A stretch of DNA of 64,000 bases. It comes from Cellvibrio sp. UBA7671. GTDB taxonomy: Bacteria > Pseudomonadota > Gammaproteobacteria > Pseudomonadales > Cellvibrionaceae. The position numbers were made by a program, and so were the translations under genes. Shown in pieces: positions 1-64,000 of this stretch; positions within the stretch are counted from its first letter, which is position 1, and each line of letters starts with the position of its first letter. The notes below the pieces were generated by a model that made no database searches, was not told the DNA's origin, and saw only the letters and a program-made list of their open reading frames with translations. The stretch is taken from contig DLHJ01000002.1 of assembly GCA_002483145.1 (NCBI GenBank), positions 372,001-436,000 of the forward strand, given 5' to 3'.

Positions 1-412
1 CGATGGCTATTTGGTAGCGACCGCACTTAAGGCAATTGTTGCACAGCGGTTGGTGCGCCGCATTTGCACAAGCTGCATCCAGCCCTATACACCCGATGCC
101 AATGAACAACAGTTGCTGGCGACTATTGGTAAGGGGCGCGATTTTAGCAATGTTCCGTTTAAACAGGGTGCAGGTTGCCCGCATTGCCACAACACGGGTT
201 ATCGCGGGCGCATCGGTATTTTTGAAATGTTGGAATTAAACCAGGCGATGGCAGAAGCGTTGCGCATGAACGACATCAACGGATTTACCCGCGCCGCTTA
301 CGCAGTTCCCAATTTTGTTACGCTCAGCGAAGCGGCATTAGGTTATGCAATAGAAGGCACTACAACACTCGAAGAAGTGATGACTATTTCAGCGCAAATT
401 GATGATGTCTAA
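1..412 (+). CDS. mshE: MSHA pilus assembly ATPase MshE, C-terminal end (5' partial)
   Basis: This is the last ~137 residues of a GspE/PilB-type secretion ATPase that powers pilus extension at the inner membrane. The reading frame is open to the window edge, starting DGYLVATALKAIVAQRLVRR, so the start and Walker motifs lie outside. A tetracysteine zinc motif is visible (CTSC about residue 28, then CPHC about 37 residues later), followed by the GYRGRIGIFEML segment typical of this family. mshG follows 21 bp downstream. The assignment to MshE rather than PilB rests on the downstream msh gene order. Confidence 0.9.
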   Translation, partial: DGYLVATALKAIVAQRLVRRICTSCIQPYTPDANEQQLLATIGKGRDFSNVPFKQGAGCPHCHNTGYRGRIGIFEMLELNQAMAEALRMNDINGFTRAAYAVPNFVTLSEAALGYAIEGTTTLEEVMTISAQIDDV

Positions 413-433
413 AGCATCAGGTAATAAATAACA

Positions 434-1654
434 ATGGCGATTTATGAGTTCAAAGGCCGCAATGTTGAAGGCCGTTTGATTACCGGACAGTTGGATGCAT
501 CCAGCCAGGATGCTGCCGTCAATCAATTGCTCGGGCGTGGGGTAACACCGGTCGAAGTAAAAGAGTTTATCGAGCAATTGAGTTTGTCTGAGCGTTTTGC
601 ACGCGCCACTAATCGCGGGCGCGTGGAAACCGTCGAACTGATTATGTTTTGCCGCCAAATGCACACCATTACCCGTGCAGGGATTCCCTTGGTAAAAGGC
701 TTGCGTGGTTTATCGGCATCCTTGCGCAATTATGCGTTCCAGCAAGCGTTGAACGATATTGTGGAACGCTTGGAAGCGGGGGTTGAGCTGTCTACTGCAA
801 TGCGTGCCCACCCCAAAATATTTAATAATTTATTTGTCAGTTTGGTGAGTGTGGGGGAAAACTCCGGGCGATTGGATTTGGTGTTCAAGCAGTTGAGTGA
901 ATACATGGAGCGCGATCTGGCGACCATGAAAAGTATCAAAACTGCACTTCGTTATCCTTCGTTTGTATTGATTGCAATCACGATTGCCATTGCGGTCATT
1001 AACATAAAAGTTATTCCCGCATTTGCCGGTATGTTTGCCAAATTTGGTGCGCAGTTACCACTGCCAACTCGCATACTTATTGGTGTCTCTGACTTTTTTG
1101 TCAATTATTGGATGTATGTGTTTGCCATGATCGCGGCAGTCATTGCCTGGACTTATCACTATGTAAATACACCAGAAGGCAGCCGTGTTTGGGGGCGCAA
1201 AAAGCTACGCTTGATTGTGGTGGGCGATATTATCGAGCGTGCATCCCTCGCGCGTTATGCCCGTTCATTTGGTTTGATGTTGAATGCAGGGTTGCCGCTC
1301 TCCAATGCCTTGGAGTTGAGCGCGCGTGCTGTGGATAACCCTTACCTCGGCGATAAAATTCGAGGTATACGCGCTGGTGTCGAACGGGGTGAAGGTTTGT
1401 TCCAAACCCATCTGATCAGCGGCATGTTCACGCCGCTGGTATTGCAGATGATTTCCGTGGGGGAGGAGAGTGGCCAAGTGGATGCTCTGCTGGCTGAAGT
1501 TGCTGCCTTTTATGAAAGTGAAGTGGAATACGATGTTAAACAACTGAGCGACCGGATCGAGCCAATCATGATTGTGATTATGGCCGGTTTCGTCACCGTA
1601 CTTGCGTTGGGTATTTTCCTGCCCATGTGGGATATGTATAGCATTCAAAAGTGA
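434..1654 (+). CDS. mshG: MSHA pilus inner-membrane platform protein MshG
   Basis: This 406-residue GspF/PilC-family protein is the inner-membrane platform that couples the MshE ATPase to pilin assembly. It shows the usual duplicated T2SSF layout: two cytoplasmic helical domains (about 70-190 and 270-395), each with a SVGEnSG/SVGEeSG motif, and three hydrophobic segments (about 175-200, 220-245, 375-400). The N-terminus (MAIYEFKGRNVEGRLITGQL) is the family's normal start, and the length is normal. It sits between mshE and mshF and probably shares their transcript. Confidence 0.93.
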   Translation: MAIYEFKGRNVEGRLITGQLDASSQDAAVNQLLGRGVTPVEVKEFIEQLSLSERFARATNRGRVETVELIMFCRQMHTITRAGIPLVKGLRGLSASLRNYAFQQALNDIVERLEAGVELSTAMRAHPKIFNNLFVSLVSVGENSGRLDLVFKQLSEYMERDLATMKSIKTALRYPSFVLIAITIAIAVINIKVIPAFAGMFAKFGAQLPLPTRILIGVSDFFVNYWMYVFAMIAAVIAWTYHYVNTPEGSRVWGRKKLRLIVVGDIIERASLARYARSFGLMLNAGLPLSNALELSARAVDNPYLGDKIRGIRAGVERGEGLFQTHLISGMFTPLVLQMISVGEESGQVDALLAEVAAFYESEVEYDVKQLSDRIEPIMIVIMAGFVTVLALGIFLPMWDMYSIQK

Positions 1655-1661
1655 GGCGCTT

Positions 1662-2174
1662 TTGATCCAGAGTTACCAGCATGGGCGATTCGAGTTTTTT
1701 GTTGCCGTAATCGTTATCGCGATTATCGCCCTTGCCGCGCTCGGTCGTTATACCTTAATAGCTGAGGATGCGCGAATTTTGAGGCTGGAAATTATATCCC
1801 ACCATTTTATGACGGGTGCCGCCAATGCGCGCATTCAATATCTAGTAACCAATATTGTCGATAAAAGGAGTGAACAAGAACCGCTAGCCCATTCCGGGCA
1901 ATCACTTTATTTTTCGGAGCAGGGCTGGCCGGTATCGGTTGCTGGCCCAGTTACCGAAGATTATCAAGTGACCGATGAAGATTGTTATCAGTTATGGCAG
2001 CAGCTATTACAAAACCCCGCACCCATTGCCAAGGGGGAAGCTGTAAAAAGCCGCTGGGACTATCGCGTATTTGCCAATGCTAATAACTGTCGCTACGAAT
2101 TTACCGATGGATCTGCTTATTTTGATTATTACCCTTTAGATGGCAGGTTAATGTTCATTCCAACAGGTCATTAA
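1662..2174 (+). CDS. mshF: MshF-like MSHA biogenesis protein
   Basis: This ~170-residue protein has one N-terminal membrane segment (VAVIVIAIIALAALG) and a soluble C-terminal part. It resembles MshF mainly by position (between mshG and the pilin) and architecture; sequence recognition is weak. An upstream extension would run back into mshG, so I prefer the TTG at 1662, seven bases after the mshG stop, which gives MLIQSYQHGRFEFF. The start is uncertain because no strong ribosome-binding site is present. It may help anchor the assembly complex. Confidence 0.65.
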   Translation: MIQSYQHGRFEFFVAVIVIAIIALAALGRYTLIAEDARILRLEIISHHFMTGAANARIQYLVTNIVDKRSEQEPLAHSGQSLYFSEQGWPVSVAGPVTEDYQVTDEDCYQLWQQLLQNPAPIAKGEAVKSRWDYRVFANANNCRYEFTDGSAYFDYYPLDGRLMFIPTGH

Positions 2175-2369
2175 CGCTTAAATATTAATTAGTTTATAAA
2201 CTGGCGTTCTTGAGAGTTTTAGCTATATTTTGTTTTAACCACATGAGTTTTTGTTCGTAAATACCATAGGCATTTTCGAACCCCAAGGATGTCCAACCTA
2301 CAAGGCTGGGCTTTATTCAGCCAGCCACACAATGTTTAATGTTTTTTTTAATGGCGCGGAGTCTTGTTT

Positions 2370-2759
2370 ATGAAACAGCAATCTGGTTTTACGTTGATCG
2401 AGTTAATTGCGGTAATTGTAATTTTGGGGATTTTGGCTGCGACGGCATTGCCGAGATTTGTAGATTTATCGGATGCGGCAGAGCAGGCAGCTGTTGATGG
2501 CGTGGCTGGTGCATTGGCTAGTGCGGCGGCATTGAATCATGCAAACAATATTGCTAATGATGCAGGTCTTCCAACGCAGACTGCTTTAGTCTCCGTGGCT
2601 GCGTGCCCTGATGTGGCAGGTGCCCTTGAAGGTGGGTTGCCTTCAGCCGATTATGTCATCACACCTGCAACAGCTATTGCCGAAGGCGCGACCGGGGCAT
2701 GCGTCGTTACCTTTCAAGGTAGAACCGCCAACTTTACTGCCTATGGCGTTACACCTTAA
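2370..2759 (+). CDS. mshA: Type IV pilin, MSHA major pilin-like (MshA/MshB)
   Basis: This 129-residue type IV prepilin has a six-residue leader (MKQQSG) cut before FTLIELIAVIVILGILAATALP, the hydrophobic helix that packs the pilus core; Glu at +5 is present. Two cysteines in the C-terminal part (ACPDV and GACVV) could form the usual pilin loop. The ATG at 2370 is chosen because GGAG at 2358-2361 lies 8 bases upstream; the in-frame TTG at 2364 is too close to it. It is the first small pilin of the cluster and the best candidate for the main subunit. Only one gene stands where Vibrio has mshB and mshA. Confidence 0.85.
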   Translation: MKQQSGFTLIELIAVIVILGILAATALPRFVDLSDAAEQAAVDGVAGALASAAALNHANNIANDAGLPTQTALVSVAACPDVAGALEGGLPSADYVITPATAIAEGATGACVVTFQGRTANFTAYGVTP

Positions 2760-2786
2760 TCTTATAAATCGTAACCATGAAAGTGC

Positions 2787-3215
2787 ATGAAAAATACTCT
2801 CCGAGGATTTACATTAATTGAACTAGTTACTGTAATGATTCTGGTAGGAATTTTATCGATTACTCTTTTCACCCGGTTAGGTTCTGCAGGTACAGCAGCA
2901 ATACAATCAGGCCGCGATGATCTCATCGCGGCCTTATTTTTTGCTCAACAACAAGCAATGATGCGTAGCAATATTTCTGTAGTGCTCACCGCAAACTCTG
3001 TAAGCGTCAATGAAAATAATACCCCCATCGCCGTCAGTAACGATTTTTATCCGTTGACGATGCCAGCGGGTGTGAGCCTGCCAGCACTGACATTGAATTA
3101 CGATAAATTAGGCCGTACTACTGCGACACAAATAGTCCTGACCGGTTCAGGCAATAGCAGCGGTGTTACTGCAACCATTCAAGTTGATGCCAGTGGTTAT
3201 GCTTATGCGCAATAA
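2787..3215 (+). CDS. mshC: MSHA minor pilin MshC (GspH/FimT-like)
   Basis: This 142-residue pseudopilin has leader MKNTLRG, then FTLIELVTVMILVGILSITLF with Glu at +5. The domain beyond the helix (RDDLIAALFFAQQQAMMRSN) is the GspH/FimT-type pattern of a minor pilin. Minor pilins of this set are thought to prime assembly or sit at the pilus tip. It lies 27 bp after mshA, and its last codons overlap the start of mshD by 11 bp, so the two are translationally linked. Confidence 0.85.
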   Translation: MKNTLRGFTLIELVTVMILVGILSITLFTRLGSAGTAAIQSGRDDLIAALFFAQQQAMMRSNISVVLTANSVSVNENNTPIAVSNDFYPLTMPAGVSLPALTLNYDKLGRTTATQIVLTGSGNSSGVTATIQVDASGYAYAQ

Positions 3216-3651
3216 ATTGCTAATGCATCGCATTCGAATATCAGGTGTTAGCTTGATTGAGATGATTGTTTTTATTGTGGTGGTGAGTATTGCATTGCTG
3301 GCGTTGGTGGGTGTTTATCGTCAAGCCACTATCACCAATGTTGATCCGATAATTCGTACTCAGGCGTTGGAAGCCGCACAATCGCTGTTGGATGAAATTC
3401 TTTCGCTGAGATATTCTGAAAACACACCCACTGGCGGAATTCCCGCGTGTACTGCGTGTGATGATACGCCCGATGCTAACATGAACGATGTAGATGATTA
3501 CCGCAATTGGAACGATGCACCTTACGCGGGCTATACGCGTGCCGTTACTGTTGAAACTAATGCGGCGAATTCTATCAAACTCATTACCGTTCGAGTTGCC
3601 ACGCCGACGGGTGAAACCATTTTGTTAGCGGCTGAGCGAGCGAATTTTTAG
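3205..3651 (+). CDS. mshD: MSHA minor pilin MshD
   Basis: This ~148-residue prepilin-like protein has a leader ending in Gly before VSLIEMIVFIVVVSIALLALVGV; Glu at +5 is kept. The chosen ATG at 3205 overlaps the mshC stop by 11 bp; an in-frame ATG at 3223 would give a shorter leader. A CTACD pair of cysteines lies mid-protein. Its stop codon shares one base with the mshO GTG start. Family role: minor pilin of the MSHA pilus. Confidence 0.82.
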   Translation: MRNKLLMHRIRISGVSLIEMIVFIVVVSIALLALVGVYRQATITNVDPIIRTQALEAAQSLLDEILSLRYSENTPTGGIPACTACDDTPDANMNDVDDYRNWNDAPYAGYTRAVTVETNAANSIKLITVRVATPTGETILLAAERANF

Positions 3652-4454
3652 TGAAACATTATTTGCTAAAAGCAAAAGGAATTTTACTCACTCCAGGAAT
3701 CCGCTCGTCAGGTTTTACACTGATCGAATTAATCACGGTTATTGTTCTCCTTTCCATTCTTTCCACTATCGGAACTGGCTTTGTGGTGAAAACTACAGAG
3801 GCTTATCAGCGCACCCAAAACCGAGCTTTAATAGTTAATACCTCACGCCAGGCATTGGAGCGGATGACACGACAGTTGCGAATTGCATTACCTTATTCAG
3901 TGCGCGTAACCAATGGTGGTAATTGCCTTGAGTTTATGCCGATTGCAGCCGGTGGAAATTATTTTGATCCTGTTCCCGATAATGAAAACCTTGCGGCGCC
4001 ACGTAACAGTATTCCTGCTTCACCTGTCCCAGTTCCTGCTGATTTTGGAACTCCCATTTTTGTGACTATAGGCGCTATGTCGGCCGCTGAAATATATGGC
4101 ACTACGGCGGTATCCCGCGAGGGTTATGCCGGGGGTAATATTACCTTGAGTGCCGCCAAACGTTGGCAGCGGAATTCTATCAATAGGCGTTATTACTTAC
4201 TGGATAATCCCCAAGCGTTTTGTGTGGTGAGTAATGTGCTTCGTTTTTATCAGGGTATTGATGTTGCTAGCGCAAATGTGGATGTGACTGGTGCAAGCGA
4301 TATTATTGCGCGTAATGTTTCTGCTACTGTTCCTTTTACTTTGGCTGCAGGTACTGAAAACCGCAACACTGCCATTATAATTTCACTGGATTTTTCCAGC
4401 GGTGGTGAAACGATTAACTTTACACAGAGGGTGCTAATTCGCAATGTGCCCTAA
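3651..4454 (+). CDS. mshO: MSHA minor pilin MshO
   Basis: This 267-residue minor pilin starts at GTG, sharing a base with the mshD stop. Its long leader (about 21 residues) ends in SSG before FTLIELITVIVLLSILSTIG. The rest has the GspJ-like pattern RQALERMTRQLRIALPYSVR, then a beta-rich region with a single Cys pair (GNCLEF, FCVVSN). It overlaps mshP by 11 bp. It probably belongs to the tip-initiating minor-pilin complex. Confidence 0.85.
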   Translation: MKHYLLKAKGILLTPGIRSSGFTLIELITVIVLLSILSTIGTGFVVKTTEAYQRTQNRALIVNTSRQALERMTRQLRIALPYSVRVTNGGNCLEFMPIAAGGNYFDPVPDNENLAAPRNSIPASPVPVPADFGTPIFVTIGAMSAAEIYGTTAVSREGYAGGNITLSAAKRWQRNSINRRYYLLDNPQAFCVVSNVLRFYQGIDVASANVDVTGASDIIARNVSATVPFTLAAGTENRNTAIIISLDFSSGGETINFTQRVLIRNVP

Positions 4455-4950
4455 TCAATTTCCGGACTCATCTTATCGTGACCAGCGCGGGTTTTTATTG
4501 CCATTGGCATTATTTATTTTGGTGGTTATGGGTGTTTTGGCATTAACTATTTCACGTACAGCGACGCAAACCAATACGTCCACTATTCAGGAATTCATTA
4601 ATATCCAATCATTTTATGCTGCTGAGAGTGGTGCGCAACGTGGTATGCAGGCGTTATTTCTAACAACGGCCAATCGCCAGGCAACCGATCAAGCTTGCGT
4701 TAACATGGCGATCAATCAGAATTTTGCCAATATAGATGGTCTTCAGGCATGCACTGCCACTGTGATTTGTACTTGTATCTATCAGAATAACAGCGCTTGC
4801 GCTCCCGCTGTAGGTACTAATTATTTGCAGACATCGGCTGTTGGTGTAACAAGAAGTTTTTACACAATCAGAAGCGTTGGCACCTGCGGACCGGGCGATC
4901 ATTATCGCGCGGTCCGTACTATTGAAGTCGGCGCTTTCCGGGAGCAGTAA
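4444..4950 (+). CDS. mshP: MSHA biogenesis protein MshP (PilX-like)
   Basis: This 168-residue protein has an N-terminal hydrophobic helix (QRGFLLPLALFILVVMGVLALT) followed by FYAAESGAQRGMQALF, the signature of PilX/MshP proteins. Unlike the true pilins it lacks Glu at +5, which is usual for this family. Several cysteines lie in the C-terminal half (ICTCIY, SACAPA). It overlaps the mshO 3' end by 11 bp and is followed after 3 bp by mshQ, which it may help present on the pilus. Confidence 0.82.
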   Translation: MCPNQFPDSSYRDQRGFLLPLALFILVVMGVLALTISRTATQTNTSTIQEFINIQSFYAAESGAQRGMQALFLTTANRQATDQACVNMAINQNFANIDGLQACTATVICTCIYQNNSACAPAVGTNYLQTSAVGVTRSFYTIRSVGTCGPGDHYRAVRTIEVGAFREQ

Positions 4951-4953
4951 TAA

Positions 4954-7900
4954 ATGCGCATAACATTTTATTTATCCCGATATCTAGTGAATCAAAAAAT
5001 ACAATGGATCGTCTTGTTATGGTCAATTGTGTTTCCATCAATTGTGAATGCTGCGACTTATAATCTCACGTCAGGTTCTTATCCTCCATGTAGTACGAGT
5101 TGGAGTGTTTCAGGCACTACCTACACCTGTAATGGTAATGGGCGAGTGACTTTGGCATCGGGTGATATCCTGACATCCAATACCACCATTACCATTTCTG
5201 CTAACAACGGTTTTTCGCTGAATAACAACACAATTGGGTCCAGTAGCAACCGTATCAACCTCACGTCTACTTACGGCTCTCATGACGCTTCTGCTACTAC
5301 GACTATTTGGGGCAACTTGACTAGTAGTGGCGCAGTTACGCTGGTTGGCACCACAGTTAATGGCACGGTCACCACCAATGGTGATATTAATTTAACCGGT
5401 GGTGGTGTAACCGGGTTGGTGAGGAGTAACAACAATACCATCACCACTAATGGCACGAATTTAGGTGGTGGTGCGACTGCACAATCCGGTATGTCAATTA
5501 CGGGTGGAACTTTAGCCGGAAACTTTGTGATGACCTCGAACAATCCACTCACGTTATCGGGAGTGGCAATGACGAGCGGCAGTATTTCCGGAGCTAGTAC
5601 TGTGACTATTCAAAACGGCAGTGTGTTGGGTTCAGGCTCCTCGTCAATCAGTATCAGTAGTACGAGTGGAGCGATTACGGTTAATAATTCTGTTGTGTAT
5701 GGGAGTTTAACGGCCCCAAATTATTCAACAGTAAATGTGACCAACGGCGGAGCTGTATATGGCACCTGCTCACCGGGTTCAACACCGGCAAATGCATGTG
5801 GCTCCGCACCGCCATCGCCGATGAATTGCCCGGCCGGGGTATCCAGCGGAATAACAGGAAATTATTACAACAACCGCACACTCACCGAGCCTTCAACTGC
5901 GACACGCAGTGATGCACCGATTGATTTTAATTGGGCCACTGCTGCACCGGGGCCAAGCGGTATTAGCGCCGATAATTTTTCTACTCGATGGACCGGGTAT
6001 GTACGTGTTACTCAATCGGGTTCGTATCGTTTTCAGACGGTATCTGATGACGGCGTACGTTTGTATGTGAATGGTAATTTGGTGATTGATCGCTGGAATG
6101 ATCATTCGGCAGCAACGGACACAACGGTTGATATCCCTTTAGTTGCAGGTAGCGCTTATACCTTGGTATTGGAATATTACGAAGCTGGTGGTGATGCAGT
6201 TATACGTTTGAATTGGCGATTGCCTGGGGCAAGTTCTTATGTCGCTATTCCCGGTGGCCCATTACCGGCTATGGGGGCGGGTTTATATGAGTGCGCGCCA
6301 GTTACCACACCGCCAGTAGCATCATGCCCTACAACCTTAACGGCAGGTATTACGGGCGATTATTTCAATAATCAATCGCTGACTGCGCCTGTGACCAGCA
6401 GAAGATCTGATGGCCCCATTAATTTTGACTGGGGCACTGGTGCTCCCGGGCCCACCGGTATTGGTGCCAATGCTTTTTCTGTTCGATGGGACGGCTACGT
6501 GCATGTTACGCAGTCGGGTGTTCACCGATTCCAAACCAATTCCGATGATGGTGTGCGATTGACAGTGAACGGTGTTTTACTAATTGATCAATGGAATGAT
6601 CATGCTGCAACAATACATACGTCTGCTGCAGTGAATTTGGTTGCAGGCAATAGTTATCCCATTAAATTGGAATATTACGAAAATGGCGGCTTTGCAGTAG
6701 CGCAATTGCGATGGCAAACGCCGGGCAGTGGATCTTATGTGGATATTCCTCGCGGTACGGGTTCTTCATCAATATCGGCGGCTGGGCTTTATGAGTGCGT
6801 TACAACACCGGCCTCTTATTTAATTAATCACAATGCAACTGGAATTACTTGCGCTGCAGAGGCGGTGACTGTGTCTGCACGGAATTCATTGGGTGTTGTT
6901 TACAATCCGCCAGCCGGCACCCTGGTTACCCTCAGTACAACTCCTGCAACAGGTGTTTGGGTTGGTGGAAATACCTTTACGTTCACGGGTAACGAATCCA
7001 GTTTTACAAAATATTTGCGACAGACAACGCCGGGTACTTTAACGATTAAGGCTGAGAGCGCAACAGCATCGAATACATCAACAATTACGTTTGTTGATAC
7101 CGTATTGCGGATTGCACTTAATTCGGCACTCGCTGATATTCCTACGCAAGTTGCCAGTGTAAATGGCAGTGCGATTGCAAAGGTGATTAGTACCAACCCA
7201 AAAACAGGTGTATGTGAAGCGATAGTTGCATCAAGAACGCTTCAAACAGGATTAGGATTTACCTGTAATAATCCAACCTCTTGTGTAGGCAGCCAAACCT
7301 TTAACGTGAATGGGGCACAGATCGCTGCCAACAATAATGCTGTTGCGGTTACTTACAATAATGTGAATTTGACGTTCAATGCGAATGGCGAGGCACCCAT
7401 GACAATTAATTATTCTGACGTTGGTCAGGTTACATTGCATGGTCGATTAAAAATTGACGCATCTGGAAATAATCCGGAGTTAACAATATCAGCTAGTAGC
7501 AACCCATTTGTGGTTAAACCTTACACCTTAGCTGTAACCTCGGTTGCTCAGACAGCCTCACCATTTAAGCCTAATCCTGCTGGTACCAGCGATCCTACAA
7601 AAGGTTTTATTCCAGCGGGGGAAAAATTCACAGTAAATGTGCAAGCGCGTAATGCATTAGGTGCAACTACTCCGAATTTCGGGAATGAAATTCTTGTAAG
7701 TGGGTTATCTGTGGAGCGGAACAAAATTCAATTGCAAATGGGATGCCCAGAGCGGGATGATGTCAGTGATCCTGCGTGTGTAGTCAGAAAACCAGACTAC
7801 CCTACAGGTGGTGTTTCCGGTCAGCTTATCATTGGTGATGATCTTAATGGCGATAATATTGTCGATGTTCCTTTTCCGTATGGCGCACTGTCCGCCGGTG

Positions 7901-9027
7901 CGACAATTCCAAGGATATGGAATGAAGTGGGGAGTTTCAGATTAGAGCCCAGCCTCTCAGGTACGGGATACTTGGGACAGGGCAATGTACCCTACATCAC
8001 ACCGAGCGGCGTCATTGGACGTTTCTATCCGGATAGATTTGAACTCACTCCATCACCCATTGTGAATAGTTGTGGCACAAATTTTAGTTATATGGAACAT
8101 CCCAATATTCGAGTTGCCTTTTCCGCAAGGGCATTAAATGTTGCTGATGAGGCTGTGCAAAATTACGATAATCAGAATTTTAATTTTATAACGGCAGATG
8201 TTGAGCACGTTTTAAAAGATTTGAATGCAGTCCTGGATGCTTCAGCGGACATAAGTAATCGCCTCAGTGTACAAAATGTAGCTGAGTGGAGTGGCGGGCA
8301 ATTAACGTTCAGTGATCCGGCTGTGATGTTTCAACGCGCTAGAAATCCTTCCAATAATGTATTGGTTGAAGCGCCTTTTAATAATAGCTTGCAGCTGGGT
8401 GTTAAATTGCTATCGAGTGATCCCGTCGCACAAGATGAGGATATGCAAGCAAATGAGGTTGACCCATGTTCTCCGAATTGTGATGCACATTCATTAGGTG
8501 TATTTAATGATATGCGGTTTGGTCGCTTGCGTTTGGATAGTGCTTTCGGATCGGGTGTTGCCGACTTGCCTGTCACATTTATTACTGAATATTGGACGGG
8601 TAGTTTTTGGGCCAAAAATACAGCTGACTCTTGTACTGCAATTACACGAAATAATATTTTATATGATGTTACTGAAACGCCAATCAGTACCAATGGGAAT
8701 TTGAATGTTTCTTTGGTTGGTGGAACAACGACAGGTATATATGCATCTATAAATGCTACTTCGGTAAATTTTAACTCCGGTGATGCGCGACACAGATTCG
8801 CTGCACCTGGTGATGAAGTGGAAGATTCATTTCCTGTGCGTGTTAACTTGGCCTCTTATCCATGGCTGACAGCTGACTGGAATCAGGCGAACAATGTACC
8901 CTCAAATGAACAGTGTAATCCTCTGCCGCCCACTTTGCCTGATACTGATTGCAGCCTCAGGGCAACGATTGGTTTTGGACAATACCGCGGCCATGACCGT
9001 GTAATTTATTGGCGTGAAAGATTTTAA
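4954..9027 (+). CDS. mshQ: MshQ-like pilus tip protein with two PA14 domains
   Basis: This 1357-residue exported protein has a signal peptide (about 1-33, cut after SIVNA). Residues ~35-280 are a low-complexity Ser/Thr/Asn/Gly-rich beta-helix-like region. Two tandem PA14-type domains follow (about 290-440 and 459-613), both with the SDDGVRL-VNG-WNDH pattern that often binds sugars. The rest matches the MshQ/DUF6701 C-terminal region, ending in a GFGQYRGHDRVIYWRE motif typical of that family. It is the last gene of the pilus operon. Role inferred: a large tip adhesin of the MSHA pilus; the PA14 pair suggests glycan binding. Confidence 0.85.
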   Translation: MRITFYLSRYLVNQKIQWIVLLWSIVFPSIVNAATYNLTSGSYPPCSTSWSVSGTTYTCNGNGRVTLASGDILTSNTTITISANNGFSLNNNTIGSSSNRINLTSTYGSHDASATTTIWGNLTSSGAVTLVGTTVNGTVTTNGDINLTGGGVTGLVRSNNNTITTNGTNLGGGATAQSGMSITGGTLAGNFVMTSNNPLTLSGVAMTSGSISGASTVTIQNGSVLGSGSSSISISSTSGAITVNNSVVYGSLTAPNYSTVNVTNGGAVYGTCSPGSTPANACGSAPPSPMNCPAGVSSGITGNYYNNRTLTEPSTATRSDAPIDFNWATAAPGPSGISADNFSTRWTGYVRVTQSGSYRFQTVSDDGVRLYVNGNLVIDRWNDHSAATDTTVDIPLVAGSAYTLVLEYYEAGGDAVIRLNWRLPGASSYVAIPGGPLPAMGAGLYECAPVTTPPVASCPTTLTAGITGDYFNNQSLTAPVTSRRSDGPINFDWGTGAPGPTGIGANAFSVRWDGYVHVTQSGVHRFQTNSDDGVRLTVNGVLLIDQWNDHAATIHTSAAVNLVAGNSYPIKLEYYENGGFAVAQLRWQTPGSGSYVDIPRGTGSSSISAAGLYECVTTPASYLINHNATGITCAAEAVTVSARNSLGVVYNPPAGTLVTLSTTPATGVWVGGNTFTFTGNESSFTKYLRQTTPGTLTIKAESATASNTSTITFVDTVLRIALNSALADIPTQVASVNGSAIAKVISTNPKTGVCEAIVASRTLQTGLGFTCNNPTSCVGSQTFNVNGAQIAANNNAVAVTYNNVNLTFNANGEAPMTINYSDVGQVTLHGRLKIDASGNNPELTISASSNPFVVKPYTLAVTSVAQTASPFKPNPAGTSDPTKGFIPAGEKFTVNVQARNALGATTPNFGNEILVSGLSVERNKIQLQMGCPERDDVSDPACVVRKPDYPTGGVSGQLIIGDDLNGDNIVDVPFPYGALSAGATIPRIWNEVGSFRLEPSLSGTGYLGQGNVPYITPSGVIGRFYPDRFELTPSPIVNSCGTNFSYMEHPNIRVAFSARALNVADEAVQNYDNQNFNFITADVEHVLKDLNAVLDASADISNRLSVQNVAEWSGGQLTFSDPAVMFQRARNPSNNVLVEAPFNNSLQLGVKLLSSDPVAQDEDMQANEVDPCSPNCDAHSLGVFNDMRFGRLRLDSAFGSGVADLPVTFITEYWTGSFWAKNTADSCTAITRNNILYDVTETPISTNGNLNVSLVGGTTTGIYASINATSVNFNSGDARHRFAAPGDEVEDSFPVRVNLASYPWLTADWNQANNVPSNEQCNPLPPTLPDTDCSLRATIGFGQYRGHDRVIYWRERF

Positions 9028-9046
9028 TTGAGTTTAAAATTTATTT

Positions 9047-9457
9047 ATGGAAATGACCATCACTACTCCAAGTTTATTATTCCCTGCAATTTCATTATTG
9101 ATGCTGGCCTACACCAATCGTTTTGTGACTCTTGCGAATGTGATTCGTCAATTAAGCAATTTGGAAAATGCACCTAGTCGCGACATTGTAATTCGCCAAA
9201 TTGAAAATTTGCGTATCCGTATGACGGTAATCCGGTTGATGCAGGCATTTGGTGTGTTGTCATTTGTGTTTTGTACGCTGTCGATGTTTTCTCTATTGCT
9301 GTCTTTTCTTTCGGCGGGAATGTATTTGTTCGCTATCAGTCTGATTTTGTTGGTGATCTCGCTATTGTTTTCATTTTATGAGGTCAATATTTCTACTACA
9401 GCAATCAACATCGAATTGGAAAAGTTTGATGAGGAGCTGAAAAAGCGAAAGCACTGA
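9047..9457 (+). CDS. DUF2721 family membrane protein
   Basis: This 136-residue protein has two or three hydrophobic segments (about 8-28, 68-90, 92-112) and a charged C-terminal tail (FDEELKKRKH). The pattern LLFPAISLLMLAYTNRF near the start and the RMTVIRLMQAFGVLSF segment match the DUF2721 family, whose function is unknown. It is 19 bp after mshQ and ends before a strong terminator, so it may be co-transcribed with the pilus genes without being part of the pilus. Confidence 0.75.
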   Translation: MEMTITTPSLLFPAISLLMLAYTNRFVTLANVIRQLSNLENAPSRDIVIRQIENLRIRMTVIRLMQAFGVLSFVFCTLSMFSLLLSFLSAGMYLFAISLILLVISLLFSFYEVNISTTAINIELEKFDEELKKRKH

Positions 9458-9483
9458 TGGCTAACAATGGCATAAATGCTATG

Positions 9484-9511
9484 AACAGGGGCCACAAGTG
9501 TGGCCCCTGTT
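9484..9511. terminator. Bidirectional hairpin terminator
   Basis: A perfect 13-bp inverted repeat (AACAGGGGCCACA, two-base centre, TGTGGCCCCTGTT) lies between the convergent DUF2721 gene and gcvR-like gene. It is GC-rich in the stem with short T-tracts outside, so it can serve both directions. Confidence 0.8.
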
Positions 9512-9529
9512 GTTAGTGGTGGCGCAGAT

Positions 9530-10063
9530 CTAACTATTGCGTTCGGTTGATGACTCTAATCGGATATCCACCGCCAGCTCATCAGCAATCTTATCCAGAT
9601 AGTCGTAGAGCTCATTCATATCGACCGACTTGGGGACTTCAATGATTCCCGTGGCCTCAAATAGCGGCTCTCCAGACCATGGCATGCTTGAACACGCCGT
9701 TTCCAGCTCGCCCATGTTAATATGGCGGGCGGCAAAAGCCTGGGCGATTTCCCGTACAATGCCAGGCCTGTCATTGCCTACGACGCTGAAGCTGAATTCG
9801 CGGCAGTCCGGTTTTGTAGTGTTTACCGCATTTTCAATGACGATCTTAAAGCCTTTATCAGCCAATTCGCCCAAAGCTGTACGTAATTCGTTCTGGTGGG
9901 TATCCGCCACTGCGATCTGAAGGATTCCAGCAAATTTACCTGCGAGTTGCGCCATACGGCTTTCCAGCCAGTTGCCGTGGTGCTCGCTGATGGTTTGGGC
10001 GAGTTGTTCAACGACACCGGGGCGATCATCGCAGAGGACAGTTAAAACCAATTGTGTATTCAC
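9530..10063 (-). CDS. gcvR: Glycine cleavage regulator GcvR-like, tandem ACT domains
   Basis: This 177-residue cytoplasmic protein has two ACT domains, each beginning with the ligand-binding style motif: VLTVLCDDRPGVVEQLA (residues 5-21) and FSVVGNDRPGIVREIAQ (about 92-108). This is the GcvR layout; in E. coli GcvR binds GcvA and represses the glycine cleavage operon. No gcv gene lies nearby, so the target here is unknown. It is convergent with the preceding gene across a bidirectional terminator. Confidence 0.8.
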   Translation of the reverse strand: MNTQLVLTVLCDDRPGVVEQLAQTISEHHGNWLESRMAQLAGKFAGILQIAVADTHQNELRTALGELADKGFKIVIENAVNTTKPDCREFSFSVVGNDRPGIVREIAQAFAARHINMGELETACSSMPWSGEPLFEATGIIEVPKSVDMNELYDYLDKIADELAVDIRLESSTERNS

Positions 10064-10196
10064 GGTGATTCCTTATTGTTTGGATTGAACAGTTAAACAG
10101 GATTGATAAGCGAAGATTACTCCGCTTGCTGCTGCTGAACAAGTCAGGTCTGGTATCACTGGGTTCTCCTCACAAAACCGATAGAAAGAGACACAG

Positions 10197-10424
10197 ATGA
10201 TTATTCCTTATGAACAATTATCGAGCGATGCTTTACAAGGATTAATTGAAGAATTTATTACACGTGAGGGAACCGATTATGGCATTGAAGAAATATCGCT
10301 CAGTACCAAAGTTGAACAAATTAAACAGCAATTGAAGCGCCGCGATATTGTAGTGGTGTTTGATACTACTACAGAAACGGTGAGTATTTTGTCGCGCCGT
10401 GATGCTGAACTTATGGAGCAATAG
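10197..10424 (+). CDS. yheU: YheU family protein (UPF0270)
   Basis: This 75-residue small protein matches the YheU family across its full length: MIIPYEQLSSDALQGLIEEF, then REGTDYG and KVEQIKQQLKRRDIVVVFD. The family is of unknown function. A GAAAGAGACAC stretch just upstream serves as ribosome-binding site. It is followed after 43 bp by rlmM. Confidence 0.88.
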   Translation: MIIPYEQLSSDALQGLIEEFITREGTDYGIEEISLSTKVEQIKQQLKRRDIVVVFDTTTETVSILSRRDAELMEQ

Positions 10425-10467
10425 TGCTCCGTTATATTTAAACGCGTATCTGCGTAACGGGAAAATT

Positions 10468-11520
10468 GTGAATCATTTATTTTTACATTGTCGTGCGGGT
10501 TTTGAAAAAGAGTGTGCGGCAGAAATTACTGATCTGGCTGGTGAGCTGGGTATTTATGGCTACAGCAAAACCAAAGATGGTAGCGCTTATGTGGTATTCA
10601 TTACCCAAGAGCCGAATGGTGCAGATTTAATCACCAAGCAGCTGCGTTTTACAAAATTGATTTTTGCGCGCCAGTGGTTTGTCAGTGCAGGTTTGATTGA
10701 TGACTTGCCCGTCGCTGATCGCGTCACACCTTTACTGGCAGCGGCGGAGGCATTGCCACGTACCAGCGAATTGGTGATAGAAACCGTCGATACAAATGAG
10801 GGTAAAGAACTCTCTGGGTTAAGTAAAAAATTTACCGCGCCGTTTGAGAAAGCATTAAAAGCCAATAAAGTATTTCAGCCAAGTAGCCACATGCGTTTGC
10901 ATCTGGTGTTTATCACCGGTACACAAGCCTATTTAGGTGTGATTCCTGCGTACAATTCATCGCCGTGGCCAACGGGTATTGCACGGTTGCGTTTGCCCAA
11001 AGAAGCGCCCAGCCGTGCAACCTTAAAATTGGAAGAGGCTTGGCATCACTTTATTCCTGCAGAAGATTGGGATACGCGTCTAGCCTCTGGCATGCGCGCC
11101 GTTGACTTGGGTGCTGCGCCGGGTGGCTGGACCTGGCAATTGGTGCAGCGTGGAATGTATGTGGAGGCAGTCGATAACGGTCCAATGGATAAAAACTTGT
11201 TAGAGACAGGGCAGGTCTTGCATATTTTGACGGATGGTTTTTTATATGAGCCGAAAAAACCGGTGCATTGGTTGGTATGCGATATCGTTGATAAACCTGC
11301 GCGTGTAACGAGTATGGTAATTAGTTGGTTCACGAAAGCCAATTGTCGTGAAGCTGTATTTAATTTGAAATTACCTATGAAGCAGCGCTATCTTGAAGTG
11401 AAAAAATGTGAAGAGCGTATTCGTACTGCATTGGAAAAAGCGGGTTTTAAAGTTGAAATCCAATTCAAGCAACTGTATCACGATAGAGAAGAGGTAACTG
11501 GTCATTTGCGCGTTTCTTAA
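10468..11520 (+). CDS. rlmM: 23S rRNA C2498 2'-O-ribose methyltransferase RlmM
   Basis: This ~350-residue enzyme methylates the 2'-OH of C2498 in 23S rRNA with SAM. The GTG at 10468 gives MNHLFLHCRAGFEKECAAEI, matching the family N-terminus, so the longer upstream frame is rejected; AACGGGA lies just upstream. The N-terminal half is THUMP-like; the C-terminal Rossmann domain shows the SAM motif DLGAAPGGWTWQLVQRG (about 211-227) and the CDIVDKP segment. The length is close to the E. coli protein. Confidence 0.92.
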   Translation: MNHLFLHCRAGFEKECAAEITDLAGELGIYGYSKTKDGSAYVVFITQEPNGADLITKQLRFTKLIFARQWFVSAGLIDDLPVADRVTPLLAAAEALPRTSELVIETVDTNEGKELSGLSKKFTAPFEKALKANKVFQPSSHMRLHLVFITGTQAYLGVIPAYNSSPWPTGIARLRLPKEAPSRATLKLEEAWHHFIPAEDWDTRLASGMRAVDLGAAPGGWTWQLVQRGMYVEAVDNGPMDKNLLETGQVLHILTDGFLYEPKKPVHWLVCDIVDKPARVTSMVISWFTKANCREAVFNLKLPMKQRYLEVKKCEERIRTALEKAGFKVEIQFKQLYHDREEVTGHLRVS

Positions 11521-11541
11521 GCGCGCAGTCATTCTCTAAAA

Positions 11542-11943
11542 TTAATGGTATGACGTACGGTCGTTTTGATCTGCCGAAGTATGTGCAAGCACCCATTCTG
11601 TGAGCTGCACCCAGTCTTCAATCAAGGTGCGCATTAGCGTCATATGGCTTGGAGGTAAATCATTTTGTTTGAGTGCCTCTTCGCCAATGTCGGTTAACAC
11701 AGATACTATTTTTCCAATGGTGTGCGCTTTTAGCGACGCTAATACTTCGGAGTTGAGTAGCATTTCACCTGTGTAGGCAGACTGTAAATCTTCGTAGGAT
11801 ACAGTGGCAGTATTATCGATAGTTTGTTTTACAGCATGTGCCAGCAAAGGATGATTGTTTCGCAAAAGACGAAACGTTAGCTCCAACGCTTGGCGACTAA
11901 AAAAATCGGTGGGCATATAATCGCTTATAGATATCCGAGACAT
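11542..11943 (-). CDS. Uncharacterised protein, helical
   Basis: This 133-residue protein is not recognised. It is predicted largely helical and soluble, with no signal peptide, membrane segment or cysteine motif. The start is supported by GAGGAACC nine bases upstream on the minus strand. It lies alone between rlmM (convergent) and tusA (divergent), so the context gives no function. Confidence 0.55.
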   Translation of the reverse strand: MSRISISDYMPTDFFSRQALELTFRLLRNNHPLLAHAVKQTIDNTATVSYEDLQSAYTGEMLLNSEVLASLKAHTIGKIVSVLTDIGEEALKQNDLPPSHMTLMRTLIEDWVQLTEWVLAHTSADQNDRTSYH

Positions 11944-12051
11944 CGAACCAGGTTCCTCGGTAGTTAACTTTTTTCCTGAATGTTTTTCCGTTGACCTAAT
12001 GATAGCAATCGCTTGGCTATTTGCCGAAAAGTTTATAGACGATTTAAAACT

Positions 12052-12285
12052 ATGAATGACACAATTGATAAAAGTTTGGATGCTTCAGGTTTGCTTTGCC
12101 CTGAGCCGGTGATGATGTTGCATAAAGTGATGCGTGAAGCTGCTATTGGAAATCTTGTTGAGGTGATTGCAACTGATCCATCAACACTGCGCGATATTCC
12201 CAAATTCTGTTTATTTCTTGGTCACGATTTGATCGAGCAAAAAGAAACAGAACAGCAGTATTTTTTTTATATTCGTAAAAACTAA
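12052..12285 (+). CDS. tusA: Sulfur carrier protein TusA
   Basis: This 77-residue sulfurtransferase carries sulfur as a persulfide to the TusBCD/TusE relay for 2-thiouridine formation in tRNA. The motif LDASGLLCPEPVMMLHKVMR holds the active cysteine, and DPSTLRDIPKFCLFLGHDL is the family's second motif. The ATG at 12052 is chosen because it gives the normal family length; an upstream in-frame start adds an atypical basic stretch. mnmA, which receives this sulfur, is at 33819-34952. Confidence 0.92.
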   Translation: MNDTIDKSLDASGLLCPEPVMMLHKVMREAAIGNLVEVIATDPSTLRDIPKFCLFLGHDLIEQKETEQQYFFYIRKN

Positions 12286-12332
12286 AAATTATTTTTTACG
12301 ATTTTTTAGTTATATCTTTTGAAGCATCCAAA

Positions 12333-12360
12333 AAATAACGCCGCACGAGCGGCGTTATTT
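12333..12360. terminator. Bidirectional hairpin terminator after tusA
   Basis: A perfect 12-bp inverted repeat (AAATAACGCCGC, loop ACGA, GCGGCGTTATTT) lies between the convergent tusA and the minus-strand gene ending at 12384. A and T runs flank the stem on both sides. Confidence 0.85.
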
Positions 12361-12383
12361 GCAAAGGTGCAGGAAAATAAAAA

Positions 12384-13085
12384 TTACTGTATTCCATCAA
12401 CCAGCATGGAAATCGCAGCCATAGCTTCGGGGTCTTCTGCTTTGATTTTGTTGGCAATCTGGTGTTGGAAGAAGTAGCGAAAAGATTCGCTGGCCTGGGC
12501 CTCGTACAAAGAATCATCACCCGGCAACACCGGCGTGCTAACTACTTTGGCTGGATCGCTAATCATGGCGTAAACACTGCCATCAAAATGCAGGCTCCAA
12601 CTCACGACTTCTACCAATGATAAACGCTTGCTATCCGGCACGGCCAATACGGCATGTGTACCAATAGTATCGGGTAGTTCCTGGATTACATCATCACCAC
12701 TGTCGCACTGAACTTCGTAATACTCCGCTGCGGTTTCCAGCTCAATGATCTTGTGCATGGGCGCCTCGAAGAAAAGCTCGTCAATGCCCGGATCATAATA
12801 CCCTTCCCAATGGCCATTTAAGGGGTCGCATAAGTCAGGGCAGGGCACTATGTCATTGAGCCACGGCACCAAGCCAACTACTTCGCCGTTAGCGCGTAAG
12901 CCCCAACAAAGGATTTTTAGGCTGTAGAGTTTTTCGGAGCTGGTATCGTTGGAATAGAGCATTTCCAATCCGTCCAATTCAGGAGCCAGGCGGATAAAAC
13001 GCTCATCGTGAAGGGCCGAATAGGTTTTCCTGGTGAAGAGATCAACCACATTATCCATGTTGTGGCCAGTGTCCGAGATCTTCAT
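12384..13085 (-). CDS. Uncharacterised acidic protein
   Basis: This 233-residue soluble, acidic protein has no signal peptide or membrane segment. I do not recognise a named domain. It contains a Trp/Pro-rich middle part (GLVPWLNDIVPCPDLCDPL, GHWEGYYDPGIDELFFEAP) with two cysteines. A possible alternative start is the Met at residue 10. It lies divergent from pdxB, with 210 bp between; the function cannot be read from context. Confidence 0.6.
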   Translation of the reverse strand: MKISDTGHNMDNVVDLFTRKTYSALHDERFIRLAPELDGLEMLYSNDTSSEKLYSLKILCWGLRANGEVVGLVPWLNDIVPCPDLCDPLNGHWEGYYDPGIDELFFEAPMHKIIELETAAEYYEVQCDSGDDVIQELPDTIGTHAVLAVPDSKRLSLVEVVSWSLHFDGSVYAMISDPAKVVSTPVLPGDDSLYEAQASESFRYFFQHQIANKIKAEDPEAMAAISMLVDGIQ

Positions 13086-13295
13086 AATACCACCCCCTAA
13101 TGTGAGGCAGAGCCTGATTTGAAAACCAGGTGCCGAACGATGGTTTTAACGTCACCATCACTATATAAAGTATATGCTAAATCCCCAAAGCACAACTGCT
13201 ATGGGCAACTTTTTTATTCCATAGATTTATCTGTAGCTTGGTTTTACCGCAGATAAGGTCTATAGAAGCCATTTTTCGAACCTAAGCGAGTTGTT

Positions 13296-14444
13296 ATGAG
13301 AATAGTTGCGGATGAAAACATCCCGCTGGTGAATGCATTTTTTGGCCATATGGGTGAGGTAGTCTGTTTGCCGGGCCGCACTATGACAGCGGCTGATGTC
13401 CGTGATGCAGATGCCTTGATTGTGCGTTCGGTTACCAAAGTAAACCCCGCTTTGCTAGAGGGTAGTAAGGTTAAATTTGTGGGTACTTGCACTATTGGTG
13501 TTGATCATTTGGATCAAGCCTATTTGGATGCGCATGGAATCAAATGGTCCAGCGCCCCAGGCTGCAATGCCAATTCAGTGGTTGAGTTTGTTTATGCCGC
13601 ACTTTGCCATTTGGATATCAATTGGCTGCCAGTAAAGTTCGGCATTATCGGCTGCGGCAATGTGGGTGGCTTGCTCTACAAACGGCTTAAAGCACAGGGC
13701 GTTGATGTGCGCTGTTATGATCCCAATCTGACGCTTGCACAAAATCCTGATCTTACTAGTCTTGAAGAGGTATTGGCATGCGATGTAATCAGTATGCATA
13801 CCCCTTTAGTTACTACCGGGCCACATCCAAGTTTTCATTTATTGGGGCGTAAAGAGTTACTGCAATTGAAACCTGATGCGGTATTAATTAATTGTGGGCG
13901 TGGGCCGGTGATTGATAATCAGGCTTTGTTGGATGTGTTAACTGAGCGCAATGATTTACGTGCTGTATTGGATGTGTGGGAACCTGAGCCGGATATATCG
14001 CTGGAATTACTTAATCATGTATTGCTCGGCAGCCCGCATATCGCTGGTTACAGTTACGATGGAAAATTAAACGGCACTGAGATGATTTATTATGCGCTCT
14101 GCCGTCATCTCGATAAATCCCCGCAATCGTCACTCACTGCATTGGTGCCACCATTGGCAAGTAATCAATTGCGTATCGATGATGATATCGACAAAGACAA
14201 TAATATTTTTAACATCGTCAAAGAATTGATAAAACAGGTTTACGATATCGCCGCAGACGACGCGCGTTTGCGCTCGCTCGCATCACAGGCATTCGCAGGT
14301 GAAGTGGTTTTTGGTCAAGGTTTTGATGGCTTGCGCAAGCATTATCCTATCCGCCGTGAATTTCATAATTACCAAGTGCATTTGGAAAATATCTCTGATA
14401 CCAATAAAAAATGGTTGCAGGTATTAGGATTTCACTGTGTTTAA
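13296..14444 (+). CDS. pdxB: Erythronate-4-phosphate dehydrogenase PdxB
   Basis: This 382-residue D-2-hydroxyacid dehydrogenase makes 2-oxo-3-hydroxy-4-phosphobutanoate in pyridoxal phosphate synthesis. The NAD-binding motif GIIGCGNVGGLLYKRL (about 116-131) is clear, as are the family motifs MHTPLV and INCGRGPVIDNQALL with the catalytic Arg, DVWEPEPDI (Glu) and SPHIAGYS (His). The C-terminal PdxB dimerisation domain is present. Start MRIVADENIPLV is the usual one. It overlaps the next gene by 8 bp. Confidence 0.94.
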   Translation: MRIVADENIPLVNAFFGHMGEVVCLPGRTMTAADVRDADALIVRSVTKVNPALLEGSKVKFVGTCTIGVDHLDQAYLDAHGIKWSSAPGCNANSVVEFVYAALCHLDINWLPVKFGIIGCGNVGGLLYKRLKAQGVDVRCYDPNLTLAQNPDLTSLEEVLACDVISMHTPLVTTGPHPSFHLLGRKELLQLKPDAVLINCGRGPVIDNQALLDVLTERNDLRAVLDVWEPEPDISLELLNHVLLGSPHIAGYSYDGKLNGTEMIYYALCRHLDKSPQSSLTALVPPLASNQLRIDDDIDKDNNIFNIVKELIKQVYDIAADDARLRSLASQAFAGEVVFGQGFDGLRKHYPIRREFHNYQVHLENISDTNKKWLQVLGFHCV

Positions 14445-15576
14445 ACTCGGTTTAATTATTAATCCTTATGCTGGTTTAGGTGGCAGTGTCGGCTTAAAGG
14501 GTTCCGATGGTGATGATATTCGCACAGAAGCCATTGCGCGCGGCGCTGAACCGCGTGCATTGCAGCGTATGGAGCGCGCACTGCAGGTGATTGCTAATTT
14601 TCGTGAGCAAGTAGCGATTTTTTGTTTTGCTGGCGATATGGGGGAAAGCAGTGCCCGCGCATCTGGTTTTATTGTCCATATTGTCGGTGCCGCGCAACAT
14701 GAGCCTAGCAGTGCGCAAGATACTTGCGCTGCAGCTAAGGTACTTATGCAACAACATGTTGATTTGATTTTATTTGCCGGTGGCGATGGCACTGCGCGAT
14801 TGATTGCTGATGTGGTGGGTACATCACAACCGGTATTGGGTGTTCCTTGTGGTGTGAAAATGCATTCGGGTGTTTACGCCAATGCACCTGAAGCTGCAGG
14901 TGAAATCCTCAAGCAATTGTTAACCGGAACACTAGTTAATATTGTTGAGCGCGATGTAAAAGATATTGATGAAGACGCGTTTCGTAATGGCCAGGTGCGT
15001 GCACGCTTTTACGGCACTTTATTGGTGCCGGAAGATTCGCAATTTCTGCAACAAGTCAAAAATGCTGGTACCGAGCGCGATGAATTGGCGCAACTGGATG
15101 TTGCCCAAGGAATGATTGAGCAGCTGCAACCCGATACACTGTATTTGGTCGGCCCAGGTTCAACGACACATCTTTTTTTACAAGAGTTAGGCATTGACGG
15201 TAGCTTATTAGGTGTGGATTTATTGTTGAATAATGAACTGATCGCCAAGGATGTAAGCGCTGCACAAATTGCTGTCCAGCTTGATCAATTTTCCGGTTCG
15301 GTCAAAATGATCATTACCGCTATCGGTGGGCAGGGTCATATCCTTGGGCGTGGCAACCAGCAATTTACTCCAGCGATTTTGCGTCGCATTGGCAAAGATA
15401 ATATCCATATTATTGCCGCGCGCGGAAAAATTCTGGCGCTCAATGGCCGTCCACTATTAGTAGATACCAATGACCCCGAATTGGATGTTGCGTTCGGTGG
15501 TTATCGCCCGGTTATTGTCGGGTATCGCGAGACCATTATGTATCCCGTAGGTTATTCCGTAGAAGGCGAACATTAA
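14437..15576 (+). CDS. ATP-NAD kinase-like protein
   Basis: This 379-residue protein belongs to the ATP-NAD/diacylglycerol kinase superfamily (COG3199 type). The phosphate-binding motif FAGGDGTARLIADV is at about 111-124, and INPYAGLGGSVGLKGSDG at the N-terminus is typical of this group. It differs from housekeeping NadK in its length and N-terminus, so the real substrate is uncertain. It starts with GTG inside the 3' end of pdxB (8-bp overlap) and shares a base with the next gene, so the three form an operon. Confidence 0.8.
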   Translation: MFKLGLIINPYAGLGGSVGLKGSDGDDIRTEAIARGAEPRALQRMERALQVIANFREQVAIFCFAGDMGESSARASGFIVHIVGAAQHEPSSAQDTCAAAKVLMQQHVDLILFAGGDGTARLIADVVGTSQPVLGVPCGVKMHSGVYANAPEAAGEILKQLLTGTLVNIVERDVKDIDEDAFRNGQVRARFYGTLLVPEDSQFLQQVKNAGTERDELAQLDVAQGMIEQLQPDTLYLVGPGSTTHLFLQELGIDGSLLGVDLLLNNELIAKDVSAAQIAVQLDQFSGSVKMIITAIGGQGHILGRGNQQFTPAILRRIGKDNIHIIAARGKILALNGRPLLVDTNDPELDVAFGGYRPVIVGYRETIMYPVGYSVEGEH

Positions 15577-16505
15577 TGCAGATTATTGTTGAGCGCCTTA
15601 CCTTGCTCGCTGAAAAAATTCGTATCCAAACTGAAATTGATAGTTACCGTGTATTTCATGGCCGTGGTCGCGCATTTCCTGGCTTGGAATTTGTGACAGT
15701 TGATTTTTTTCAGCCCGCTATTTTGGTAACTCTTTTTGTTGAACCACCTGAGCAGTGGTTGGATGAATTAATTGCACAGATACGCCCTTTGTTTGCATCG
15801 CTTCAATCTGTGTTAGTAGTACAGCGCCGTTACATACCTAATGTACCGAGTGAAATTGTCTGGGGGGAATTGCCTGAGTCGATTTATGCGCGCCGTGGGA
15901 GTTCACTGTTTAACTTGCACCTTGCCCAGCAGCAAAACTCTGGTTTCTTTTTGGATATGGAGTCGGGCAGGCAGTGGGTGGAGCAGCATGCAGCAGGTAA
16001 GCGGGTACTGAATTTATTTGCGTATACCTGTGCTTTTTCGGTTGTTGCTATTACCGCTGGTGCAGAGAAAGTCGTTAACGTAGATATGAGTAGTGCCGCC
16101 TTGAATCTAGGTCGTGCCAACCATCAGCTCAACAATCTCGCGAAAAGTAAAAGTGAATTTGTTGCTGAGAATATCCTGAAATCCTGGAGTCGTGTTAAAA
16201 AGCCCGGCCCTTATGATCTGGTGATTATTGATCCGCCGTCTTACCAAAAAGGCAGTTTTATTGCGGAAAGAGATTACGCAAAAGTTATTCGTCGTTTGCC
16301 GGAATTGATGCCCGCAGGTGGGTTAGTGCTGGCCTGTTTAAATGCACCGGAATTGAGAGAAGGCTTTTTAAAACAGCAGTTTGTTGAGCAGTGTCCGCAA
16401 GCGGAATTTATCGAACGGGTAAAACCGCATGCAGATTTCCCCGATATAGACCCAGAGCAGCAACTAAAGCTCTTGGTGTACCGAGTTCCTCCATCAGCTG
16501 CCTGA
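15576..16505 (+). CDS. Class I SAM methyltransferase, RlmI/COG1092-like
   Basis: This 309-residue methyltransferase has the SAM-binding motif VLNLFAYTCAFSVVAITAGA (about 142-161), the following acidic residue in NVDMSSAALN, and the catalytic NPPY-like motif IIDPPSYQKGSF. The combination resembles rRNA cytosine C5 methyltransferases of the RlmI/RlmK group, but it lacks the full PUA domain, so it is not called RlmI. It shares the ATG/TAA overlap with the gene before it and ends at a strong terminator. Confidence 0.78.
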   Translation: MQIIVERLTLLAEKIRIQTEIDSYRVFHGRGRAFPGLEFVTVDFFQPAILVTLFVEPPEQWLDELIAQIRPLFASLQSVLVVQRRYIPNVPSEIVWGELPESIYARRGSSLFNLHLAQQQNSGFFLDMESGRQWVEQHAAGKRVLNLFAYTCAFSVVAITAGAEKVVNVDMSSAALNLGRANHQLNNLAKSKSEFVAENILKSWSRVKKPGPYDLVIIDPPSYQKGSFIAERDYAKVIRRLPELMPAGGLVLACLNAPELREGFLKQQFVEQCPQAEFIERVKPHADFPDIDPEQQLKLLVYRVPPSAA

Positions 16506-16509
16506 ACAT

Positions 16510-16538
16510 AAAAAAACCAGCGCAAGGCTGGTTTTTTT
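16510..16538. terminator. Hairpin terminator between convergent genes
   Basis: The sequence has AAAAAACCAGC, a short loop, then GCTGGTTTTTTT. It closes the pdxB operon on the plus strand and can also end alaA on the minus strand. Confidence 0.85.
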
Positions 16539-16567
16539 ATGTGTGTTTTTTGAAATGTTGAAAAAAA

Positions 16568-17782
16568 TTATTGCGAGTAACGGGATAAGAAATTACCGAA
16601 GCGATGAATTGCTTTGGTCAAATCATCTTCACGGGGCAAAAACACAATGCGGAAGTGATCGCGGTTCGGCCAGTTAAACGCGGTGCCCTGAACCAACAAT
16701 ACTTTTTCCTGCAACAAGAAATCCAGGATCATTTGCTGGTCGTCTTTGATCTTGTACATGTTCAAATCCAATTTTGGGAACAAGTACAAAGCGCCTTTGG
16801 GTTTTACGCAGGACAAACCGGGAATATCGGCCATGGCTTTTAAGGCAGTATCACGCTGATCACGCAGGCGGCCGCCAGGAATAATCAATTCGTTAATACT
16901 CTGGTAACCACCTAATGCCGTTTGTACGGCGTACATGGCGGGAACGTTAGCGCAGAGGCGCATTGAGGAGAGCATCTCCAAGCCTTCAATGTAGCTACGT
17001 GCGCGATGTTTTGCTCCGCTAATGACCATCCAGCCAGAGCGGAAACCTGCCAGACGGTAGGCTTTTGATAAACCATTAAAGCTTACGCAGAGTACGTCCT
17101 GAGCCAGTTTGCCCATAGGGATAAATTCGGCATCGTCGTACAGGATTTTGCTGTAAATTTCGTCCGCAAAAATAATCAGGTTGTGGCGACGGGCCAATTC
17201 CACAATCGCTTCCAATACATCCTGGCTGTAAACCGCACCGGTTGGATTATTGGGGTTGATCACCACAATTCCGCGGGTCTTATCGGTGATTTTGCTTTCG
17301 ATATCGGCGAGGTCCGGGAACCAGTCAGATTGCTCATCGCACAAATAATGACGAGCTTTACCGCCAGCAAGATTTACAGCAGCAGTCCAAAGTGGATAAT
17401 CCGGTGCGGGCACCAGGACTTCATCGCCATTATTCAGCAGTGCCTGCATGGCCATCACGATCAATTCGCTCGCGCCATTGCCGAGGAAAATATCTTCGAT
17501 TTCAACGCCGGGTACTTCCAGGCGCTGGCATTCGTGCATGATGGCTTTGCGCGCGGCAAACAGGCCTTTGGATGCGGTGTAACCTTCGGCATTGGCGAGG
17601 TTGCGGATGACATCCTGAATAATTTCATCAGGTGCCGAGAAACCAAACGGGGCAGGGTTGCCGATGTTCAGTTTCAGAATACGGTGGCCTTCTTCTTCGA
17701 GGCGATAGGCGTGGTCCAATACCGGGCCGCGTATGTCGTAACAGACTCCATTGAGTTTGTCGGATTTCTTAATCGGGTTCAT
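16568..17782 (-). CDS. alaA: Alanine aminotransferase AlaA
   Basis: This 404-residue PLP enzyme converts pyruvate and glutamate to alanine and 2-oxoglutarate. Its N-terminus (KSDKLNGVCYDIRGPVLDHA) and LKLNIGNPAPFGF motif match AlaA/YfbQ closely. The cofactor lysine lies in SFNGLSKAYRLAGFR; VINPNNPTGAVY and FADEIYSKILY are the usual cofactor contacts. Length is normal. It diverges from msrB with 96 bp between. Confidence 0.93.
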   Translation of the reverse strand: MNPIKKSDKLNGVCYDIRGPVLDHAYRLEEEGHRILKLNIGNPAPFGFSAPDEIIQDVIRNLANAEGYTASKGLFAARKAIMHECQRLEVPGVEIEDIFLGNGASELIVMAMQALLNNGDEVLVPAPDYPLWTAAVNLAGGKARHYLCDEQSDWFPDLADIESKITDKTRGIVVINPNNPTGAVYSQDVLEAIVELARRHNLIIFADEIYSKILYDDAEFIPMGKLAQDVLCVSFNGLSKAYRLAGFRSGWMVISGAKHRARSYIEGLEMLSSMRLCANVPAMYAVQTALGGYQSINELIIPGGRLRDQRDTALKAMADIPGLSCVKPKGALYLFPKLDLNMYKIKDDQQMILDFLLQEKVLLVQGTAFNWPNRDHFRIVFLPREDDLTKAIHRFGNFLSRYSQ

Positions 17783-17878
17783 TTGCAGTAAGATGCCTTG
17801 ATTGCGGTCGTGCGTGATTGCGGTTGAAAAACACTCGAATAATCGACCTTAACTAGTTGATCTGTCAAGGAAATCCTT

Positions 17879-18280
17879 ATGGCTGATAACGAAAACCTGA
17901 CCGACGCCGAATGGCGGGAAAAATTAACCCCTGAGCAGTACCGGATTTGCCGGGAAAAGGGCACCGAGCGCCCCTTTACCGGTGAATATTGGCAGGAGTT
18001 CAGTGCGGGCGATTATCGCTGCCGCTGCTGTGGCGAGCTCTTGTTTGATGCTGATACCAAGTTTGATGCCGGGTGCGGTTGGCCAAGCTTTTATGCTCCG
18101 GTCAATAAAACGGCAATCCGGGAAAATATGGATACCAGCCATTACATGGTGCGTACCGAGGTGGTTTGCCGCAAATGCGATTGCCATCTTGGCCATGTGT
18201 TTACCGATGGGCCAGCGCCGACCGGTTTACGTTACTGCATCAACTCAGCATCAATTCTCTTCTCTCCTGATGAAAAATAA
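17879..18280 (+). CDS. msrB: Peptide methionine-(R)-sulfoxide reductase MsrB
   Basis: This 133-residue enzyme repairs Met-R-sulfoxide in proteins. Two zinc CxxC pairs are present (CRCCGE around residue 47 and CRKCDC about 98), with GCGWPSFY between them. The catalytic cysteine is Cys120 in RYCINSAS. There is no signal peptide, so it is cytoplasmic. AAGGAAATCCTT upstream serves as the ribosome-binding site. Confidence 0.94.
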
Positions 18281-18519
18281 TGCAACGGCAGCTGTGATTA
18301 ATAACCGGCTGCCGTTCTGTTTTTCTTGCACAATTGCGCCTAAAGGTTTGATTTTGTAAACAAATGTTAAACTTGCAGGATCCTTCTGGTTGCCGTTTAT
18401 CCTTTACCGACATCTGTGCGTAATAGGCTGCAACGTCAAACCGCCGTGTTACTTATTTTCTTTGGCAGCGCCGCAAAATCACTCAAATAAAGGCGATGCT
18501 TTACTTCCAGGGAGATTTT

Positions 18520-19653
18520 ATGAATCCACATCCGCATGCTTCGCTACGCGGTTCGCAATGCTTATTAAATAGTTTGCGCATCTTTGTATTTGGCTCCTTT
18601 GCTTTTGTTGCCAGCGCCTATGCGCAACCTCCAGCAGATAGGCCTGTCGAGGTCATAGTACAAGCCGCGAGTATCAAGAGTTTGGCAACCACTATTGAAG
18701 CACTCGGGACTCTGCGCGCAAACGAGGCGATTACGCTGACCCCTAATGATACGAAGAAAGTGACGCGGATTAATTTTGAGGACGGCCAGCGCGTTGAAAA
18801 AGGTCAGGTACTGGTGGAGATGACCAGTCGAGAAGAATCAGCGCTGTTAGAAGAGGCGCGCTTTAATGCCGATGAGGCCAAAAAACAACTCGACCGTGTG
18901 CAAGAGCTAGCTAAACGCGGCGCCGCTTCCCAATCGCTGCTGGATCAACGCGTGCGAGAATTTGAGTCGGCGCGTGCGCGCTACAATGCAACTGAATCGC
19001 GCTTGAAAGATTTGGTGTTGCTAGCGCCTTTCTCAGGTGTAGTTGGTTTGCGCGAAGTGAGTGTCGGTGCATTGGTTTCACCTGGAGACCAAATTACCAC
19101 CTTGAATGACGATTCAAAAATGAAACTGGATTTCACCGTGCCCGGAGTTTATTTGCGCAGCTTGTCACCGGGTTTGCCGATCATTGCAAAGAGCCGTGAT
19201 TTAGGTAACAAGGTTTTTGAAGGTGAAGTTTTCAGCATTGATAACCAAATCGATGAAGTAACCCGCTCAATCAAGGTGCGTGCACTGCTTGATAATAAAG
19301 ACCACGAGTTAAAGCAAGGTATGTTGATGTTGGTCGATTTAAAAGCTGCATCGCGCGACGCGTTAATTATTTCCGAATCCGCTTTAGTGCCGCTGGGCAG
19401 TAATAATTTCGTATTTGTGCTGGACGAAACAGGAGGCATTGTTGAACGCCGCCAAATTACCATTGGCGAGCGTCTTGCGGGATCGGTAGAGGTGTTAAGT
19501 GGCTTGAATGCGGGTGATAAATTAGTGACCCATGGTTTACAAAAAGTTCGTCCCGGGCAAAAAGTAAAAGTATTGGCAGAGGAAAAACCTGATGCCGAAC
19601 AAACAGGAGAAGGTACACACCTTTCCGATTTAATCAAACAAAAAAATAACTGA
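18520..19653 (+). CDS. RND efflux periplasmic adaptor (membrane fusion protein)
   Basis: This ~377-residue HlyD/AcrA-type adaptor links an RND pump to an outer-membrane channel. An N-terminal signal is cut about SAYA|QPPAD. The lipoyl/barrel-sandwich halves are visible (LTPNDTKKVTRINFEDGQ; VLLAPFSGVVGLREVSVGAL) with an alpha-hairpin between (EEARFNADEAKKQLDRVQEL). The ATG at 18520 follows CAGGGAGA, a good ribosome-binding site; an in-frame upstream ATG lacks one. The pump gene starts 12 bp downstream. No outer-membrane factor is in the cluster. Confidence 0.9.
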   Translation: MNPHPHASLRGSQCLLNSLRIFVFGSFAFVASAYAQPPADRPVEVIVQAASIKSLATTIEALGTLRANEAITLTPNDTKKVTRINFEDGQRVEKGQVLVEMTSREESALLEEARFNADEAKKQLDRVQELAKRGAASQSLLDQRVREFESARARYNATESRLKDLVLLAPFSGVVGLREVSVGALVSPGDQITTLNDDSKMKLDFTVPGVYLRSLSPGLPIIAKSRDLGNKVFEGEVFSIDNQIDEVTRSIKVRALLDNKDHELKQGMLMLVDLKAASRDALIISESALVPLGSNNFVFVLDETGGIVERRQITIGERLAGSVEVLSGLNAGDKLVTHGLQKVRPGQKVKVLAEEKPDAEQTGEGTHLSDLIKQKNN

Positions 19654-19665
19654 GGGTAACCTGCG

Positions 19666-22600
19666 ATGATGCTCTCGGATATTTCCATTAAGCGGCCGGT
19701 ATTTGCCTCGGTCATTTCAATTTTATTAATTGCGTTTGGCATAGTGGCGTTTGACCGCCTGACTCTGCGTGAATATCCCAATATTGATCCCCCCGTTGTT
19801 TCTATTCGCACGAATTATCCCGGCGCCGCGGCGAGTATTGTTGAAACGCGAATTACCAAGGTGATTGAAGATCGCATCTCGGGCGTTGAAGGTATTCGCT
19901 TTATCGAATCTTCCAGTGAGAACGGTATCTCTAACATAGTGGTGCAATTTGATACTGGCCACAATATGGATTCTGCAGCCAATGATATTCGCGACCGCGT
20001 CAACGGTGCATTAGGAAATTTACCGGATGAGGCTGATCCGCCTGAAGTTCAAAAAGTCAGTTCCGATGAAGATGTGATTCTCTGGTTTAATTTGGCCGGC
20101 GAAAATATGACGATGCCGGAACTATCGGATTATGCGCAGCGCTACTTAATTGACCGCTTTTCGGTGATTGACGGTGTTGCTCGAGTGCGTATTGGTGGCG
20201 AGCAGCGTTACGCTATGCGTTTATGGTTGGACAGACGCGAACTCGCCGCACGCAATCTAACGGTGAATGATGTTGAATCCGCATTGCGCGCCGAAAATAT
20301 TGAATTACCGGCGGGTAGTATTGAATCGCTGGAGCGGCAATTTACGGTGCGTATGGCACGCTCCTATCGCACGGTAGATCAATTTAGTCAGTTGGTTGTT
20401 AAGCGCGGCGATGATGGGCATTTAATTCGCTTGGGTGATGTTGCCAAAGTCGAGAAGGGTACCGAAGAGGATCGCACCTTATTTCGCGGTAACGGTGTTA
20501 CACAAGTCGGTATCGGGATTGTGAAGCAATCCACTGCAAATACCATCGATGTGGCGCGCGGTGCAAAAGAAGAGCGTGACCGCATCAACGCGATTTTGCC
20601 CAAAGGTATGAGCCTTGAAGACAGTTACGACAGCTCTATTTTTGTTGAGCGCGCAATTCACGAAGTTTACATCACACTCGGTATTGCAATCGCTTTGGTT
20701 GTGTTGGTGATTTATTTATTTCTGGGTAGCATCCGCGCGATGTTGGTGCCTGCTGTCGCAGTACCCGTTTCAATTATCGCGACCTTTACTGTACTTGCAG
20801 TCATGGGGTTCTCAGTAAATATGCTGACCTTGCTGGCGCTGGTGCTCGCAATTGGTTTGGTGGTTGATGATGCGATTGTAGTGCTGGAAAATATCGTACG
20901 CCATATAGAAGAAAAAGGTAAAACACCTTTGCTTGCTGCTTATGATGGTGCACGTGAAGTAGGCTTTGCTGTTATTGCAACGACGCTGGTGCTGATTGCC
21001 ATTTTCGTTCCGATCGTATTTTTAAAAGGCGATATCGGGCGTTTATTTTCCGAGTTTGCCATTACTATGGCCGCGGCTGTTGGCTTCTCTGCATTAATCG
21101 CACTCACGCTTTCGCCCATGCTCGCCTCCAAAATGCTGGTGCGCAATGAAAATAAAAATAACTTTGTTGCGTCGATTGATCGGGGAATGTCGCGTATGCG
21201 CCTGCGCTATCAGCATGCCATCCGCGCTTGTTTGCGCCGTGCAAAATTAATCATTGTGAGTTTCGCATTATTGTTGTTGGGGACGTTTTTTCTTGCTCAA
21301 CAAATCCCCTCCGAATATGCGCCACGTGAGGATCGCGGTACTTTTTTTGTGATGGTGAATGGCCCTGAGGGTGCCAGTTACGCCTACATGGAAGAGTACA
21401 TGACCGAAATTGAAAGCCGTATGATGAAATATGTAGAGGCGGGAGAAATCAATCGGTTAATGGTACGTGCTCCACGCGGTTTTGGTGCGGTAGAAAGTTT
21501 TAACTCGGGCATGATTATCGCGGTGATGAATGATTGGAGCGAGCGCCGCGGTGCATTTGTGGTGATGGATGAAATTCGTCAAAAGCTTGCGGATTTACCC
21601 GGTGTAACCGCAGCGCCTGTAATGCGCCAAGGCTTTGGTTCGCAGGCGACTAAACCCGTGCAGTTTGTGCTGGGTGGTGGAACTTATGAGGAGTTGGCTA
21701 AATGGCGCGATATCTTATTAGAGAAACTGGAAAAAAATAATCCAGGCTTAACGGGTATCGATTGGGATTACAAAGAAACCAAACCGCAAGTCGAGGTGCT
21801 GATTGATACCAATCGCGCTGCAGATTTGGGCGTGAGCGTAAATAATATTGGTCGTACGCTTGAAGCTATGTTGGGGTCGCGTCGTGCAACCACTTACATT
21901 GATGACGGCGAAGAATACGATGTGATTATGCAGGGCGAACGCGACGAGCAGCGCACAACGACCAGCTTGCAAAATATGTACGTTCGCTCAGAGCGCTCGG
22001 GTGAATTAATTCCGCTATCGAATCTGGTTACCTTGAAAGAAGTTGCCGATGCCAGCCGCTTGAATCGCTATAACCGTATGCGCTCGCTCACGATCGAAGC
22101 TAACCTTGCTGATGGTCTTGCCTTGGGTGATGCGCTTAATCACCTAAATGGTCTGGTGCGCGAGCATCTGCCATCGACCGCTGTTGTGGATTACAAAGGC
22201 CTATCGCGCGATTTCCAGACGGCAGGGGGGTCGATCATGTTTATTTTCTTGCTGGGAATATTAATTACCTTTTTGGTATTGGCAGCCCAGTTTGAAAGCT
22301 ACGTGCACCCGTTTGTGATTATGCTCACCGTACCACTGGCGATACTGGGTGGAATGCTGGGGCTTTATTTGACAGGCAGTAGTTTTAATCTCTACTCGCA
22401 AATCGGTTTGTTGATGCTGATAGGGTTGGCGGCAAAAAATGGCATTCTGATCGTGGAATTCGCCAACCAATTGCGCGATCGCGGCGTGGAATTTACCGAG
22501 GCATTGTTGGAGGCATCCTCTGCGCGTTTGCGTCCAATTTTAATGACCAGCCTTACTGCAGTGGCGGGCGCAATTCCGTTGGTGATTTCATCTGGCGCTG

Positions 22601-22785
22601 GTTCAGAAACACGTTTTGTTATTGGTGTGGTAGTGATCTCCGGTGTGCTGGTCGCAACTTTTCTTACACTTTTTTTAGTTCCTGTGGCCTACAGTTTACT
22701 TGCGCGCAATACAGGTTCACCCGGTGATGTAGAGCGTGAGTTGTTGCAAGATCAAGCTCGTTACACCGGAGCTGATGATGAATAA
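19666..22785 (+). CDS. RND efflux pump permease (HAE1/AcrB-like)
   Basis: This 1039-residue inner-membrane pump exchanges protons for substrates. It starts with the usual MMLSDISIKRPVFASVISIL. The duplicated 12-helix layout is visible, with the proton-relay motif in TM4 (GLVVDDAIVVLENIVRHIEE, with paired Asp) and the second-half motif GLAAKNGILIVEFANQLRDRG. Large periplasmic loops lie between TM1-2 and TM7-8. It is 12 bp after the adaptor, and the next gene overlaps its end by 11 bp. Substrate is not readable from sequence. Confidence 0.93.
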   Translation: MMLSDISIKRPVFASVISILLIAFGIVAFDRLTLREYPNIDPPVVSIRTNYPGAAASIVETRITKVIEDRISGVEGIRFIESSSENGISNIVVQFDTGHNMDSAANDIRDRVNGALGNLPDEADPPEVQKVSSDEDVILWFNLAGENMTMPELSDYAQRYLIDRFSVIDGVARVRIGGEQRYAMRLWLDRRELAARNLTVNDVESALRAENIELPAGSIESLERQFTVRMARSYRTVDQFSQLVVKRGDDGHLIRLGDVAKVEKGTEEDRTLFRGNGVTQVGIGIVKQSTANTIDVARGAKEERDRINAILPKGMSLEDSYDSSIFVERAIHEVYITLGIAIALVVLVIYLFLGSIRAMLVPAVAVPVSIIATFTVLAVMGFSVNMLTLLALVLAIGLVVDDAIVVLENIVRHIEEKGKTPLLAAYDGAREVGFAVIATTLVLIAIFVPIVFLKGDIGRLFSEFAITMAAAVGFSALIALTLSPMLASKMLVRNENKNNFVASIDRGMSRMRLRYQHAIRACLRRAKLIIVSFALLLLGTFFLAQQIPSEYAPREDRGTFFVMVNGPEGASYAYMEEYMTEIESRMMKYVEAGEINRLMVRAPRGFGAVESFNSGMIIAVMNDWSERRGAFVVMDEIRQKLADLPGVTAAPVMRQGFGSQATKPVQFVLGGGTYEELAKWRDILLEKLEKNNPGLTGIDWDYKETKPQVEVLIDTNRAADLGVSVNNIGRTLEAMLGSRRATTYIDDGEEYDVIMQGERDEQRTTTSLQNMYVRSERSGELIPLSNLVTLKEVADASRLNRYNRMRSLTIEANLADGLALGDALNHLNGLVREHLPSTAVVDYKGLSRDFQTAGGSIMFIFLLGILITFLVLAAQFESYVHPFVIMLTVPLAILGGMLGLYLTGSSFNLYSQIGLLMLIGLAAKNGILIVEFANQLRDRGVEFTEALLEASSARLRPILMTSLTAVAGAIPLVISSGAGSETRFVIGVVVISGVLVATFLTLFLVPVAYSLLARNTGSPGDVERELLQDQARYTGADDE

Positions 22786-23482
22786 GTTGCAAGCGGCTAT
22801 AAAATTATTGCTGCTTCCCGCCGCACTGGTGTTGGGTGCCTGTGCCGTCTCGCCAGTAGGAGTATCGACTGATGCTTCGATATGGAATATCAATTCGCTA
22901 AGTCGGATTGGCGGTTCGTCGGCCCAGGTTTTGGGTAATCCTCAAGTTGTGAATACCGCTCTGGGCACTGCGGTGCGTTTTGATGGTGATGGCGACCGGT
23001 TGTTGGTGGATGCAAATCCTTTGGGTGATGCGAACGAATTTACCATCGAGATTATTTTCAATCCAGCGGATGCTTACCCGAATAATCTTGAGCCGCGTTT
23101 TTTTCATATTGAATCGCGCGATAATCCTAATCGTCGCGTCACAATCGAATTGCGATTGAATGAAAAAAAGCAGTGGTATTTGGATGCGTATATCAAATCG
23201 GAAAAATCACAATTTACGTTGATTGATCCAACCAAAGTTCACCCCATTGGGGAGTGGGCGCACGCAGCGATAACGTTTAAAAATCGCGAGTTTGTTTCCT
23301 ACGTAAACGGACAGAAAGAGTTGGTAGGGCAGGTGGACTATTTGCCGATTGCCAGCAATGCCAAAACGTCGATTGGCGCGCGCATGAATCAAGTACATTG
23401 GTTTAAAGGGGATATTGCGCAAGCGCGAATCACCAGGCGCGCTTTATCACCGGCTGAATTTCTGAAAGTGCCGTCCCGATAA
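22775..23482 (+). CDS. LamG/concanavalin-like lipoprotein
   Basis: This ~235-residue protein has a lipoprotein signal with lipobox LVLGAC (acylated Cys23) and a single LamG-like jelly-roll domain: DGDGDRLLVDANPLGDANEF, then FTIEIIFNP, HIESRD and the closing FKGDIAQARITRRALSPAEF. LamG domains often bind glycans or proteins. It overlaps the RND pump gene by 11 bp and so is translated with it; a link to the efflux complex or its envelope context is inferred only from that. The start could be Met 1 or the next Met. Confidence 0.78.
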   Translation: MMNKLQAAIKLLLLPAALVLGACAVSPVGVSTDASIWNINSLSRIGGSSAQVLGNPQVVNTALGTAVRFDGDGDRLLVDANPLGDANEFTIEIIFNPADAYPNNLEPRFFHIESRDNPNRRVTIELRLNEKKQWYLDAYIKSEKSQFTLIDPTKVHPIGEWAHAAITFKNREFVSYVNGQKELVGQVDYLPIASNAKTSIGARMNQVHWFKGDIAQARITRRALSPAEFLKVPSR

Positions 23483-23526
23483 TGTGTATCGGCTCTATAT
23501 GCAAGAGCCGATATTTTTTCACATCA

Positions 23527-24312
23527 TTAATGGTTATGCGGTGTACCTTGGTTGTTAGCGTAGTTGGGATCTACATCGGCCGGATGTATAGCGTCGCTCA
23601 CTGATGTGTCTGCTTTAAACAACAATTGGCTCGACGCAACCCAACCTTTATTGCCATGTGCTTGGATAACGTAGTGACCATCCGGTGTATCCAACCCGCC
23701 CACTGTTAATTGTTCTCCACGCGTAAAACTCACGCTGTATTTTTGTCCGTCATCACCTTGAATGTGGCCATGCCAGCTGATGCTGTTGTAATCGTGCTTC
23801 TCTACTTTATCGATAGTCACTTTATAATCTTTGGCATTTTCATCTACGCGGACATTGACCTGGTCACCGGGCATTAATGTTTCAATTTTTAAACTATCCA
23901 ATTCGATAAATTGACGGCCATCGGTAAATTCTTCTGGCTGCAATGGCAGTTCGCGGGGAATGTCTTCCGTTGGCGTCCAACTGCTAGTGCGATTGACTGC
24001 AGCAGCAACTTCACTATTGGAAAATTGCTGATTAGGCCTGCGTTGTTGCATAGCCGCCAAGCGCTCTTGTAGTTCAGGCGCGATTGTCTGTTCATCCGCT
24101 GATGATGCACTTGAGGAGTTCTGTGCTGTGCGTTGATTTTTTAACTGACTATCATCATCAACAACACTAGGGGACGATTTTTGTATGGTTACCGCCGGGT
24201 CGATAATATTTGTCGGCGCATCTTCTAATGGTTGGGCAAAAAAATACACGACGCTCATTACAATCCCGCCAGCAATTACTGTTTTTAGCCAAAAATGTCG
24301 TTGGGTTTGCAT
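23527..24312 (-). CDS. Membrane-anchored, propeptide-like partner of the metalloprotease
   Basis: This ~261-residue protein has one N-terminal membrane anchor (about 9-28, TVIAGGIVMSVVYFFAQ), a Ser/Gln-rich linker (about 45-110) and a C-terminal domain (about 125-235). That domain, with LMPGDQVNVRVDENAKDYKV, the DKVEKHDYNSISWHGHIQGD run, LTVGGLDTPDGHYVIQAHG and GWVASSQ, resembles the propeptides that precede M12-type metalloprotease domains. It lies 90 bp downstream of the protease gene, which lacks a propeptide. I infer a chaperone or inhibitor acting in trans, like CpaB for CpaA in Acinetobacter. Start ATG 24312 has GAGAGAG upstream. Confidence 0.65.
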   Translation of the reverse strand: MQTQRHFWLKTVIAGGIVMSVVYFFAQPLEDAPTNIIDPAVTIQKSSPSVVDDDSQLKNQRTAQNSSSASSADEQTIAPELQERLAAMQQRRPNQQFSNSEVAAAVNRTSSWTPTEDIPRELPLQPEEFTDGRQFIELDSLKIETLMPGDQVNVRVDENAKDYKVTIDKVEKHDYNSISWHGHIQGDDGQKYSVSFTRGEQLTVGGLDTPDGHYVIQAHGNKGWVASSQLLFKADTSVSDAIHPADVDPNYANNQGTPHNH

Positions 24313-24402
24313 AACTCTCTCGCTCATTATTGTTGTGGTGAGAATATAAATCGCGGAATAGGCATCAGGAATCGATGCCTATTCCACGTGTACAAGCTTG
24401 CG

Positions 24403-25791
24403 TTAGCGTTTGATACGAATCCAGTTAATATTCCATCCGCCGGTTTTGGCAAACACGCCAAAATTATAAGTGCCTGCATTCATATTGACGGTTTGTGTAA
24501 CGGTGGTCCAATTTTGCCAACCGCCGGTTGCCGGTATGGCTACTTCACCCAACAGAATTCCACCACCATTTAAATCGGCTGAGAGTCTGCCGCCACTTGG
24601 GCTCGCAACACGGTATTCAATCGTGTAGGTGCCGGTCGTTGGAATGGCGATATTGCTGTAAGCCATCCAATCATTTGCTTCAATCCAACCCACATTTTGG
24701 CCACCGCCGGTATCGGTAGTAGCTTCAGTTTGCACACCGTTGTTAGCAAAATAATTTTCAGCCTGGATCAAAATATTAACGCCGCCGCTCGCCGCCACGA
24801 CAATCGAACTGGCAGTATCGTTAAATCCTTCATTCACCAGACAGTTGTCATCGCCGGTTTTGGTAACAGAGTTACCGCTGAAATTATCGTTTTGATAGAG
24901 CGTAATACTGTGACCCGCTTGAACGCGGAGCGATGAAATATCATCGTTGATAATGCCGCGCGCTTGCAATTGACTCAGTGTGTACCTGCCAACTGGTAAG
25001 CCAACGTTGTAGCCACCGTAGTCGCAATGCTGTGAAACTTGTACCGGACCAGAAGCACCTGCGGTTGGGCGGAAGCCTGCAATTTCGTCGCGGACATTGT
25101 GAATAGCCAGTGCGCCGTAAGCTTCATTGGCTTGCCCCACGGCTATACCACAGGGTAGTCCGCGGCAGGTGAGATTGGGGTTGGAGAAACGATTGACGCG
25201 CGTAGTATTGAATACGCCTTCGTAGGCCATGATATCGACGAATACGTTATCCACCCCGTATCCAACGCCATAACGGAAACGTGCACCTGATTGGTCACCC
25301 TGTTTGCGGGAGTGATTCAATCCCATGTTGTGCCCCAGCTCATGCGCCATGACGATAGGGCCGCAACCCGGTGCTGTAACGTTCCATGTCCAGTTTTTAT
25401 CGACAGCCACGTAGCCAACACCACAAGCGCCTTTTTGGTGAAGTTGGGATACAAAGTCTGCTCCCAATTGGTCGCGCAGGGCGATGGCGGCACTGTTAAG
25501 GCGGAGGTTGCCCAATACCGCACCCATGTCGGCGCCCGCTTGCTCCATTTCACGCACACCGACCAAACGTAGTTGCACGTCGATCTGGCTGTCGGCATAA
25601 GCCGCATTCATTTGATTTACCCAACTGTTCATTGCAGTTTGTGGATCGCCACCAAAATAGTTTTTGGAGAAATTATCGTAGAGGACCAGTAAATCAACGG
25701 TGGCCGCTTGTGCGGTGCTAGCAAGTGCACAGCTTGTGATGCCGGCAAACAACAAATGCCTGGCGGTATTTTTTACGCGATGAAAGTTCAT
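24403..25791 (-). CDS. Secreted zinc metalloprotease with crystallin-like and CBM6 domains
   Basis: This ~462-residue exported protein has a signal peptide (1-29, cut at AQA). A metzincin-type catalytic domain follows (about 30-245): H150-E151-xx-H154 with H160 in the HELGHNMGLNH motif, plus a Met-turn DIMAYEG. Residues ~253-331 look like a beta/gamma-crystallin domain, and ~338-462 is a CBM6 carbohydrate-binding module (QAENY start, WIEANDW). There is no propeptide between signal and catalytic domain, which is unusual. ATG 25791 is preceded by GAGAGGA. Probably secreted to act on surface or glycan-bound protein. Confidence 0.85.
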   Translation of the reverse strand: MNFHRVKNTARHLLFAGITSCALASTAQAATVDLLVLYDNFSKNYFGGDPQTAMNSWVNQMNAAYADSQIDVQLRLVGVREMEQAGADMGAVLGNLRLNSAAIALRDQLGADFVSQLHQKGACGVGYVAVDKNWTWNVTAPGCGPIVMAHELGHNMGLNHSRKQGDQSGARFRYGVGYGVDNVFVDIMAYEGVFNTTRVNRFSNPNLTCRGLPCGIAVGQANEAYGALAIHNVRDEIAGFRPTAGASGPVQVSQHCDYGGYNVGLPVGRYTLSQLQARGIINDDISSLRVQAGHSITLYQNDNFSGNSVTKTGDDNCLVNEGFNDTASSIVVAASGGVNILIQAENYFANNGVQTEATTDTGGGQNVGWIEANDWMAYSNIAIPTTGTYTIEYRVASPSGGRLSADLNGGGILLGEVAIPATGGWQNWTTVTQTVNMNAGTYNFGVFAKTGGWNINWIRIKR

Positions 25792-26306
25792 TGCATTTCC
25801 TCTCAATTATTGTGTGATGAGTCTATCAATGCGAAATAAATCCGATACCTCAATCGCCCATTGATCGGGTAAGTCGAATTTTTAGGGAGGCATGGAATAT
25901 TTTTATCGTGATATCAGCTTAAAAAAACAATACAACCATGCGTACAGCGAGGCCAAGTTAACACTCATGCTTGAAGGGTCGTTGCAACCTGCGTCACAGC
26001 GTTTTAAAGGTGCCAGTTAATAATTAAAGTGGGAATTCTTCTGGAGAGGTTCGATTTTTTTCAACCGAATGCCACTTTATGAAGTGGTACAAAAAGCCGA
26101 TTTTTTATGCGTGAGTGCACACAATAAGCGGACTTTGCACAACAATTTATTGCGACCAAAACACACTAGGTTTGAGCACTGAGATTTCGGGAATCCTTGT
26201 CGAAGTGAATGGCGGAGAAAAAAATAAGTACGACTTTTCACATCAGAAGAGAAGTGTGCGCTAGTCGAAGCTATTGTGGATTCTATCTGGGGGGGCGGAT
26301 GACAAA
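25792..26306. other. Intergenic region upstream of the metalloprotease
   Basis: This ~515-bp gap separates the start of the protease gene and the end of proS, both on the minus strand. It should hold the protease promoter. I see no convincing gene, tRNA or repeat; one short minus-strand frame (26077-26334) has no ribosome-binding site and an unlikely composition. Confidence 0.5.
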
Positions 26307-26334
26307 GTGCCCCCTCGATAATTCGAGGGGGCAC
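26307..26334 (-). terminator. proS terminator
   Basis: A perfect 12-bp inverted repeat (GTGCCCCCTCGA, loop TAAT, TCGAGGGGGCAC) lies 13 bp beyond the proS stop on the minus strand; TTTGTC follows the stem in that direction. Confidence 0.75.
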
Positions 26335-26347
26335 AGATAAGGTGGGT

Positions 26348-28075
26348 TTACACTTTCACAGTGGCTTTCAGGAAGCTCACAATATCGTTCACCGGAATTT
26401 CCTGTTTCTCCGCATCGCGACGCCCTTTGTATTCGATGCTGCCGGCCTCCAGCCCGCGATCGCCAATCACAATGCGATGTGGGATACCCATCAAGTCGGT
26501 ATCTGCCAGCATGGTTCCGAGACGTGCCTTGTCTTCATCCATCAACAAGACATCCAAGCCTGCCTCTTGCAGTTGTGTATAAAGCTCTTCGCATTTGGCG
26601 GCAACAGCTGGGGATTTCTGCATGTTGATCGGCACTATGGCGATATGGAAAGGTGCAATGGAATCTGCCCAGATAATACCGTTTTCATCAAAATTCTGTT
26701 CGATGGCCGAGGCGACAACGCGAGTTACGCCAATACCATAACAACCCATAATCATGGTTTGCTCTTTACCGTTGACATCCAAGACCTTGGCTTTCATCGC
26801 TTCAGAATATTTAGTACCGAGTTGGAATATGTGGCCAACTTCAATACCGCGTTTAATTTCCAATGTGCCTTTACCGCAAGGGCTTGGGTCACCGGTCACT
26901 ACATTGCGGATATCGGCAACCAGCGGTGCAGTCGCGTCGCGTTCCCAATTTACACCCGTCAGGTGGAAGCCATCTTTATTGGCACCGCAGACAAAATCCG
27001 AGAGGTGCGCAGCGGAGTGGTCAACAATCACGGCGATCTTCAGATCGACTGGACCCAGTGAACCTACGCCAACACCCAACTCCGCTTTGATGCGCGCTTC
27101 AGGTGCCAGTGTCAGTGGTGATGCGATACCGGTTAATTTCTCTGCTTTGATCTCGTTGAGTTCGTGGTCGCCACGTAATACCAGCGCTACCAGCGGCTGA
27201 GTTTTATCTTCGCGTACTTCACCCAGCACGATCAGGGTTTTTACCGTTTGTTGCGGGCGGACTTTCAGGAACTCACAGACTTCATCGATACTGTGTTTGC
27301 CTGGTGTTGCGACTTCCTGCATCACGTGTTGCGCGGCGGCGCGTGGTGTTGAAGGTGGCAGGGCTTCGGCTTTTTCGATATTGGCTGCATAGTCGCTGGC
27401 GTTACTGAACGCGATATCGTCTTCACCGCTATCGGCCAATACATGGAATTCATGGGAGAAGGCGCCACCGATTGAGCCGGTATCAGCCAATACCGGGCGG
27501 AATTGCAAACCCAAACGGGTGAAGATATTGCAGTAGGTTGCATGCATCACATCGTAAGTTTCTTGCAGGGACTCAGTGCTGGTGTGGAAGGAATAAGCAT
27601 CCTTCATGATAAATTCGCGCGAGCGCATTACACCAAAACGTGGACGAATTTCGTCGCGGAATTTGGTTTGGATTTGGTAAAAATTCGCCGGTAATTGTTT
27701 ATAGCTTCTGATCTCATTGCGGATCAAATCGGTAATCACTTCCTCATGGGTTGGGCCGAGGCAGAAGGGGCGGTCATGGCGGTCAGTCATGCGCAGTAAT
27801 TCGGGCCCGTATTGCTGCCAGCGACCCGACTCTTCCCACAACTCTGCGGGTTGTACTACCGGCATCAATACTTCCATGGCACCGGACTTATTCATCTCTT
27901 CACGCACAATTTTTTCGACCTTGCGCAGCACACGCAAACCCATTGGCAACCAGTTATAGAGGCCTGAGGCCATTTTGCGGATCATGCCCGCGCGCAGCAT
28001 CAATTGATGGCTGATAACTTCCGCATCTGAAGGTGTTTCTTTAAGTGTGGCAATTAAAAATCGGCTGGAACGCAT
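26348..28075 (-). CDS. proS: Prolyl-tRNA synthetase
   Basis: This 575-residue class II synthetase charges tRNA-Pro. It starts [20 protein letters not shown]. Motif 2 is seen in the [21 protein letters not shown] region, with the bacterial-type editing (INS) domain in the middle and motif 3 in [14 protein letters not shown]. The anticodon-binding domain is C-terminal ([13 protein letters not shown] onward). Normal length for the bacterial form. Confidence 0.96.
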
Positions 28076-28201
28076 AGTTATGACTTCTTGGTAGCTATAA
28101 TGGGTTTCAAAGCCGCTTATTCTACGGCGGTTGGAGATATTGGTATAGCGCCTCGGGTGCTCCAGTGTCTATCTCTTGTCAAATAAAAGAAGGAAGGCAC
28201 C

Positions 28202-28624
28202 ATGTTTGAACTTCATCCTCGTCTTGCCCAAGACTCTATCGTTATCGGTGAATTTGATTTATCACTACTGCTGCTAAGCCGTGATGCTAATTATCCCTGG
28301 TGCATTTTGGTGCCCAAGCGCGAGGACGTGTATGAGATACATCACTTGGCAGAAGATGAGCAGCTGCAGTTGATTCGGGAGTCTTGTCGTTTGTCAGAGG
28401 TGATGACCAGCGTGTTTGATGCCGACAAAATGAATGTGGCGGCACTTGGCAACGTGGTGCGCCAGCTCCATATTCATCATATTGCTCGCTTTACCGACGA
28501 CCCGGCATGGCCTCAACCGATTTGGGGTAAGCTCCCCGCAAAAGAATACACGGCGGATGAATTTGCTGAGCGCATCAAGCGCTTGCAAAATGCATTGGTG
28601 GGCGAAGGGTTTAGGGTTTTATAG
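28202..28624 (+). CDS. HIT-family nucleotide-binding protein
   Basis: This 140-residue protein has the histidine triad QLHIHHIAR (about residues 88-96), here H-I-H-H, with the upstream NVAALGNVV segment of the HIT fold. HIT proteins hydrolyse or transfer nucleotides; the substrate here is unknown. It lies divergent from proS and ends just before a strong terminator shared with the HU gene. Confidence 0.88.
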   Translation: MFELHPRLAQDSIVIGEFDLSLLLLSRDANYPWCILVPKREDVYEIHHLAEDEQLQLIRESCRLSEVMTSVFDADKMNVAALGNVVRQLHIHHIARFTDDPAWPQPIWGKLPAKEYTADEFAERIKRLQNALVGEGFRVL

Positions 28625-28642
28625 ATTGATTTGAGTATCAAT

Positions 28643-28670
28643 AAAAAGCCCCGCTGTTGCGGGGCTTTTT
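28643..28670. terminator. Bidirectional hairpin terminator
   Basis: A perfect 12-bp inverted repeat (AAAAAGCCCCGC, loop TGTT, GCGGGGCTTTTT) lies between the convergent HIT and HU-like genes, with A and T runs on the two sides. Confidence 0.92.
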
Positions 28671-28690
28671 GTGCAAGAAGCAGCGAGTAT

Positions 28691-29173
28691 TTAAACAGCC
28701 ATTTCTTTCAGTTTTTTCAGCGGGCGCACTTTTACAGAGGTGCTCGCTGGTTTGGCTTTGAACATCACTTCTTCGCCAGTGAAGGGGTTGATACCTTTGC
28801 GTGCTTTAGTGGCGGGCTTCTTAACGGTGGTAATTTTCAACAGGCCAGGGAATACGAATTCGCCCACGCCTTTCTTCTTGATGTGGCCTTCGATAATGTT
28901 GGTCAACTCGTCTAATACTGCTTGAACTTGTTTTTTGCTCAGTTCGGTTGAGTCAGCAATTTGTTGCAACATTTGGGTTTTGTTTTGGCGTTCAGCAATC
29001 GGCTTAACAACAGCGGGAGCAGCTTTAACAGCAGGTGCTTTTTTAGCAGCGGCTTTTGGTGCTGGTGCTTTTTTAGCGGCAGCTTTTGGTGCGGCTTTAG
29101 GGGCAGCAGCTTTAGCAGCAGGTGCTTTTTTAGCTGGAGCAGCTTTAGGGGCAGCAGGTTTTTTGGCGGCCAT
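28691..29173 (-). CDS. HU-family DNA-binding protein with a Lys/Ala/Pro tail
   Basis: This 160-residue nucleoid protein has an N-terminal tail (about 1-58) of KKAPA/PKAAA-type repeats, like histone H1 or AlgP, fused to a complete HU/IHF fold (about 63-155; NKTQMLQQIADSTELSKKQV and GLLKITTVKKPATKARKGIN with the DNA-binding arm). It probably bends and compacts DNA, the tail adding charge contacts. AAGGAA lies 8 bp upstream of the ATG. Confidence 0.88.
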   Translation of the reverse strand: MAAKKPAAPKAAPAKKAPAAKAAAPKAAPKAAAKKAPAPKAAAKKAPAVKAAPAVVKPIAERQNKTQMLQQIADSTELSKKQVQAVLDELTNIIEGHIKKKGVGEFVFPGLLKITTVKKPATKARKGINPFTGEEVMFKAKPASTSVKVRPLKKLKEMAV

Positions 29174-29518
29174 ATTGGTTTCCTTCTATTTATTGATGAG
29201 TGGGTATGCTTATCTTTTGAACAAAGATGCTCGTGTAGTAATAGCGTAGTAACTAACTATAGTCACTACGTATAGCAACAACGTGAATTGCAGAGTCTGG
29301 TTGATCCTGGCAATACTCGTACAACAACTTTTATAACAAAAAGCCCTGCATTTGTAGGCTTAAACGGGCCTAAACGCGGATTGACGCTATATATATAGGA
29401 TAAAAAAGTAATCGGCAACAAAAAATACGCTGCTTTTCCGGCAAAAACTGCTTTTTTTACGCGTTGTGAAGTTTGGCAACAGTTTTTATGGGTATTACCG
29501 GGGGGTAGGGCTTGCAGC
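29174..29518. other. Intergenic region with the HU-like gene promoter
   Basis: This 345-bp gap lies upstream of the HU gene and downstream of the gene ending at 29519, both on the minus strand. It should contain the HU promoter. No gene is seen. A run of alternating AT (about 29388-29397) and a weak hairpin followed by Ts in the minus direction (about 29340-29360) may end the upstream operon. Confidence 0.4.
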
Positions 29519-30019
29519 TTAAATGTGCAGCACTTGGAATTCAGGCTCAAGTTCGCCATATTGCCAGAGGTAATTGAATTCCTCGCGCAAGGACTTTATT
29601 TCACTGGCGGCGGCACTATTAAAAAAACCGCGATACAGTGCATCGTCGTTTTTATAGAGTAGCTTGTCAGTATCACCCAGCATAAAACCCATTTCTTTAT
29701 TGTTGGGCTCAACGGTCATTTTACGCACGAGGATTTTGGATGAAAGTCGCTGCGCAAGCCGCACAAGCAAGTGCCCGGTTTCGATCGCGGGTTTGGTATC
29801 TTTAATCAATATTTGCATTTGTGCATTGCGACTGGAACGCACAAAGTCTGATAAGTGCTGTACGCATTCTGGTGTGGCGTAGACAAGTGCATCCAGGTCG
29901 CGTGTGAGAATGGCGATTGAACGGCGACTTTGCGTGATCAATTGTTCGCTATAAGTGCGAAAATCCGAAATTCCATCCAACAGCCACAGCGTATCACTTG
30001 CTGATGATTGTTCAGCCAT
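29519..30019 (-). CDS. DUF7931-like protein (PLD-like fold)
   Basis: This 166-residue soluble protein begins with a region resembling phospholipase D-like domains (FRTYSEQLITQSRRSIAILTRDLDALVYA) but has no HKD catalytic motif, so it is probably not a PLD enzyme. I place it with the DUF7931 family of unknown function, with moderate certainty. AAGGAGC before the ATG is a good ribosome-binding site. It is the third gene of the roxA operon, 12 bp after the acetyltransferase. Confidence 0.6.
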   Translation of the reverse strand: MAEQSSASDTLWLLDGISDFRTYSEQLITQSRRSIAILTRDLDALVYATPECVQHLSDFVRSSRNAQMQILIKDTKPAIETGHLLVRLAQRLSSKILVRKMTVEPNNKEMGFMLGDTDKLLYKNDDALYRGFFNSAAASEIKSLREEFNYLWQYGELEPEFQVLHI

Positions 30020-30031
30020 TTTATTGCTCCT

Positions 30032-30487
30032 TTAGTGCGGTAGATACATACGGACATGAGGTATTCCTGCATCCATAAATTCATGTCCTTCTGCAATAAA
30101 ACCCAATGCTTCGTAAAAATGGCGGCGTTCAGTCTGCGCGTGTAAATAAATGTGATTCGCGGGCGCTGTTTTTTTGCAATAAGCGATTACAAACTGCATC
30201 AATTGATGGCCGATACCTTGGTTGCGAAAAGATTCGAGAATGGCAACCCGACCGATGTGATACAGATTATTTATGCCCGATGTCTCGTGCAATAATCGGG
30301 CACAACCTATGGCCTCGTCAGTTGCCGATAAGGCTAAAAAATGCATCGCTTGCTCATCCAATCCATCCCACTCATCTGCTGCAGAAACCTGTTGTTCGTG
30401 CATAAAAACATCGGTTCGGATTTTAGTTAAATCCGCTTTATGTTGCTGCCAGCTGGTGGGAATAATTGTGATCAGCATGCTATTCAT
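30032..30487 (-). CDS. GNAT-family N-acetyltransferase
   Basis: This 151-residue protein has a GNAT fold: FMHEQQVSAADEWDGLD near the start (ElaA-like), acetyl-CoA-binding VAILESFRNQGIGHQLMQFV (about 88-107), and the closing FYEALGFIAEGHEFMDAGIPHVRM. Substrate unknown. The start overlaps the end of roxA by 8 bp, so the two are translationally coupled. A second Met three residues later could also be used. Confidence 0.85.
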   Translation of the reverse strand: MNSMLITIIPTSWQQHKADLTKIRTDVFMHEQQVSAADEWDGLDEQAMHFLALSATDEAIGCARLLHETSGINNLYHIGRVAILESFRNQGIGHQLMQFVIAYCKKTAPANHIYLHAQTERRHFYEALGFIAEGHEFMDAGIPHVRMYLPH

Positions 30488-31634
30488 CGACCAATAAGGT
30501 TTCCTGATTGACCAGTTGGGTAATTGCCGCGCGGTTTTGTGGATCTTGCACTAACTCTTTGAGTTCGCGCCAACTAATCTCCACTTCTTTACACACTAAC
30601 TCAGCCAGCTCGCGCGAACAGCAAATCGCTTCGCCATCGGCAAATAATAAAGTACCCTTAGCATCGCTGTGGAAAGCGAGGCGAGCCGATGGGTGGCGCC
30701 AGAGCAATTCGCCATCAGCGAGGGCTGATTGCCACTCATCGGCATCGATATCCATCGGCTCTTCGTCGGTGTGATCCAGATATTTACGCTCAGTCATAAA
30801 TTTTCCGAACCAATGGGCGATATTTTCTGCGGTTAAATGTTGTTGCAAAATTTTCTGTACTTGCGCGATAGCTTCAGCACCAATCTCGCCAGGATTATTC
30901 TGCAATTTCAAATCCGGGTCGCTAAAGCGCAAATCATCGGCAATAGACAATGCAACCTCCTGGCCGACCTCCGAAATAATATCGGCATGGCTGGGTGCGC
31001 GGAAACCGATTGAGTAGGTCATGCAGTCATCGCCTTGCGCATTGCCCCAGTGGGCAATCCCGGGCGGTATATAAAGCATATCGCCCGGTTCAACTACCCA
31101 TTCGTCAGTAGTGTGGAATTCGCTCAGGATTTTTAAGCGGGTACCTTCAATACGCGGTGAATCGTTATCGCACATCTGACCGATTTTCCAATGGCGTTTC
31201 CCCAAACCTTGCAGTAAAAATACATCGTAATAATCAAAGTGTGGACCGACACCGCCCTTATCCGGTGCATAGCTGATCATAATGTCATCCAGACGCCAGT
31301 TGGGAATAAAACGAAATGCATCGAGCATTTGGTTTACTTCCGGCACATATTGATCGGCTGCTTGAACTAATAATGTCCAATGACTTTCTGGTAATGTCTC
31401 GAAAGTTTTTTCATCGAATGGACCGTTACGCAATTCCCAGGGCGTCGCACCTTTTTCCAATACGATGCGCGATTCAACTTCCTCTTCCAAAGCCAAGCCT
31501 GCTAATTCATCGGGCGAAAGTGGAGACTCAAAACCGGGAAAAGCATTGCGTATAAGCAGCGGTTTTTTTTGCCAGTAATCGCGCAGAAATTCTTCGATGG
31601 GCATAGCGCCGAGATGGGTAAGTGGTGCGGTCAT
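30480..31634 (-). CDS. roxA: Ribosomal protein uL16 arginine hydroxylase RoxA
   Basis: This 384-residue cupin-type Fe(II)/2-oxoglutarate oxygenase hydroxylates an arginine of ribosomal protein L16. The start of the cupin shows YAPDKGGVGPHFDYYDVFLL with the iron-binding His-x-Asp, and the second His lies in YIPPGIAHWGNAQGDD. The N-terminal FLRDYWQKKPLLIRNAFPGF and the C-terminal winged-helix region match RoxA/YcfD. It leads an operon with the acetyltransferase and the DUF7931-like gene. Confidence 0.92.
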   Translation of the reverse strand: MTAPLTHLGAMPIEEFLRDYWQKKPLLIRNAFPGFESPLSPDELAGLALEEEVESRIVLEKGATPWELRNGPFDEKTFETLPESHWTLLVQAADQYVPEVNQMLDAFRFIPNWRLDDIMISYAPDKGGVGPHFDYYDVFLLQGLGKRHWKIGQMCDNDSPRIEGTRLKILSEFHTTDEWVVEPGDMLYIPPGIAHWGNAQGDDCMTYSIGFRAPSHADIISEVGQEVALSIADDLRFSDPDLKLQNNPGEIGAEAIAQVQKILQQHLTAENIAHWFGKFMTERKYLDHTDEEPMDIDADEWQSALADGELLWRHPSARLAFHSDAKGTLLFADGEAICCSRELAELVCKEVEISWRELKELVQDPQNRAAITQLVNQETLLVDE

Positions 31635-31671
31635 TTTTATTACCTGAAAATAAAATGGGAATCAAAATAAG

Positions 31672-31699
31672 AAAGGGCTCTTGAAGAGCCCTTTATTTT
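31672..31699. terminator. Hairpin terminator after purB
   Basis: AAAGGGCTC, a five-base loop and GAGCCCTTT form a stem (31672-31694), lying just after purB on the minus strand and ahead of roxA. In the minus direction the stem is followed by CTTATTTT. Confidence 0.7.
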
Positions 31700-31707
31700 T
31701 TCACGGT

Positions 31708-33099
<1,392 letters not shown>

Positions 33100-33151
33100 T
33101 TAAAGATTAAAAAATAAAATGCGAATTTGTTCACCGTGTTTTATGAATCAA

Positions 33152-33775
33152 TTACATCCTGCGCAAAAAATCATCGACCTGTTGCGCAATATGCTTACGA
33201 TAAAACAGGAGTTGCAAGCGGTTGCCGCCAACTTGTCGCCATAAGATTGCCGACCGCACTGAAGCGAGCAGCAGGGCGCGTATTTGGTTGGCGATGCGCT
33301 GTTGTTGCAGATAATTGTAGTCGCCATTAACTTGAATGCGAAAACGGAAGGTGCTCAGCGTTTCGGTATAGAGCGTGCCTAAATTGGCGATAACGTTTTC
33401 ATGGGTAGACGAAAAATGTTGCGCCTGTTGCGCAACTTGTTCCAGACGGCTGCCAATAACGCCGAGCATATCGCGCCGGCCAGCGAGTTTTTTCTGCAGG
33501 TGTAGCACACCTAAACCATAGCGCAATGTTTCCCGGTGTTTTTGCGAGCCGGGGCGCAGTAGTTCGCGCATGACTTCGAGCCCGGTACGAAGGTTTTCCA
33601 GGTTCCCGCCATAAACGGCGAGTGTGCTCTCAGGATTGAGGTCGAGCATGCTTTCAATACTGCATTTATAGGCATCGGGCGGGACATGGCCTGTTTTTGC
33701 AACCTGTTCCACTAATGCAGTTGCTTGGAATACGCCTGCGAGGGCGAGGGTAATGTCTTGCCAGTTTTTGCTCAC
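33152..33775 (-). CDS. hflD: High frequency lysogenization protein HflD
   Basis: This 207-residue helical, peripheral-membrane protein matches HflD along its length: WQDITLALAGVFQATALVEQ at the start, then SIESMLDLNP and GVLHLQKKL. E. coli HflD binds the phage lambda CII protein. The GTG start at 33775 has GAGAGAA upstream. It sits between mnmA and purB as in enterobacteria. Confidence 0.92.
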   Translation of the reverse strand: MSKNWQDITLALAGVFQATALVEQVAKTGHVPPDAYKCSIESMLDLNPESTLAVYGGNLENLRTGLEVMRELLRPGSQKHRETLRYGLGVLHLQKKLAGRRDMLGVIGSRLEQVAQQAQHFSSTHENVIANLGTLYTETLSTFRFRIQVNGDYNYLQQQRIANQIRALLLASVRSAILWRQVGGNRLQLLFYRKHIAQQVDDFLRRM

Positions 33776-33818
33776 GCGAAATTCTCTCAGCTACTTGAAA
33801 AGGGATTTGATTTACGGG

Positions 33819-34952
33819 TTAGCGGTTGTCGGTAGATTCGATCACTGCACCACCGAGGCAGATGTCATGCTCATAAAAAACGACGGATTGGCCCGGTGTT
33901 ACTGCGCGCTGCGGTTGCGCAAAACCCACATCCAGGGTGCCATCAGCCAACAGGGTTACTACGCACTCCTGATCGGGTTGGCGGTAGCGGGTTTTGGCAG
34001 TACAGGTAAAGGTAGATGAGGGCGGGGTGCCATTAATCCAATGGGCTTGCTGGGCAATTAAGTGATCGGTATATAAAAGAGGGTGATCCGTACCTTGCAC
34101 TACTATCAGCACATTGCGTGTCAAGTCTTTCTGCGCAACGAACCAGGGCTCTTCGTTGGCACCTTTTACGCCGCCAATGCCCAACCCCTGACGCTGGCCA
34201 ATAGTGTGATACATCAGACCCATATGCTCGCCGATCACCTTGCCGTCTGGGGTTTGAATCTCACCCGGTTGTGCGGGCAGGTACTGTTGCAAAAAGTCTT
34301 TAAAGCGGCGCTCGCCGATAAAACAAATCCCGGTGCTGTCCTTTTTGTTGTGAGTAACCAGACCGTGTTCTTCTGCAATCCGGCGTACTTCCGGCTTTTC
34401 CAGCTCACCGACAGGAAACAGGGACTTGGCAAATTCAGCTTCGCCCACCGCATGTAAAAAGTAACTTTGGTCTTTGTTGGGGTCTAGGCCTTTCAGCAGA
34501 TGGGCATGGCCATTGCGGTCGGCCCGGCGCACATAGTGGCCGGTGGCAATCAGCTCGCCACCCAACATGCGCGCGTATTCCATAAAAACTTTGAATTTGA
34601 TCTCGCGGTTACACAGGATATCCGGGTTAGGTGTACGCCCGGCCTTGTACTCTTCGAGGAAGTGTTCGAATACGTTATCCCAATATTCCGCTGCAAAATT
34701 AGCGGTGTGTAGCTTGATACCAATGCGTTCGCAGACCATTTCGGCATCCGCCAGATCGGCTTTGGCCGTACAGTATTCAGTGCCGTCGTCCTCATCCCAG
34801 TTTTTCATGAACAGGCCTTCGACCTGATAGCCCTGTTGTTTCAGGAGCAGGGCAGAGACTGAGGAATCAACACCGCCGGACATTCCAACGATAACTTTTT
34901 GGCCCTGGCCTATAGATGAGCTTGAGACGGGGGCGGGAAGAGCGTCTGACAT
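33819..34952 (-). CDS. mnmA: tRNA-specific 2-thiouridylase MnmA
   Basis: This ~377-residue enzyme thiolates U34 in tRNA-Lys, -Glu and -Gln. The PP-loop ATP motif [20 protein letters not shown] is near the N-terminus; the catalytic cysteines are in [12 protein letters not shown] (Cys nucleophile) and [12 protein letters not shown]. The ATG at 34952 is preferred to the in-frame TTG nine bases upstream, though neither has a strong ribosome-binding site. It receives sulfur from the Tus relay (tusA is at 12052). Confidence 0.95.
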
Positions 34953-35016
34953 AAGGAGCAACTGCTGGGAAAGGGAAAGGCGGGCATTTTACCCGCCCCG
35001 GCCCCTCACTGCCACC

Positions 35017-35454
35017 TTAGCCGACGACATTGAGGGGAAAGCGGCGCCCTGCAAGGTATTCTTCAATGATTTGCAGGGTCATGGGGCTGCGTAACTGGTC
35101 TTTGCGGGCCAGCAGCTCCTCATAGGTCAGCCAGACGGCTTCAATGATGCCGGTATCCAAAGTGCGCGCTGCATCATGACTGACGACGTTGGCAATAAAC
35201 GTGGTGCGGAAGTAGGTGATACCATTGCTGGGCGCGGTATACAAATTCACACCTACTACACCAGTCAACTCCACAGTCCAGCCTGTCTCTTCCAGGGTCT
35301 CGCGAATTGCCGCTTCTTTTAATGTCTCGTTAGGGTCTAAATGGCCAGCCGGTTGGTTGTAAACTTTTTTGCCATCGGCCTCTTCGTACACCATTAGAAA
35401 ACGATTATCGCGTTCAATAATGGTGGCGACGGTTACGTGGGGTGCCCAGGTCAT
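35017..35454 (-). CDS. nudJ: NUDIX hydrolase NudJ
   Basis: This 145-residue phosphatase matches NudJ (HMP-PP/nucleotide phosphatase). The Nudix box is complete: GHLDPNETLKEAAIRETLEE with TGW following (about 37-59). AAGGAAT precedes the ATG. It is the first gene of the nudJ-mnmA-hflD-purB block, a typical gammaproteobacterial order. Confidence 0.92.
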   Translation of the reverse strand: MTWAPHVTVATIIERDNRFLMVYEEADGKKVYNQPAGHLDPNETLKEAAIRETLEETGWTVELTGVVGVNLYTAPSNGITYFRTTFIANVVSHDAARTLDTGIIEAVWLTYEELLARKDQLRSPMTLQIIEEYLAGRRFPLNVVG

Positions 35455-35607
35455 AAATATTCCTTGGAAAAATCGAAAGAGCGCAAATCCTAGCAGACTT
35501 ATCGCTAAATTCAGCGAGTTTCATTTGTTGATTTTTAGTCGGTTCTTTGGTTGAATCCGCCTAATCACGGACAGACATTAATCAACACATACAGCAAGGA
35601 TGTTTAT

Positions 35608-36060
35608 ATGACCGCCACTGCATTAATTTTTTATCCTGAACCCTATGTTGGTTTTAATAAAACTCAATTGATTGAGCGCCATCTGTCTGCGGCAGGGGTG
35701 ATAGGTTCAAAATTCAAATCTTCTTCTTTCTTTTCGGCTGGGCAAAATTTCCGCCATTTTATTCCCAAAGTTGATTCTATTCATAAATACCATTACGGCC
35801 TTATTCGTATCCAGATCCAAGCGGTTGGTGGGTGGGTAAAAGTGGCAGGTAGGGCTGCAATTCTGGATTGCTCAAACGTGGTTCTGGTGGAGGGCGATAT
35901 CATCGGTTATCCGCTTGAACGGTATGCGGCCCTTCGTGAATTGCTTGCTCAAATTACCGGTGACCACTACGAGGTAGGTATTGTTCATGATCCTTTGGGG
36001 GGCGGCGTATCTGAGCCGGAGAGCAATTACTGCATTACCACCGCCGAGTTGGTCGATTGA
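35608..36060 (+). CDS. Uncharacterised small protein
   Basis: This 150-residue soluble protein is not recognised. The ATG at 35608 is supported by AAGGA 7 bp upstream. It has an aromatic-rich start (LIFYPEPYVGFNKTQLIERH), and a middle segment (GLIRIQIQAVGGWVKVAGRA) that is beta-rich. No signal peptide or membrane segment is seen. It is a single gene, divergent from nudJ. Confidence 0.55.
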   Translation: MTATALIFYPEPYVGFNKTQLIERHLSAAGVIGSKFKSSSFFSAGQNFRHFIPKVDSIHKYHYGLIRIQIQAVGGWVKVAGRAAILDCSNVVLVEGDIIGYPLERYAALRELLAQITGDHYEVGIVHDPLGGGVSEPESNYCITTAELVD

Positions 36061-36447
36061 GCTTTTATCATCCTTCATAACGGGCGATTAGTTCTGCTGA
36101 CAGGTCTTGTCACTCCATTGTGGAGAATAGCGGCATCATTGAATGATGAATGTCATAACTTTGTGTTATGCCTAACAATTCGTTGGACAATGATCAAAAA
36201 GGGAATATTATTTGCCAACCGACCAGATGGTCGGCTGGTTTTCTCTGACAGCTAAAGCGGATAGGTCACTTTTACACTTTGTGACACTTGTTGGTTTTGG
36301 TTTTATATGTGGCTGTGCAACAATTCTTCAGCTGAAAAATGCCGAAGTTATGGTTGGGATACCTACGGTTTATCACCTCCTCCCTCCGTAGTCGCTTGCC
36401 AACCCCATATTTTTGAATCCTCTCTCCTTTCAATGGTTCTTCATCTT
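36061..36447. other. Intergenic region upstream of the second RND operon
   Basis: This 387-bp gap carries the perfect dyad described separately (36219-36234). A frame continuous with the adaptor gene extends back to 36307, but its composition is not protein-like and no ribosome-binding site precedes that ATG, so I treat it as leader. No RNA gene is seen. Confidence 0.5.
36219..36234. promoter_or_regulatory. 16-bp dyad: TetR-type operator or terminator hairpin
   Basis: CCGACCA-GA-TGGTCGG is a perfect 7-bp inverted repeat with a two-base centre, extended imperfectly outward (CCAACC/GGCTGG) and followed by TTTTC. Its form is that of a TetR-family operator, often found in front of RND pumps, and it lies ~215 bp before the adaptor start. 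The T-run means it could instead terminate the small gene that ends at 36060. Confidence 0.5.
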
Positions 36448-37572
36448 ATGAACAATGCGAAATCAATCGGTATTGCTGCGGTAAGTCTTATCGGAATTGT
36501 GGCGATTGCTGCGGGCATTAAATTTACGCAGTTTTATGCTATGGGACAGGCTCAAGCTAGTACACCTCCTCCGTCCGAAACCGTCAGTACCTTCACCACG
36601 GAAATGCAAAAGTGGCCTAACAGTTACACGGCGATGGGTACTGTAGAAGCCTCCGAAGGTATTGTGATTGCCGCCGAAGTTGCCGGTAAGGTGAAAGAGA
36701 TACGCTTTAAATCCGGTGAACAAGTTAAAAAAGGTACTGTGATTCTGGTGCAAGAGTCGGGTAATGAGCAATCGCAACTGAGCGCCGCGGAAGCGCGTCT
36801 GCGTTTGGCTAAATCAAATCATGAACGGTTAGTGGAGCTTCGCAAGCGCAATACTGTTTCGCAAAGTGAACTCGACACTGCCGTTCAGCAAATGGAATCT
36901 GCTGAAGGCGATGTAGGCGATTTGAAAGCTACTCTCGAGAAAAAAATAGTGCGCGCGCCTTTCGATGGGCGCTTGGGCATTCGTCAAGTGGACTTGGGGG
37001 AAGATCTACAAGTCGGTGGCGAAATTGTATCTTTACAAGCGACTAATAGTGTGCGCGTCAATTTCCCCGTACCACAATTCTGGTTGGTACAAATGAATCG
37101 CGGTTTGCCAGTTGAAGTCAACGTGGGCGATGGCTCTGATGCGACAATTACCGGTGAAATTACGGCGATTGGTGCAGAGATCAGTTCAGTAACCCGTAAT
37201 GCAATTGTGCAATCCTATTTGCAAAACGAAAAAAATCAGTTGATTCCCGGTATGGCAGTTGAAACCAAAGTGACTTTGTCTGATCCGCAGGAAGTATTGG
37301 CTGTTCCAAGTACAGCAGTCATTTATGCGCCCTTCGGTGATACGGTTTTTGTAATTGAAGCCGGTGAAAAAGCCGGCACATTTAAAGCGCGTCAACAATT
37401 TGTACGCTTGGGTAAGGCACGCGGCGATTTTGTTGAAATCGTTGATGGCTTGAAAGTGGGTGATGTAGTTGCCAGTGCAGGCGCATTCAAATTGTTGAAT
37501 GGACAAGCGGTAACGGTAAGTGCATTGCCAACACCGGAGTTCAAGCTCGAACCAACTCCAGCTGATAGTTAG
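36448..37572 (+). CDS. RND efflux periplasmic adaptor (second system)
   Basis: This ~374-residue membrane-fusion protein has an N-terminal membrane anchor/signal (SIGIAAVSLIGIVAIAAGIKF), the first lipoyl half VIAAEVAGKVKEIRFKSGEQV, an alpha-hairpin (AEARLRLAKSNHERLVELRK) and the second half RAPFDGRLGIRQVDLGEDLQ. The start is uncertain: ATG 36448 or 36433. The pump follows after 94 bp. It is distinct from the adaptor at 18520-19653. Confidence 0.88.
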   Translation: MNNAKSIGIAAVSLIGIVAIAAGIKFTQFYAMGQAQASTPPPSETVSTFTTEMQKWPNSYTAMGTVEASEGIVIAAEVAGKVKEIRFKSGEQVKKGTVILVQESGNEQSQLSAAEARLRLAKSNHERLVELRKRNTVSQSELDTAVQQMESAEGDVGDLKATLEKKIVRAPFDGRLGIRQVDLGEDLQVGGEIVSLQATNSVRVNFPVPQFWLVQMNRGLPVEVNVGDGSDATITGEITAIGAEISSVTRNAIVQSYLQNEKNQLIPGMAVETKVTLSDPQEVLAVPSTAVIYAPFGDTVFVIEAGEKAGTFKARQQFVRLGKARGDFVEIVDGLKVGDVVASAGAFKLLNGQAVTVSALPTPEFKLEPTPADS

Positions 37573-37666
37573 TATTTGATTACCTGCTCGCTCCTCATTG
37601 TGGAGCGAGTGACAAGATCACACGCTTTACTTACTCCATAAGCCAAAAAGCCCATGAGCCTAACTT

Positions 37667-40600
37667 ATGAAATTTACTGATATTTTTATCAAACGGCCGG
37701 TACTTGCCATCGTGGTGAGCCTGCTTATTTTAATTTTGGGTATACAGGCAGGTTCCAACCTGACTGTGCGTCAATATCCCCGTAGTGATATTTCCGTCAT
37801 TATCATCAACACCGTTTATGTTGGTGCTAACGCAGAATTGGTGCGTGGATTCATTACTACTCCGATTGAGCGCGCGATTGCCTCCGCGGGTGGTATTGAT
37901 TACATCGAATCGCAAAGTGCGATGGGTATGTCGACCGTCACTGCGCACTTGCGTTTGAATTACGACCCACTGAAAGCCATGACTGAAATTTCGGCCAAGG
38001 TGAATCAGGTGCGTGGTGATTTACCACCAGAAGCGGAAGTGCCTGCGATTCGTATCGAGGCAGCGGATTCTCAATTTGCTGCTGCCTACTTAAGTTTCAG
38101 TTCTGAAATTCTTGAACAAAACCAAATCACTGATTTTTTAACCCGCTCGATCCAACCGCGTTTAACGGCCGTTGCAGGTGTACAAAAAGCTGACGTGTTG
38201 GGTGGTAGAACTTTTGCTATGCGTATTTGGTTGAAGCCAGAACGCATGGCGGCGTTAAACGTAACACCAGTACAAGTGCGTGCTGCATTAGCGGCCAATA
38301 ACGTGCAAGCAGCGGTAGGGCAGACTCGAGGCACCTATACCCAGGTTAATTTGCGAGCTGATACGGATTTAAAAAGTGTCGATGAATTTAAGCAGCTAGT
38401 TATTCGCAACTCTGCTGATGGCATTATCCGGTTAAGTGATATTGCTGACGTCGCATTAGGCGCAGAGAATTACGACACAGTTGTTAACTACTCAGGCGAT
38501 ACTGCGGTATTTATGGGGGTATGGGTTGCACCCAATGCAAACGCATTGGATGTAATGAAAGCGGTCAATAAGGAAATGGAAGCGATTAAGGCAGAATTGC
38601 CGACAGGTTTATCCGGCACAGTTGCCTATGACTCAACAGAGTATATCGACGCCGCGATTCATGAAGTAATCAAAACCCTCTCGGAAACCCTGTTGATTAT
38701 TGTGATAGTAATCTTCTTATTCCTTGGGTTTAGCCGCTCGGTCATCATTCCGGTATTGGCGATTCCACTGTCGTTAGTCGGCGCATTATTTATTATGCAG
38801 GTCTGCGGTTTCTCCCTGAACTTGCTCACGCTACTCTCAATCGTACTTTGCGTAGGTTTGGTTGTGGATGATGCGATTGTGATGGTGGAAAACATCGAAC
38901 GCCATATTCAGGAGGGGATGAAACCTTTCCCTGCCGCAATTATTTCCGCACGTGAATTGGCGGGCCCCATTTTGGCGATGACAGTAACACTGGCTTCTGT
39001 GTACATTCCAATCGGTTTACAAGGCGGTTTGATCGGGTCATTGTTTCGTGAGTTTGCGATAACACTTGCAGGAGCAGTGACAATTTCCGCGATTGTTGCA
39101 ATTACTTTGTCGCCGATGTTGGGGTCGCGCATGTTGAAACCCCACACTGGTTTGAAGGCGCCGCTGGAAAAACCTTTTGAGCGTTTTCGTGAATGGTATA
39201 GTCGCAACTTGGCGGCAAGTTTGCAAAATCGCGTAGGTGTTTACATTTTTTGGATTGGTATAACAGCGCTCTGTTTTCCTCTCTATCTTTTTTCCGCGAA
39301 AGAGTTAGCGCCTACGGAAGATCAGGGCGTTATTTTCGGGATTGTAGAGGCTCAAGCCAACTCTACGGTTGATCAATCGTCGCATTACGGTAAGCAAGTG
39401 AATGAAGTCTTCATGAGTGTTCCTGAAACTGACTTTACATTTCAGTTGACCAGTCCGACCGGTGGTTTTTCTGGCATGGTGACTAAGCCTTGGGAGGAGC
39501 GTGATCGCGATGTTTTCCAAATCATGCCAGAAGTGCAACAAAAATTATCAGCGGTTGCTGGAGTGAAAATTCTACCAATTACGCCGCCGGCATTACCGGG
39601 TGGCGGCCAATTTCCAGTAGAAATTGTGTTGGCATCTACAGCTGATATCAAAGAAATCTATGAGCAAGCATTGAAGGTGCAAGACATCATGGCGAAATCG
39701 GGCATGTTTTACTTTACGACTCTGGACGTGAAAGTAGACCAGCCAGATTACAAACTGACCATTGATCGTGAAAAAGTTGCGGATTTAGGCTTGGATTTGC
39801 AAACAGTTACACGTGATGTAGGTACATTGTTGGGTGGTGGCTATGTCAATCGCTTCAATATGGCTGGACAAAGTTACAAAGTAATTCCGCAAGTGAAGCG
39901 TGTTGAGCGTTTAAATCCTGAGGATCTCGCTAATCTTTATGTTACTGGACCTGATGGCGGTTTGATTCGTCTGGATCAAGTTGCCGGCCTTACGCACAGC
40001 ACAGAGCCTCGCTCGATCAATCGTATGCAACAATTAAACGCAGTTAAAATCAGTGGCGTTACTGGCAAGCCACTAGGTCAGGCATTGGCTCATGTAGAAA
40101 CAGAGGCGCGAAAAATATTGCCTAAAAGTTACACCATTGACTACACCGGCGAATCGCGTCAATTAATTCGTGAAGGCAATACCTTTCTGCCTGCATTCCT
40201 AATGGCAATCGTGATGATCTTCCTTGTATTAGCGGCGCAATATAATAGCTTCCGTGATCCATTGGTTATTTTAGCTGGCTCAGTACCCTTAGCGATGTTC
40301 GGTGCACTTTTGTTCACCTTCCTGAAGATTCCTATGCCCATTCCGTTCTTTACCAATGGATTCACCAGCACACTGAATATTTATTCACAGGTGGGCTTGG
40401 TGACCCTCATGGGATTGATCGCACGTAACGGTATTCTGGTGGTGGAATTCGCCAATAAATTGCAGGAGCAGGGTGTCGCCAAGCTTGATGCAATTCGCGA
40501 GGCATCCTCGTTGCGTCTGCGTCCGGTGATGATGACTAGCGTCGCGACTATTGCCGGCCATACGCCCTTGATATTTGCGGCAGGTGCAGGTGCGGAGGCG

Positions 40601-40747
40601 CGCAATGCGATTGGTATTGTGTTAGTGCTCGGTATGACGATTGGTACTTTCTTTACCTTGTTTGTATTGCCCTCGGTGTACATGCTGCTTGCCAAAGATC
40701 ATCAGCATGATCGCGAAGAGCTTGAGCATTTGGCTGAAGCTAACTAA
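37667..40747 (+). CDS. RND efflux pump permease (HAE1 type, second system)
   Basis: This 1026-residue proton-driven pump starts MKFTDIFIKRPVLAIVVSLL. The TM4 proton-relay motif (CVGLVVDDAIVMVENIERHI) and the second-half GLIARNGILVVEFANKLQEQ are intact. Twelve membrane helices and two large periplasmic loops are visible. The substrate is not readable, and no outer-membrane channel or regulator gene is adjacent. A strong terminator follows. Confidence 0.93.
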   Translation: MKFTDIFIKRPVLAIVVSLLILILGIQAGSNLTVRQYPRSDISVIIINTVYVGANAELVRGFITTPIERAIASAGGIDYIESQSAMGMSTVTAHLRLNYDPLKAMTEISAKVNQVRGDLPPEAEVPAIRIEAADSQFAAAYLSFSSEILEQNQITDFLTRSIQPRLTAVAGVQKADVLGGRTFAMRIWLKPERMAALNVTPVQVRAALAANNVQAAVGQTRGTYTQVNLRADTDLKSVDEFKQLVIRNSADGIIRLSDIADVALGAENYDTVVNYSGDTAVFMGVWVAPNANALDVMKAVNKEMEAIKAELPTGLSGTVAYDSTEYIDAAIHEVIKTLSETLLIIVIVIFLFLGFSRSVIIPVLAIPLSLVGALFIMQVCGFSLNLLTLLSIVLCVGLVVDDAIVMVENIERHIQEGMKPFPAAIISARELAGPILAMTVTLASVYIPIGLQGGLIGSLFREFAITLAGAVTISAIVAITLSPMLGSRMLKPHTGLKAPLEKPFERFREWYSRNLAASLQNRVGVYIFWIGITALCFPLYLFSAKELAPTEDQGVIFGIVEAQANSTVDQSSHYGKQVNEVFMSVPETDFTFQLTSPTGGFSGMVTKPWEERDRDVFQIMPEVQQKLSAVAGVKILPITPPALPGGGQFPVEIVLASTADIKEIYEQALKVQDIMAKSGMFYFTTLDVKVDQPDYKLTIDREKVADLGLDLQTVTRDVGTLLGGGYVNRFNMAGQSYKVIPQVKRVERLNPEDLANLYVTGPDGGLIRLDQVAGLTHSTEPRSINRMQQLNAVKISGVTGKPLGQALAHVETEARKILPKSYTIDYTGESRQLIREGNTFLPAFLMAIVMIFLVLAAQYNSFRDPLVILAGSVPLAMFGALLFTFLKIPMPIPFFTNGFTSTLNIYSQVGLVTLMGLIARNGILVVEFANKLQEQGVAKLDAIREASSLRLRPVMMTSVATIAGHTPLIFAAGAGAEARNAIGIVLVLGMTIGTFFTLFVLPSVYMLLAKDHQHDREELEHLAEAN

Positions 40748-40760
40748 AGCAGCCGATTAC

Positions 40761-40790
40761 AAAAAAGGGTGCCAATTGGCACCCTTTTTT
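40761..40790 (+). terminator. Terminator after the second RND operon
   Basis: A perfect 13-bp inverted repeat (AAAAAAGGGTGCC, loop AATT, GGCACCCTTTTTT) lies 13 bp after the pump stop and before mrp. Confidence 0.92.
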
Positions 40791-40855
40791 GTTAGGGTGC
40801 GACCAAATTCATTAGCAGAAATTTGAGTGCTGAATAGCGTTACACAGAGGGTTCT

Positions 40856-41710
40856 ATGGCAAGCAATCAAAGTACAACACATCATCAAGCGATCCCGCAG
40901 GTAAAAAATATTATCGCGGTTGCATCGGGTAAGGGGGGAGTAGGTAAATCCACTACTGCCGTTAATCTTGCACTGGCGTTAGCAGCAGAAGGTGCGCGGG
41001 TAGGTATTTTGGATGCGGATATTTACGGCCCCAGTCAACCGCAAATGTTGGGGGTAGGGCAGCGCCGCCCGGAAGTGGTTGGTGACCAGGGTAAGCAGCA
41101 AATGCTACCGATCAATGCTTACGGTATCCAATCGATTTCCATGGGCTATCTGGTTACTGAAGATACTCCAATGCTCTGGCGTGGCCCTATGGCGACGGGA
41201 GCGCTGCAGCAATTATTGATGCAAACCCGCTGGGATAATTTGGATTATTTAATCATCGACATGCCCCCAGGTACCGGCGATATACAAATTACGCTCGCCC
41301 AAAAAGTACCAGTAACGGGTGCGGTGATTGTTACCACACCACAGGACATAGCTTTGCTGGATGCCAAAAAAGGCATAGAGATGTTCCGCAAAGTCAATGT
41401 GCCAATTTTAGGTGTAATTGAAAATATGGCGATTCATATTTGCTCCAACTGCGGCCATGAAGAGCATGTTTTTGGTGAGGGTGGTGGCGAACGCATCGCG
41501 CGCGATTACCAAACAGAATTGCTCGGTTCTTTGCCACTGGATTTATCCATTCGTGCAGATGCAGACCGGGGTAAGCCTTCAGTGGCTGCTGATCCCGAAT
41601 CGGCGATTAGCCAAAAATATCGCGCAATTGCGCGTAAGCTAGTAGTTAATGTACAGCAACATAATCAAAGTAACCAAGTGTTGCCGGATATTGAAATTTC
41701 GGATGATTAG
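40856..41710 (+). CDS. apbC: Iron-sulfur carrier ATPase Mrp/ApbC
   Basis: This 284-residue P-loop ATPase loads or carries Fe-S clusters. The deviant Walker A motif AVASGKGGVGKSTTAVNLAL is at about 21-40, DMPPGTGD is the Walker B-like motif, and the cluster-binding CSNC (in the run HICSNCGHEE) is present. It lacks the N-terminal DUF59 domain found in the longer E. coli Mrp; this short form is common. It is a single gene between two terminators. Confidence 0.9.
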   Translation: MASNQSTTHHQAIPQVKNIIAVASGKGGVGKSTTAVNLALALAAEGARVGILDADIYGPSQPQMLGVGQRRPEVVGDQGKQQMLPINAYGIQSISMGYLVTEDTPMLWRGPMATGALQQLLMQTRWDNLDYLIIDMPPGTGDIQITLAQKVPVTGAVIVTTPQDIALLDAKKGIEMFRKVNVPILGVIENMAIHICSNCGHEEHVFGEGGGERIARDYQTELLGSLPLDLSIRADADRGKPSVAADPESAISQKYRAIARKLVVNVQQHNQSNQVLPDIEISDD

Positions 41711-41733
41711 TGTTCTTTAACGAAAATTATTGG

Positions 41734-41766
41734 CCCGGCTCGCTCAAACGAGTCGGGTATTTTTTT
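41734..41766 (+). terminator. mrp terminator
   Basis: The stem CCCGGCTCG / CGAGTCGGG (one G-U pair) with loop CTCAAA is followed by TATTTTTTTATT, 24 bp after the mrp stop. Confidence 0.85.
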
Positions 41767-41812
41767 ATTCAGTTACGTGGTTTCTATTATTCAGTTCTTC
41801 ACAGGGATTCTT

Positions 41813-43405
41813 ATGCTGAAAAATATCGTGTGTATGTTCTGCACCATAAGTGTGTTGCTGGTAGTTAGCCCACTGGTTAATGCGGGTTCCTATACCCCTA
41901 ATGTTGACCAGTGCGATGGGTTCGCCCAATTACCTGTTGTAACCCAGGCGGGAACCTGTTTGGGGTTGGTCGCGGCGCGCAGTCCAAAAAATCCATTTAA
42001 AATGCCACGTACATTGGTGCAAACTCCCGATGATAAGTTGCTCATTGTTGATATGGGAGCTTGGGTGCCGCGCAAGGGGCAGTTGCTGCTTTTGGATTAC
42101 CGAAATCCTGATGCTTCAGTCAAAATTTTATTAAGTCACTTAAATTTACCACATAAAATTTTGCAGGGGCATGATGGGAAAATATATGTTGGTGAAGCTA
42201 ATCGTATACAGCGTTTTTCATGGAAAAACGGTCAGATAGTTGATCTGGAGACGGTGGTCGATAATTTGCCTGTTGATGTTGATTATTTACATCCGCTCAA
42301 AAATTTTACATTTGATGAGCAATCAAACCTGCTGGTTAATATCGGTAGTTCATCAGATCGTTGTAACAAAAAAGCGCCACTCACTGATTGCATCAATGGC
42401 AAGGAAGCGAGTATCCGTCGCTACCGCCTAGATAAAAAAACAAATAAATTTTCCTCGGATTTTGAAATCATAGCGCGCGGCCTTCGCAATTCCATGGCAT
42501 TAGTTGTGCACTCATCTGGAACTATTTTGCAGGCTGAAAATAGTATGGATTTTCCCGAGGCCGATGAGCCTTACGAAGAATTAAATGTTATTGAAGGTAA
42601 TAAATTTTATGGTTGGCCTTTATGTTTCAATCGCAATATGAATTTGTATGGTAGTAGCTGTAAACAAGCTGACTATCAACAACCTTGGACATTGTTGCCT
42701 CCCCACGTTGCTCCGCTGGATATGCTTTACTACTCACATACAAAATTACCTGCGTTACAAAACAAATTGCTTATGAGTTGGCATGGTTATCGTGTGGCAG
42801 GCAATCGTTTAGTCAGTTATGCAATTGATAAGCACGGTCGCCCCGAGTTACAGCAGAGTGCGATTTTCTTTCGGGCGCCGGCTACATTTGAAGGTGCTTA
42901 TACTCAACATACCTTTTCTCCAAAAGGTGGCTTGGGGGAAGGGCAAAAAAATATGAGCGATAAAAATGTAGCGCAACACAGTGAAGTAATTTCGCAGTGG
43001 CATGAAGTTCCAGGTTTGCGGCCTGAGGGTGCACCGGTAGGTCTTACACAAGCACAAGATGGCAGTATCTTTATTGTGGATGATCGCAATGCAGCGATAC
43101 TGCGCTTATCTGTTGGGAAAAATTATCAGATGCAGAAGGCGCCTGAGCGGGCAGTTATGGCTAAATCATTGGTTCCGCCTGCTGCGGTCAGTGTGATTTT
43201 GCAAGAGCGCTGCGCACAATGTCATAGCGGACTTTTGCAACAGTCGAATAGTTTGTTAACGATTAATAATTGGCTAAATAAGCAAGATGGAAAAACACAA
43301 ATGGAATCCAAGATATTTGAAGATAAAAATTGCCCTATGCCGCCCGATAAAAGTTTAACGACGGAAGAGAAGAAAATACTGATGGACTGGTTTGTGAGTA
43401 TTTGA
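41813..43405 (+). CDS. PQQ-type sugar dehydrogenase fused to cytochrome c domain
   Basis: This ~530-residue exported protein has a signal peptide (about 1-25, cut after VNA). A six-bladed propeller like soluble aldose-sugar dehydrogenases (glucose/sorbosone dehydrogenase family) occupies about 40-440; visible parts are ARGLRNSMALVVHSSG, NKFYGWPLCFNRN and GLRPEGAPVGLTQAQDGSIF. A C-terminal cytochrome c domain has heme motif CAQCH at 467-471 and a likely Met ligand in NCPMPPD. This suggests electrons pass from PQQ to heme. ATG 41813 follows CAGGGA. Substrate and PQQ binding are inferred from family. Confidence 0.8.
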   Translation: MLKNIVCMFCTISVLLVVSPLVNAGSYTPNVDQCDGFAQLPVVTQAGTCLGLVAARSPKNPFKMPRTLVQTPDDKLLIVDMGAWVPRKGQLLLLDYRNPDASVKILLSHLNLPHKILQGHDGKIYVGEANRIQRFSWKNGQIVDLETVVDNLPVDVDYLHPLKNFTFDEQSNLLVNIGSSSDRCNKKAPLTDCINGKEASIRRYRLDKKTNKFSSDFEIIARGLRNSMALVVHSSGTILQAENSMDFPEADEPYEELNVIEGNKFYGWPLCFNRNMNLYGSSCKQADYQQPWTLLPPHVAPLDMLYYSHTKLPALQNKLLMSWHGYRVAGNRLVSYAIDKHGRPELQQSAIFFRAPATFEGAYTQHTFSPKGGLGEGQKNMSDKNVAQHSEVISQWHEVPGLRPEGAPVGLTQAQDGSIFIVDDRNAAILRLSVGKNYQMQKAPERAVMAKSLVPPAAVSVILQERCAQCHSGLLQQSNSLLTINNWLNKQDGKTQMESKIFEDKNCPMPPDKSLTTEEKKILMDWFVSI

Positions 43406-43461
43406 TTTTGATGAAAAAGCCCTCACGTTTGAGGGCTTTTTTGTTGGACTTTTTTCAGCGT

Positions 43462-44829
43462 TCAGAAAGTTGGCAGTTCATCCAATGTGATGACATTGTT
43501 GTGATTGTAGACCTTGGTTTTGTGCGCGTTGGTGTTGTAATACTCACCCGTCCAGAAGTTATCTTTATGGGTAACACCAGCGCCCTCGGCAGTGTGTCCA
43601 TCGTTCCACACCATAAACCACAGCCACCATGCGCCATCAGTTGCAATTTTATCTGGGTCGGGAATGTAACTATTTTCGCTCAGTGCAACCATTTTGTTTT
43701 CAAACGGGTATTTGCGTGCTTGTGTATAAGTGCTGATTTGCGATTTATAAGTTTTGTTATCAGTGCTGTCATAAATATCGTGGCTGACGATATCCACATA
43801 TTCATCGCCGGGATACCAAGCGGCGTTTTGTCCATTCCATACCCATAACAAATTATGGAGCCCGTGATCGTTCGTCAATCGGTTGTAAATGTGTCGCCAT
43901 AATAAAATTTGGGCAAAGGACTGCGGTACACCATCGGTGCGTGTACGCCCCCACCAGAACCAGCCATCACCGTTGTTACCTGACGCTTCGTGCAGCGGAC
44001 GCCAGAGCACACTTACACCGGCATCATTTAGTTTTTTCAGTTCAACGGCGATTAAATCAATGCCGGCATTGATGTGGGCGAAAGCTGCGCTGCCTGTATC
44101 CAATGCGCCATCTTTAACAGGTATCTGGAAGTTGGTGTCTTTAGTATAAAACTGGGCGTCATTAACACTTGCGGTATTGAGCAATGCCGGATCGCGCCAG
44201 TGCCAGGCGAAAGTCACCAAGCCCCCCTTTTTGGCGTAATCGATAGCTTCTTGTGTTTGTTTAACGCCCTCGACCCAGTTGGCAGTCATGCCATAGTTCA
44301 TAAAATCGTAACCCATTATGGCAGGGTATTTACCCGTATCAGTAAACACGCGCTCCGCCATATCGATGGAATCTTTCCAGGTTAAATCCTGCTGCCCCGA
44401 AAGGGTTTTTTGTCCCCAGATGCTCTTCAGGTAAGTGTAAATTGCCTGAGTTTTCGCATTTGCATTGGGATCGGTTGGCGCTGTACGTGTTGCTGTGACA
44501 GGCAGGCTAGTGCGGTTAGCTGGGCAGAATTTTTGAGCTATGCAGTATTGGCTATTTTCAAAACTCCAACTGCCATTATCACTGGCGCAGACATTCCACT
44601 GCTTGCCATCAACCGTGCATTTAGCAAGCGCGGCAAGGCTCGATGACGATACTTGGGATGAGCTACTTGATGCGATTGAACTGGGGGCGATGCTCGAAAC
44701 AGGGGGGCTGGATGCCGGTTTGGATGCGGTAGGTTTAGATGAGCCACCTCCTCCTCCGCCACAAGCCGTTAACACTAAGGTGATACCCAGACAGATTGCA
44801 CCTGTAGCAAATTTGGTTGAACTCTTCAT
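43462..44829 (-). CDS. GH26 beta-mannanase lipoprotein with CBM10-like module
   Basis: This ~455-residue lipoprotein (lipobox LTAC, Cys23) has a Gly run, a Ser/Pro linker (about 30-65), a CBM10-like cysteine-rich module (about 70-105) and a GH26 catalytic domain (about 115-455). The likely catalytic acid/base is Glu281 (WRPLHEASG) and the nucleophile Glu385 (ALSENSY), 104 residues apart as expected for the family. Outer-membrane anchoring would let it cut mannan or galactomannan fragments at the surface. ATG 44829 has GGAG upstream. A LacI-type operator lies just before it. Confidence 0.9.
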   Translation of the reverse strand: MKSSTKFATGAICLGITLVLTACGGGGGGSSKPTASKPASSPPVSSIAPSSIASSSSSQVSSSSLAALAKCTVDGKQWNVCASDNGSWSFENSQYCIAQKFCPANRTSLPVTATRTAPTDPNANAKTQAIYTYLKSIWGQKTLSGQQDLTWKDSIDMAERVFTDTGKYPAIMGYDFMNYGMTANWVEGVKQTQEAIDYAKKGGLVTFAWHWRDPALLNTASVNDAQFYTKDTNFQIPVKDGALDTGSAAFAHINAGIDLIAVELKKLNDAGVSVLWRPLHEASGNNGDGWFWWGRTRTDGVPQSFAQILLWRHIYNRLTNDHGLHNLLWVWNGQNAAWYPGDEYVDIVSHDIYDSTDNKTYKSQISTYTQARKYPFENKMVALSENSYIPDPDKIATDGAWWLWFMVWNDGHTAEGAGVTHKDNFWTGEYYNTNAHKTKVYNHNNVITLDELPTF

Positions 44830-44878
44830 TAGGACTCCGAGCTTATTATCATTTTGGATTATGGGGTTATTAACCAAT

Positions 44879-44890
44879 GTAACCGGTTAC
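44879..44890. promoter_or_regulatory. LacI-family operator upstream of the mannanase
   Basis: GTAACCGGTTAC is a perfect 12-bp palindrome with central CG, inside AATGTAACCGGTTACTTT. It lies 50 bp upstream of the mannanase ATG, where a repressor would block transcription. Central-CG palindromes of this kind are typical of LacI-family sugar regulators; the regulator gene is not in the window. Confidence 0.65.
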
Positions 44891-45104
44891 TTTGTAAGTA
44901 TACATACGCTAGATGCTTTCAGATAGTCCGATTAGATCTTAGCCGCAGGAAAAACTGATTTTTTAAGCGGTGCAGAGGCTTAGCTACTTGCCAGTCATCG
45001 CTACCTGCTGTGTGATTTGGCCTCAAGAGTCATCTCATGTAGAATGCGCGCCTCGCTTTTTCTGCCTGTTTCAGGCCTAAACCCAGACTAAATTGCGCAT
45101 CATC

Positions 45105-46200
45105 ATGGAAATTAATCCCTTATTACTTGCCCTTAAAGACCTGACCGAGCGCACTAATGTGCTTAGGGGGTATCTTTGACTACGATCTTAAAAAAGAGCG
45201 TCTAGCAGAAGTTGAACTTGATCTCGGCGAGCCGAGCGTCTGGGATAAACCTGAGCGTGCCCAGGCGTTGGGACGTGAGCGGGCAGCCTTGGAGATGGTG
45301 GTAAAAACCATCGATGATCTGGATAACGGCGTGCGCGATTCGCGCGAGCTGCTCGACATGGCTGTGGAAGAGGATGATGAATCCATGGTGGCCGATGTAC
45401 AGGCCGAGCTGGAGCGCCTTGATAAACAATTGGGCGTGCTGGAATTCCGCCGCATGTTTTCGGGCGAGACAGATGCGAACAATGCGTATCTTGATATCCA
45501 ATCCGGTTCAGGCGGTACTGAAGCGCAGGATTGGGCTGAAATTGTTTTGCGTATGTATCTGCGCTGGGGTGAAGCCAAAGGTTTTAAAGTGACGCTGGAA
45601 GAAGTGTCCGCTGGTGATGTGGCCGGCATCAAAAGCGCCACCATTTATTTTGAAGGCGAATATGCCTTTGGTTGGTTGCGCACCGAAACGGGCGTGCATC
45701 GTTTAGTACGCAAGTCACCATTCGATTCTGGCAATCGTCGTCACACCTCTTTCTGTTCGGTATTTATCTCACCGGAAATCGATGACAACATCGAAATTGA
45801 TATTAATCCCGCCGATTTGCGTATCGATACCTACCGCGCCAGTGGTGCTGGTGGTCAGCACATTAACAAAACGGATTCGGCTGTACGTATTACACATATT
45901 CCAACCAACATTGTGGTGCAGTGCCAGAACGAACGTTCGCAACACGCCAACCGCGATAAAGCCTACAAAATGCTGCGTGCAAAAATGTACGAGCAGGAAA
46001 TGCAAAAGCGCAACGCTGAAAAGCAGGCGATGGAAGATAATAAATCCGATATCGGTTGGGGTAGCCAGATCCGTTCGTATGTACTGGATGATTCGCGCAT
46101 TAAAGATCTGCGTACCGGCGTGCAAACATCGAATACCCAAGCAGTGTTGGATGGCGATCTCGACCAATTTATTGTCGAAAGCCTTAAAGCCGGTTTGTAA
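45105..46200 (+). CDS. prfB: Peptide chain release factor 2 (programmed +1 frameshift)
   Basis: RF2 ends translation at UGA and UAA. The coding region is join(45105..45176, 45178..46200), 364 residues. The first 24 codons end RGYL, followed by in-frame TGA at 45177-45179; a +1 shift at CTT-TGA-C enters the main frame with DYDLKKERL. The internal Shine-Dalgarno-like AGGGGG (45165-45170) is in the standard place. The peptide-release motif GGQ is in [17 protein letters not shown]. lysS follows, as in E. coli. Confidence 0.97.
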
Positions 46201-46266
46201 TTTATTTTTTGGTTAATCCCTAAATTTTTTCAGCCCTAAACCTTTTATTAATGATCAGTGAAGACT

Positions 46267-47763
46267 ATGAGCAACGAAATCAATTCAGCACAGCCAGATG
46301 CACATGACGAAAATAAATTGATCGCAGAGCGCCGTCAAAAGCTGTCTGCGATTCGCGAAAAGGGCAACGCATTCCCTAATGACTTCCGTCGCGGTGACAA
46401 GAGCATTGATCTGCAAAAACAATTTGGCGAAAAAACCAAAGAAGAATTGGAAGCACTGAATCATGTGGTTAGTGTTGCCGGTCGTATCATGGCAAAACGT
46501 GGCCCGTTTATGGTTGTGCAGGATGGTGAAGGCTCAATCCAGTTGTATGCTGATAAAGCAGCGCAAGAAGTTATCAAAGACAAATGGGGTTTGTGGGATA
46601 TAGGCGATATCGTTGGGGTTAAAGGCGCATTGCACAAATCAGGCAAAGGCGATTTGTATGTGAATTTGGAGGAGTACCAACTGCTCACCAAATCCCTGCG
46701 TCCGCTGCCAGACAAATACCATGGTCTGAGCGACCAGGAAATTCGCTATCGCCAACGCTATGTCGATTTGATTGTGAATCCGGAAGTGCGCGACACATTC
46801 CGTTTGCGTTCACAGTGCATCAGTTTTATCCGCAATTACATGAGCGGTTGTGGTTTTATGGAAGTAGAAACGCCCATGTTGCATGTTATTCCAGGCGGCG
46901 CATCTGCCAAGCCATTTATTACCCATCACAACGCATTGGATATGGAAATGTTCCTGCGTATCGCGCCGGAATTGTATTTGAAGCGTTTGGTCGTTGGTGG
47001 TTTTGAGCGTGTGTTTGAAATTAACCGTAACTTCCGTAACGAAGGTGTTTCAACTCGCCACAATCCAGAATTCACTATGATGGAGTTCTATCAAGCTTAT
47101 GCTGATTACAAAGATTTGATGGATTTAACGGAAGATTTGCTGCGTAAATTGTGTATTGAGGTGACTGGCGGTACCACGCTGAAATACCAAACCAGCGAGT
47201 ACGATTTTGGCAAGCCATTTGTTCGCCTGTCTATGTTTGATTCTGTATTGCATTACAATCCACAAATTACGGCAGAGCAATTAAGCAGCGTTGAAGGTGC
47301 TACCAAAGCGGCCGAAGATTTGGGTTTGAAAATTAAACCCGGCACTGCACTCGGAAAAATCCAAACCGAAATTTTTGAAGAAACCGTTGAGCATAAACTG
47401 GATCAGCCAACATTTATTACAGAGTACCCAATTGAAATATCGCCGCTTGCACGTCGTAGCGATCACAACCCGGCAGTAACTGACCGCTTTGAATTCTTTA
47501 TCGGCGGGCGTGAGTTGGCGAATGGTTTCTCTGAGTTGAACGATGCAGAAGACCAGGCTGAGCGTTTTATGCAACAAGTGCGCGAGAAAGATGCCGGTGA
47601 TGACGAAGCAATGCATTACGACGCTGACTTTGTGCGTGCACTGGAATACGGTTTGCCACCAACAGCGGGTGAGGGCATAGGTATCGATCGCTTGATTATG
47701 CTCTTTGCCAATGCACCGTCAATTCGCGACGTATTGTTGTTCCCGCACATGCGTCCGGAATAA
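46267..47763 (+). CDS. lysS: Lysyl-tRNA synthetase (class II)
   Basis: This ~498-residue synthetase charges tRNA-Lys. It has an N-terminal OB-fold anticodon-binding domain ([20 protein letters not shown]) and the class II core with motif 2 ([20 protein letters not shown]) and motif 3 ([17 protein letters not shown]). ATG 46267 gives MSNEINSA; a GTG nine bases upstream is also in frame. It follows prfB by 66 bp, the usual order in gammaproteobacteria. Confidence 0.96.
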
Positions 47764-47779
47764 CGATCGGAAGTGAAAG

Positions 47780-47806
47780 TAGCGCCTTCAGGGCGCTATT
47801 TTTTTA
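47780..47806 (+). terminator. lysS terminator
   Basis: The stem TAGCGCC / GGCGCTA with loop TTCAG is followed by TTTTTTTAT, 16 bp after the lysS stop. Confidence 0.85.
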
Positions 47807-48198
47807 TCTGTACTTTTCTATGCTCCGTCTTGGTATCTTCGAATAAAAAATATTGGTTCACGGTTCGACTTTTTTTATAGCGTCAAAATGTTAGTTTGTT
47901 CGTGTTTTTATACGGTAAATGCTTGCATTGCACAAAAGATATACTTATTCTCAGTGGCAGTCTCTTGTCTTGATTTAAGTTTGTCCTCCCGCCCGTACCG
48001 GAAATTTCCCCAGATATTGATGTTCCTTTTACCTTGCTGGTTTCTGTGTATTTGCAAATGACAACGTTGACAATAGCTGACCGGCGAATATAAAAAGGTT
48101 TTAGCCTTATGCAACCGCCATTGACGGTGAGAGATTTTTGTTGCGATTCGCCAACCCCGTTTCCTTAACTAACGATAATGAAAGGATAAATAACGTCG
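47807..48198. other. Intergenic region upstream of the chitinase
   Basis: This ~390-bp gap has no supported gene. It should hold the chitinase promoter and any regulatory sites; I saw no palindrome like the one before the mannanase. A short minus-strand frame (47908-48114) has no ribosome-binding site or family match and is not called. Confidence 0.5.
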
Positions 48199-49851
48199 AT
48201 GAAAAAAATACTTTCACTGGGTGCGCTACTCAGCGTTTCCTTAGCCTCAATGGATGCCTTTGCCGTAAGTTGTGCTGGTTTGCCACAATGGAATAGCAGC
48301 AGCGTTTATACCCAGGGCAATAAGGTCCAACATTTGAATCGTGGTTATACCGCGAATTACTGGACCCAAGCGAATAATCCGACCACTTCATCAGGACAGT
48401 GGGCACATTGGACCGACAATGGTGTTTGTGATGGCGCTACCTCCAGTGTTGCTCCAAGTTCTGTGGCCCCAAGCAGTTCACGTTCTTCAAGCTCTCGCTC
48501 ATCAACACCAAGTTCAATAGCGCCAAGCAGTGTTTCATCATCAGTTGGCAGTGTTGGTTCTTGCCCTGCCTTTGTTGCGGGCACTAGTTATGCTGCCGGT
48601 GCGGTGGTGATTAATGCCGGTGGTGCTTACACCTGCCAGGTTCCGGGTTGGTGTTCATCAACGGCAACTTGGGCTTACGCACCAGGCACGGGTACTTATT
48701 GGCAACAAGCCTGGACTGCCGGTGGCAATTGCCCGGGTACCAGTGCATCCAGTGCGAGTACATCTCGTTCCAGTTCCAGCAGCTTGGTACCGTCATCGGT
48801 TAGTTCATCCAGCGTGAGTACATCGCGCTCCAGTGTTTCATCAGCAAGCAGTAGTTCCGTAGCGCCGAGCAATGGCAGGGAATTGGTAGGCTATTGGGAA
48901 AACTGGCATTGGCCGTTGGAAGTACCAGCGACAATTCCTAATTACACTGTATTGAATATTTCATTCCCTTCAATCAATGCCAATGGTTCGCTCTATCTTG
49001 GTAATGATGGTGGCGTGCAAAACAATCCAACCGCAGAACAAATTTCTGCAGCAAAAGCCGCAGGCAAAAAAGTATTGCTGTCGATCGGCGGAGCTAATGC
49101 GACTTTTGTACTGAACAACCAAACGCATGAAGATAATTTTGTAAACTCTTTCATCGCGATTAAAGATCAGTTTGGTTTGGATGGTATTGATATCGATACC
49201 GAAAAAGGTTTGCATACCAATCCAAATGCGCAAATTAGCCAAACCAGCCCGCAATATTCAGCGGATTATCTGGTGCGTGCAATCAAGCGTTTGAAAGCGC
49301 GTTATGGTGCGAACTTCCTGCTGACTATGGCTCCTGAAACTGCACACACCATAGGTGCGAACCTGCCCAATAACTGGTTGGGTCAATACAACTGGGGTGT
49401 TTATTTGCCACTGATGAATGCATTGCGCGACGACATCAGTTGGATCCAAATGCAGTACTACAACACCGGTTCTATGCCAGGCAAAAATGGCCAGTTCTAT
49501 AACTCTGCAACGCAAGACGGTTTGGTGGCTTGGACAGAAGCGCTGATCGAAGGCTTCCCAATTGGCAGCACTGGCGTAAGTTATCTGGGCCTGCCTGCTA
49601 ACAAAGTGGTGATCGGTTTGCCAGCATCTACTTCACCCGCTGCAGCCGGTAGTGGTTACACGAATCCTACTGTTGTGAAAGCGGCAATACGTTGCTTGCG
49701 TTCCGGTGATTGCGGTAGCGGTTACAAACCAGCAAAAACCTATCCAGATCTGCGCGGTGTGATGGCATGGTCTACGTGGGAAGATGGTTTAACGGGTTAT
49801 GCTTTCTCGAATGCTCTGAAGGCTTGTGCGTTGAATAATCAATGTAACTGA
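48199..49851 (+). CDS. Secreted GH18 chitinase with two chitin-binding modules
   Basis: This 550-residue exported enzyme has a signal peptide (about 1-23, cut near AFA). A CBM5-like module (about 25-75; WNSSSVYTQGNKVQHLN, YWTQ) and a second CBM5/12-like one (about 115-175; SYAAGAVVINAGGAYTC, TYWQQAW) are joined by poly-Ser linkers, the second linker running to about 227. The GH18 domain (about 230-550) holds DGIDIDTE, catalytic Glu335 with Asp328/331/333. Layout typical of Cellvibrio and Saccharophagus chitinases. AAAGGATAAATAACGTCG precedes the ATG. Confidence 0.93.
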   Translation: MKKILSLGALLSVSLASMDAFAVSCAGLPQWNSSSVYTQGNKVQHLNRGYTANYWTQANNPTTSSGQWAHWTDNGVCDGATSSVAPSSVAPSSSRSSSSRSSTPSSIAPSSVSSSVGSVGSCPAFVAGTSYAAGAVVINAGGAYTCQVPGWCSSTATWAYAPGTGTYWQQAWTAGGNCPGTSASSASTSRSSSSSLVPSSVSSSSVSTSRSSVSSASSSSVAPSNGRELVGYWENWHWPLEVPATIPNYTVLNISFPSINANGSLYLGNDGGVQNNPTAEQISAAKAAGKKVLLSIGGANATFVLNNQTHEDNFVNSFIAIKDQFGLDGIDIDTEKGLHTNPNAQISQTSPQYSADYLVRAIKRLKARYGANFLLTMAPETAHTIGANLPNNWLGQYNWGVYLPLMNALRDDISWIQMQYYNTGSMPGKNGQFYNSATQDGLVAWTEALIEGFPIGSTGVSYLGLPANKVVIGLPASTSPAAAGSGYTNPTVVKAAIRCLRSGDCGSGYKPAKTYPDLRGVMAWSTWEDGLTGYAFSNALKACALNNQCN

Positions 49852-49870
49852 TAGCGTTAGATCGCGAGTA

Positions 49871-49908
49871 AAAAATCCCCACTGGCCGCGAGGCTAGTGG
49901 GGATTTTT
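49871..49908. terminator. Terminator after the chitinase
   Basis: The 17-bp stem AAAAATCCCCACTGGCC / GGCTAGTGGGGATTTTT (one G-U pair), loop GCGA, lies between the convergent chitinase and DUF418 genes. Confidence 0.9.
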
Positions 49909-49944
49909 TCATTTAGATATTGATGAATAAAAATTGCTGAATTG

Positions 49945-51204
49945 TTAATTATTATTTAGCTTGATTTCAACTCTGCGGTTGTAGAACGGTTGCCATTTTA
50001 AATCTGTTGCTGAACGCCACAGCCATTCGATAGGTCCATAGCTGAAATATTTCAGCCACCAACGGCAGATCAAAATTTGTGTGGCGAAAATCGCTATGCA
50101 TAACAGCGCATTCTGGCTGGGGCTAGTTAACGTAAATAAGCCAAGGCCGATGTTAAAGAATAAAAATACACCGATAACTGATTGGCTCAGGTAAACACTC
50201 AGTGCCATTTTTCCAACGCTGGCCAGAGGGCTTAATCGTGCTTCCCACTTAGGCTTTAGAATTAATAGGCTAATGCCGGTGATATAGATCAGTGTAAGGC
50301 TGGTGTTGAAAATTTCCAGAATAAACCCGCCTATCCATCCTGCAAATGGAGTATTTTGCATATCAATCTTTAATGCAAAAGTGGTTGCGCCGAAAGCTAT
50401 TCCTACTAAAACGGTTATCAGTAAAATCCATCCACTTCTTTTCAAAACCTGCTTAAAGCGCGCCTGATGTTGATCTATATTAACGAACCACTGCATACGC
50501 CCAGCAAGCATGCCTAGTAAAAAGAATCCAAGCGTAATAAAACCGCGACCGCTATTAATCTGGTAGGTAAGCTTTTCCGTTACTGCATGGATGTTATGCT
50601 GGATCATTTGAGCAAAATTGCTGTTTTTAATGATTTCATAATATGCTGCACCTGCAGTTTTGTGATCTTCCTGAATCAACTGCAATTGATCGCGTAGTAG
50701 AATGGAAATTAGTTCAGCGCATTTAGTTGGGATATTTAATACTAATAACGAACCCACAATCAGCAAGGTTTTATTACTTAGGTTGCGAAAAAACAGTAGC
50801 AAAAACCCGAGCGGAACATAAATTGTTAAAATATCAGCGCGCCAAAAAATGTGGTGTAACGCACCTATAACACCCAATATGGCCAAGCGCCAGCCGAAAC
50901 GTGTCAAGACTGGCTCATGGCGTTGGACAAGCCCTTGAATCTGGATGTGGAAACTCAAGCCAAATAAGAATGAAAAAATCGCAAAGAATTTACTAAGTAT
51001 AAAAATCATGTAAGTCCCTATTGCGATTCCGCTCCCTAAATCTTTATAAAGTTGATAAGTCTCTTGAGGCAACGGACCGCCGGCGTACCAAAAAATCATA
51101 TGCGCGTAGAGAATTCCAAACAGTGCGAAGCCACGCAGGACATCCAGAGTGACTATGCGATCCATTTTATGAATGGGATGGGGGGAGGGTACAGATGCTG
51201 TCAT
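49945..51204 (-). CDS. DUF418/YeiB-family membrane protein
   Basis: This 419-residue inner-membrane protein has about ten hydrophobic helices. The N-terminal LDVLRGFALFGILYAHMIFW and the C-terminal FSYGPIEWLWRSATDLKWQP are the hallmarks of the DUF418 family, related to acyltransferase-3-like proteins. Function unknown; some relatives are thought to act in export or surface modification. It is a single gene, convergent with the chitinase. Confidence 0.85.
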   Translation of the reverse strand: MTASVPSPHPIHKMDRIVTLDVLRGFALFGILYAHMIFWYAGGPLPQETYQLYKDLGSGIAIGTYMIFILSKFFAIFSFLFGLSFHIQIQGLVQRHEPVLTRFGWRLAILGVIGALHHIFWRADILTIYVPLGFLLLFFRNLSNKTLLIVGSLLVLNIPTKCAELISILLRDQLQLIQEDHKTAGAAYYEIIKNSNFAQMIQHNIHAVTEKLTYQINSGRGFITLGFFLLGMLAGRMQWFVNIDQHQARFKQVLKRSGWILLITVLVGIAFGATTFALKIDMQNTPFAGWIGGFILEIFNTSLTLIYITGISLLILKPKWEARLSPLASVGKMALSVYLSQSVIGVFLFFNIGLGLFTLTSPSQNALLCIAIFATQILICRWWLKYFSYGPIEWLWRSATDLKWQPFYNRRVEIKLNNN

Positions 51205-51330
51205 GGGAGATTCCTTGCGCCGACGATGGTAATTCGATCATGAAAATGACCGGTTATTCAATTTCGCATTGATAAGACTGGATGTTTTCCGGTTTTGGAT
51301 TCACCAGCCTTTACTATTTTTAATCAATCG

Positions 51331-52185
51331 TTATTTGAGCTGCAATTCCTGCGGTAATTCTACAATTACCGGCTGTTTGGTATTGGGGCAAACAAACTCC
51401 AATCGATAAGCCAGCAATTGCAAACCCGAAGGGGATTTGGTGCCGTAAAGTTTGTCGCCCACAATCGGGTGGCCGATATTGGCAAGGTGTCGGCGGATTT
51501 GATGTTTGCGGCCGGTTTCGATATGCACATCCAGCAAGGTTTTATTGTTTTCCACGCGAATTTTTTTGATATGGGTAGTGGCGGATTTGCCATCCAACTC
51601 CTCATTCAGAGTGAGCCCTGTGGTGGGGACATCGCAATCATCCACTACCCACGCCTGATAAAATTTGCGCATATCGCGCGCTTGGAAGAGAGTGGATAAT
51701 TTTGCTGCGCTTTGGCTATCGTGCGCGAGGATAATGAGCCCCATTGCATCAGCATCCAAGCGGTGTACTAAAAAACACTCGCGTTGCCGCTGCCCTTCAT
51801 TAGGTTGGCCATTCACTTCAACCCACCGTAAAATGCTACAGTGGTCGCCCCATTGGGAACCCTGCGAGAGCATACCAGCGGGTTTGAACCAAATGCTGTA
51901 ATTGCCCCCGTCATAAATCAGGTTGGCGCTTTCAGGTTTGCGTGCAAGCACCTGCTCATCGTAAAAAAACTGGATTTTAGAACCCTTGTACAACACTTTG
52001 GTGGCGCGACGTAAACGCAGTGTTTTGCCTTTGAGTGTCCACCAGACGGCGCCTTTATTCATCGCATCTTTAATGCGCTGCTTGGATAGCCCGGTGCCTT
52101 CGGCCAACAAATCCAATGCGGTTTGCTCGGCTTGGGTAACAGTGAATTCGAATTTTTGCGGTATTTCAAATGAAGTATCGGACAT
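51331..52185 (-). CDS. RluA-family RNA pseudouridine synthase
   Basis: This 284-residue enzyme has an S4-like N-terminal part (LSKQRIKDAMNKGAVWW), then the pseudouridine synthase fold (IWFKPAGMLSQG; GRKHQIRRHLANIGHPIVGD). The catalytic Asp lies in VHRLDADAMGLIILAH; the usual HRLDxxTSG motif is changed to HRLDADAMG, keeping the Asp. The RNA target is unknown. It is divergent from yaeQ, the two starts being about 30 bp apart. Confidence 0.82.
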   Translation of the reverse strand: MSDTSFEIPQKFEFTVTQAEQTALDLLAEGTGLSKQRIKDAMNKGAVWWTLKGKTLRLRRATKVLYKGSKIQFFYDEQVLARKPESANLIYDGGNYSIWFKPAGMLSQGSQWGDHCSILRWVEVNGQPNEGQRQRECFLVHRLDADAMGLIILAHDSQSAAKLSTLFQARDMRKFYQAWVVDDCDVPTTGLTLNEELDGKSATTHIKKIRVENNKTLLDVHIETGRKHQIRRHLANIGHPIVGDKLYGTKSPSGLQLLAYRLEFVCPNTKQPVIVELPQELQLK

Positions 52186-52214
52186 TATTTAGCTTTAAAT
52201 AAGTGAGAAAAATT

Positions 52215-52748
52215 GTGGCAGTGAAGGCAACTATTTATAAGGCGAACCTGAGCTTGTCGGATATGGATCGCAATGTGTTTGGCAATTTCAACCTGACCGT
52301 CGCCCTCCATCCCTCTGAGACTGTTGAGCGCATGATGGTGCGTATTCTAGCCTTTTGTTATCGCGCTGCGGAAAATTTAACCTTTACTAAAGGCCTATCC
52401 TCCATGGAGGAGCCGGATTTATGGTTGAAGCACGATAACGGCACTATCCTTGAGTGGATTGAGGTAGGGCAGCCAGCACCGGATCGCTTGAAAAAAGCAT
52501 CGGGCCAAGCGCAAGCGGTGAAAGTGTTTAGCTATGGCCGCGGTATGGATGTCTGGTGGAAGACCAACAGCGCTGCCATCCGTGCCTTGCCCAAAGTGAG
52601 CGTCCACCATTTTGCTGCTGATGAATTACAGGCCCTGACGGCATTGGCAGATAAAACGATGAACCTGACAGTCACAATTACCGAAACTATCGCCTATGTT
52701 TCCACAGCGACTGAGAATGTGGCGATTAGCTTGCGTGAGATGGAATAA
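52215..52748 (+). CDS. yaeQ: YaeQ family protein
   Basis: This ~177-residue protein matches YaeQ end to end: VKATIYKANLSLSDMDRN, HPSETVERMMVRILAFCYRA, LEWIEVGQPAPDRLKKASGQ. The family has a restriction-endonuclease-like fold of unclear function. GTG 52215 is chosen because it gives the family N-terminus; an upstream in-frame GTG at 52203 is possible. It is the last host gene before the island. Confidence 0.88.
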   Translation: MAVKATIYKANLSLSDMDRNVFGNFNLTVALHPSETVERMMVRILAFCYRAAENLTFTKGLSSMEEPDLWLKHDNGTILEWIEVGQPAPDRLKKASGQAQAVKVFSYGRGMDVWWKTNSAAIRALPKVSVHHFAADELQALTALADKTMNLTVTITETIAYVSTATENVAISLREME

Positions 52749-52753
52749 CCCCT

Positions 52754-52840
52754 ATGAAAACTCCAGAAATGAATGCTCCCTTATTAGCGATTGTTGATAT
52801 AACCCTCGATAACGCTCAGCAGTTTTTAATTGTTATCTAG
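52754..52840 (+). pseudogene. Small frame after yaeQ, possibly cut by the island
   Basis: A 28-codon frame MKTPEMNAPLLAIV... starts 5 bp after yaeQ and then becomes unlike protein. Its NAPLLAIV stretch resembles SLPLLAVI at 62365-62388, on the other side of the island, where a short frame continues ARAKPKDGAIFRVSQ and stops. I infer one small gene split by insertion, or a duplicated junction. Evidence is thin. Confidence 0.35.
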
Positions 52841-52846
52841 GCATTT

Positions 52847-52890
52847 AACTGTAACCATTTGTTTACAGTTGTCCAATACAGCTTTATTCT
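52847..52890 (+). promoter_or_regulatory. Recombinase-operon promoter with overlapping dyad
   Basis: AACTGTAA (52847-52854) and TTACAGTT (52863-52870) form an 8-bp inverted repeat around an 8-base spacer. It overlaps a likely -35 box TTTACA (52862-52867), with TATTCT (52885-52890) 17 bp further as -10. The dyad could be an operator for the operon's own HTH protein, or a recombinase core site at the island edge. Confidence 0.5.
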
Positions 52891-52922
52891 CGGTCTTTCT
52901 TCAGTCGTAGGAGAGGTTGATT

Positions 52923-54071
52923 ATGGAGTTGCTTTTCGCTAGCGATGAGTTTGAAATTCATGGCGTTTCCTACCCTGGATTTCCGCTTATATTTGATCGG
53001 CATATGGATTTGGTATGTGAAGCATTCGACTTCTTAGTTAAGTACTGTATAAAACGAGGGAGAGTCCAAAGCGCACATTCATGGAAGGCATATGGTCAAA
53101 GTATCTATGATTTTTTAAGTTTCCTTGAAGTTAATAATGAGTGGGATTGGAGAAATACCAATCTAAATCGTGACGACACGATACTGGTTTCTTACCGGGA
53201 CTGGTCTTTAGGTACGCTGGGTTTAAAACCATCTACAGTAAATTTTCGCTTGCGGATTATTAATGCATTTTACCGCCATGCTTTACTTAAGGGGTGGATA
53301 AGCTCCCTTCCTTATCAGCTTGAACGTGTTGTTGTCAAACAAGCTAAAGGATTTCTGGTTCATACGAGTTCTAAAGGGAACTCAATGTTGTCCCCAGATG
53401 TGATGTTAAAATCTCATGGCGCTCGTATTCGAGTGTTGAATCTTGTTCAGATAAAACAATTCCTATCTGCGGTAAAAAATCCTACACAAAAGCTTATCGC
53501 TCGCTTGGCTGTTCAGGCAGGACTGAGGAAGGATGAGCTAGTTACTTTTCCGGTTAAATATATACGCTCGCCACGTTCGTTGACAGATGTGTCTAGTCAT
53601 ATCAGTGTGGAGTTAAATCCTGCTGATATGCACACCAAAGGAAGTAAGGCGCGTACCATACACGTCCCTCTCGGTTTAATGGCTGATTTATGGGAATATG
53701 TACTTCACGAAAGAAATAAGCTTGAAAAACAATCAGGCATGAAGCAAGCTCAATTGTTCCTAAATAGATTTGGCCATCCTTATGCGCATGGTGGTTTATC
53801 GCTTAATAAACTTTGGAATAATTTAGAGTTACCATTCAAAGTTTTCCCTCATATTTTGAGGCATTCCTATGCAACCCACACGCTAAGCGAATTGAGAAAG
53901 AAAAAAGATTGCGGGGTGGATCCACTTATGTATGTGCGTAATCGCCTTGGGCATTCCAGCATATTAACAACACAAAAATATTTACATTTTTTAGATGATA
54001 TCGATGATGATTTAATGAATGATTTTCAAGCTGAGATAGATCGGTTTTCGATGGGATCTGCGGATGAATAA
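52923..54071 (+). CDS. Tyrosine recombinase 1 (intact catalytic set)
   Basis: This ~382-residue site-specific recombinase has an N-terminal SAM-like core-binding domain (about 15-140; SAHSWKAYGQSIYDFLSFLE) and a catalytic domain with Arg202 (GLRKDEL), His310-x-x-Arg313 (HILRHSYAT), His344 (LGHSS) and nucleophile Tyr353. All canonical residues are present, so it should cut and rejoin DNA. ATG 52923 follows AGGAGAGG. It overlaps the next gene by 8 bp, so the recombinases are made together. Confidence 0.9.
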   Translation: MELLFASDEFEIHGVSYPGFPLIFDRHMDLVCEAFDFLVKYCIKRGRVQSAHSWKAYGQSIYDFLSFLEVNNEWDWRNTNLNRDDTILVSYRDWSLGTLGLKPSTVNFRLRIINAFYRHALLKGWISSLPYQLERVVVKQAKGFLVHTSSKGNSMLSPDVMLKSHGARIRVLNLVQIKQFLSAVKNPTQKLIARLAVQAGLRKDELVTFPVKYIRSPRSLTDVSSHISVELNPADMHTKGSKARTIHVPLGLMADLWEYVLHERNKLEKQSGMKQAQLFLNRFGHPYAHGGLSLNKLWNNLELPFKVFPHILRHSYATHTLSELRKKKDCGVDPLMYVRNRLGHSSILTTQKYLHFLDDIDDDLMNDFQAEIDRFSMGSADE

Positions 54072-55722
54072 AAAGAATTTTACATCTGGAATAGTAAAGG
54101 ATCTAGCGCTTGATGTGCCAAGCGTTTCAGGACAATCGAGCATATCTCCAATTAAAATTCTCCCTGCGGTAACTGTAGTCAAATTTCCTAAGCACACTCA
54201 TTCTTCTCGGAAATTTGATTTTTCAATATATTATCGTACCGGATTTGATGAAATTGTCATCCGTACTCAGGAGGTTATAGAGCATCTTGTGAATGAAAGT
54301 GTTTCGACTCGCGGAGCCAGTTTAAGTATCGCTACAATTCAAGGCTACTGTGATGGTGGATTAGTATACTTTTTTCAATTTTGTAAAATTGTTGCATCAT
54401 CTATAAAGCGAGAATTATATTTTAATGACATTGGCAGAGAATTTATAGAGCACTTTATAGTGTACCTAAGCCAATCTGGCCTCAAATCAACAAGCCAAAA
54501 AAATGCATATAGTAAAGTGAAGGCTTTACTGATGATAATCGGTAGGCAAGGTCTTATGGGGGCGGACTACTTTAACTATTTCCCCAGAAACCCATATCCC
54601 GGAAACCATAGAAAAGCGAAGGGGGAGAGTCCACTATCGACACAAGACATCAGTACCTTAACTAGGTGCCTAAAGAAAGAACTCGATCGAATATCAAAAG
54701 ATACCGGTGAAATCAACTCGTATGATCTAACAATATGTATATTGGCGATAGCTATTCGTACAGGAATAAATAAAACCCCTCTCCTTGAATTGCAGGCCGA
54801 CTGTATTCAACCACATCCATTGAAACATGATAGGCGTTTGCTTATAAGCTTCAAGCGCAGAGGGAAATCATTTCATTTTTCGGCATTGAGAAAAACACAA
54901 GATATAGCCGCGCTGCATACCGTAATGCTGGATACAATTTCTATTGTTGAGATGATTGTTGCGCGAAACGAAAGGGCGCGAGTCAAATCCAATACAAACA
55001 GACTCTTTGCATACACAGTATCCAAGCTTAAGCCCAAGACCAATTCTAGGCTCCGGTCCAGCAGCAAGGCTACATTTATCTCCTCATCTACGCTGGAGCG
55101 TTTGACCACAGAGGTCATTGAAAGGTGTAATTTAATAGACTCTGAGGGAAAATATCTGGTTGTTAATATCGGTAAATTGAGAAAAACCTTTATTAATAGA
55201 ATATGGTCTCTATCAGGGCAGGATGCGATCTTAACAGCTGCTATGGGTGGGCATAGCATAAAGGTTTCAAATGATCATTATCTGGAGGCGCCTCCTGAAG
55301 CGGAAAGAAACTTTAATCTTCTAGGTGAGATTCGAGTAAAGGAATTGCTGGGCGACGAGGGAAGCGATGGCACTGAGCGTACACCAATTGCTCAGTGTGA
55401 GGATCCTAGATATGGTCATCGGGCTCCTAAAAATGGGAATTATTGCACGTCATTTTTATCTTGCTTTCAGTGTAAAAGTTTTGTGGTGACTGAAAATGAC
55501 TTGTACCGGATATTCAGTTTATATTGGTTGCTAATCAAACAGAGATCTATTGTGGGGGCAAAACGATGGGGGCGCTATTATGCAAATATAGTTAAGATCA
55601 TTGATAATGAAATAGCACCGAAATTCTCCAGCAAAAAAATTTCTGAAATACGTAAGTATGCTCACGATTCTCCGCATCCCTACTGGAGAAGCATCGATCT
55701 TCTAGAGTTGGAGGATAGCTAA
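54064..55722 (+). CDS. Tyrosine recombinase-like protein 2 (GmtY-like, altered site)
   Basis: This 552-residue member of the recombinase trio has the fold's landmarks: a box I region (IRTGINKTPLLEL), box II GKLRKTF, GGHSIKVSN and final Tyr406. Arg373, His397 and Tyr406 are kept, but the box I Arg position is Asn236 and the box II His is Gly370. A cysteine-rich segment (about 445-480, ending SCFQCKSF) could bind zinc. It resembles the second protein of gamma-mobile-trio or Tn554-like sets by position and size; name not certain. It starts inside the preceding gene. Confidence 0.75.
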   Translation: MNKKNFTSGIVKDLALDVPSVSGQSSISPIKILPAVTVVKFPKHTHSSRKFDFSIYYRTGFDEIVIRTQEVIEHLVNESVSTRGASLSIATIQGYCDGGLVYFFQFCKIVASSIKRELYFNDIGREFIEHFIVYLSQSGLKSTSQKNAYSKVKALLMIIGRQGLMGADYFNYFPRNPYPGNHRKAKGESPLSTQDISTLTRCLKKELDRISKDTGEINSYDLTICILAIAIRTGINKTPLLELQADCIQPHPLKHDRRLLISFKRRGKSFHFSALRKTQDIAALHTVMLDTISIVEMIVARNERARVKSNTNRLFAYTVSKLKPKTNSRLRSSSKATFISSSTLERLTTEVIERCNLIDSEGKYLVVNIGKLRKTFINRIWSLSGQDAILTAAMGGHSIKVSNDHYLEAPPEAERNFNLLGEIRVKELLGDEGSDGTERTPIAQCEDPRYGHRAPKNGNYCTSFLSCFQCKSFVVTENDLYRIFSLYWLLIKQRSIVGAKRWGRYYANIVKIIDNEIAPKFSSKKISEIRKYAHDSPHPYWRSIDLLELEDS

Positions 55723-55724
55723 TT

Positions 55725-57569
55725 ATGATAGAGTCTAATCAAGTCGATGTCAGCCATATGTATACGCGTTTATGGTTTGAAAAAAACGAGGAAGTTCCTC
55801 TGGAAAGTATAATTACCTCCCAGCGAACCATCGATGGAATGTACGTTACATTAAGTTGTTATGGTGATGATGTATGGTTTTTCCCTGATGTACTTTTCCC
55901 ATCATCGATTGCTGAATGTAATAGAAAAATAGATTTCAATATCATAAAAAATAAAAAATTCATTCCCGCTTTGAAGCTGGCTATGATGCGCTACTACTAT
56001 CTAGGGCGGCCGGGTTATAAGCGGCCGAGAGGAACCAGCTTGATTAAGGTGTTTCGTCACTGTGCGGTATTTCTTAACTATCTAGCAGAAAAAAATATAC
56101 TTGAATTAAGTGAGGTATCCGCATTTGTTGGGGTTCAGTACGCAGAGCACTCTAGAATGCAACCTGGTTTGAAAGCAGAGCGCAACACCCCGGTTTCAGT
56201 ATCTCAAAGATTGATTGCGGTAGAGTCACTATACGAACTTCTTTTAAATAGTAGATACGCTTTCAGTCACCCTTGGCCAGATGCCACTACGGGGCAACTC
56301 GCTGGGCCACCCCCTGTTCCAGGAGGGAAAACCCTAATAATTCCTGATGAGCATCTTCGGGTGCTAATGAAAAAATCAACTTCACTTTTATCAAATTCAG
56401 ATGATATTTTATTAAATATGAATCGATTGTCCTGGTGGGTTGAGAAAAAATATAGTCAGGAAATCATTGACCATTTGTTAAGTTTATGTGGTTATCATGG
56501 TGGGGCCAAAGGCTTAAATGAAGAGATTTTTCACTTACGATCGGCTTGTGCTTTAATAATTTTAATTACGACCGGCATTCGGGCTCATGAGATATTGAGC
56601 TTGGAAGTTGGTTGTTGTTTCAGCACTACGGATGAGGATGGAACTAAATACTGTTGGATTAGAGGTGTGTCTACCAAGACTGGAGTAGGAGCTACCGAGT
56701 GGCTATGCCCAGCGATTTGTCATCAGGCGGTTATTGTGTTGGAAAAAATTTCCAAGCCATTAAGGAATATGTTGTCGGAAAATGTGATGTCTAGCCAAGT
56801 CGATATTTCACCGTTGAAGGCATCAAAAAATTATCAAAATAAAAACAAACTATTTCTATTGAAACCTTTAAACAAAAAAATATCTATAAGGCCTCTAAAT
56901 TTTCCAACATTTCAGGCGGAGCTAAAAAAATTTGTTTTGCATTGTGGTGTGCAGTGGAATTTTTCTACCCATCAGTGCAGGCGGACATTCGCTGTATATG
57001 TTGTGAAAAATGCTTTAGGTGATCTACGTTATCTTAGAGATCATTTTAAACATTGGTCTATTGATATGACTGCGATGTATGCTGAAAATGAGCTGCAAGA
57101 TAAAGAGCTTTTTGGTGAAATTTATGTCGCTGCTTGCGATGAGAAATATAAGAAAATACGTCATTGGTTAGATCCAGATACTCCACTTTCTGGTGGTATG
57201 GCGCAAACTATAAAGGTATTTCGTAGTAAAGGTGAATCAATTAGATATTATAAAAATCACTCGGAAATGGTCCAAAATGTGTCTGAGAGTATTTATCTGC
57301 GTGCCACTGGGGTGGCTTGGTGTACTGCCGATCTTGGAGGGTGTGATGGGGGTAAAGCATTTGATAATACGAAATGCGGAGACTGTAGGCATTCCGTTAT
57401 CGATGATAGATTTCTACCTCGGTGGAATGCAATTTACAATCAGCAGCTTGAGTTAATCCAATTAGAGGACATTGGTATCGCTGGAAAGGATTTGGCGCAT
57501 CGCGCATTGGATCGTTGTAAAAAAGTATTGACTGAGTTAGGTGCTCCCTTAGAGGTGTTTGAGGCGTAA
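55725..57569 (+). CDS. Tyrosine recombinase 3 (GmtZ/TnpB-like)
   Basis: This 614-residue recombinase has catalytic residues Arg286 (TTGIRAHEIL), His416-x-x-Arg419 (THQCRRTFA), His443 (KHWSID) and nucleophile Tyr452. A C-terminal cysteine cluster (TADLGGCDGG, TKCGDCRHS; about 530-560) looks like a zinc site. Large size and the cysteine tail recall Tn554 TnpB and the third recombinase of gamma-mobile-trio sets. It starts 2 bp after the second gene, and the small HTH gene starts 1 bp after its stop. Confidence 0.82.
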   Translation: MIESNQVDVSHMYTRLWFEKNEEVPLESIITSQRTIDGMYVTLSCYGDDVWFFPDVLFPSSIAECNRKIDFNIIKNKKFIPALKLAMMRYYYLGRPGYKRPRGTSLIKVFRHCAVFLNYLAEKNILELSEVSAFVGVQYAEHSRMQPGLKAERNTPVSVSQRLIAVESLYELLLNSRYAFSHPWPDATTGQLAGPPPVPGGKTLIIPDEHLRVLMKKSTSLLSNSDDILLNMNRLSWWVEKKYSQEIIDHLLSLCGYHGGAKGLNEEIFHLRSACALIILITTGIRAHEILSLEVGCCFSTTDEDGTKYCWIRGVSTKTGVGATEWLCPAICHQAVIVLEKISKPLRNMLSENVMSSQVDISPLKASKNYQNKNKLFLLKPLNKKISIRPLNFPTFQAELKKFVLHCGVQWNFSTHQCRRTFAVYVVKNALGDLRYLRDHFKHWSIDMTAMYAENELQDKELFGEIYVAACDEKYKKIRHWLDPDTPLSGGMAQTIKVFRSKGESIRYYKNHSEMVQNVSESIYLRATGVAWCTADLGGCDGGKAFDNTKCGDCRHSVIDDRFLPRWNAIYNQQLELIQLEDIGIAGKDLAHRALDRCKKVLTELGAPLEVFEA

Positions 57570-57570
57570 A

Positions 57571-57981
57571 ATGACCGTACCCGCATCTGAAGTTACTAGA
57601 AAAATTATCCGTCAAGCATATATCAGAATTTTAAATGGTCGACCCAAAATCGTAGATAAAGGGCGCCGCATCAGTATCGCATCGGTGGCCGAAGAGTCGG
57701 GGCTGAGTCGTGCAACAATTCATAAGTATTATCCTGATATGGTAGATAAAATAAGAACCGCTTCAGGAAAGGCTTATCTTGATGTAAATGATCAAAAAAT
57801 TTCACAACTTAAGGTGGAGCAAATTAAAAATAAAGAGCTTCGTGCTGAGCTGGGTGCGCTGAAGAAAAACTTGGAGGTTTTAGGGTCAAAATATGCTGCA
57901 TTGCTCCTTAAATACGAGGAGGTTCAGGCAATTATAAATGGAAATAATGTAAGCATTTTCAATGTTAATGTTAGGAATTAG
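57571..57981 (+). CDS. Small HTH and coiled-coil protein (GmtX/TnpC-like)
   Basis: This ~136-residue protein has an N-terminal helix-turn-helix (SIASVAEESGLSRATIHKYY, about 33-52) and a C-terminal coiled coil (about 70-125, KVEQIKNKELRAELGALKKN). It ends the recombinase operon, as tnpC does in Tn554 and gmtX in gamma-mobile-trio elements. A role as DNA-binding helper of recombination, or as regulator of the operon, is inferred. ATG 57571 is 1 bp after the previous stop; an in-frame TTG at 57559 would overlap. Confidence 0.72.
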   Translation: MTVPASEVTRKIIRQAYIRILNGRPKIVDKGRRISIASVAEESGLSRATIHKYYPDMVDKIRTASGKAYLDVNDQKISQLKVEQIKNKELRAELGALKKNLEVLGSKYAALLLKYEEVQAIINGNNVSIFNVNVRN

Positions 57982-58126
57982 TCTGCGTAAATCATCGTTA
58001 TCCGAAATCACTAGAATTATATTGGTTTACGATTTTTTTACATGAAAAAGTCTGATTTAATTATCAATACTGTTCTTGGATAGAGTGCGGTCGATCACTA
58101 AATGATGAATCTCTTGATTCAAGTGT

Positions 58127-59551
58127 TTATAAGGGGCTTCTGGATTCGCGCGTATAAAGTCGATGTAATTGCAGCAACTCCTGGCGAAACCGACCAAATA
58201 CGTTGATGGTGGTGTCATAGGATTGTGCCAACATTGAAATATGAGTGGGTGGCAGATCGTCCGTGTCAGGTTGCGATTCGACCACAGGCATATTTTCAAA
58301 AATAATTTCCGTAATTTCTTCAAATTGTTGCGGTTCTTGTAGTTTGATCGCTAGCGGCTTGTCACCGTCGCTATTCGGCATGGTCTCGCGTCGTATGGTC
58401 GCAGACTCTGGTATTTCCTCCGCTACACGATTCGCGTATTCCACCAAATTGGGTTCAGCCGGTAGATACAAATAACTTTCACCGGGAATATCTCCCATTC
58501 GTAAAACACGCCCCAATACTTGCCGAAAATGCAATTCAGTTTTGACGCGGGTCAGGTGACAGCACACGCGCAAACGTGGAATGTTTGTGCCTTCGCTTAC
58601 CATCCCTACAGAAATAATCCAGGGCTGGGTGCTGTTTCTAAAGGTATGGATATTTCCGTGGGCGTCCTCATCCATATATGTAGCAACACAGGCGCGTTGG
58701 CCCAAGTAGCGCTCCAGTAATGCCGCAATTTTATAGGCATGATCTACCGATGCTGCCACGATAAGGCCACCAGCATTCTGATGCTGCTTGCGAATTTGCA
58801 TCAACTTTTTAGACGATTGTTTTAACAGATACACAATCAGTGCATCGTTATCAATTAGTTGTTGGTAGGAGCAATCCGATAGTTTGAGTAACTCGGCGAA
58901 AGATGAGTATCTCTCAGTGGTATTACCGCATCTCACGATGATGCGGTCATTGTCCACCAGCGCGATGCTAGGTGCCCGACACACATTTTCTTGGATAGCC
59001 TGCGCCATTCCATACACAAAATCACAGCGGATTTTGTTGTGTTGGCAGTAACTGGATAAGGCGATGGGTATTCGGTCGGAGCGCCAAGGTGTGCCGGTTA
59101 AAGCAATGGTATAAGTAGCGCGCCCCTGGATATGTTGGATGATGGTTTGACCCCATGCATTGGCATTCTCAAGGTTGTCTCCGGCGCAGTGATGGATCTC
59201 ATCAAAAATTACCAAAACGCGATGGGTTTGAAAAAGTGCCCAAAAAGCGTCTTCCAAACTCAGCATCGATTGATATGTAAAGGACTGGCCCTTTGACCCA
59301 AGACGACCATCCATCCGGCAATGGATATGGGTTTCAAGCGCTTGTTGAAAATCTGATGACACAATAATGGAGGGGGAAAAGCATAGTACTAGGTCGATCA
59401 TTCCCAACTGAAAAAGTTGTTGAGCCAATGTCGCCGCCATGACTGTCTTGCCAGCACCGGGTGTGGCGAGGCACAGGAAGTGATTATCTTCATTCCTGAA
59501 TTTCACCAGAGCCTGTTCAACGCACCTGGATTGCCAGCGCCTCAACTTCAT
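58127..59551 (-). CDS. SF2 DEAD/DEAH-box helicase (island cargo)
   Basis: This 474-residue superfamily 2 helicase begins with a Q-motif-like LRRWQSRCVEQAL. Walker A is ATPGAGKT (about 29-36), motif II DEIHH (about 116-120), motif III-like ALTGTPWRSDR and motif VI QVLGRVLRMGD. There is no nuclease domain; the C-terminal 100 residues are of unknown fold. It follows the winged-helix gene by 3 bp and is surely co-translated with it. Position in a mobile island suggests a role in defence or replication interference, not proven. Confidence 0.85.
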   Translation of the reverse strand: MKLRRWQSRCVEQALVKFRNEDNHFLCLATPGAGKTVMAATLAQQLFQLGMIDLVLCFSPSIIVSSDFQQALETHIHCRMDGRLGSKGQSFTYQSMLSLEDAFWALFQTHRVLVIFDEIHHCAGDNLENANAWGQTIIQHIQGRATYTIALTGTPWRSDRIPIALSSYCQHNKIRCDFVYGMAQAIQENVCRAPSIALVDNDRIIVRCGNTTERYSSFAELLKLSDCSYQQLIDNDALIVYLLKQSSKKLMQIRKQHQNAGGLIVAASVDHAYKIAALLERYLGQRACVATYMDEDAHGNIHTFRNSTQPWIISVGMVSEGTNIPRLRVCCHLTRVKTELHFRQVLGRVLRMGDIPGESYLYLPAEPNLVEYANRVAEEIPESATIRRETMPNSDGDKPLAIKLQEPQQFEEITEIIFENMPVVESQPDTDDLPPTHISMLAQSYDTTINVFGRFRQELLQLHRLYTRESRSPL

Positions 59552-59554
59552 GCG

Positions 59555-60097
59555 CTAAACCTTTTCCCTTGCCAATAGGCTTTCCAGAGCTTTCACACGT
59601 CCAAGCAACTTGGAGCATTTGTCGCGGGACTGGTTATAAAGGGGCTGCACATCATCCCTTAAATCGGGCATTTCACTGCAAATTGCATCATATTCCTCGG
59701 TTTCACCCATCGCAGACAGCATTTCCAATTTATGCTGATTCAACCGTTCTTGCAGGTTTTGGCGCGGGTTATTTTTTGAGGTTGGAGCTTTGATTGGTGG
59801 TGCTTCTGGAGTGGACACAGTAGGTGTAAGTACTGATGGTTTAGATGATTTAGTAAAAAACTGGGGGGTTAACCGATACAAGGGCCAGCCACCCTCCACG
59901 ACAACACGAGTCAGATTCCCATTATCGATAAGGCGCAGCATATTGCGATAAACGAACTGGCGAGCCGCCTTTTTGGAGCTATGAAGGCATGCCGGATCGT
60001 TTAAATAGGCTTCCGTGAGATCGTGTACGGTGAACTCGCGGTTTACCAGAGTTGATAGTGCCGAGAGCAGTCCGGACTTAACGGTGAGAGATTTCAT
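59555..60097 (-). CDS. Winged-helix and coiled-coil partner of the helicase
   Basis: This ~180-residue protein has an N-terminal winged-helix-like domain (about 1-85; SALSTLVNREFTVHDLTEAY, FVYRNMLRLIDNGNLTRVVV), a Pro/Ser linker and a C-terminal helical region (about 115-178; RQNLQERLNQHKLEMLSAMG). No enzyme motif is seen. ATG 60097 is chosen over an upstream start because that would cross the divergent promoter. It likely gives the helicase a DNA target or senses one; this is inference from the tight pairing. Confidence 0.68.
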   Translation of the reverse strand: MKSLTVKSGLLSALSTLVNREFTVHDLTEAYLNDPACLHSSKKAARQFVYRNMLRLIDNGNLTRVVVEGGWPLYRLTPQFFTKSSKPSVLTPTVSTPEAPPIKAPTSKNNPRQNLQERLNQHKLEMLSAMGETEEYDAICSEMPDLRDDVQPLYNQSRDKCSKLLGRVKALESLLAREKV

Positions 60098-60162
60098 GAT
60101 AGAGATTGACGCCTCATGTCTCGAATTTCGCGCCATTCTATCCTGTCTCTATCATCGAGACA
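60097..60162. promoter_or_regulatory. Divergent control region with dyad operators
   Basis: Between the minus-strand winged-helix gene and the plus-strand XRE gene, TGTCTC (60144-60149) and GAGACA (60157-60162) form a perfect 6-bp dyad ending at the XRE start. Further TGTCTC (60117-60122) and AGAGA (60101-60105) half-sites lie upstream, and TGATAGAGA (60097-60105) is matched by TCTCTATCA at 60146-60154. This fits autoregulation of both arms by the XRE protein. Confidence 0.55.
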
Positions 60163-60426
60163 ATGAAATCATCTCCGTACTCACCTCACTACGAAAAGCT
60201 TCGTCTCTGGCTAAAAAAGCAACGGGAGGCAAGTGGTTTGACACTCCGCGAGGCCTCGCTCGCAATGGGGCGACATCATTCTGTGCTAGGCAAGATGGAG
60301 CAGGATCGACGGAAAATTGAAGTGCTTGAGTTTGTGAGGTACTGCCAGGTACTGGGTGTCGATCCCCATGAGGGTTTGGAGATCCTTGTTCACTCTCTTC
60401 AAGACGAGCACGATGCATCGCAATAA
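60163..60426 (+). CDS. XRE-family transcriptional regulator
   Basis: This ~87-residue protein is a compact Cro/CI-type helix-turn-helix: LRLWLKKQREASGLTLREAS then LAMGRHHSVLGKMEQDRRKI, with RYCQVLGVDP. It is too small to have an effector domain. ATG 60163 has only a weak GAGA upstream and touches the dyad. Likely controls the divergent helicase pair and perhaps itself. Confidence 0.85.
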   Translation: MKSSPYSPHYEKLRLWLKKQREASGLTLREASLAMGRHHSVLGKMEQDRRKIEVLEFVRYCQVLGVDPHEGLEILVHSLQDEHDASQ

Positions 60427-60500
60427 AAATAGCCGCATCCATCTCCACGCCAAATGATCTACACTGGCTTCTCCTGAGTAACTTCCTTTTATTGTGCGAC

Positions 60501-60959
60501 ATGGATTTACGACCATCGGTTGTCCTATTTCGAAAAGCAATCCTGAAAGCAAAAGTGGATGGATTCCAATTTGATTCACTGGATTCTTTCCCAGTTAATT
60601 GCTGCGAGTTTTCCTCGTATTTATTGGCAAAATTTCTGATTGAAAAAATTGGCTTATCATCCCTGAAAATAGTCACGGGCGAAAATCGACATAAAAAATC
60701 CCAGCGGCATATTTGGATAAAGTTTGATGATACTGACATTGATATTACCGCCAACCAATTTTCATCGACAGATAGAACGGTCATTGTTGAAGCGCATAGT
60801 CAGTGGCATCAACGATTTGAAATAATTAAAGTTGAAAACCCCAGTCCGAAGTTGACACAGCTCAACAAAGAAGCCAAATTCGCATTGCTATATGATTACA
60901 AAAAAATCCTTAGCTGCCTCGCCTATAACGATGATTCAGTTCGAACGATTCAAAAATAA
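60501..60959 (+). CDS. Small protein with a Cys-His-Asp (papain/transglutaminase-like) pattern
   Basis: This ~152-residue protein has Cys35 at the start of a helix (NCCEFSSYLLAKFLIEKIG), His70 (RHIWIKF) and Asp81 (DIDITANQF). This order and spacing is the pattern of papain-like folds of the transglutaminase/NlpC type. A peptidase, transamidase or related activity is inferred, not established. It lacks a signal peptide. It lies in a plus-strand row with the next two genes, 74 bp after the XRE gene. Confidence 0.62.
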   Translation: MDLRPSVVLFRKAILKAKVDGFQFDSLDSFPVNCCEFSSYLLAKFLIEKIGLSSLKIVTGENRHKKSQRHIWIKFDDTDIDITANQFSSTDRTVIVEAHSQWHQRFEIIKVENPSPKLTQLNKEAKFALLYDYKKILSCLAYNDDSVRTIQK

Positions 60960-60977
60960 TTGCGCAATGGAGAAGAT

Positions 60978-61499
60978 ATGATTTCCGATATGACCAAAGC
61001 AAATATTCTGATTGCGATAGCAGAAGGCCAGTCGGTCTCTGAAGCCGCGAAGCCCTATGGACTTAGCTATGCCCAAGCGAGGGGTGCGTTATCTCGATTT
61101 TGCCCGCAGTTGAAATTACGCTGGAATCTTGAAGAAGTCCGGGCCAATCCAAAGAAATATATTGACGCAGCACTAGCGATAGTTGCCTCACCTAAAAATG
61201 CGCTCCGTAGGGTATTGCGGGATGATTTGGTATTTCAGTTGAAGTTACGGTCACCCAATGAACTTACGCCGCAGTATGTCTCTAACATTGCCGCAGAAAC
61301 CTTGCTTTCACATGGTGTTACCGAAACCGGACTTGTAGAAATACAAGAGTGGTTGCTTGCCAATGGATTGTCGTGCAAGCGCAAATTGCCGGAAACGGAT
61401 GAATATATGCGGGTGGTTCAAAAAGCCATTATATTACTGGATGCCTTCGGATTGGATGTCTCCCACCCTAAAGCACAACTGAAAAATATTGATGAATAG
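60978..61499 (+). CDS. HTH-containing protein of unknown function
   Basis: This ~173-residue protein has an N-terminal helix-turn-helix-like stretch (AEGQSVSEAAKPYGLSYAQA) and a helical remainder with no recognised domain. ATG 60978 follows GGAGAAGAT. It lies between the Cys-His-Asp gene (19 bp) and the Abi_C gene (23 bp), so the three are probably co-transcribed and may work together. Confidence 0.6.
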   Translation: MISDMTKANILIAIAEGQSVSEAAKPYGLSYAQARGALSRFCPQLKLRWNLEEVRANPKKYIDAALAIVASPKNALRRVLRDDLVFQLKLRSPNELTPQYVSNIAAETLLSHGVTETGLVEIQEWLLANGLSCKRKLPETDEYMRVVQKAIILLDAFGLDVSHPKAQLKNIDE

Positions 61500-61522
61500 T
61501 AAAAGAAATTTGGGAGAAGTTT

Positions 61523-62335
61523 ATGGCGCATATGATACCTAACTCAGTTATTGGTGCTGTGTCTTCAGTGCTTGCTGAGTACTATCAGAGTCATTCCAAA
61601 TTAAATGTGTTGCTCATGAGTGCAGGCGCACCCGGTGAGCCACCGGAAGGCAATCTGGAAACAAAGTGCAGTGCATGGCTTAAACGTTGCAATGAAGACG
61701 AATCGCTAAATCCGCTCGCTGTTCTCGGATTGATCATCCAGAAATTTATGGATTTAAACCCAGTCAACTCCCAAATTGCTGAAGGTCAACAACGAATTGC
61801 GGAAAGTCTTGCCAGAAATCAGTTGAGTTATCAGTTAAATGGTTTCATTACCTTTGCTGGAGCAAGCCTTGCTACAAAGTCGCTAGCGGATTTTTTTAAG
61901 GCTGGTGATTTTGCATCTGTTGAAGCTGAATTTAATCGCGCGGTATCCCAATTAGATGGTGATCCCCATGCAGCGATTACTGCTGCAAGCTCCATCATTG
62001 AGGCCTTGTGTAAAACCTACATCGAAACCTTCACTCTGGAAATGCCTGCCAAACAATCTATTGCCCCTCTATGGAAAGTCGTTCAGGGCCATTTGGGATT
62101 AAGCATCGATCCCACACTGGAAGATGACCAGAAAAAAATTCTTCAGGGATTGTCATCCATCATTGACGGCATTGGGGCTTACCGAACCCATATAGGCTCA
62201 GCTCATGGCCGAGGCTTAGAGCCTCCAACCATTGCGGTGATGGAGGCACGTCTTGCTGTGAATGCATCGCATACTCTGGTGACATTTTTAATGGAGCGCT
62301 GGCATAGCCGCTTGAATCAAAACTATACCCGCTGA
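61523..62335 (+). CDS. Abortive infection protein with C-terminal Abi_C domain
   Basis: This 270-residue protein has a helical N-terminal part (about 1-145) and a C-terminal domain (about 147-262) that matches Abi_C: HAAITAASSIIEALCKTYIE, ILQGLSSIIDGIGAYRTHIG, then SAHGRG and LAVNASHTLVTFLMERW. Abi_C proteins are associated with phage-induced growth arrest; the N-terminal part is not recognised. GGGAGAAG precedes the ATG. It ends the cargo, 340 bp before hemN. Confidence 0.82.
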   Translation: MAHMIPNSVIGAVSSVLAEYYQSHSKLNVLLMSAGAPGEPPEGNLETKCSAWLKRCNEDESLNPLAVLGLIIQKFMDLNPVNSQIAEGQQRIAESLARNQLSYQLNGFITFAGASLATKSLADFFKAGDFASVEAEFNRAVSQLDGDPHAAITAASSIIEALCKTYIETFTLEMPAKQSIAPLWKVVQGHLGLSIDPTLEDDQKKILQGLSSIIDGIGAYRTHIGSAHGRGLEPPTIAVMEARLAVNASHTLVTFLMERWHSRLNQNYTR

Positions 62336-62574
62336 ATTCGCATGACATGCAAGATGGCCAGCAATCATTACCATTATTGGCAGTAATTGCACGGGCTAAG
62401 CCAAAAGATGGCGCAATCTTCCGTGTGTCTCAGTAGATCTTGCTTTGTTGTTTGGCCAACCTCCAGGTTTGACTTCCCGGGCTCTAGTTGACAATCCCAA
62501 GCTACTTTCAAAATAAAAGTGGTTCGGACCAAATAAAATTTTAATGCATCAAATTATCCGGCGTGCCCAATAAA
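62336..62574. other. Right end of the island and flank
   Basis: This stretch carries a short frame (62347-62436) whose SLPLLAVI resembles the frame after yaeQ, and a near-dyad GCAAT..ATTAC / GTAATTGC (62361-62390). The right junction of the island probably lies here. No complete gene is seen. Confidence 0.45.
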
Positions 62575-62615
62575 TTGATACATGTCAATCGCTTCTTTTA
62601 CAAAAAGCGTATGCT
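62575..62615 (+). promoter_or_regulatory. FNR/Anr box and promoter of hemN
   Basis: TTGATACATGTCAA (62575-62588) fits the FNR/Anr consensus with one half-site change. A likely -10 box, TATGCT (62610-62615), puts the FNR site centre near -41, the class II activator position. It implies induction of hemN at low oxygen. Confidence 0.75.
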
Positions 62616-62674
62616 AAAAAGCTATTTCTCACAAATGGCTCTGCACTAGAGTTACCAGATATCAAGGTTGTTTT

Positions 62675-64000
62675 ATGGCTTATTTTCAAGCTCCACTTGA
62701 ATGGAATTCGGAACTTATTAAGCAATATGACTTAACCGGGCCGCGTTATACGTCATATCCTACTGCGCCACAATTTAATGAAAGTTTCTCTGACGCTAAT
62801 TTTAAAGCAGCGGTCGAGAGGAGTAACGCGAGCGGAAGGCCGCTGTCGCTTTATTTTCATATTCCTTTTTGCGATACCCTTTGCTTTTATTGTGGATGCA
62901 ACAAAGTAGTTACTAACAATAAAGGCCGTGCGCAACCTTATTTGGAGCGTATGGAGCGGGAAATGGCGATGCAGTCAGAGTTATTTGATTCCGCGCGACT
63001 TGTAACTCAATTACATTGGGGTGGTGGTACCCCCACTTTTATCAGTGATGATGAAATGTCTTGGCTGATGGCTGCGACACGCAAGCACTTTACATTGCTG
63101 GATGATGACGCAGGTGAGTACTCTATAGAGATTCATCCAGGGCGCGTATCGACTAACACTATGGGGCATTTGCGTAAACTTGGTTTTAACCGAGTCAGTA
63201 TGGGTGTGCAGGATTTTGATTCCCAGGTTCAAAAAGCAGTAAATCGTTATAACAGTGTTGAAGATGTAAGCGCCTTGGTAAAGGCACTACGCCAACAAGA
63301 CTATCGCTCGATCAGTATGGATTTAATTTATGGCCTGCCAATGCAAACTTTGAGCAGTGTCGGTGAAACATTAAATAGAGTGATAGAACTTTCCCCCGAC
63401 CGCTTGTCATTATTTAATTATGCCCATATGCCGCATCTTTTTAAGAGCCAGGAATTGATTAACGAGCGTGATCTTCCCTCAGCAGAGCAAAAACTTGAAC
63501 TTTTGTATATGGCGATAGATCGTTTGCAGGGCGCTGGGTATATTTATGTTGGCATGGATCATTTCGCTAAACCGGATGATAGTTTGGTACAAGCACAAAG
63601 AGCAGGAAAGTTACAACGAAATTTTCAGGGCTACTCCACTCATGGCGATTGCGATTTGCTCTCTTTTGGGGCTTCTGCGATTAGCGCATTCGGCAATGTC
63701 TTTATACAAAATGCTAAGCGCGTTGAGCATTATCAAAAATCTATTGACTCAGGTGCAATCCCTTTTATTAAAGGTATTGAATTAACCAGCGAAGATCTTT
63801 TGCGGCAGTTTGTAATTAATCAGTTAATTTGTCATTTCCATTTGAATTTTGCTTCTGTTGATAGTGCATTTTGTCTGGATTCACGCAGTCATTTCGCTAA
63901 AGAATTATTGCAGTTGAAGCCAATGGTTGATGATGGGTTGCTCACGATTAACGAGGAGGGAATTGAAGTTCTCAATGCTGGACGGTTGCTTATTCGTAGA
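62675..64000 (+). CDS. hemN: Oxygen-independent coproporphyrinogen III oxidase HemN (3' partial)
   Basis: This radical-SAM enzyme converts coproporphyrinogen III to protoporphyrinogen IX without oxygen in heme synthesis. The frame is open from ATG 62675 through the window end (442 codons; the full family length is about 457). RYTSYPTAPQF is the family's N-terminal motif and the cluster cysteines are in HIPFCDTLCFYCGCNK; LHWGGGTPTF and SMDLIYGLP follow. The full frame shows no disruption. Confidence 0.95.
   Translation, partial: MAYFQAPLEWNSELIKQYDLTGPRYTSYPTAPQFNESFSDANFKAAVERSNASGRPLSLYFHIPFCDTLCFYCGCNKVVTNNKGRAQPYLERMEREMAMQSELFDSARLVTQLHWGGGTPTFISDDEMSWLMAATRKHFTLLDDDAGEYSIEIHPGRVSTNTMGHLRKLGFNRVSMGVQDFDSQVQKAVNRYNSVEDVSALVKALRQQDYRSISMDLIYGLPMQTLSSVGETLNRVIELSPDRLSLFNYAHMPHLFKSQELINERDLPSAEQKLELLYMAIDRLQGAGYIYVGMDHFAKPDDSLVQAQRAGKLQRNFQGYSTHGDCDLLSFGASAISAFGNVFIQNAKRVEHYQKSIDSGAIPFIKGIELTSEDLLRQFVINQLICHFHLNFASVDSAFCLDSRSHFAKELLQLKPMVDDGLLTINEEGIEVLNAGRLLIRR

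Follow-up and report, generated by a model that had tools for sequence, protein, structure and literature searches.

The window, a stretch of 64,000 nucleotides of a Cellvibrio genome, carries yaeQ on the plus strand (52203–52748; Pfam YaeQ, 1e-66), followed by 26 codons of cnoX, a thioredoxin–TPR gene (52754–52832, plus strand). This 5′ remnant aligns with the cnoX starts of relatives up to position 52832, where the gene is cut. In all nine informative relatives, yaeQ is followed by an intact cnoX, which represents the empty site. In the present genome, cnoX is split into C9:424754–424834 and C9:489996–490838 (coordinates on contig C9), and 65.2 kb separate the left end from C9:490042, where the remainder begins. 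Because cnoX is cut at 52832 and resumes only at this distance, the interrupting element extends far past the window. It measures 65,203 bp, from window position 52833 (C9:424833) to C9:490035 (window-equivalent 118035). The initial annotation had placed the block between yaeQ and hemN. The left flank was assigned correctly, but hemN is cargo and is ruled out as right flank, which is the resumed cnoX at C9:490042. The concern that the same genes might be syntenic in all close relatives was dispelled by the nine empty sites.

The left end (52833–52858) repeats the right end imperfectly in inverted orientation: nine of its first 12 bases match the reverse complement of the latter. Such likeness was equalled by 0.035% of 20,000 random pairs. 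Both ends meet at the same place in cnoX, with zero bases lost.

A recombination operon of four plus-strand genes lies at the left end. The first gene (52917–54071) encodes a catalytic tyrosine recombinase of 384 aa (PF00589, 1e-10), 36–53% identical to its counterparts in three plasmid quartets, and the third (55725–57569) a large catalytic tyrosine recombinase of 614 aa (PF00589, 3e-9), which retains R, H-R, H, and Y in all seven aligned homologues. Only these two proteins display the PF00589 catalytic domain above the cut-off. The second gene (54064–55722) encodes a recombinase-fold protein of 552 aa, whose core-binding domain PF13102 (5e-6) is its only Pfam match above the cut-off. Here, Asn replaces the box I Arg and the His of HxxR is absent (7/7 aligned homologues). 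The structure model of this protein (pLDDT 52) was too poor for structure search, and a PDB sequence search with its profile gave no match at the limits used. The fourth gene (57559–57981) encodes a small HTH/coiled-coil protein of 140 aa that is 34–51% identical to the fourth gene product of three plasmid quartets. Betaproteobacterial hosts of this operon family comprise Massilia and Duganella as well as plasmids of Burkholderia, Paraburkholderia, and Cupriavidus. A mobile element bearing a multi-recombinase operon, as originally proposed, is supported, and all four predicted genes are present, although the second of the three presumed recombinases is non-catalytic. The description as an A+T-rich block applies to the operon (39.7% G+C) but not to the rest, since 58127–62335 (46.1%) resembles window positions 1–52000 (46.8%). 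No operon protein matched a GmtX, GmtY, or GmtZ name in Pfam or NCBIfam, both of which perhaps hold no Gmt models.

The adjacent region contains a three-part unit composed of an SF2 helicase of 474 aa (58127–59551, minus strand; ResIII, 8e-14), a partner protein of 193 aa without Pfam match (59555–60136, minus strand), and a divergent XRE-type HTH regulator (60163–60426, plus strand; HTH_3, 6e-7). What had been taken for a helicase pair is a helicase gene with an adjoining partner gene, both belonging to this unit. The helicase is 38–50% identical to six homologues, and of 34 plasmid records that match the partner, 32 have the helicase and partner genes side by side. The unit is conserved and present on many islands and plasmids. 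PDB sequence searches with the partner and helicase profiles gave no match at the limits used, and the structure model of the partner (pLDDT 62) was too poor for structure search. On the plus strand follow genes for a 155-aa, weakly YunG-like protein (60492–60959; PF24585, 0.0055, below cut-off), a 179-aa HTH-like protein (60960–61499; HTH_29, 0.0009, below cut-off) without plasmid match at 1e-3, and an Abi_C domain protein of 270 aa (61523–62335). The Abi_C gene noted initially is confirmed by Pfam (1.4e-17). Its product also matches PADLOC AbiJ in its C-terminal part (2.6e-11) and has matches in 127 plasmid records. Matches in PHROGs were limited to an integrase, a helicase, and one family of unknown function.

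The first anaerobic-cargo gene, hemN (62675–64000, plus strand; NCBIfam hemN, 5.6e-169), passes the window end. The element further carries narGHI, narK-type, narX/Q-type, moaA, nrdD, ubiUV, nor-type, napA, and napC genes. Judged from gene content, this cargo would confer membrane and periplasmic nitrate reductases and NO reductases on the host, along with anaerobic synthesis of molybdopterin, haem, ubiquinone, and deoxynucleotides. Within the genus, narG occurs in 5/21 and napA in 4/21 genomes, and the single narG and single napA match of the present genome both lie inside the island. Nitrate respiration on such an island was not reported among the matches listed from the open literature.

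This composition bears on the initial view of the locus as an undescribed defence island, which is not supported as stated. A chiefly anti-phage role of the block would agree with the Abi_C gene, with the proximity of the helicase unit to recombinases (12 of 20 loci versus 0 of 22 controls), with a PDC-M30 candidate in the copy of a second species (G001), and with defence-carrying GInts reported in E. coli (PMC10121019). However, respiratory or anaerobic functions account for the majority of the named genes in the 65 kb, the cargo being mainly for nitrate respiration and anaerobic metabolism, and none of ten window proteins matched a named PADLOC system over its full length. The Abi_C protein and the helicase unit would be defence-like by name or company only and form a small part of the element. 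Defence was rejected as the main reading, which we regard as quite unlikely.

Comparison with other Cellvibrio genomes further delimits the element. In G001, it occupies the same cnoX site, and identity to the present genome steps from 76–87% in the host to 100% and 99.6% in the element at 52833, and on the right from 94.9% in the element to 82.6% in the host. Beside the right end, the G001 element holds different cargo. In a third genome, G013, a cargo block at another place is 91% identical to the present one, and the yaeQ flank is 72–74% identical. Identity amounts to 99.6% in the operon and 93–95% in hemN and narK. This drop would suit a small element, made up of operon and helicase unit, that inserted beside an anaerobic block and reached its 65-kb extent by later rearrangement. 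The same applies to G013, in which the helicase unit and the Abi row lie together with hemN and the nar block elsewhere, beside a different 304-aa recombinase. Yet such a history appears highly improbable given ends that are alike as inverted repeats and join at one cnoX position without loss of a base, and the same right end at cnoX in G001.

In our interpretation (probability about 0.8), the locus is an integrative element of 65,203 bp that inserts site-specifically and bears its four recombination genes as an operon at the left end. Most likely it is a GInt, a name judged from published GInt descriptions. According to PMC5385486, GInts (ginABCD; Tn6571 subfamily) likewise have a four-gene operon at one end with cargo right after the fourth gene, one recombinase-type protein without the first Arg, and big gene clusters of up to at least 70 kb as cargo, and they insert at gene ends or starts in gamma- and betaproteobacterial hosts. 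In contrast, nitrate-respiration cargo and a cnoX target are not met for GInts in the parts of PMC5385486 covered, and the right end described here would re-head its target gene. Imperfect direct repeats of 10–17 nt, described for GInts, were not found at the junctions, which share no 10-base word and whose spacers, TAATTG and CCATCG, agree at 3/6 positions by eye. The short AT-rich 3′ end of GInts compares with 63% A+T in the last 200 bp against 54% in the whole element.

Gene order complicates this assignment. The non-catalytic gene is second here and in all eight aligned non-SE quartets, as in SEs, and the GInt papers term the non-catalytic protein GinC and its gene ginC, from which the second place may differ. 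PMC10214605 gives the accessions WP_014595881.1 for GinC and WP_043942113.1 for GinD. As gene orders moreover differ between SEs and GInts (PMC10214605), the element may by order not be a GInt. A separate, unnamed lineage with SE gene order, sharing the same limits, would also accord with non-SE quartets matching one another far better than two SEs. We nevertheless consider it unlikely, as sizes, cargo size, and a host range spanning Beta- and Gammaproteobacteria agree with published GInts. SEs themselves share the order catalytic, non-catalytic, catalytic, small protein, the inverted ends, and the 6-bp spacer. Further, genes 1 and 3 remotely match SE-6945 (5e-14 and 2e-11), and SEs are only 20–27% alike among themselves. 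However, in blastp the second gene reaches only E 0.036 for SE-6945 and 0.33 for the pAQU1 SE, compared with 2e-46 to 4e-139 for four other non-SE quartets, and its product shows only remote profile matches to the respective Tfp proteins (4.5e-7 and 8e-5). The element also has betaproteobacterial relatives, a class in which GInts but not SE homologues were found (PMC10214605), and its 65.2 kb exceed the 58.5 kb of the largest of 37 SEs. GInt is thus preferred over SE because of sequence and host range, and SE membership, for want of clear Tfp homology of the second gene, was rejected as very unlikely. The lost Arg was dropped as a GInt mark and cannot separate the two classes, because Tfp of the pAQU1 SE lacks it too. 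The supposed resemblance to the Tn554 family (tnpABC) is loose, extending to two catalytic recombinases plus a small protein but not to the extra non-catalytic second gene; a DUF6262 match (0.0023) stays below the cut-off, and the operon proteins found no Tn554-named match in NCBIfam, which perhaps holds no such model.

The right end brings a start codon and a short frame, of which 25 codons lie in the element and the spacer completes the rest, in frame into cnoX. The host gene would therefore be re-headed and not lost. Between this genome and G001, the element-derived head differs at four positions, all synonymous; the G001 cnoX contains an NN gap at codon 36. However, chance alone yields an in-frame upstream start for 36% of random positions in the island and for 23% of right ends after shuffling. 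We tentatively propose, as a possibility below even odds, that the right end is a selected replacement head that makes insertion tolerated, and that recombinase-bearing islands commonly carry the HTH-partner-helicase unit as an accessory serving the element in defence or recombination control.

Mechanistically, the two catalytic recombinases may join both ends across the 6-bp spacer into a circle, with the non-catalytic second-gene product and the small HTH protein assisting. The circle would then insert 26 codons into cnoX, leaving the left part beside yaeQ, with the right end presumably supplying an expressed new start and head. The Abi_C row and the helicase unit would be passengers with a possible role in defending the element or keeping it stable. 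If true, the replacement head would let the element enter a conserved gene without prohibitive harm. With both ends, an empty site, and a second species with differing cargo, the element offers a clean test case for target choice, sparing of the target gene, and cargo gathering. The HTH-partner-helicase unit, given its recurrence, makes a concrete candidate for a function that hitch-hikes with islands of this recombinase-bearing type. The arrangement suggests a way for a nitrate-respiration package to pass whole between Cellvibrio species on a multi-recombinase element.

Comparison with same-genus genomes locates the insertion in cnoX, which in relatives encodes a thioredoxin-TPR protein of 286-297 aa. 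yaeQ is present in 20 of the 21 genus genomes (the source genome G000 counted), and its surroundings were taken from 11 others, nine of them informative, with G010 stopping at a contig edge and G001 carrying the element. The initial annotation had suggested a comparison with relatives in which the yaeQ-hemN site is empty; the site is empty in all nine, and the gene after yaeQ is cnoX in each. In G000, the start of cnoX loses its match to relatives at window position 52832, after 26 codons, and the remainder lies at C9:489996-490838 of the same contig, 85% identical to a relative's protein. The window covers G000:C9:372001-436000, and the element spans C9:424833 to 490035 (65,203 bp). Its ends form imperfect inverted repeats, nine of the first 12 bases agreeing, a level reached by 0.035% of 20,000 random island pairs (gapped score, 0.055%). 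At the right end, six bases (CCATCG) separate element from host, and by eye the two host parts rejoin with nothing lost or gained relative to the relatives. The element is well bounded and belongs to a known kind of element.

The same element occupies the same place in a second species, G001, where it was read in separate pieces since this genome is an 85% complete draft. On the left host side, the two species are 81.8% identical in window 47600-52202 and 87.0% in yaeQ, with 76.2% across the cnoX remnant, whereas the first 84 bases of the element agree completely and its recombination operon at 99.6%. Identity then declines inward through the helicase unit (98.6%), the Abi row (97.9%), hemN (95.1%), and narK (93.5%). 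On the right (G001:C255), element and host stand at 93.5-94.9% versus 82.6%. For the third recombinase, identity to the Cellvibrio sp. UBA8526 protein reaches 99%; among the 21 genus genomes, the full-length gene occurs in G000 and G001 only, and eight further genomes of 96 searched give short or weak matches. Genes near the right end differ between the species. G001 has there what by eye is a metal-efflux pair and, in stretch L173, 3008-6224, a DUF5131 gene whose product matches PADLOC PDC-M30B along with two TcmP-like genes whose proteins match PDC-M30A; one of these two proteins contains a Pfam GMT-like wHTH domain. These PDC-M30 candidate genes stand where G000 has nap genes.

The right end also supplies cnoX with a new head. 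An ATG at C9:489960 opens a frame of 25 codons, which the spacer continues into cnoX, predicting a protein of 293 aa. A comparable in-frame start is not rare, arising at 36% of random island places and in 23% of shuffled right ends. Every difference between G000 and G001 in the new head and the host codon that follows is synonymous: three lie within the element, a fourth in the spacer, and a fifth in that host codon. Under random change, P is about 0.007 for the four element and spacer differences and, with the same fractions, about 0.04 for the three element differences alone. The 300 bp upstream hold 17 mismatches and eight gap columns. In G001, cnoX contains an NN gap further downstream.

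The gene content initially described is present: yaeQ, three recombinase-type genes and a small HTH/coiled-coil gene (operon, window 52917-57981), a helicase gene and its partner, an HTH gene, a gene row whose last member encodes an Abi_C protein, and hemN. The block had been called A+T-rich, which applies to the operon (39.7% G+C) but not to 58127-62335 (46.1%), given 46.8% for window 1-52000 and 46.0% for the whole element. The PF00589 catalytic domain scores above cut-off in recombinases 1 and 3 only, and the second recombinase-type protein matches a core-binding domain. In the latter, Asn replaces the box I Arg and HxxR lacks its His in 7/7 aligned homologues, which keep the Arg after the HxxR His position and the Tyr.

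The four operon proteins are 30-53% identical to equivalent sets (quartets) of Methylophaga, Vibrio pVb1796, and a P. aeruginosa plasmid. Two published four-gene groups, GInts (ginABCD) and SEs, come into question. All eight aligned non-SE quartets combine a second gene without Arg and His with a third bearing the full motif; this pattern cannot separate them from SEs, because the pAQU1 SE has it too. Judged by its sequence, the second protein does separate the operon family from SEs: E is 0.036 against the protein of SE-6945 on pSEA1 (named in the source paper as WP_176703888.1) and 0.33 against the pAQU1 SE, versus 2e-46 to 4e-139 against four other quartets. Genes 1 and 3 give remote matches to SEs. 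The operon family also has members in Betaproteobacteria, for which PMC10214605 reports GInts and no SE homologues. The same paper describes different gene orders for GInts and SEs, and the non-catalytic GInt protein is called GinC; here, the non-catalytic gene comes second, as in SEs, which may count against a GInt. Thus, because sequence and betaproteobacterial members favor this assignment while gene order may oppose it, the element is likely, but not proven, to be a GInt. A profile search recovers the second protein in two genomes from a class sample of 369 (G000 counted) and in four of the 144 family genomes (G000 and G001 counted).

Compared with an empty IncC plasmid, pVb1796 holds a 9,278-bp insertion of the same family (L107, 6668-15946) with inverted ends and three bases common to both junctions; within it lie an integron integrase gene and resistance genes. 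By eye, a TGTAAC box lies about 18-24 bases inside the ends in pVb1796 and at both Cellvibrio ends, and is absent from some other left regions compared.

The helicase unit (window 58127-60426) recurs on islands and plasmids (L117 10804-13113; L064 19023-21365; L140-L159), next to recombinase genes and with a constant layout: the HTH gene is divergent, the partner has roughly 175-240 aa, and the SF2 helicase has about 455-490 aa. Helicase and partner directly adjoin in 32 of 34 partner-bearing plasmid records, among the helicase matches listed (40 of 56). The helicase occurs in 31 of 144 family genomes. Among 38 listed matches, 20 loci were examined (short contigs in two cases); 19 have the partner, 18 the HTH gene, and 12 a recombinase-type gene. 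The latter compares with 0 of 22 controls (Fisher P 1e-5), a generous contrast as these were not random places (nine loci of yaeQ and one of hemN, eight stretches close to the G013/G019 nar block, two from the island, and two from the window). The unit adjoins the G501 quartet and lies 7 kb from that of Vreelandella. PADLOC returns weak, partial PbeA matches; defence and control of the element are both guesses at the unit's function. In Cellvibrionaceae, large recombinase genes (703-887 aa) lie <10 kb from the unit at L147, L148, L149, L150, L153, and L159, in most cases accompanied by another recombinase-type gene close by; some are SE-like in size.

The defence-island reading covers a small part of the element, with a putative defence role. 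Models at or above cut-off identify NarG, NarH, NarI, NapA, a NapC/NirT family protein, HemN, MoaA, an anaerobic ribonucleotide reductase, UbiU, and UbiV; Pfam domains match COX1/NorB-type, NnrS, and NorQ-type proteins, and NarK- and NarX/NarQ-type matches are strong but fall below the curated cut-offs. By eye, we take further genes to be azurin, NsrR, NapB, NapD, NarJ, NorC, NorD, NrdG, ackA, pta, gdhA, moeA, and RIC; the same reading of the island's genes revealed no nirS, nirK, or nosZ. narG occurs in 5 and napA in 4 of the 21 genus genomes, and the single copies of G000 both lie inside the island. The stretch C9:434569-463094 shares 91.2% identity with a block located elsewhere in G013, versus 72-74% for the yaeQ flank, so the block was transferred between lineages. 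At another chromosomal place in G013 (L071, 11458-12970), an Abi row with a shortened Abi_C gene adjoins hemN; the helicase unit is likewise beside hemN there, adjoining a different recombinase of 304 aa. It is the cargo and the target-sparing right end of the element that merit notice.
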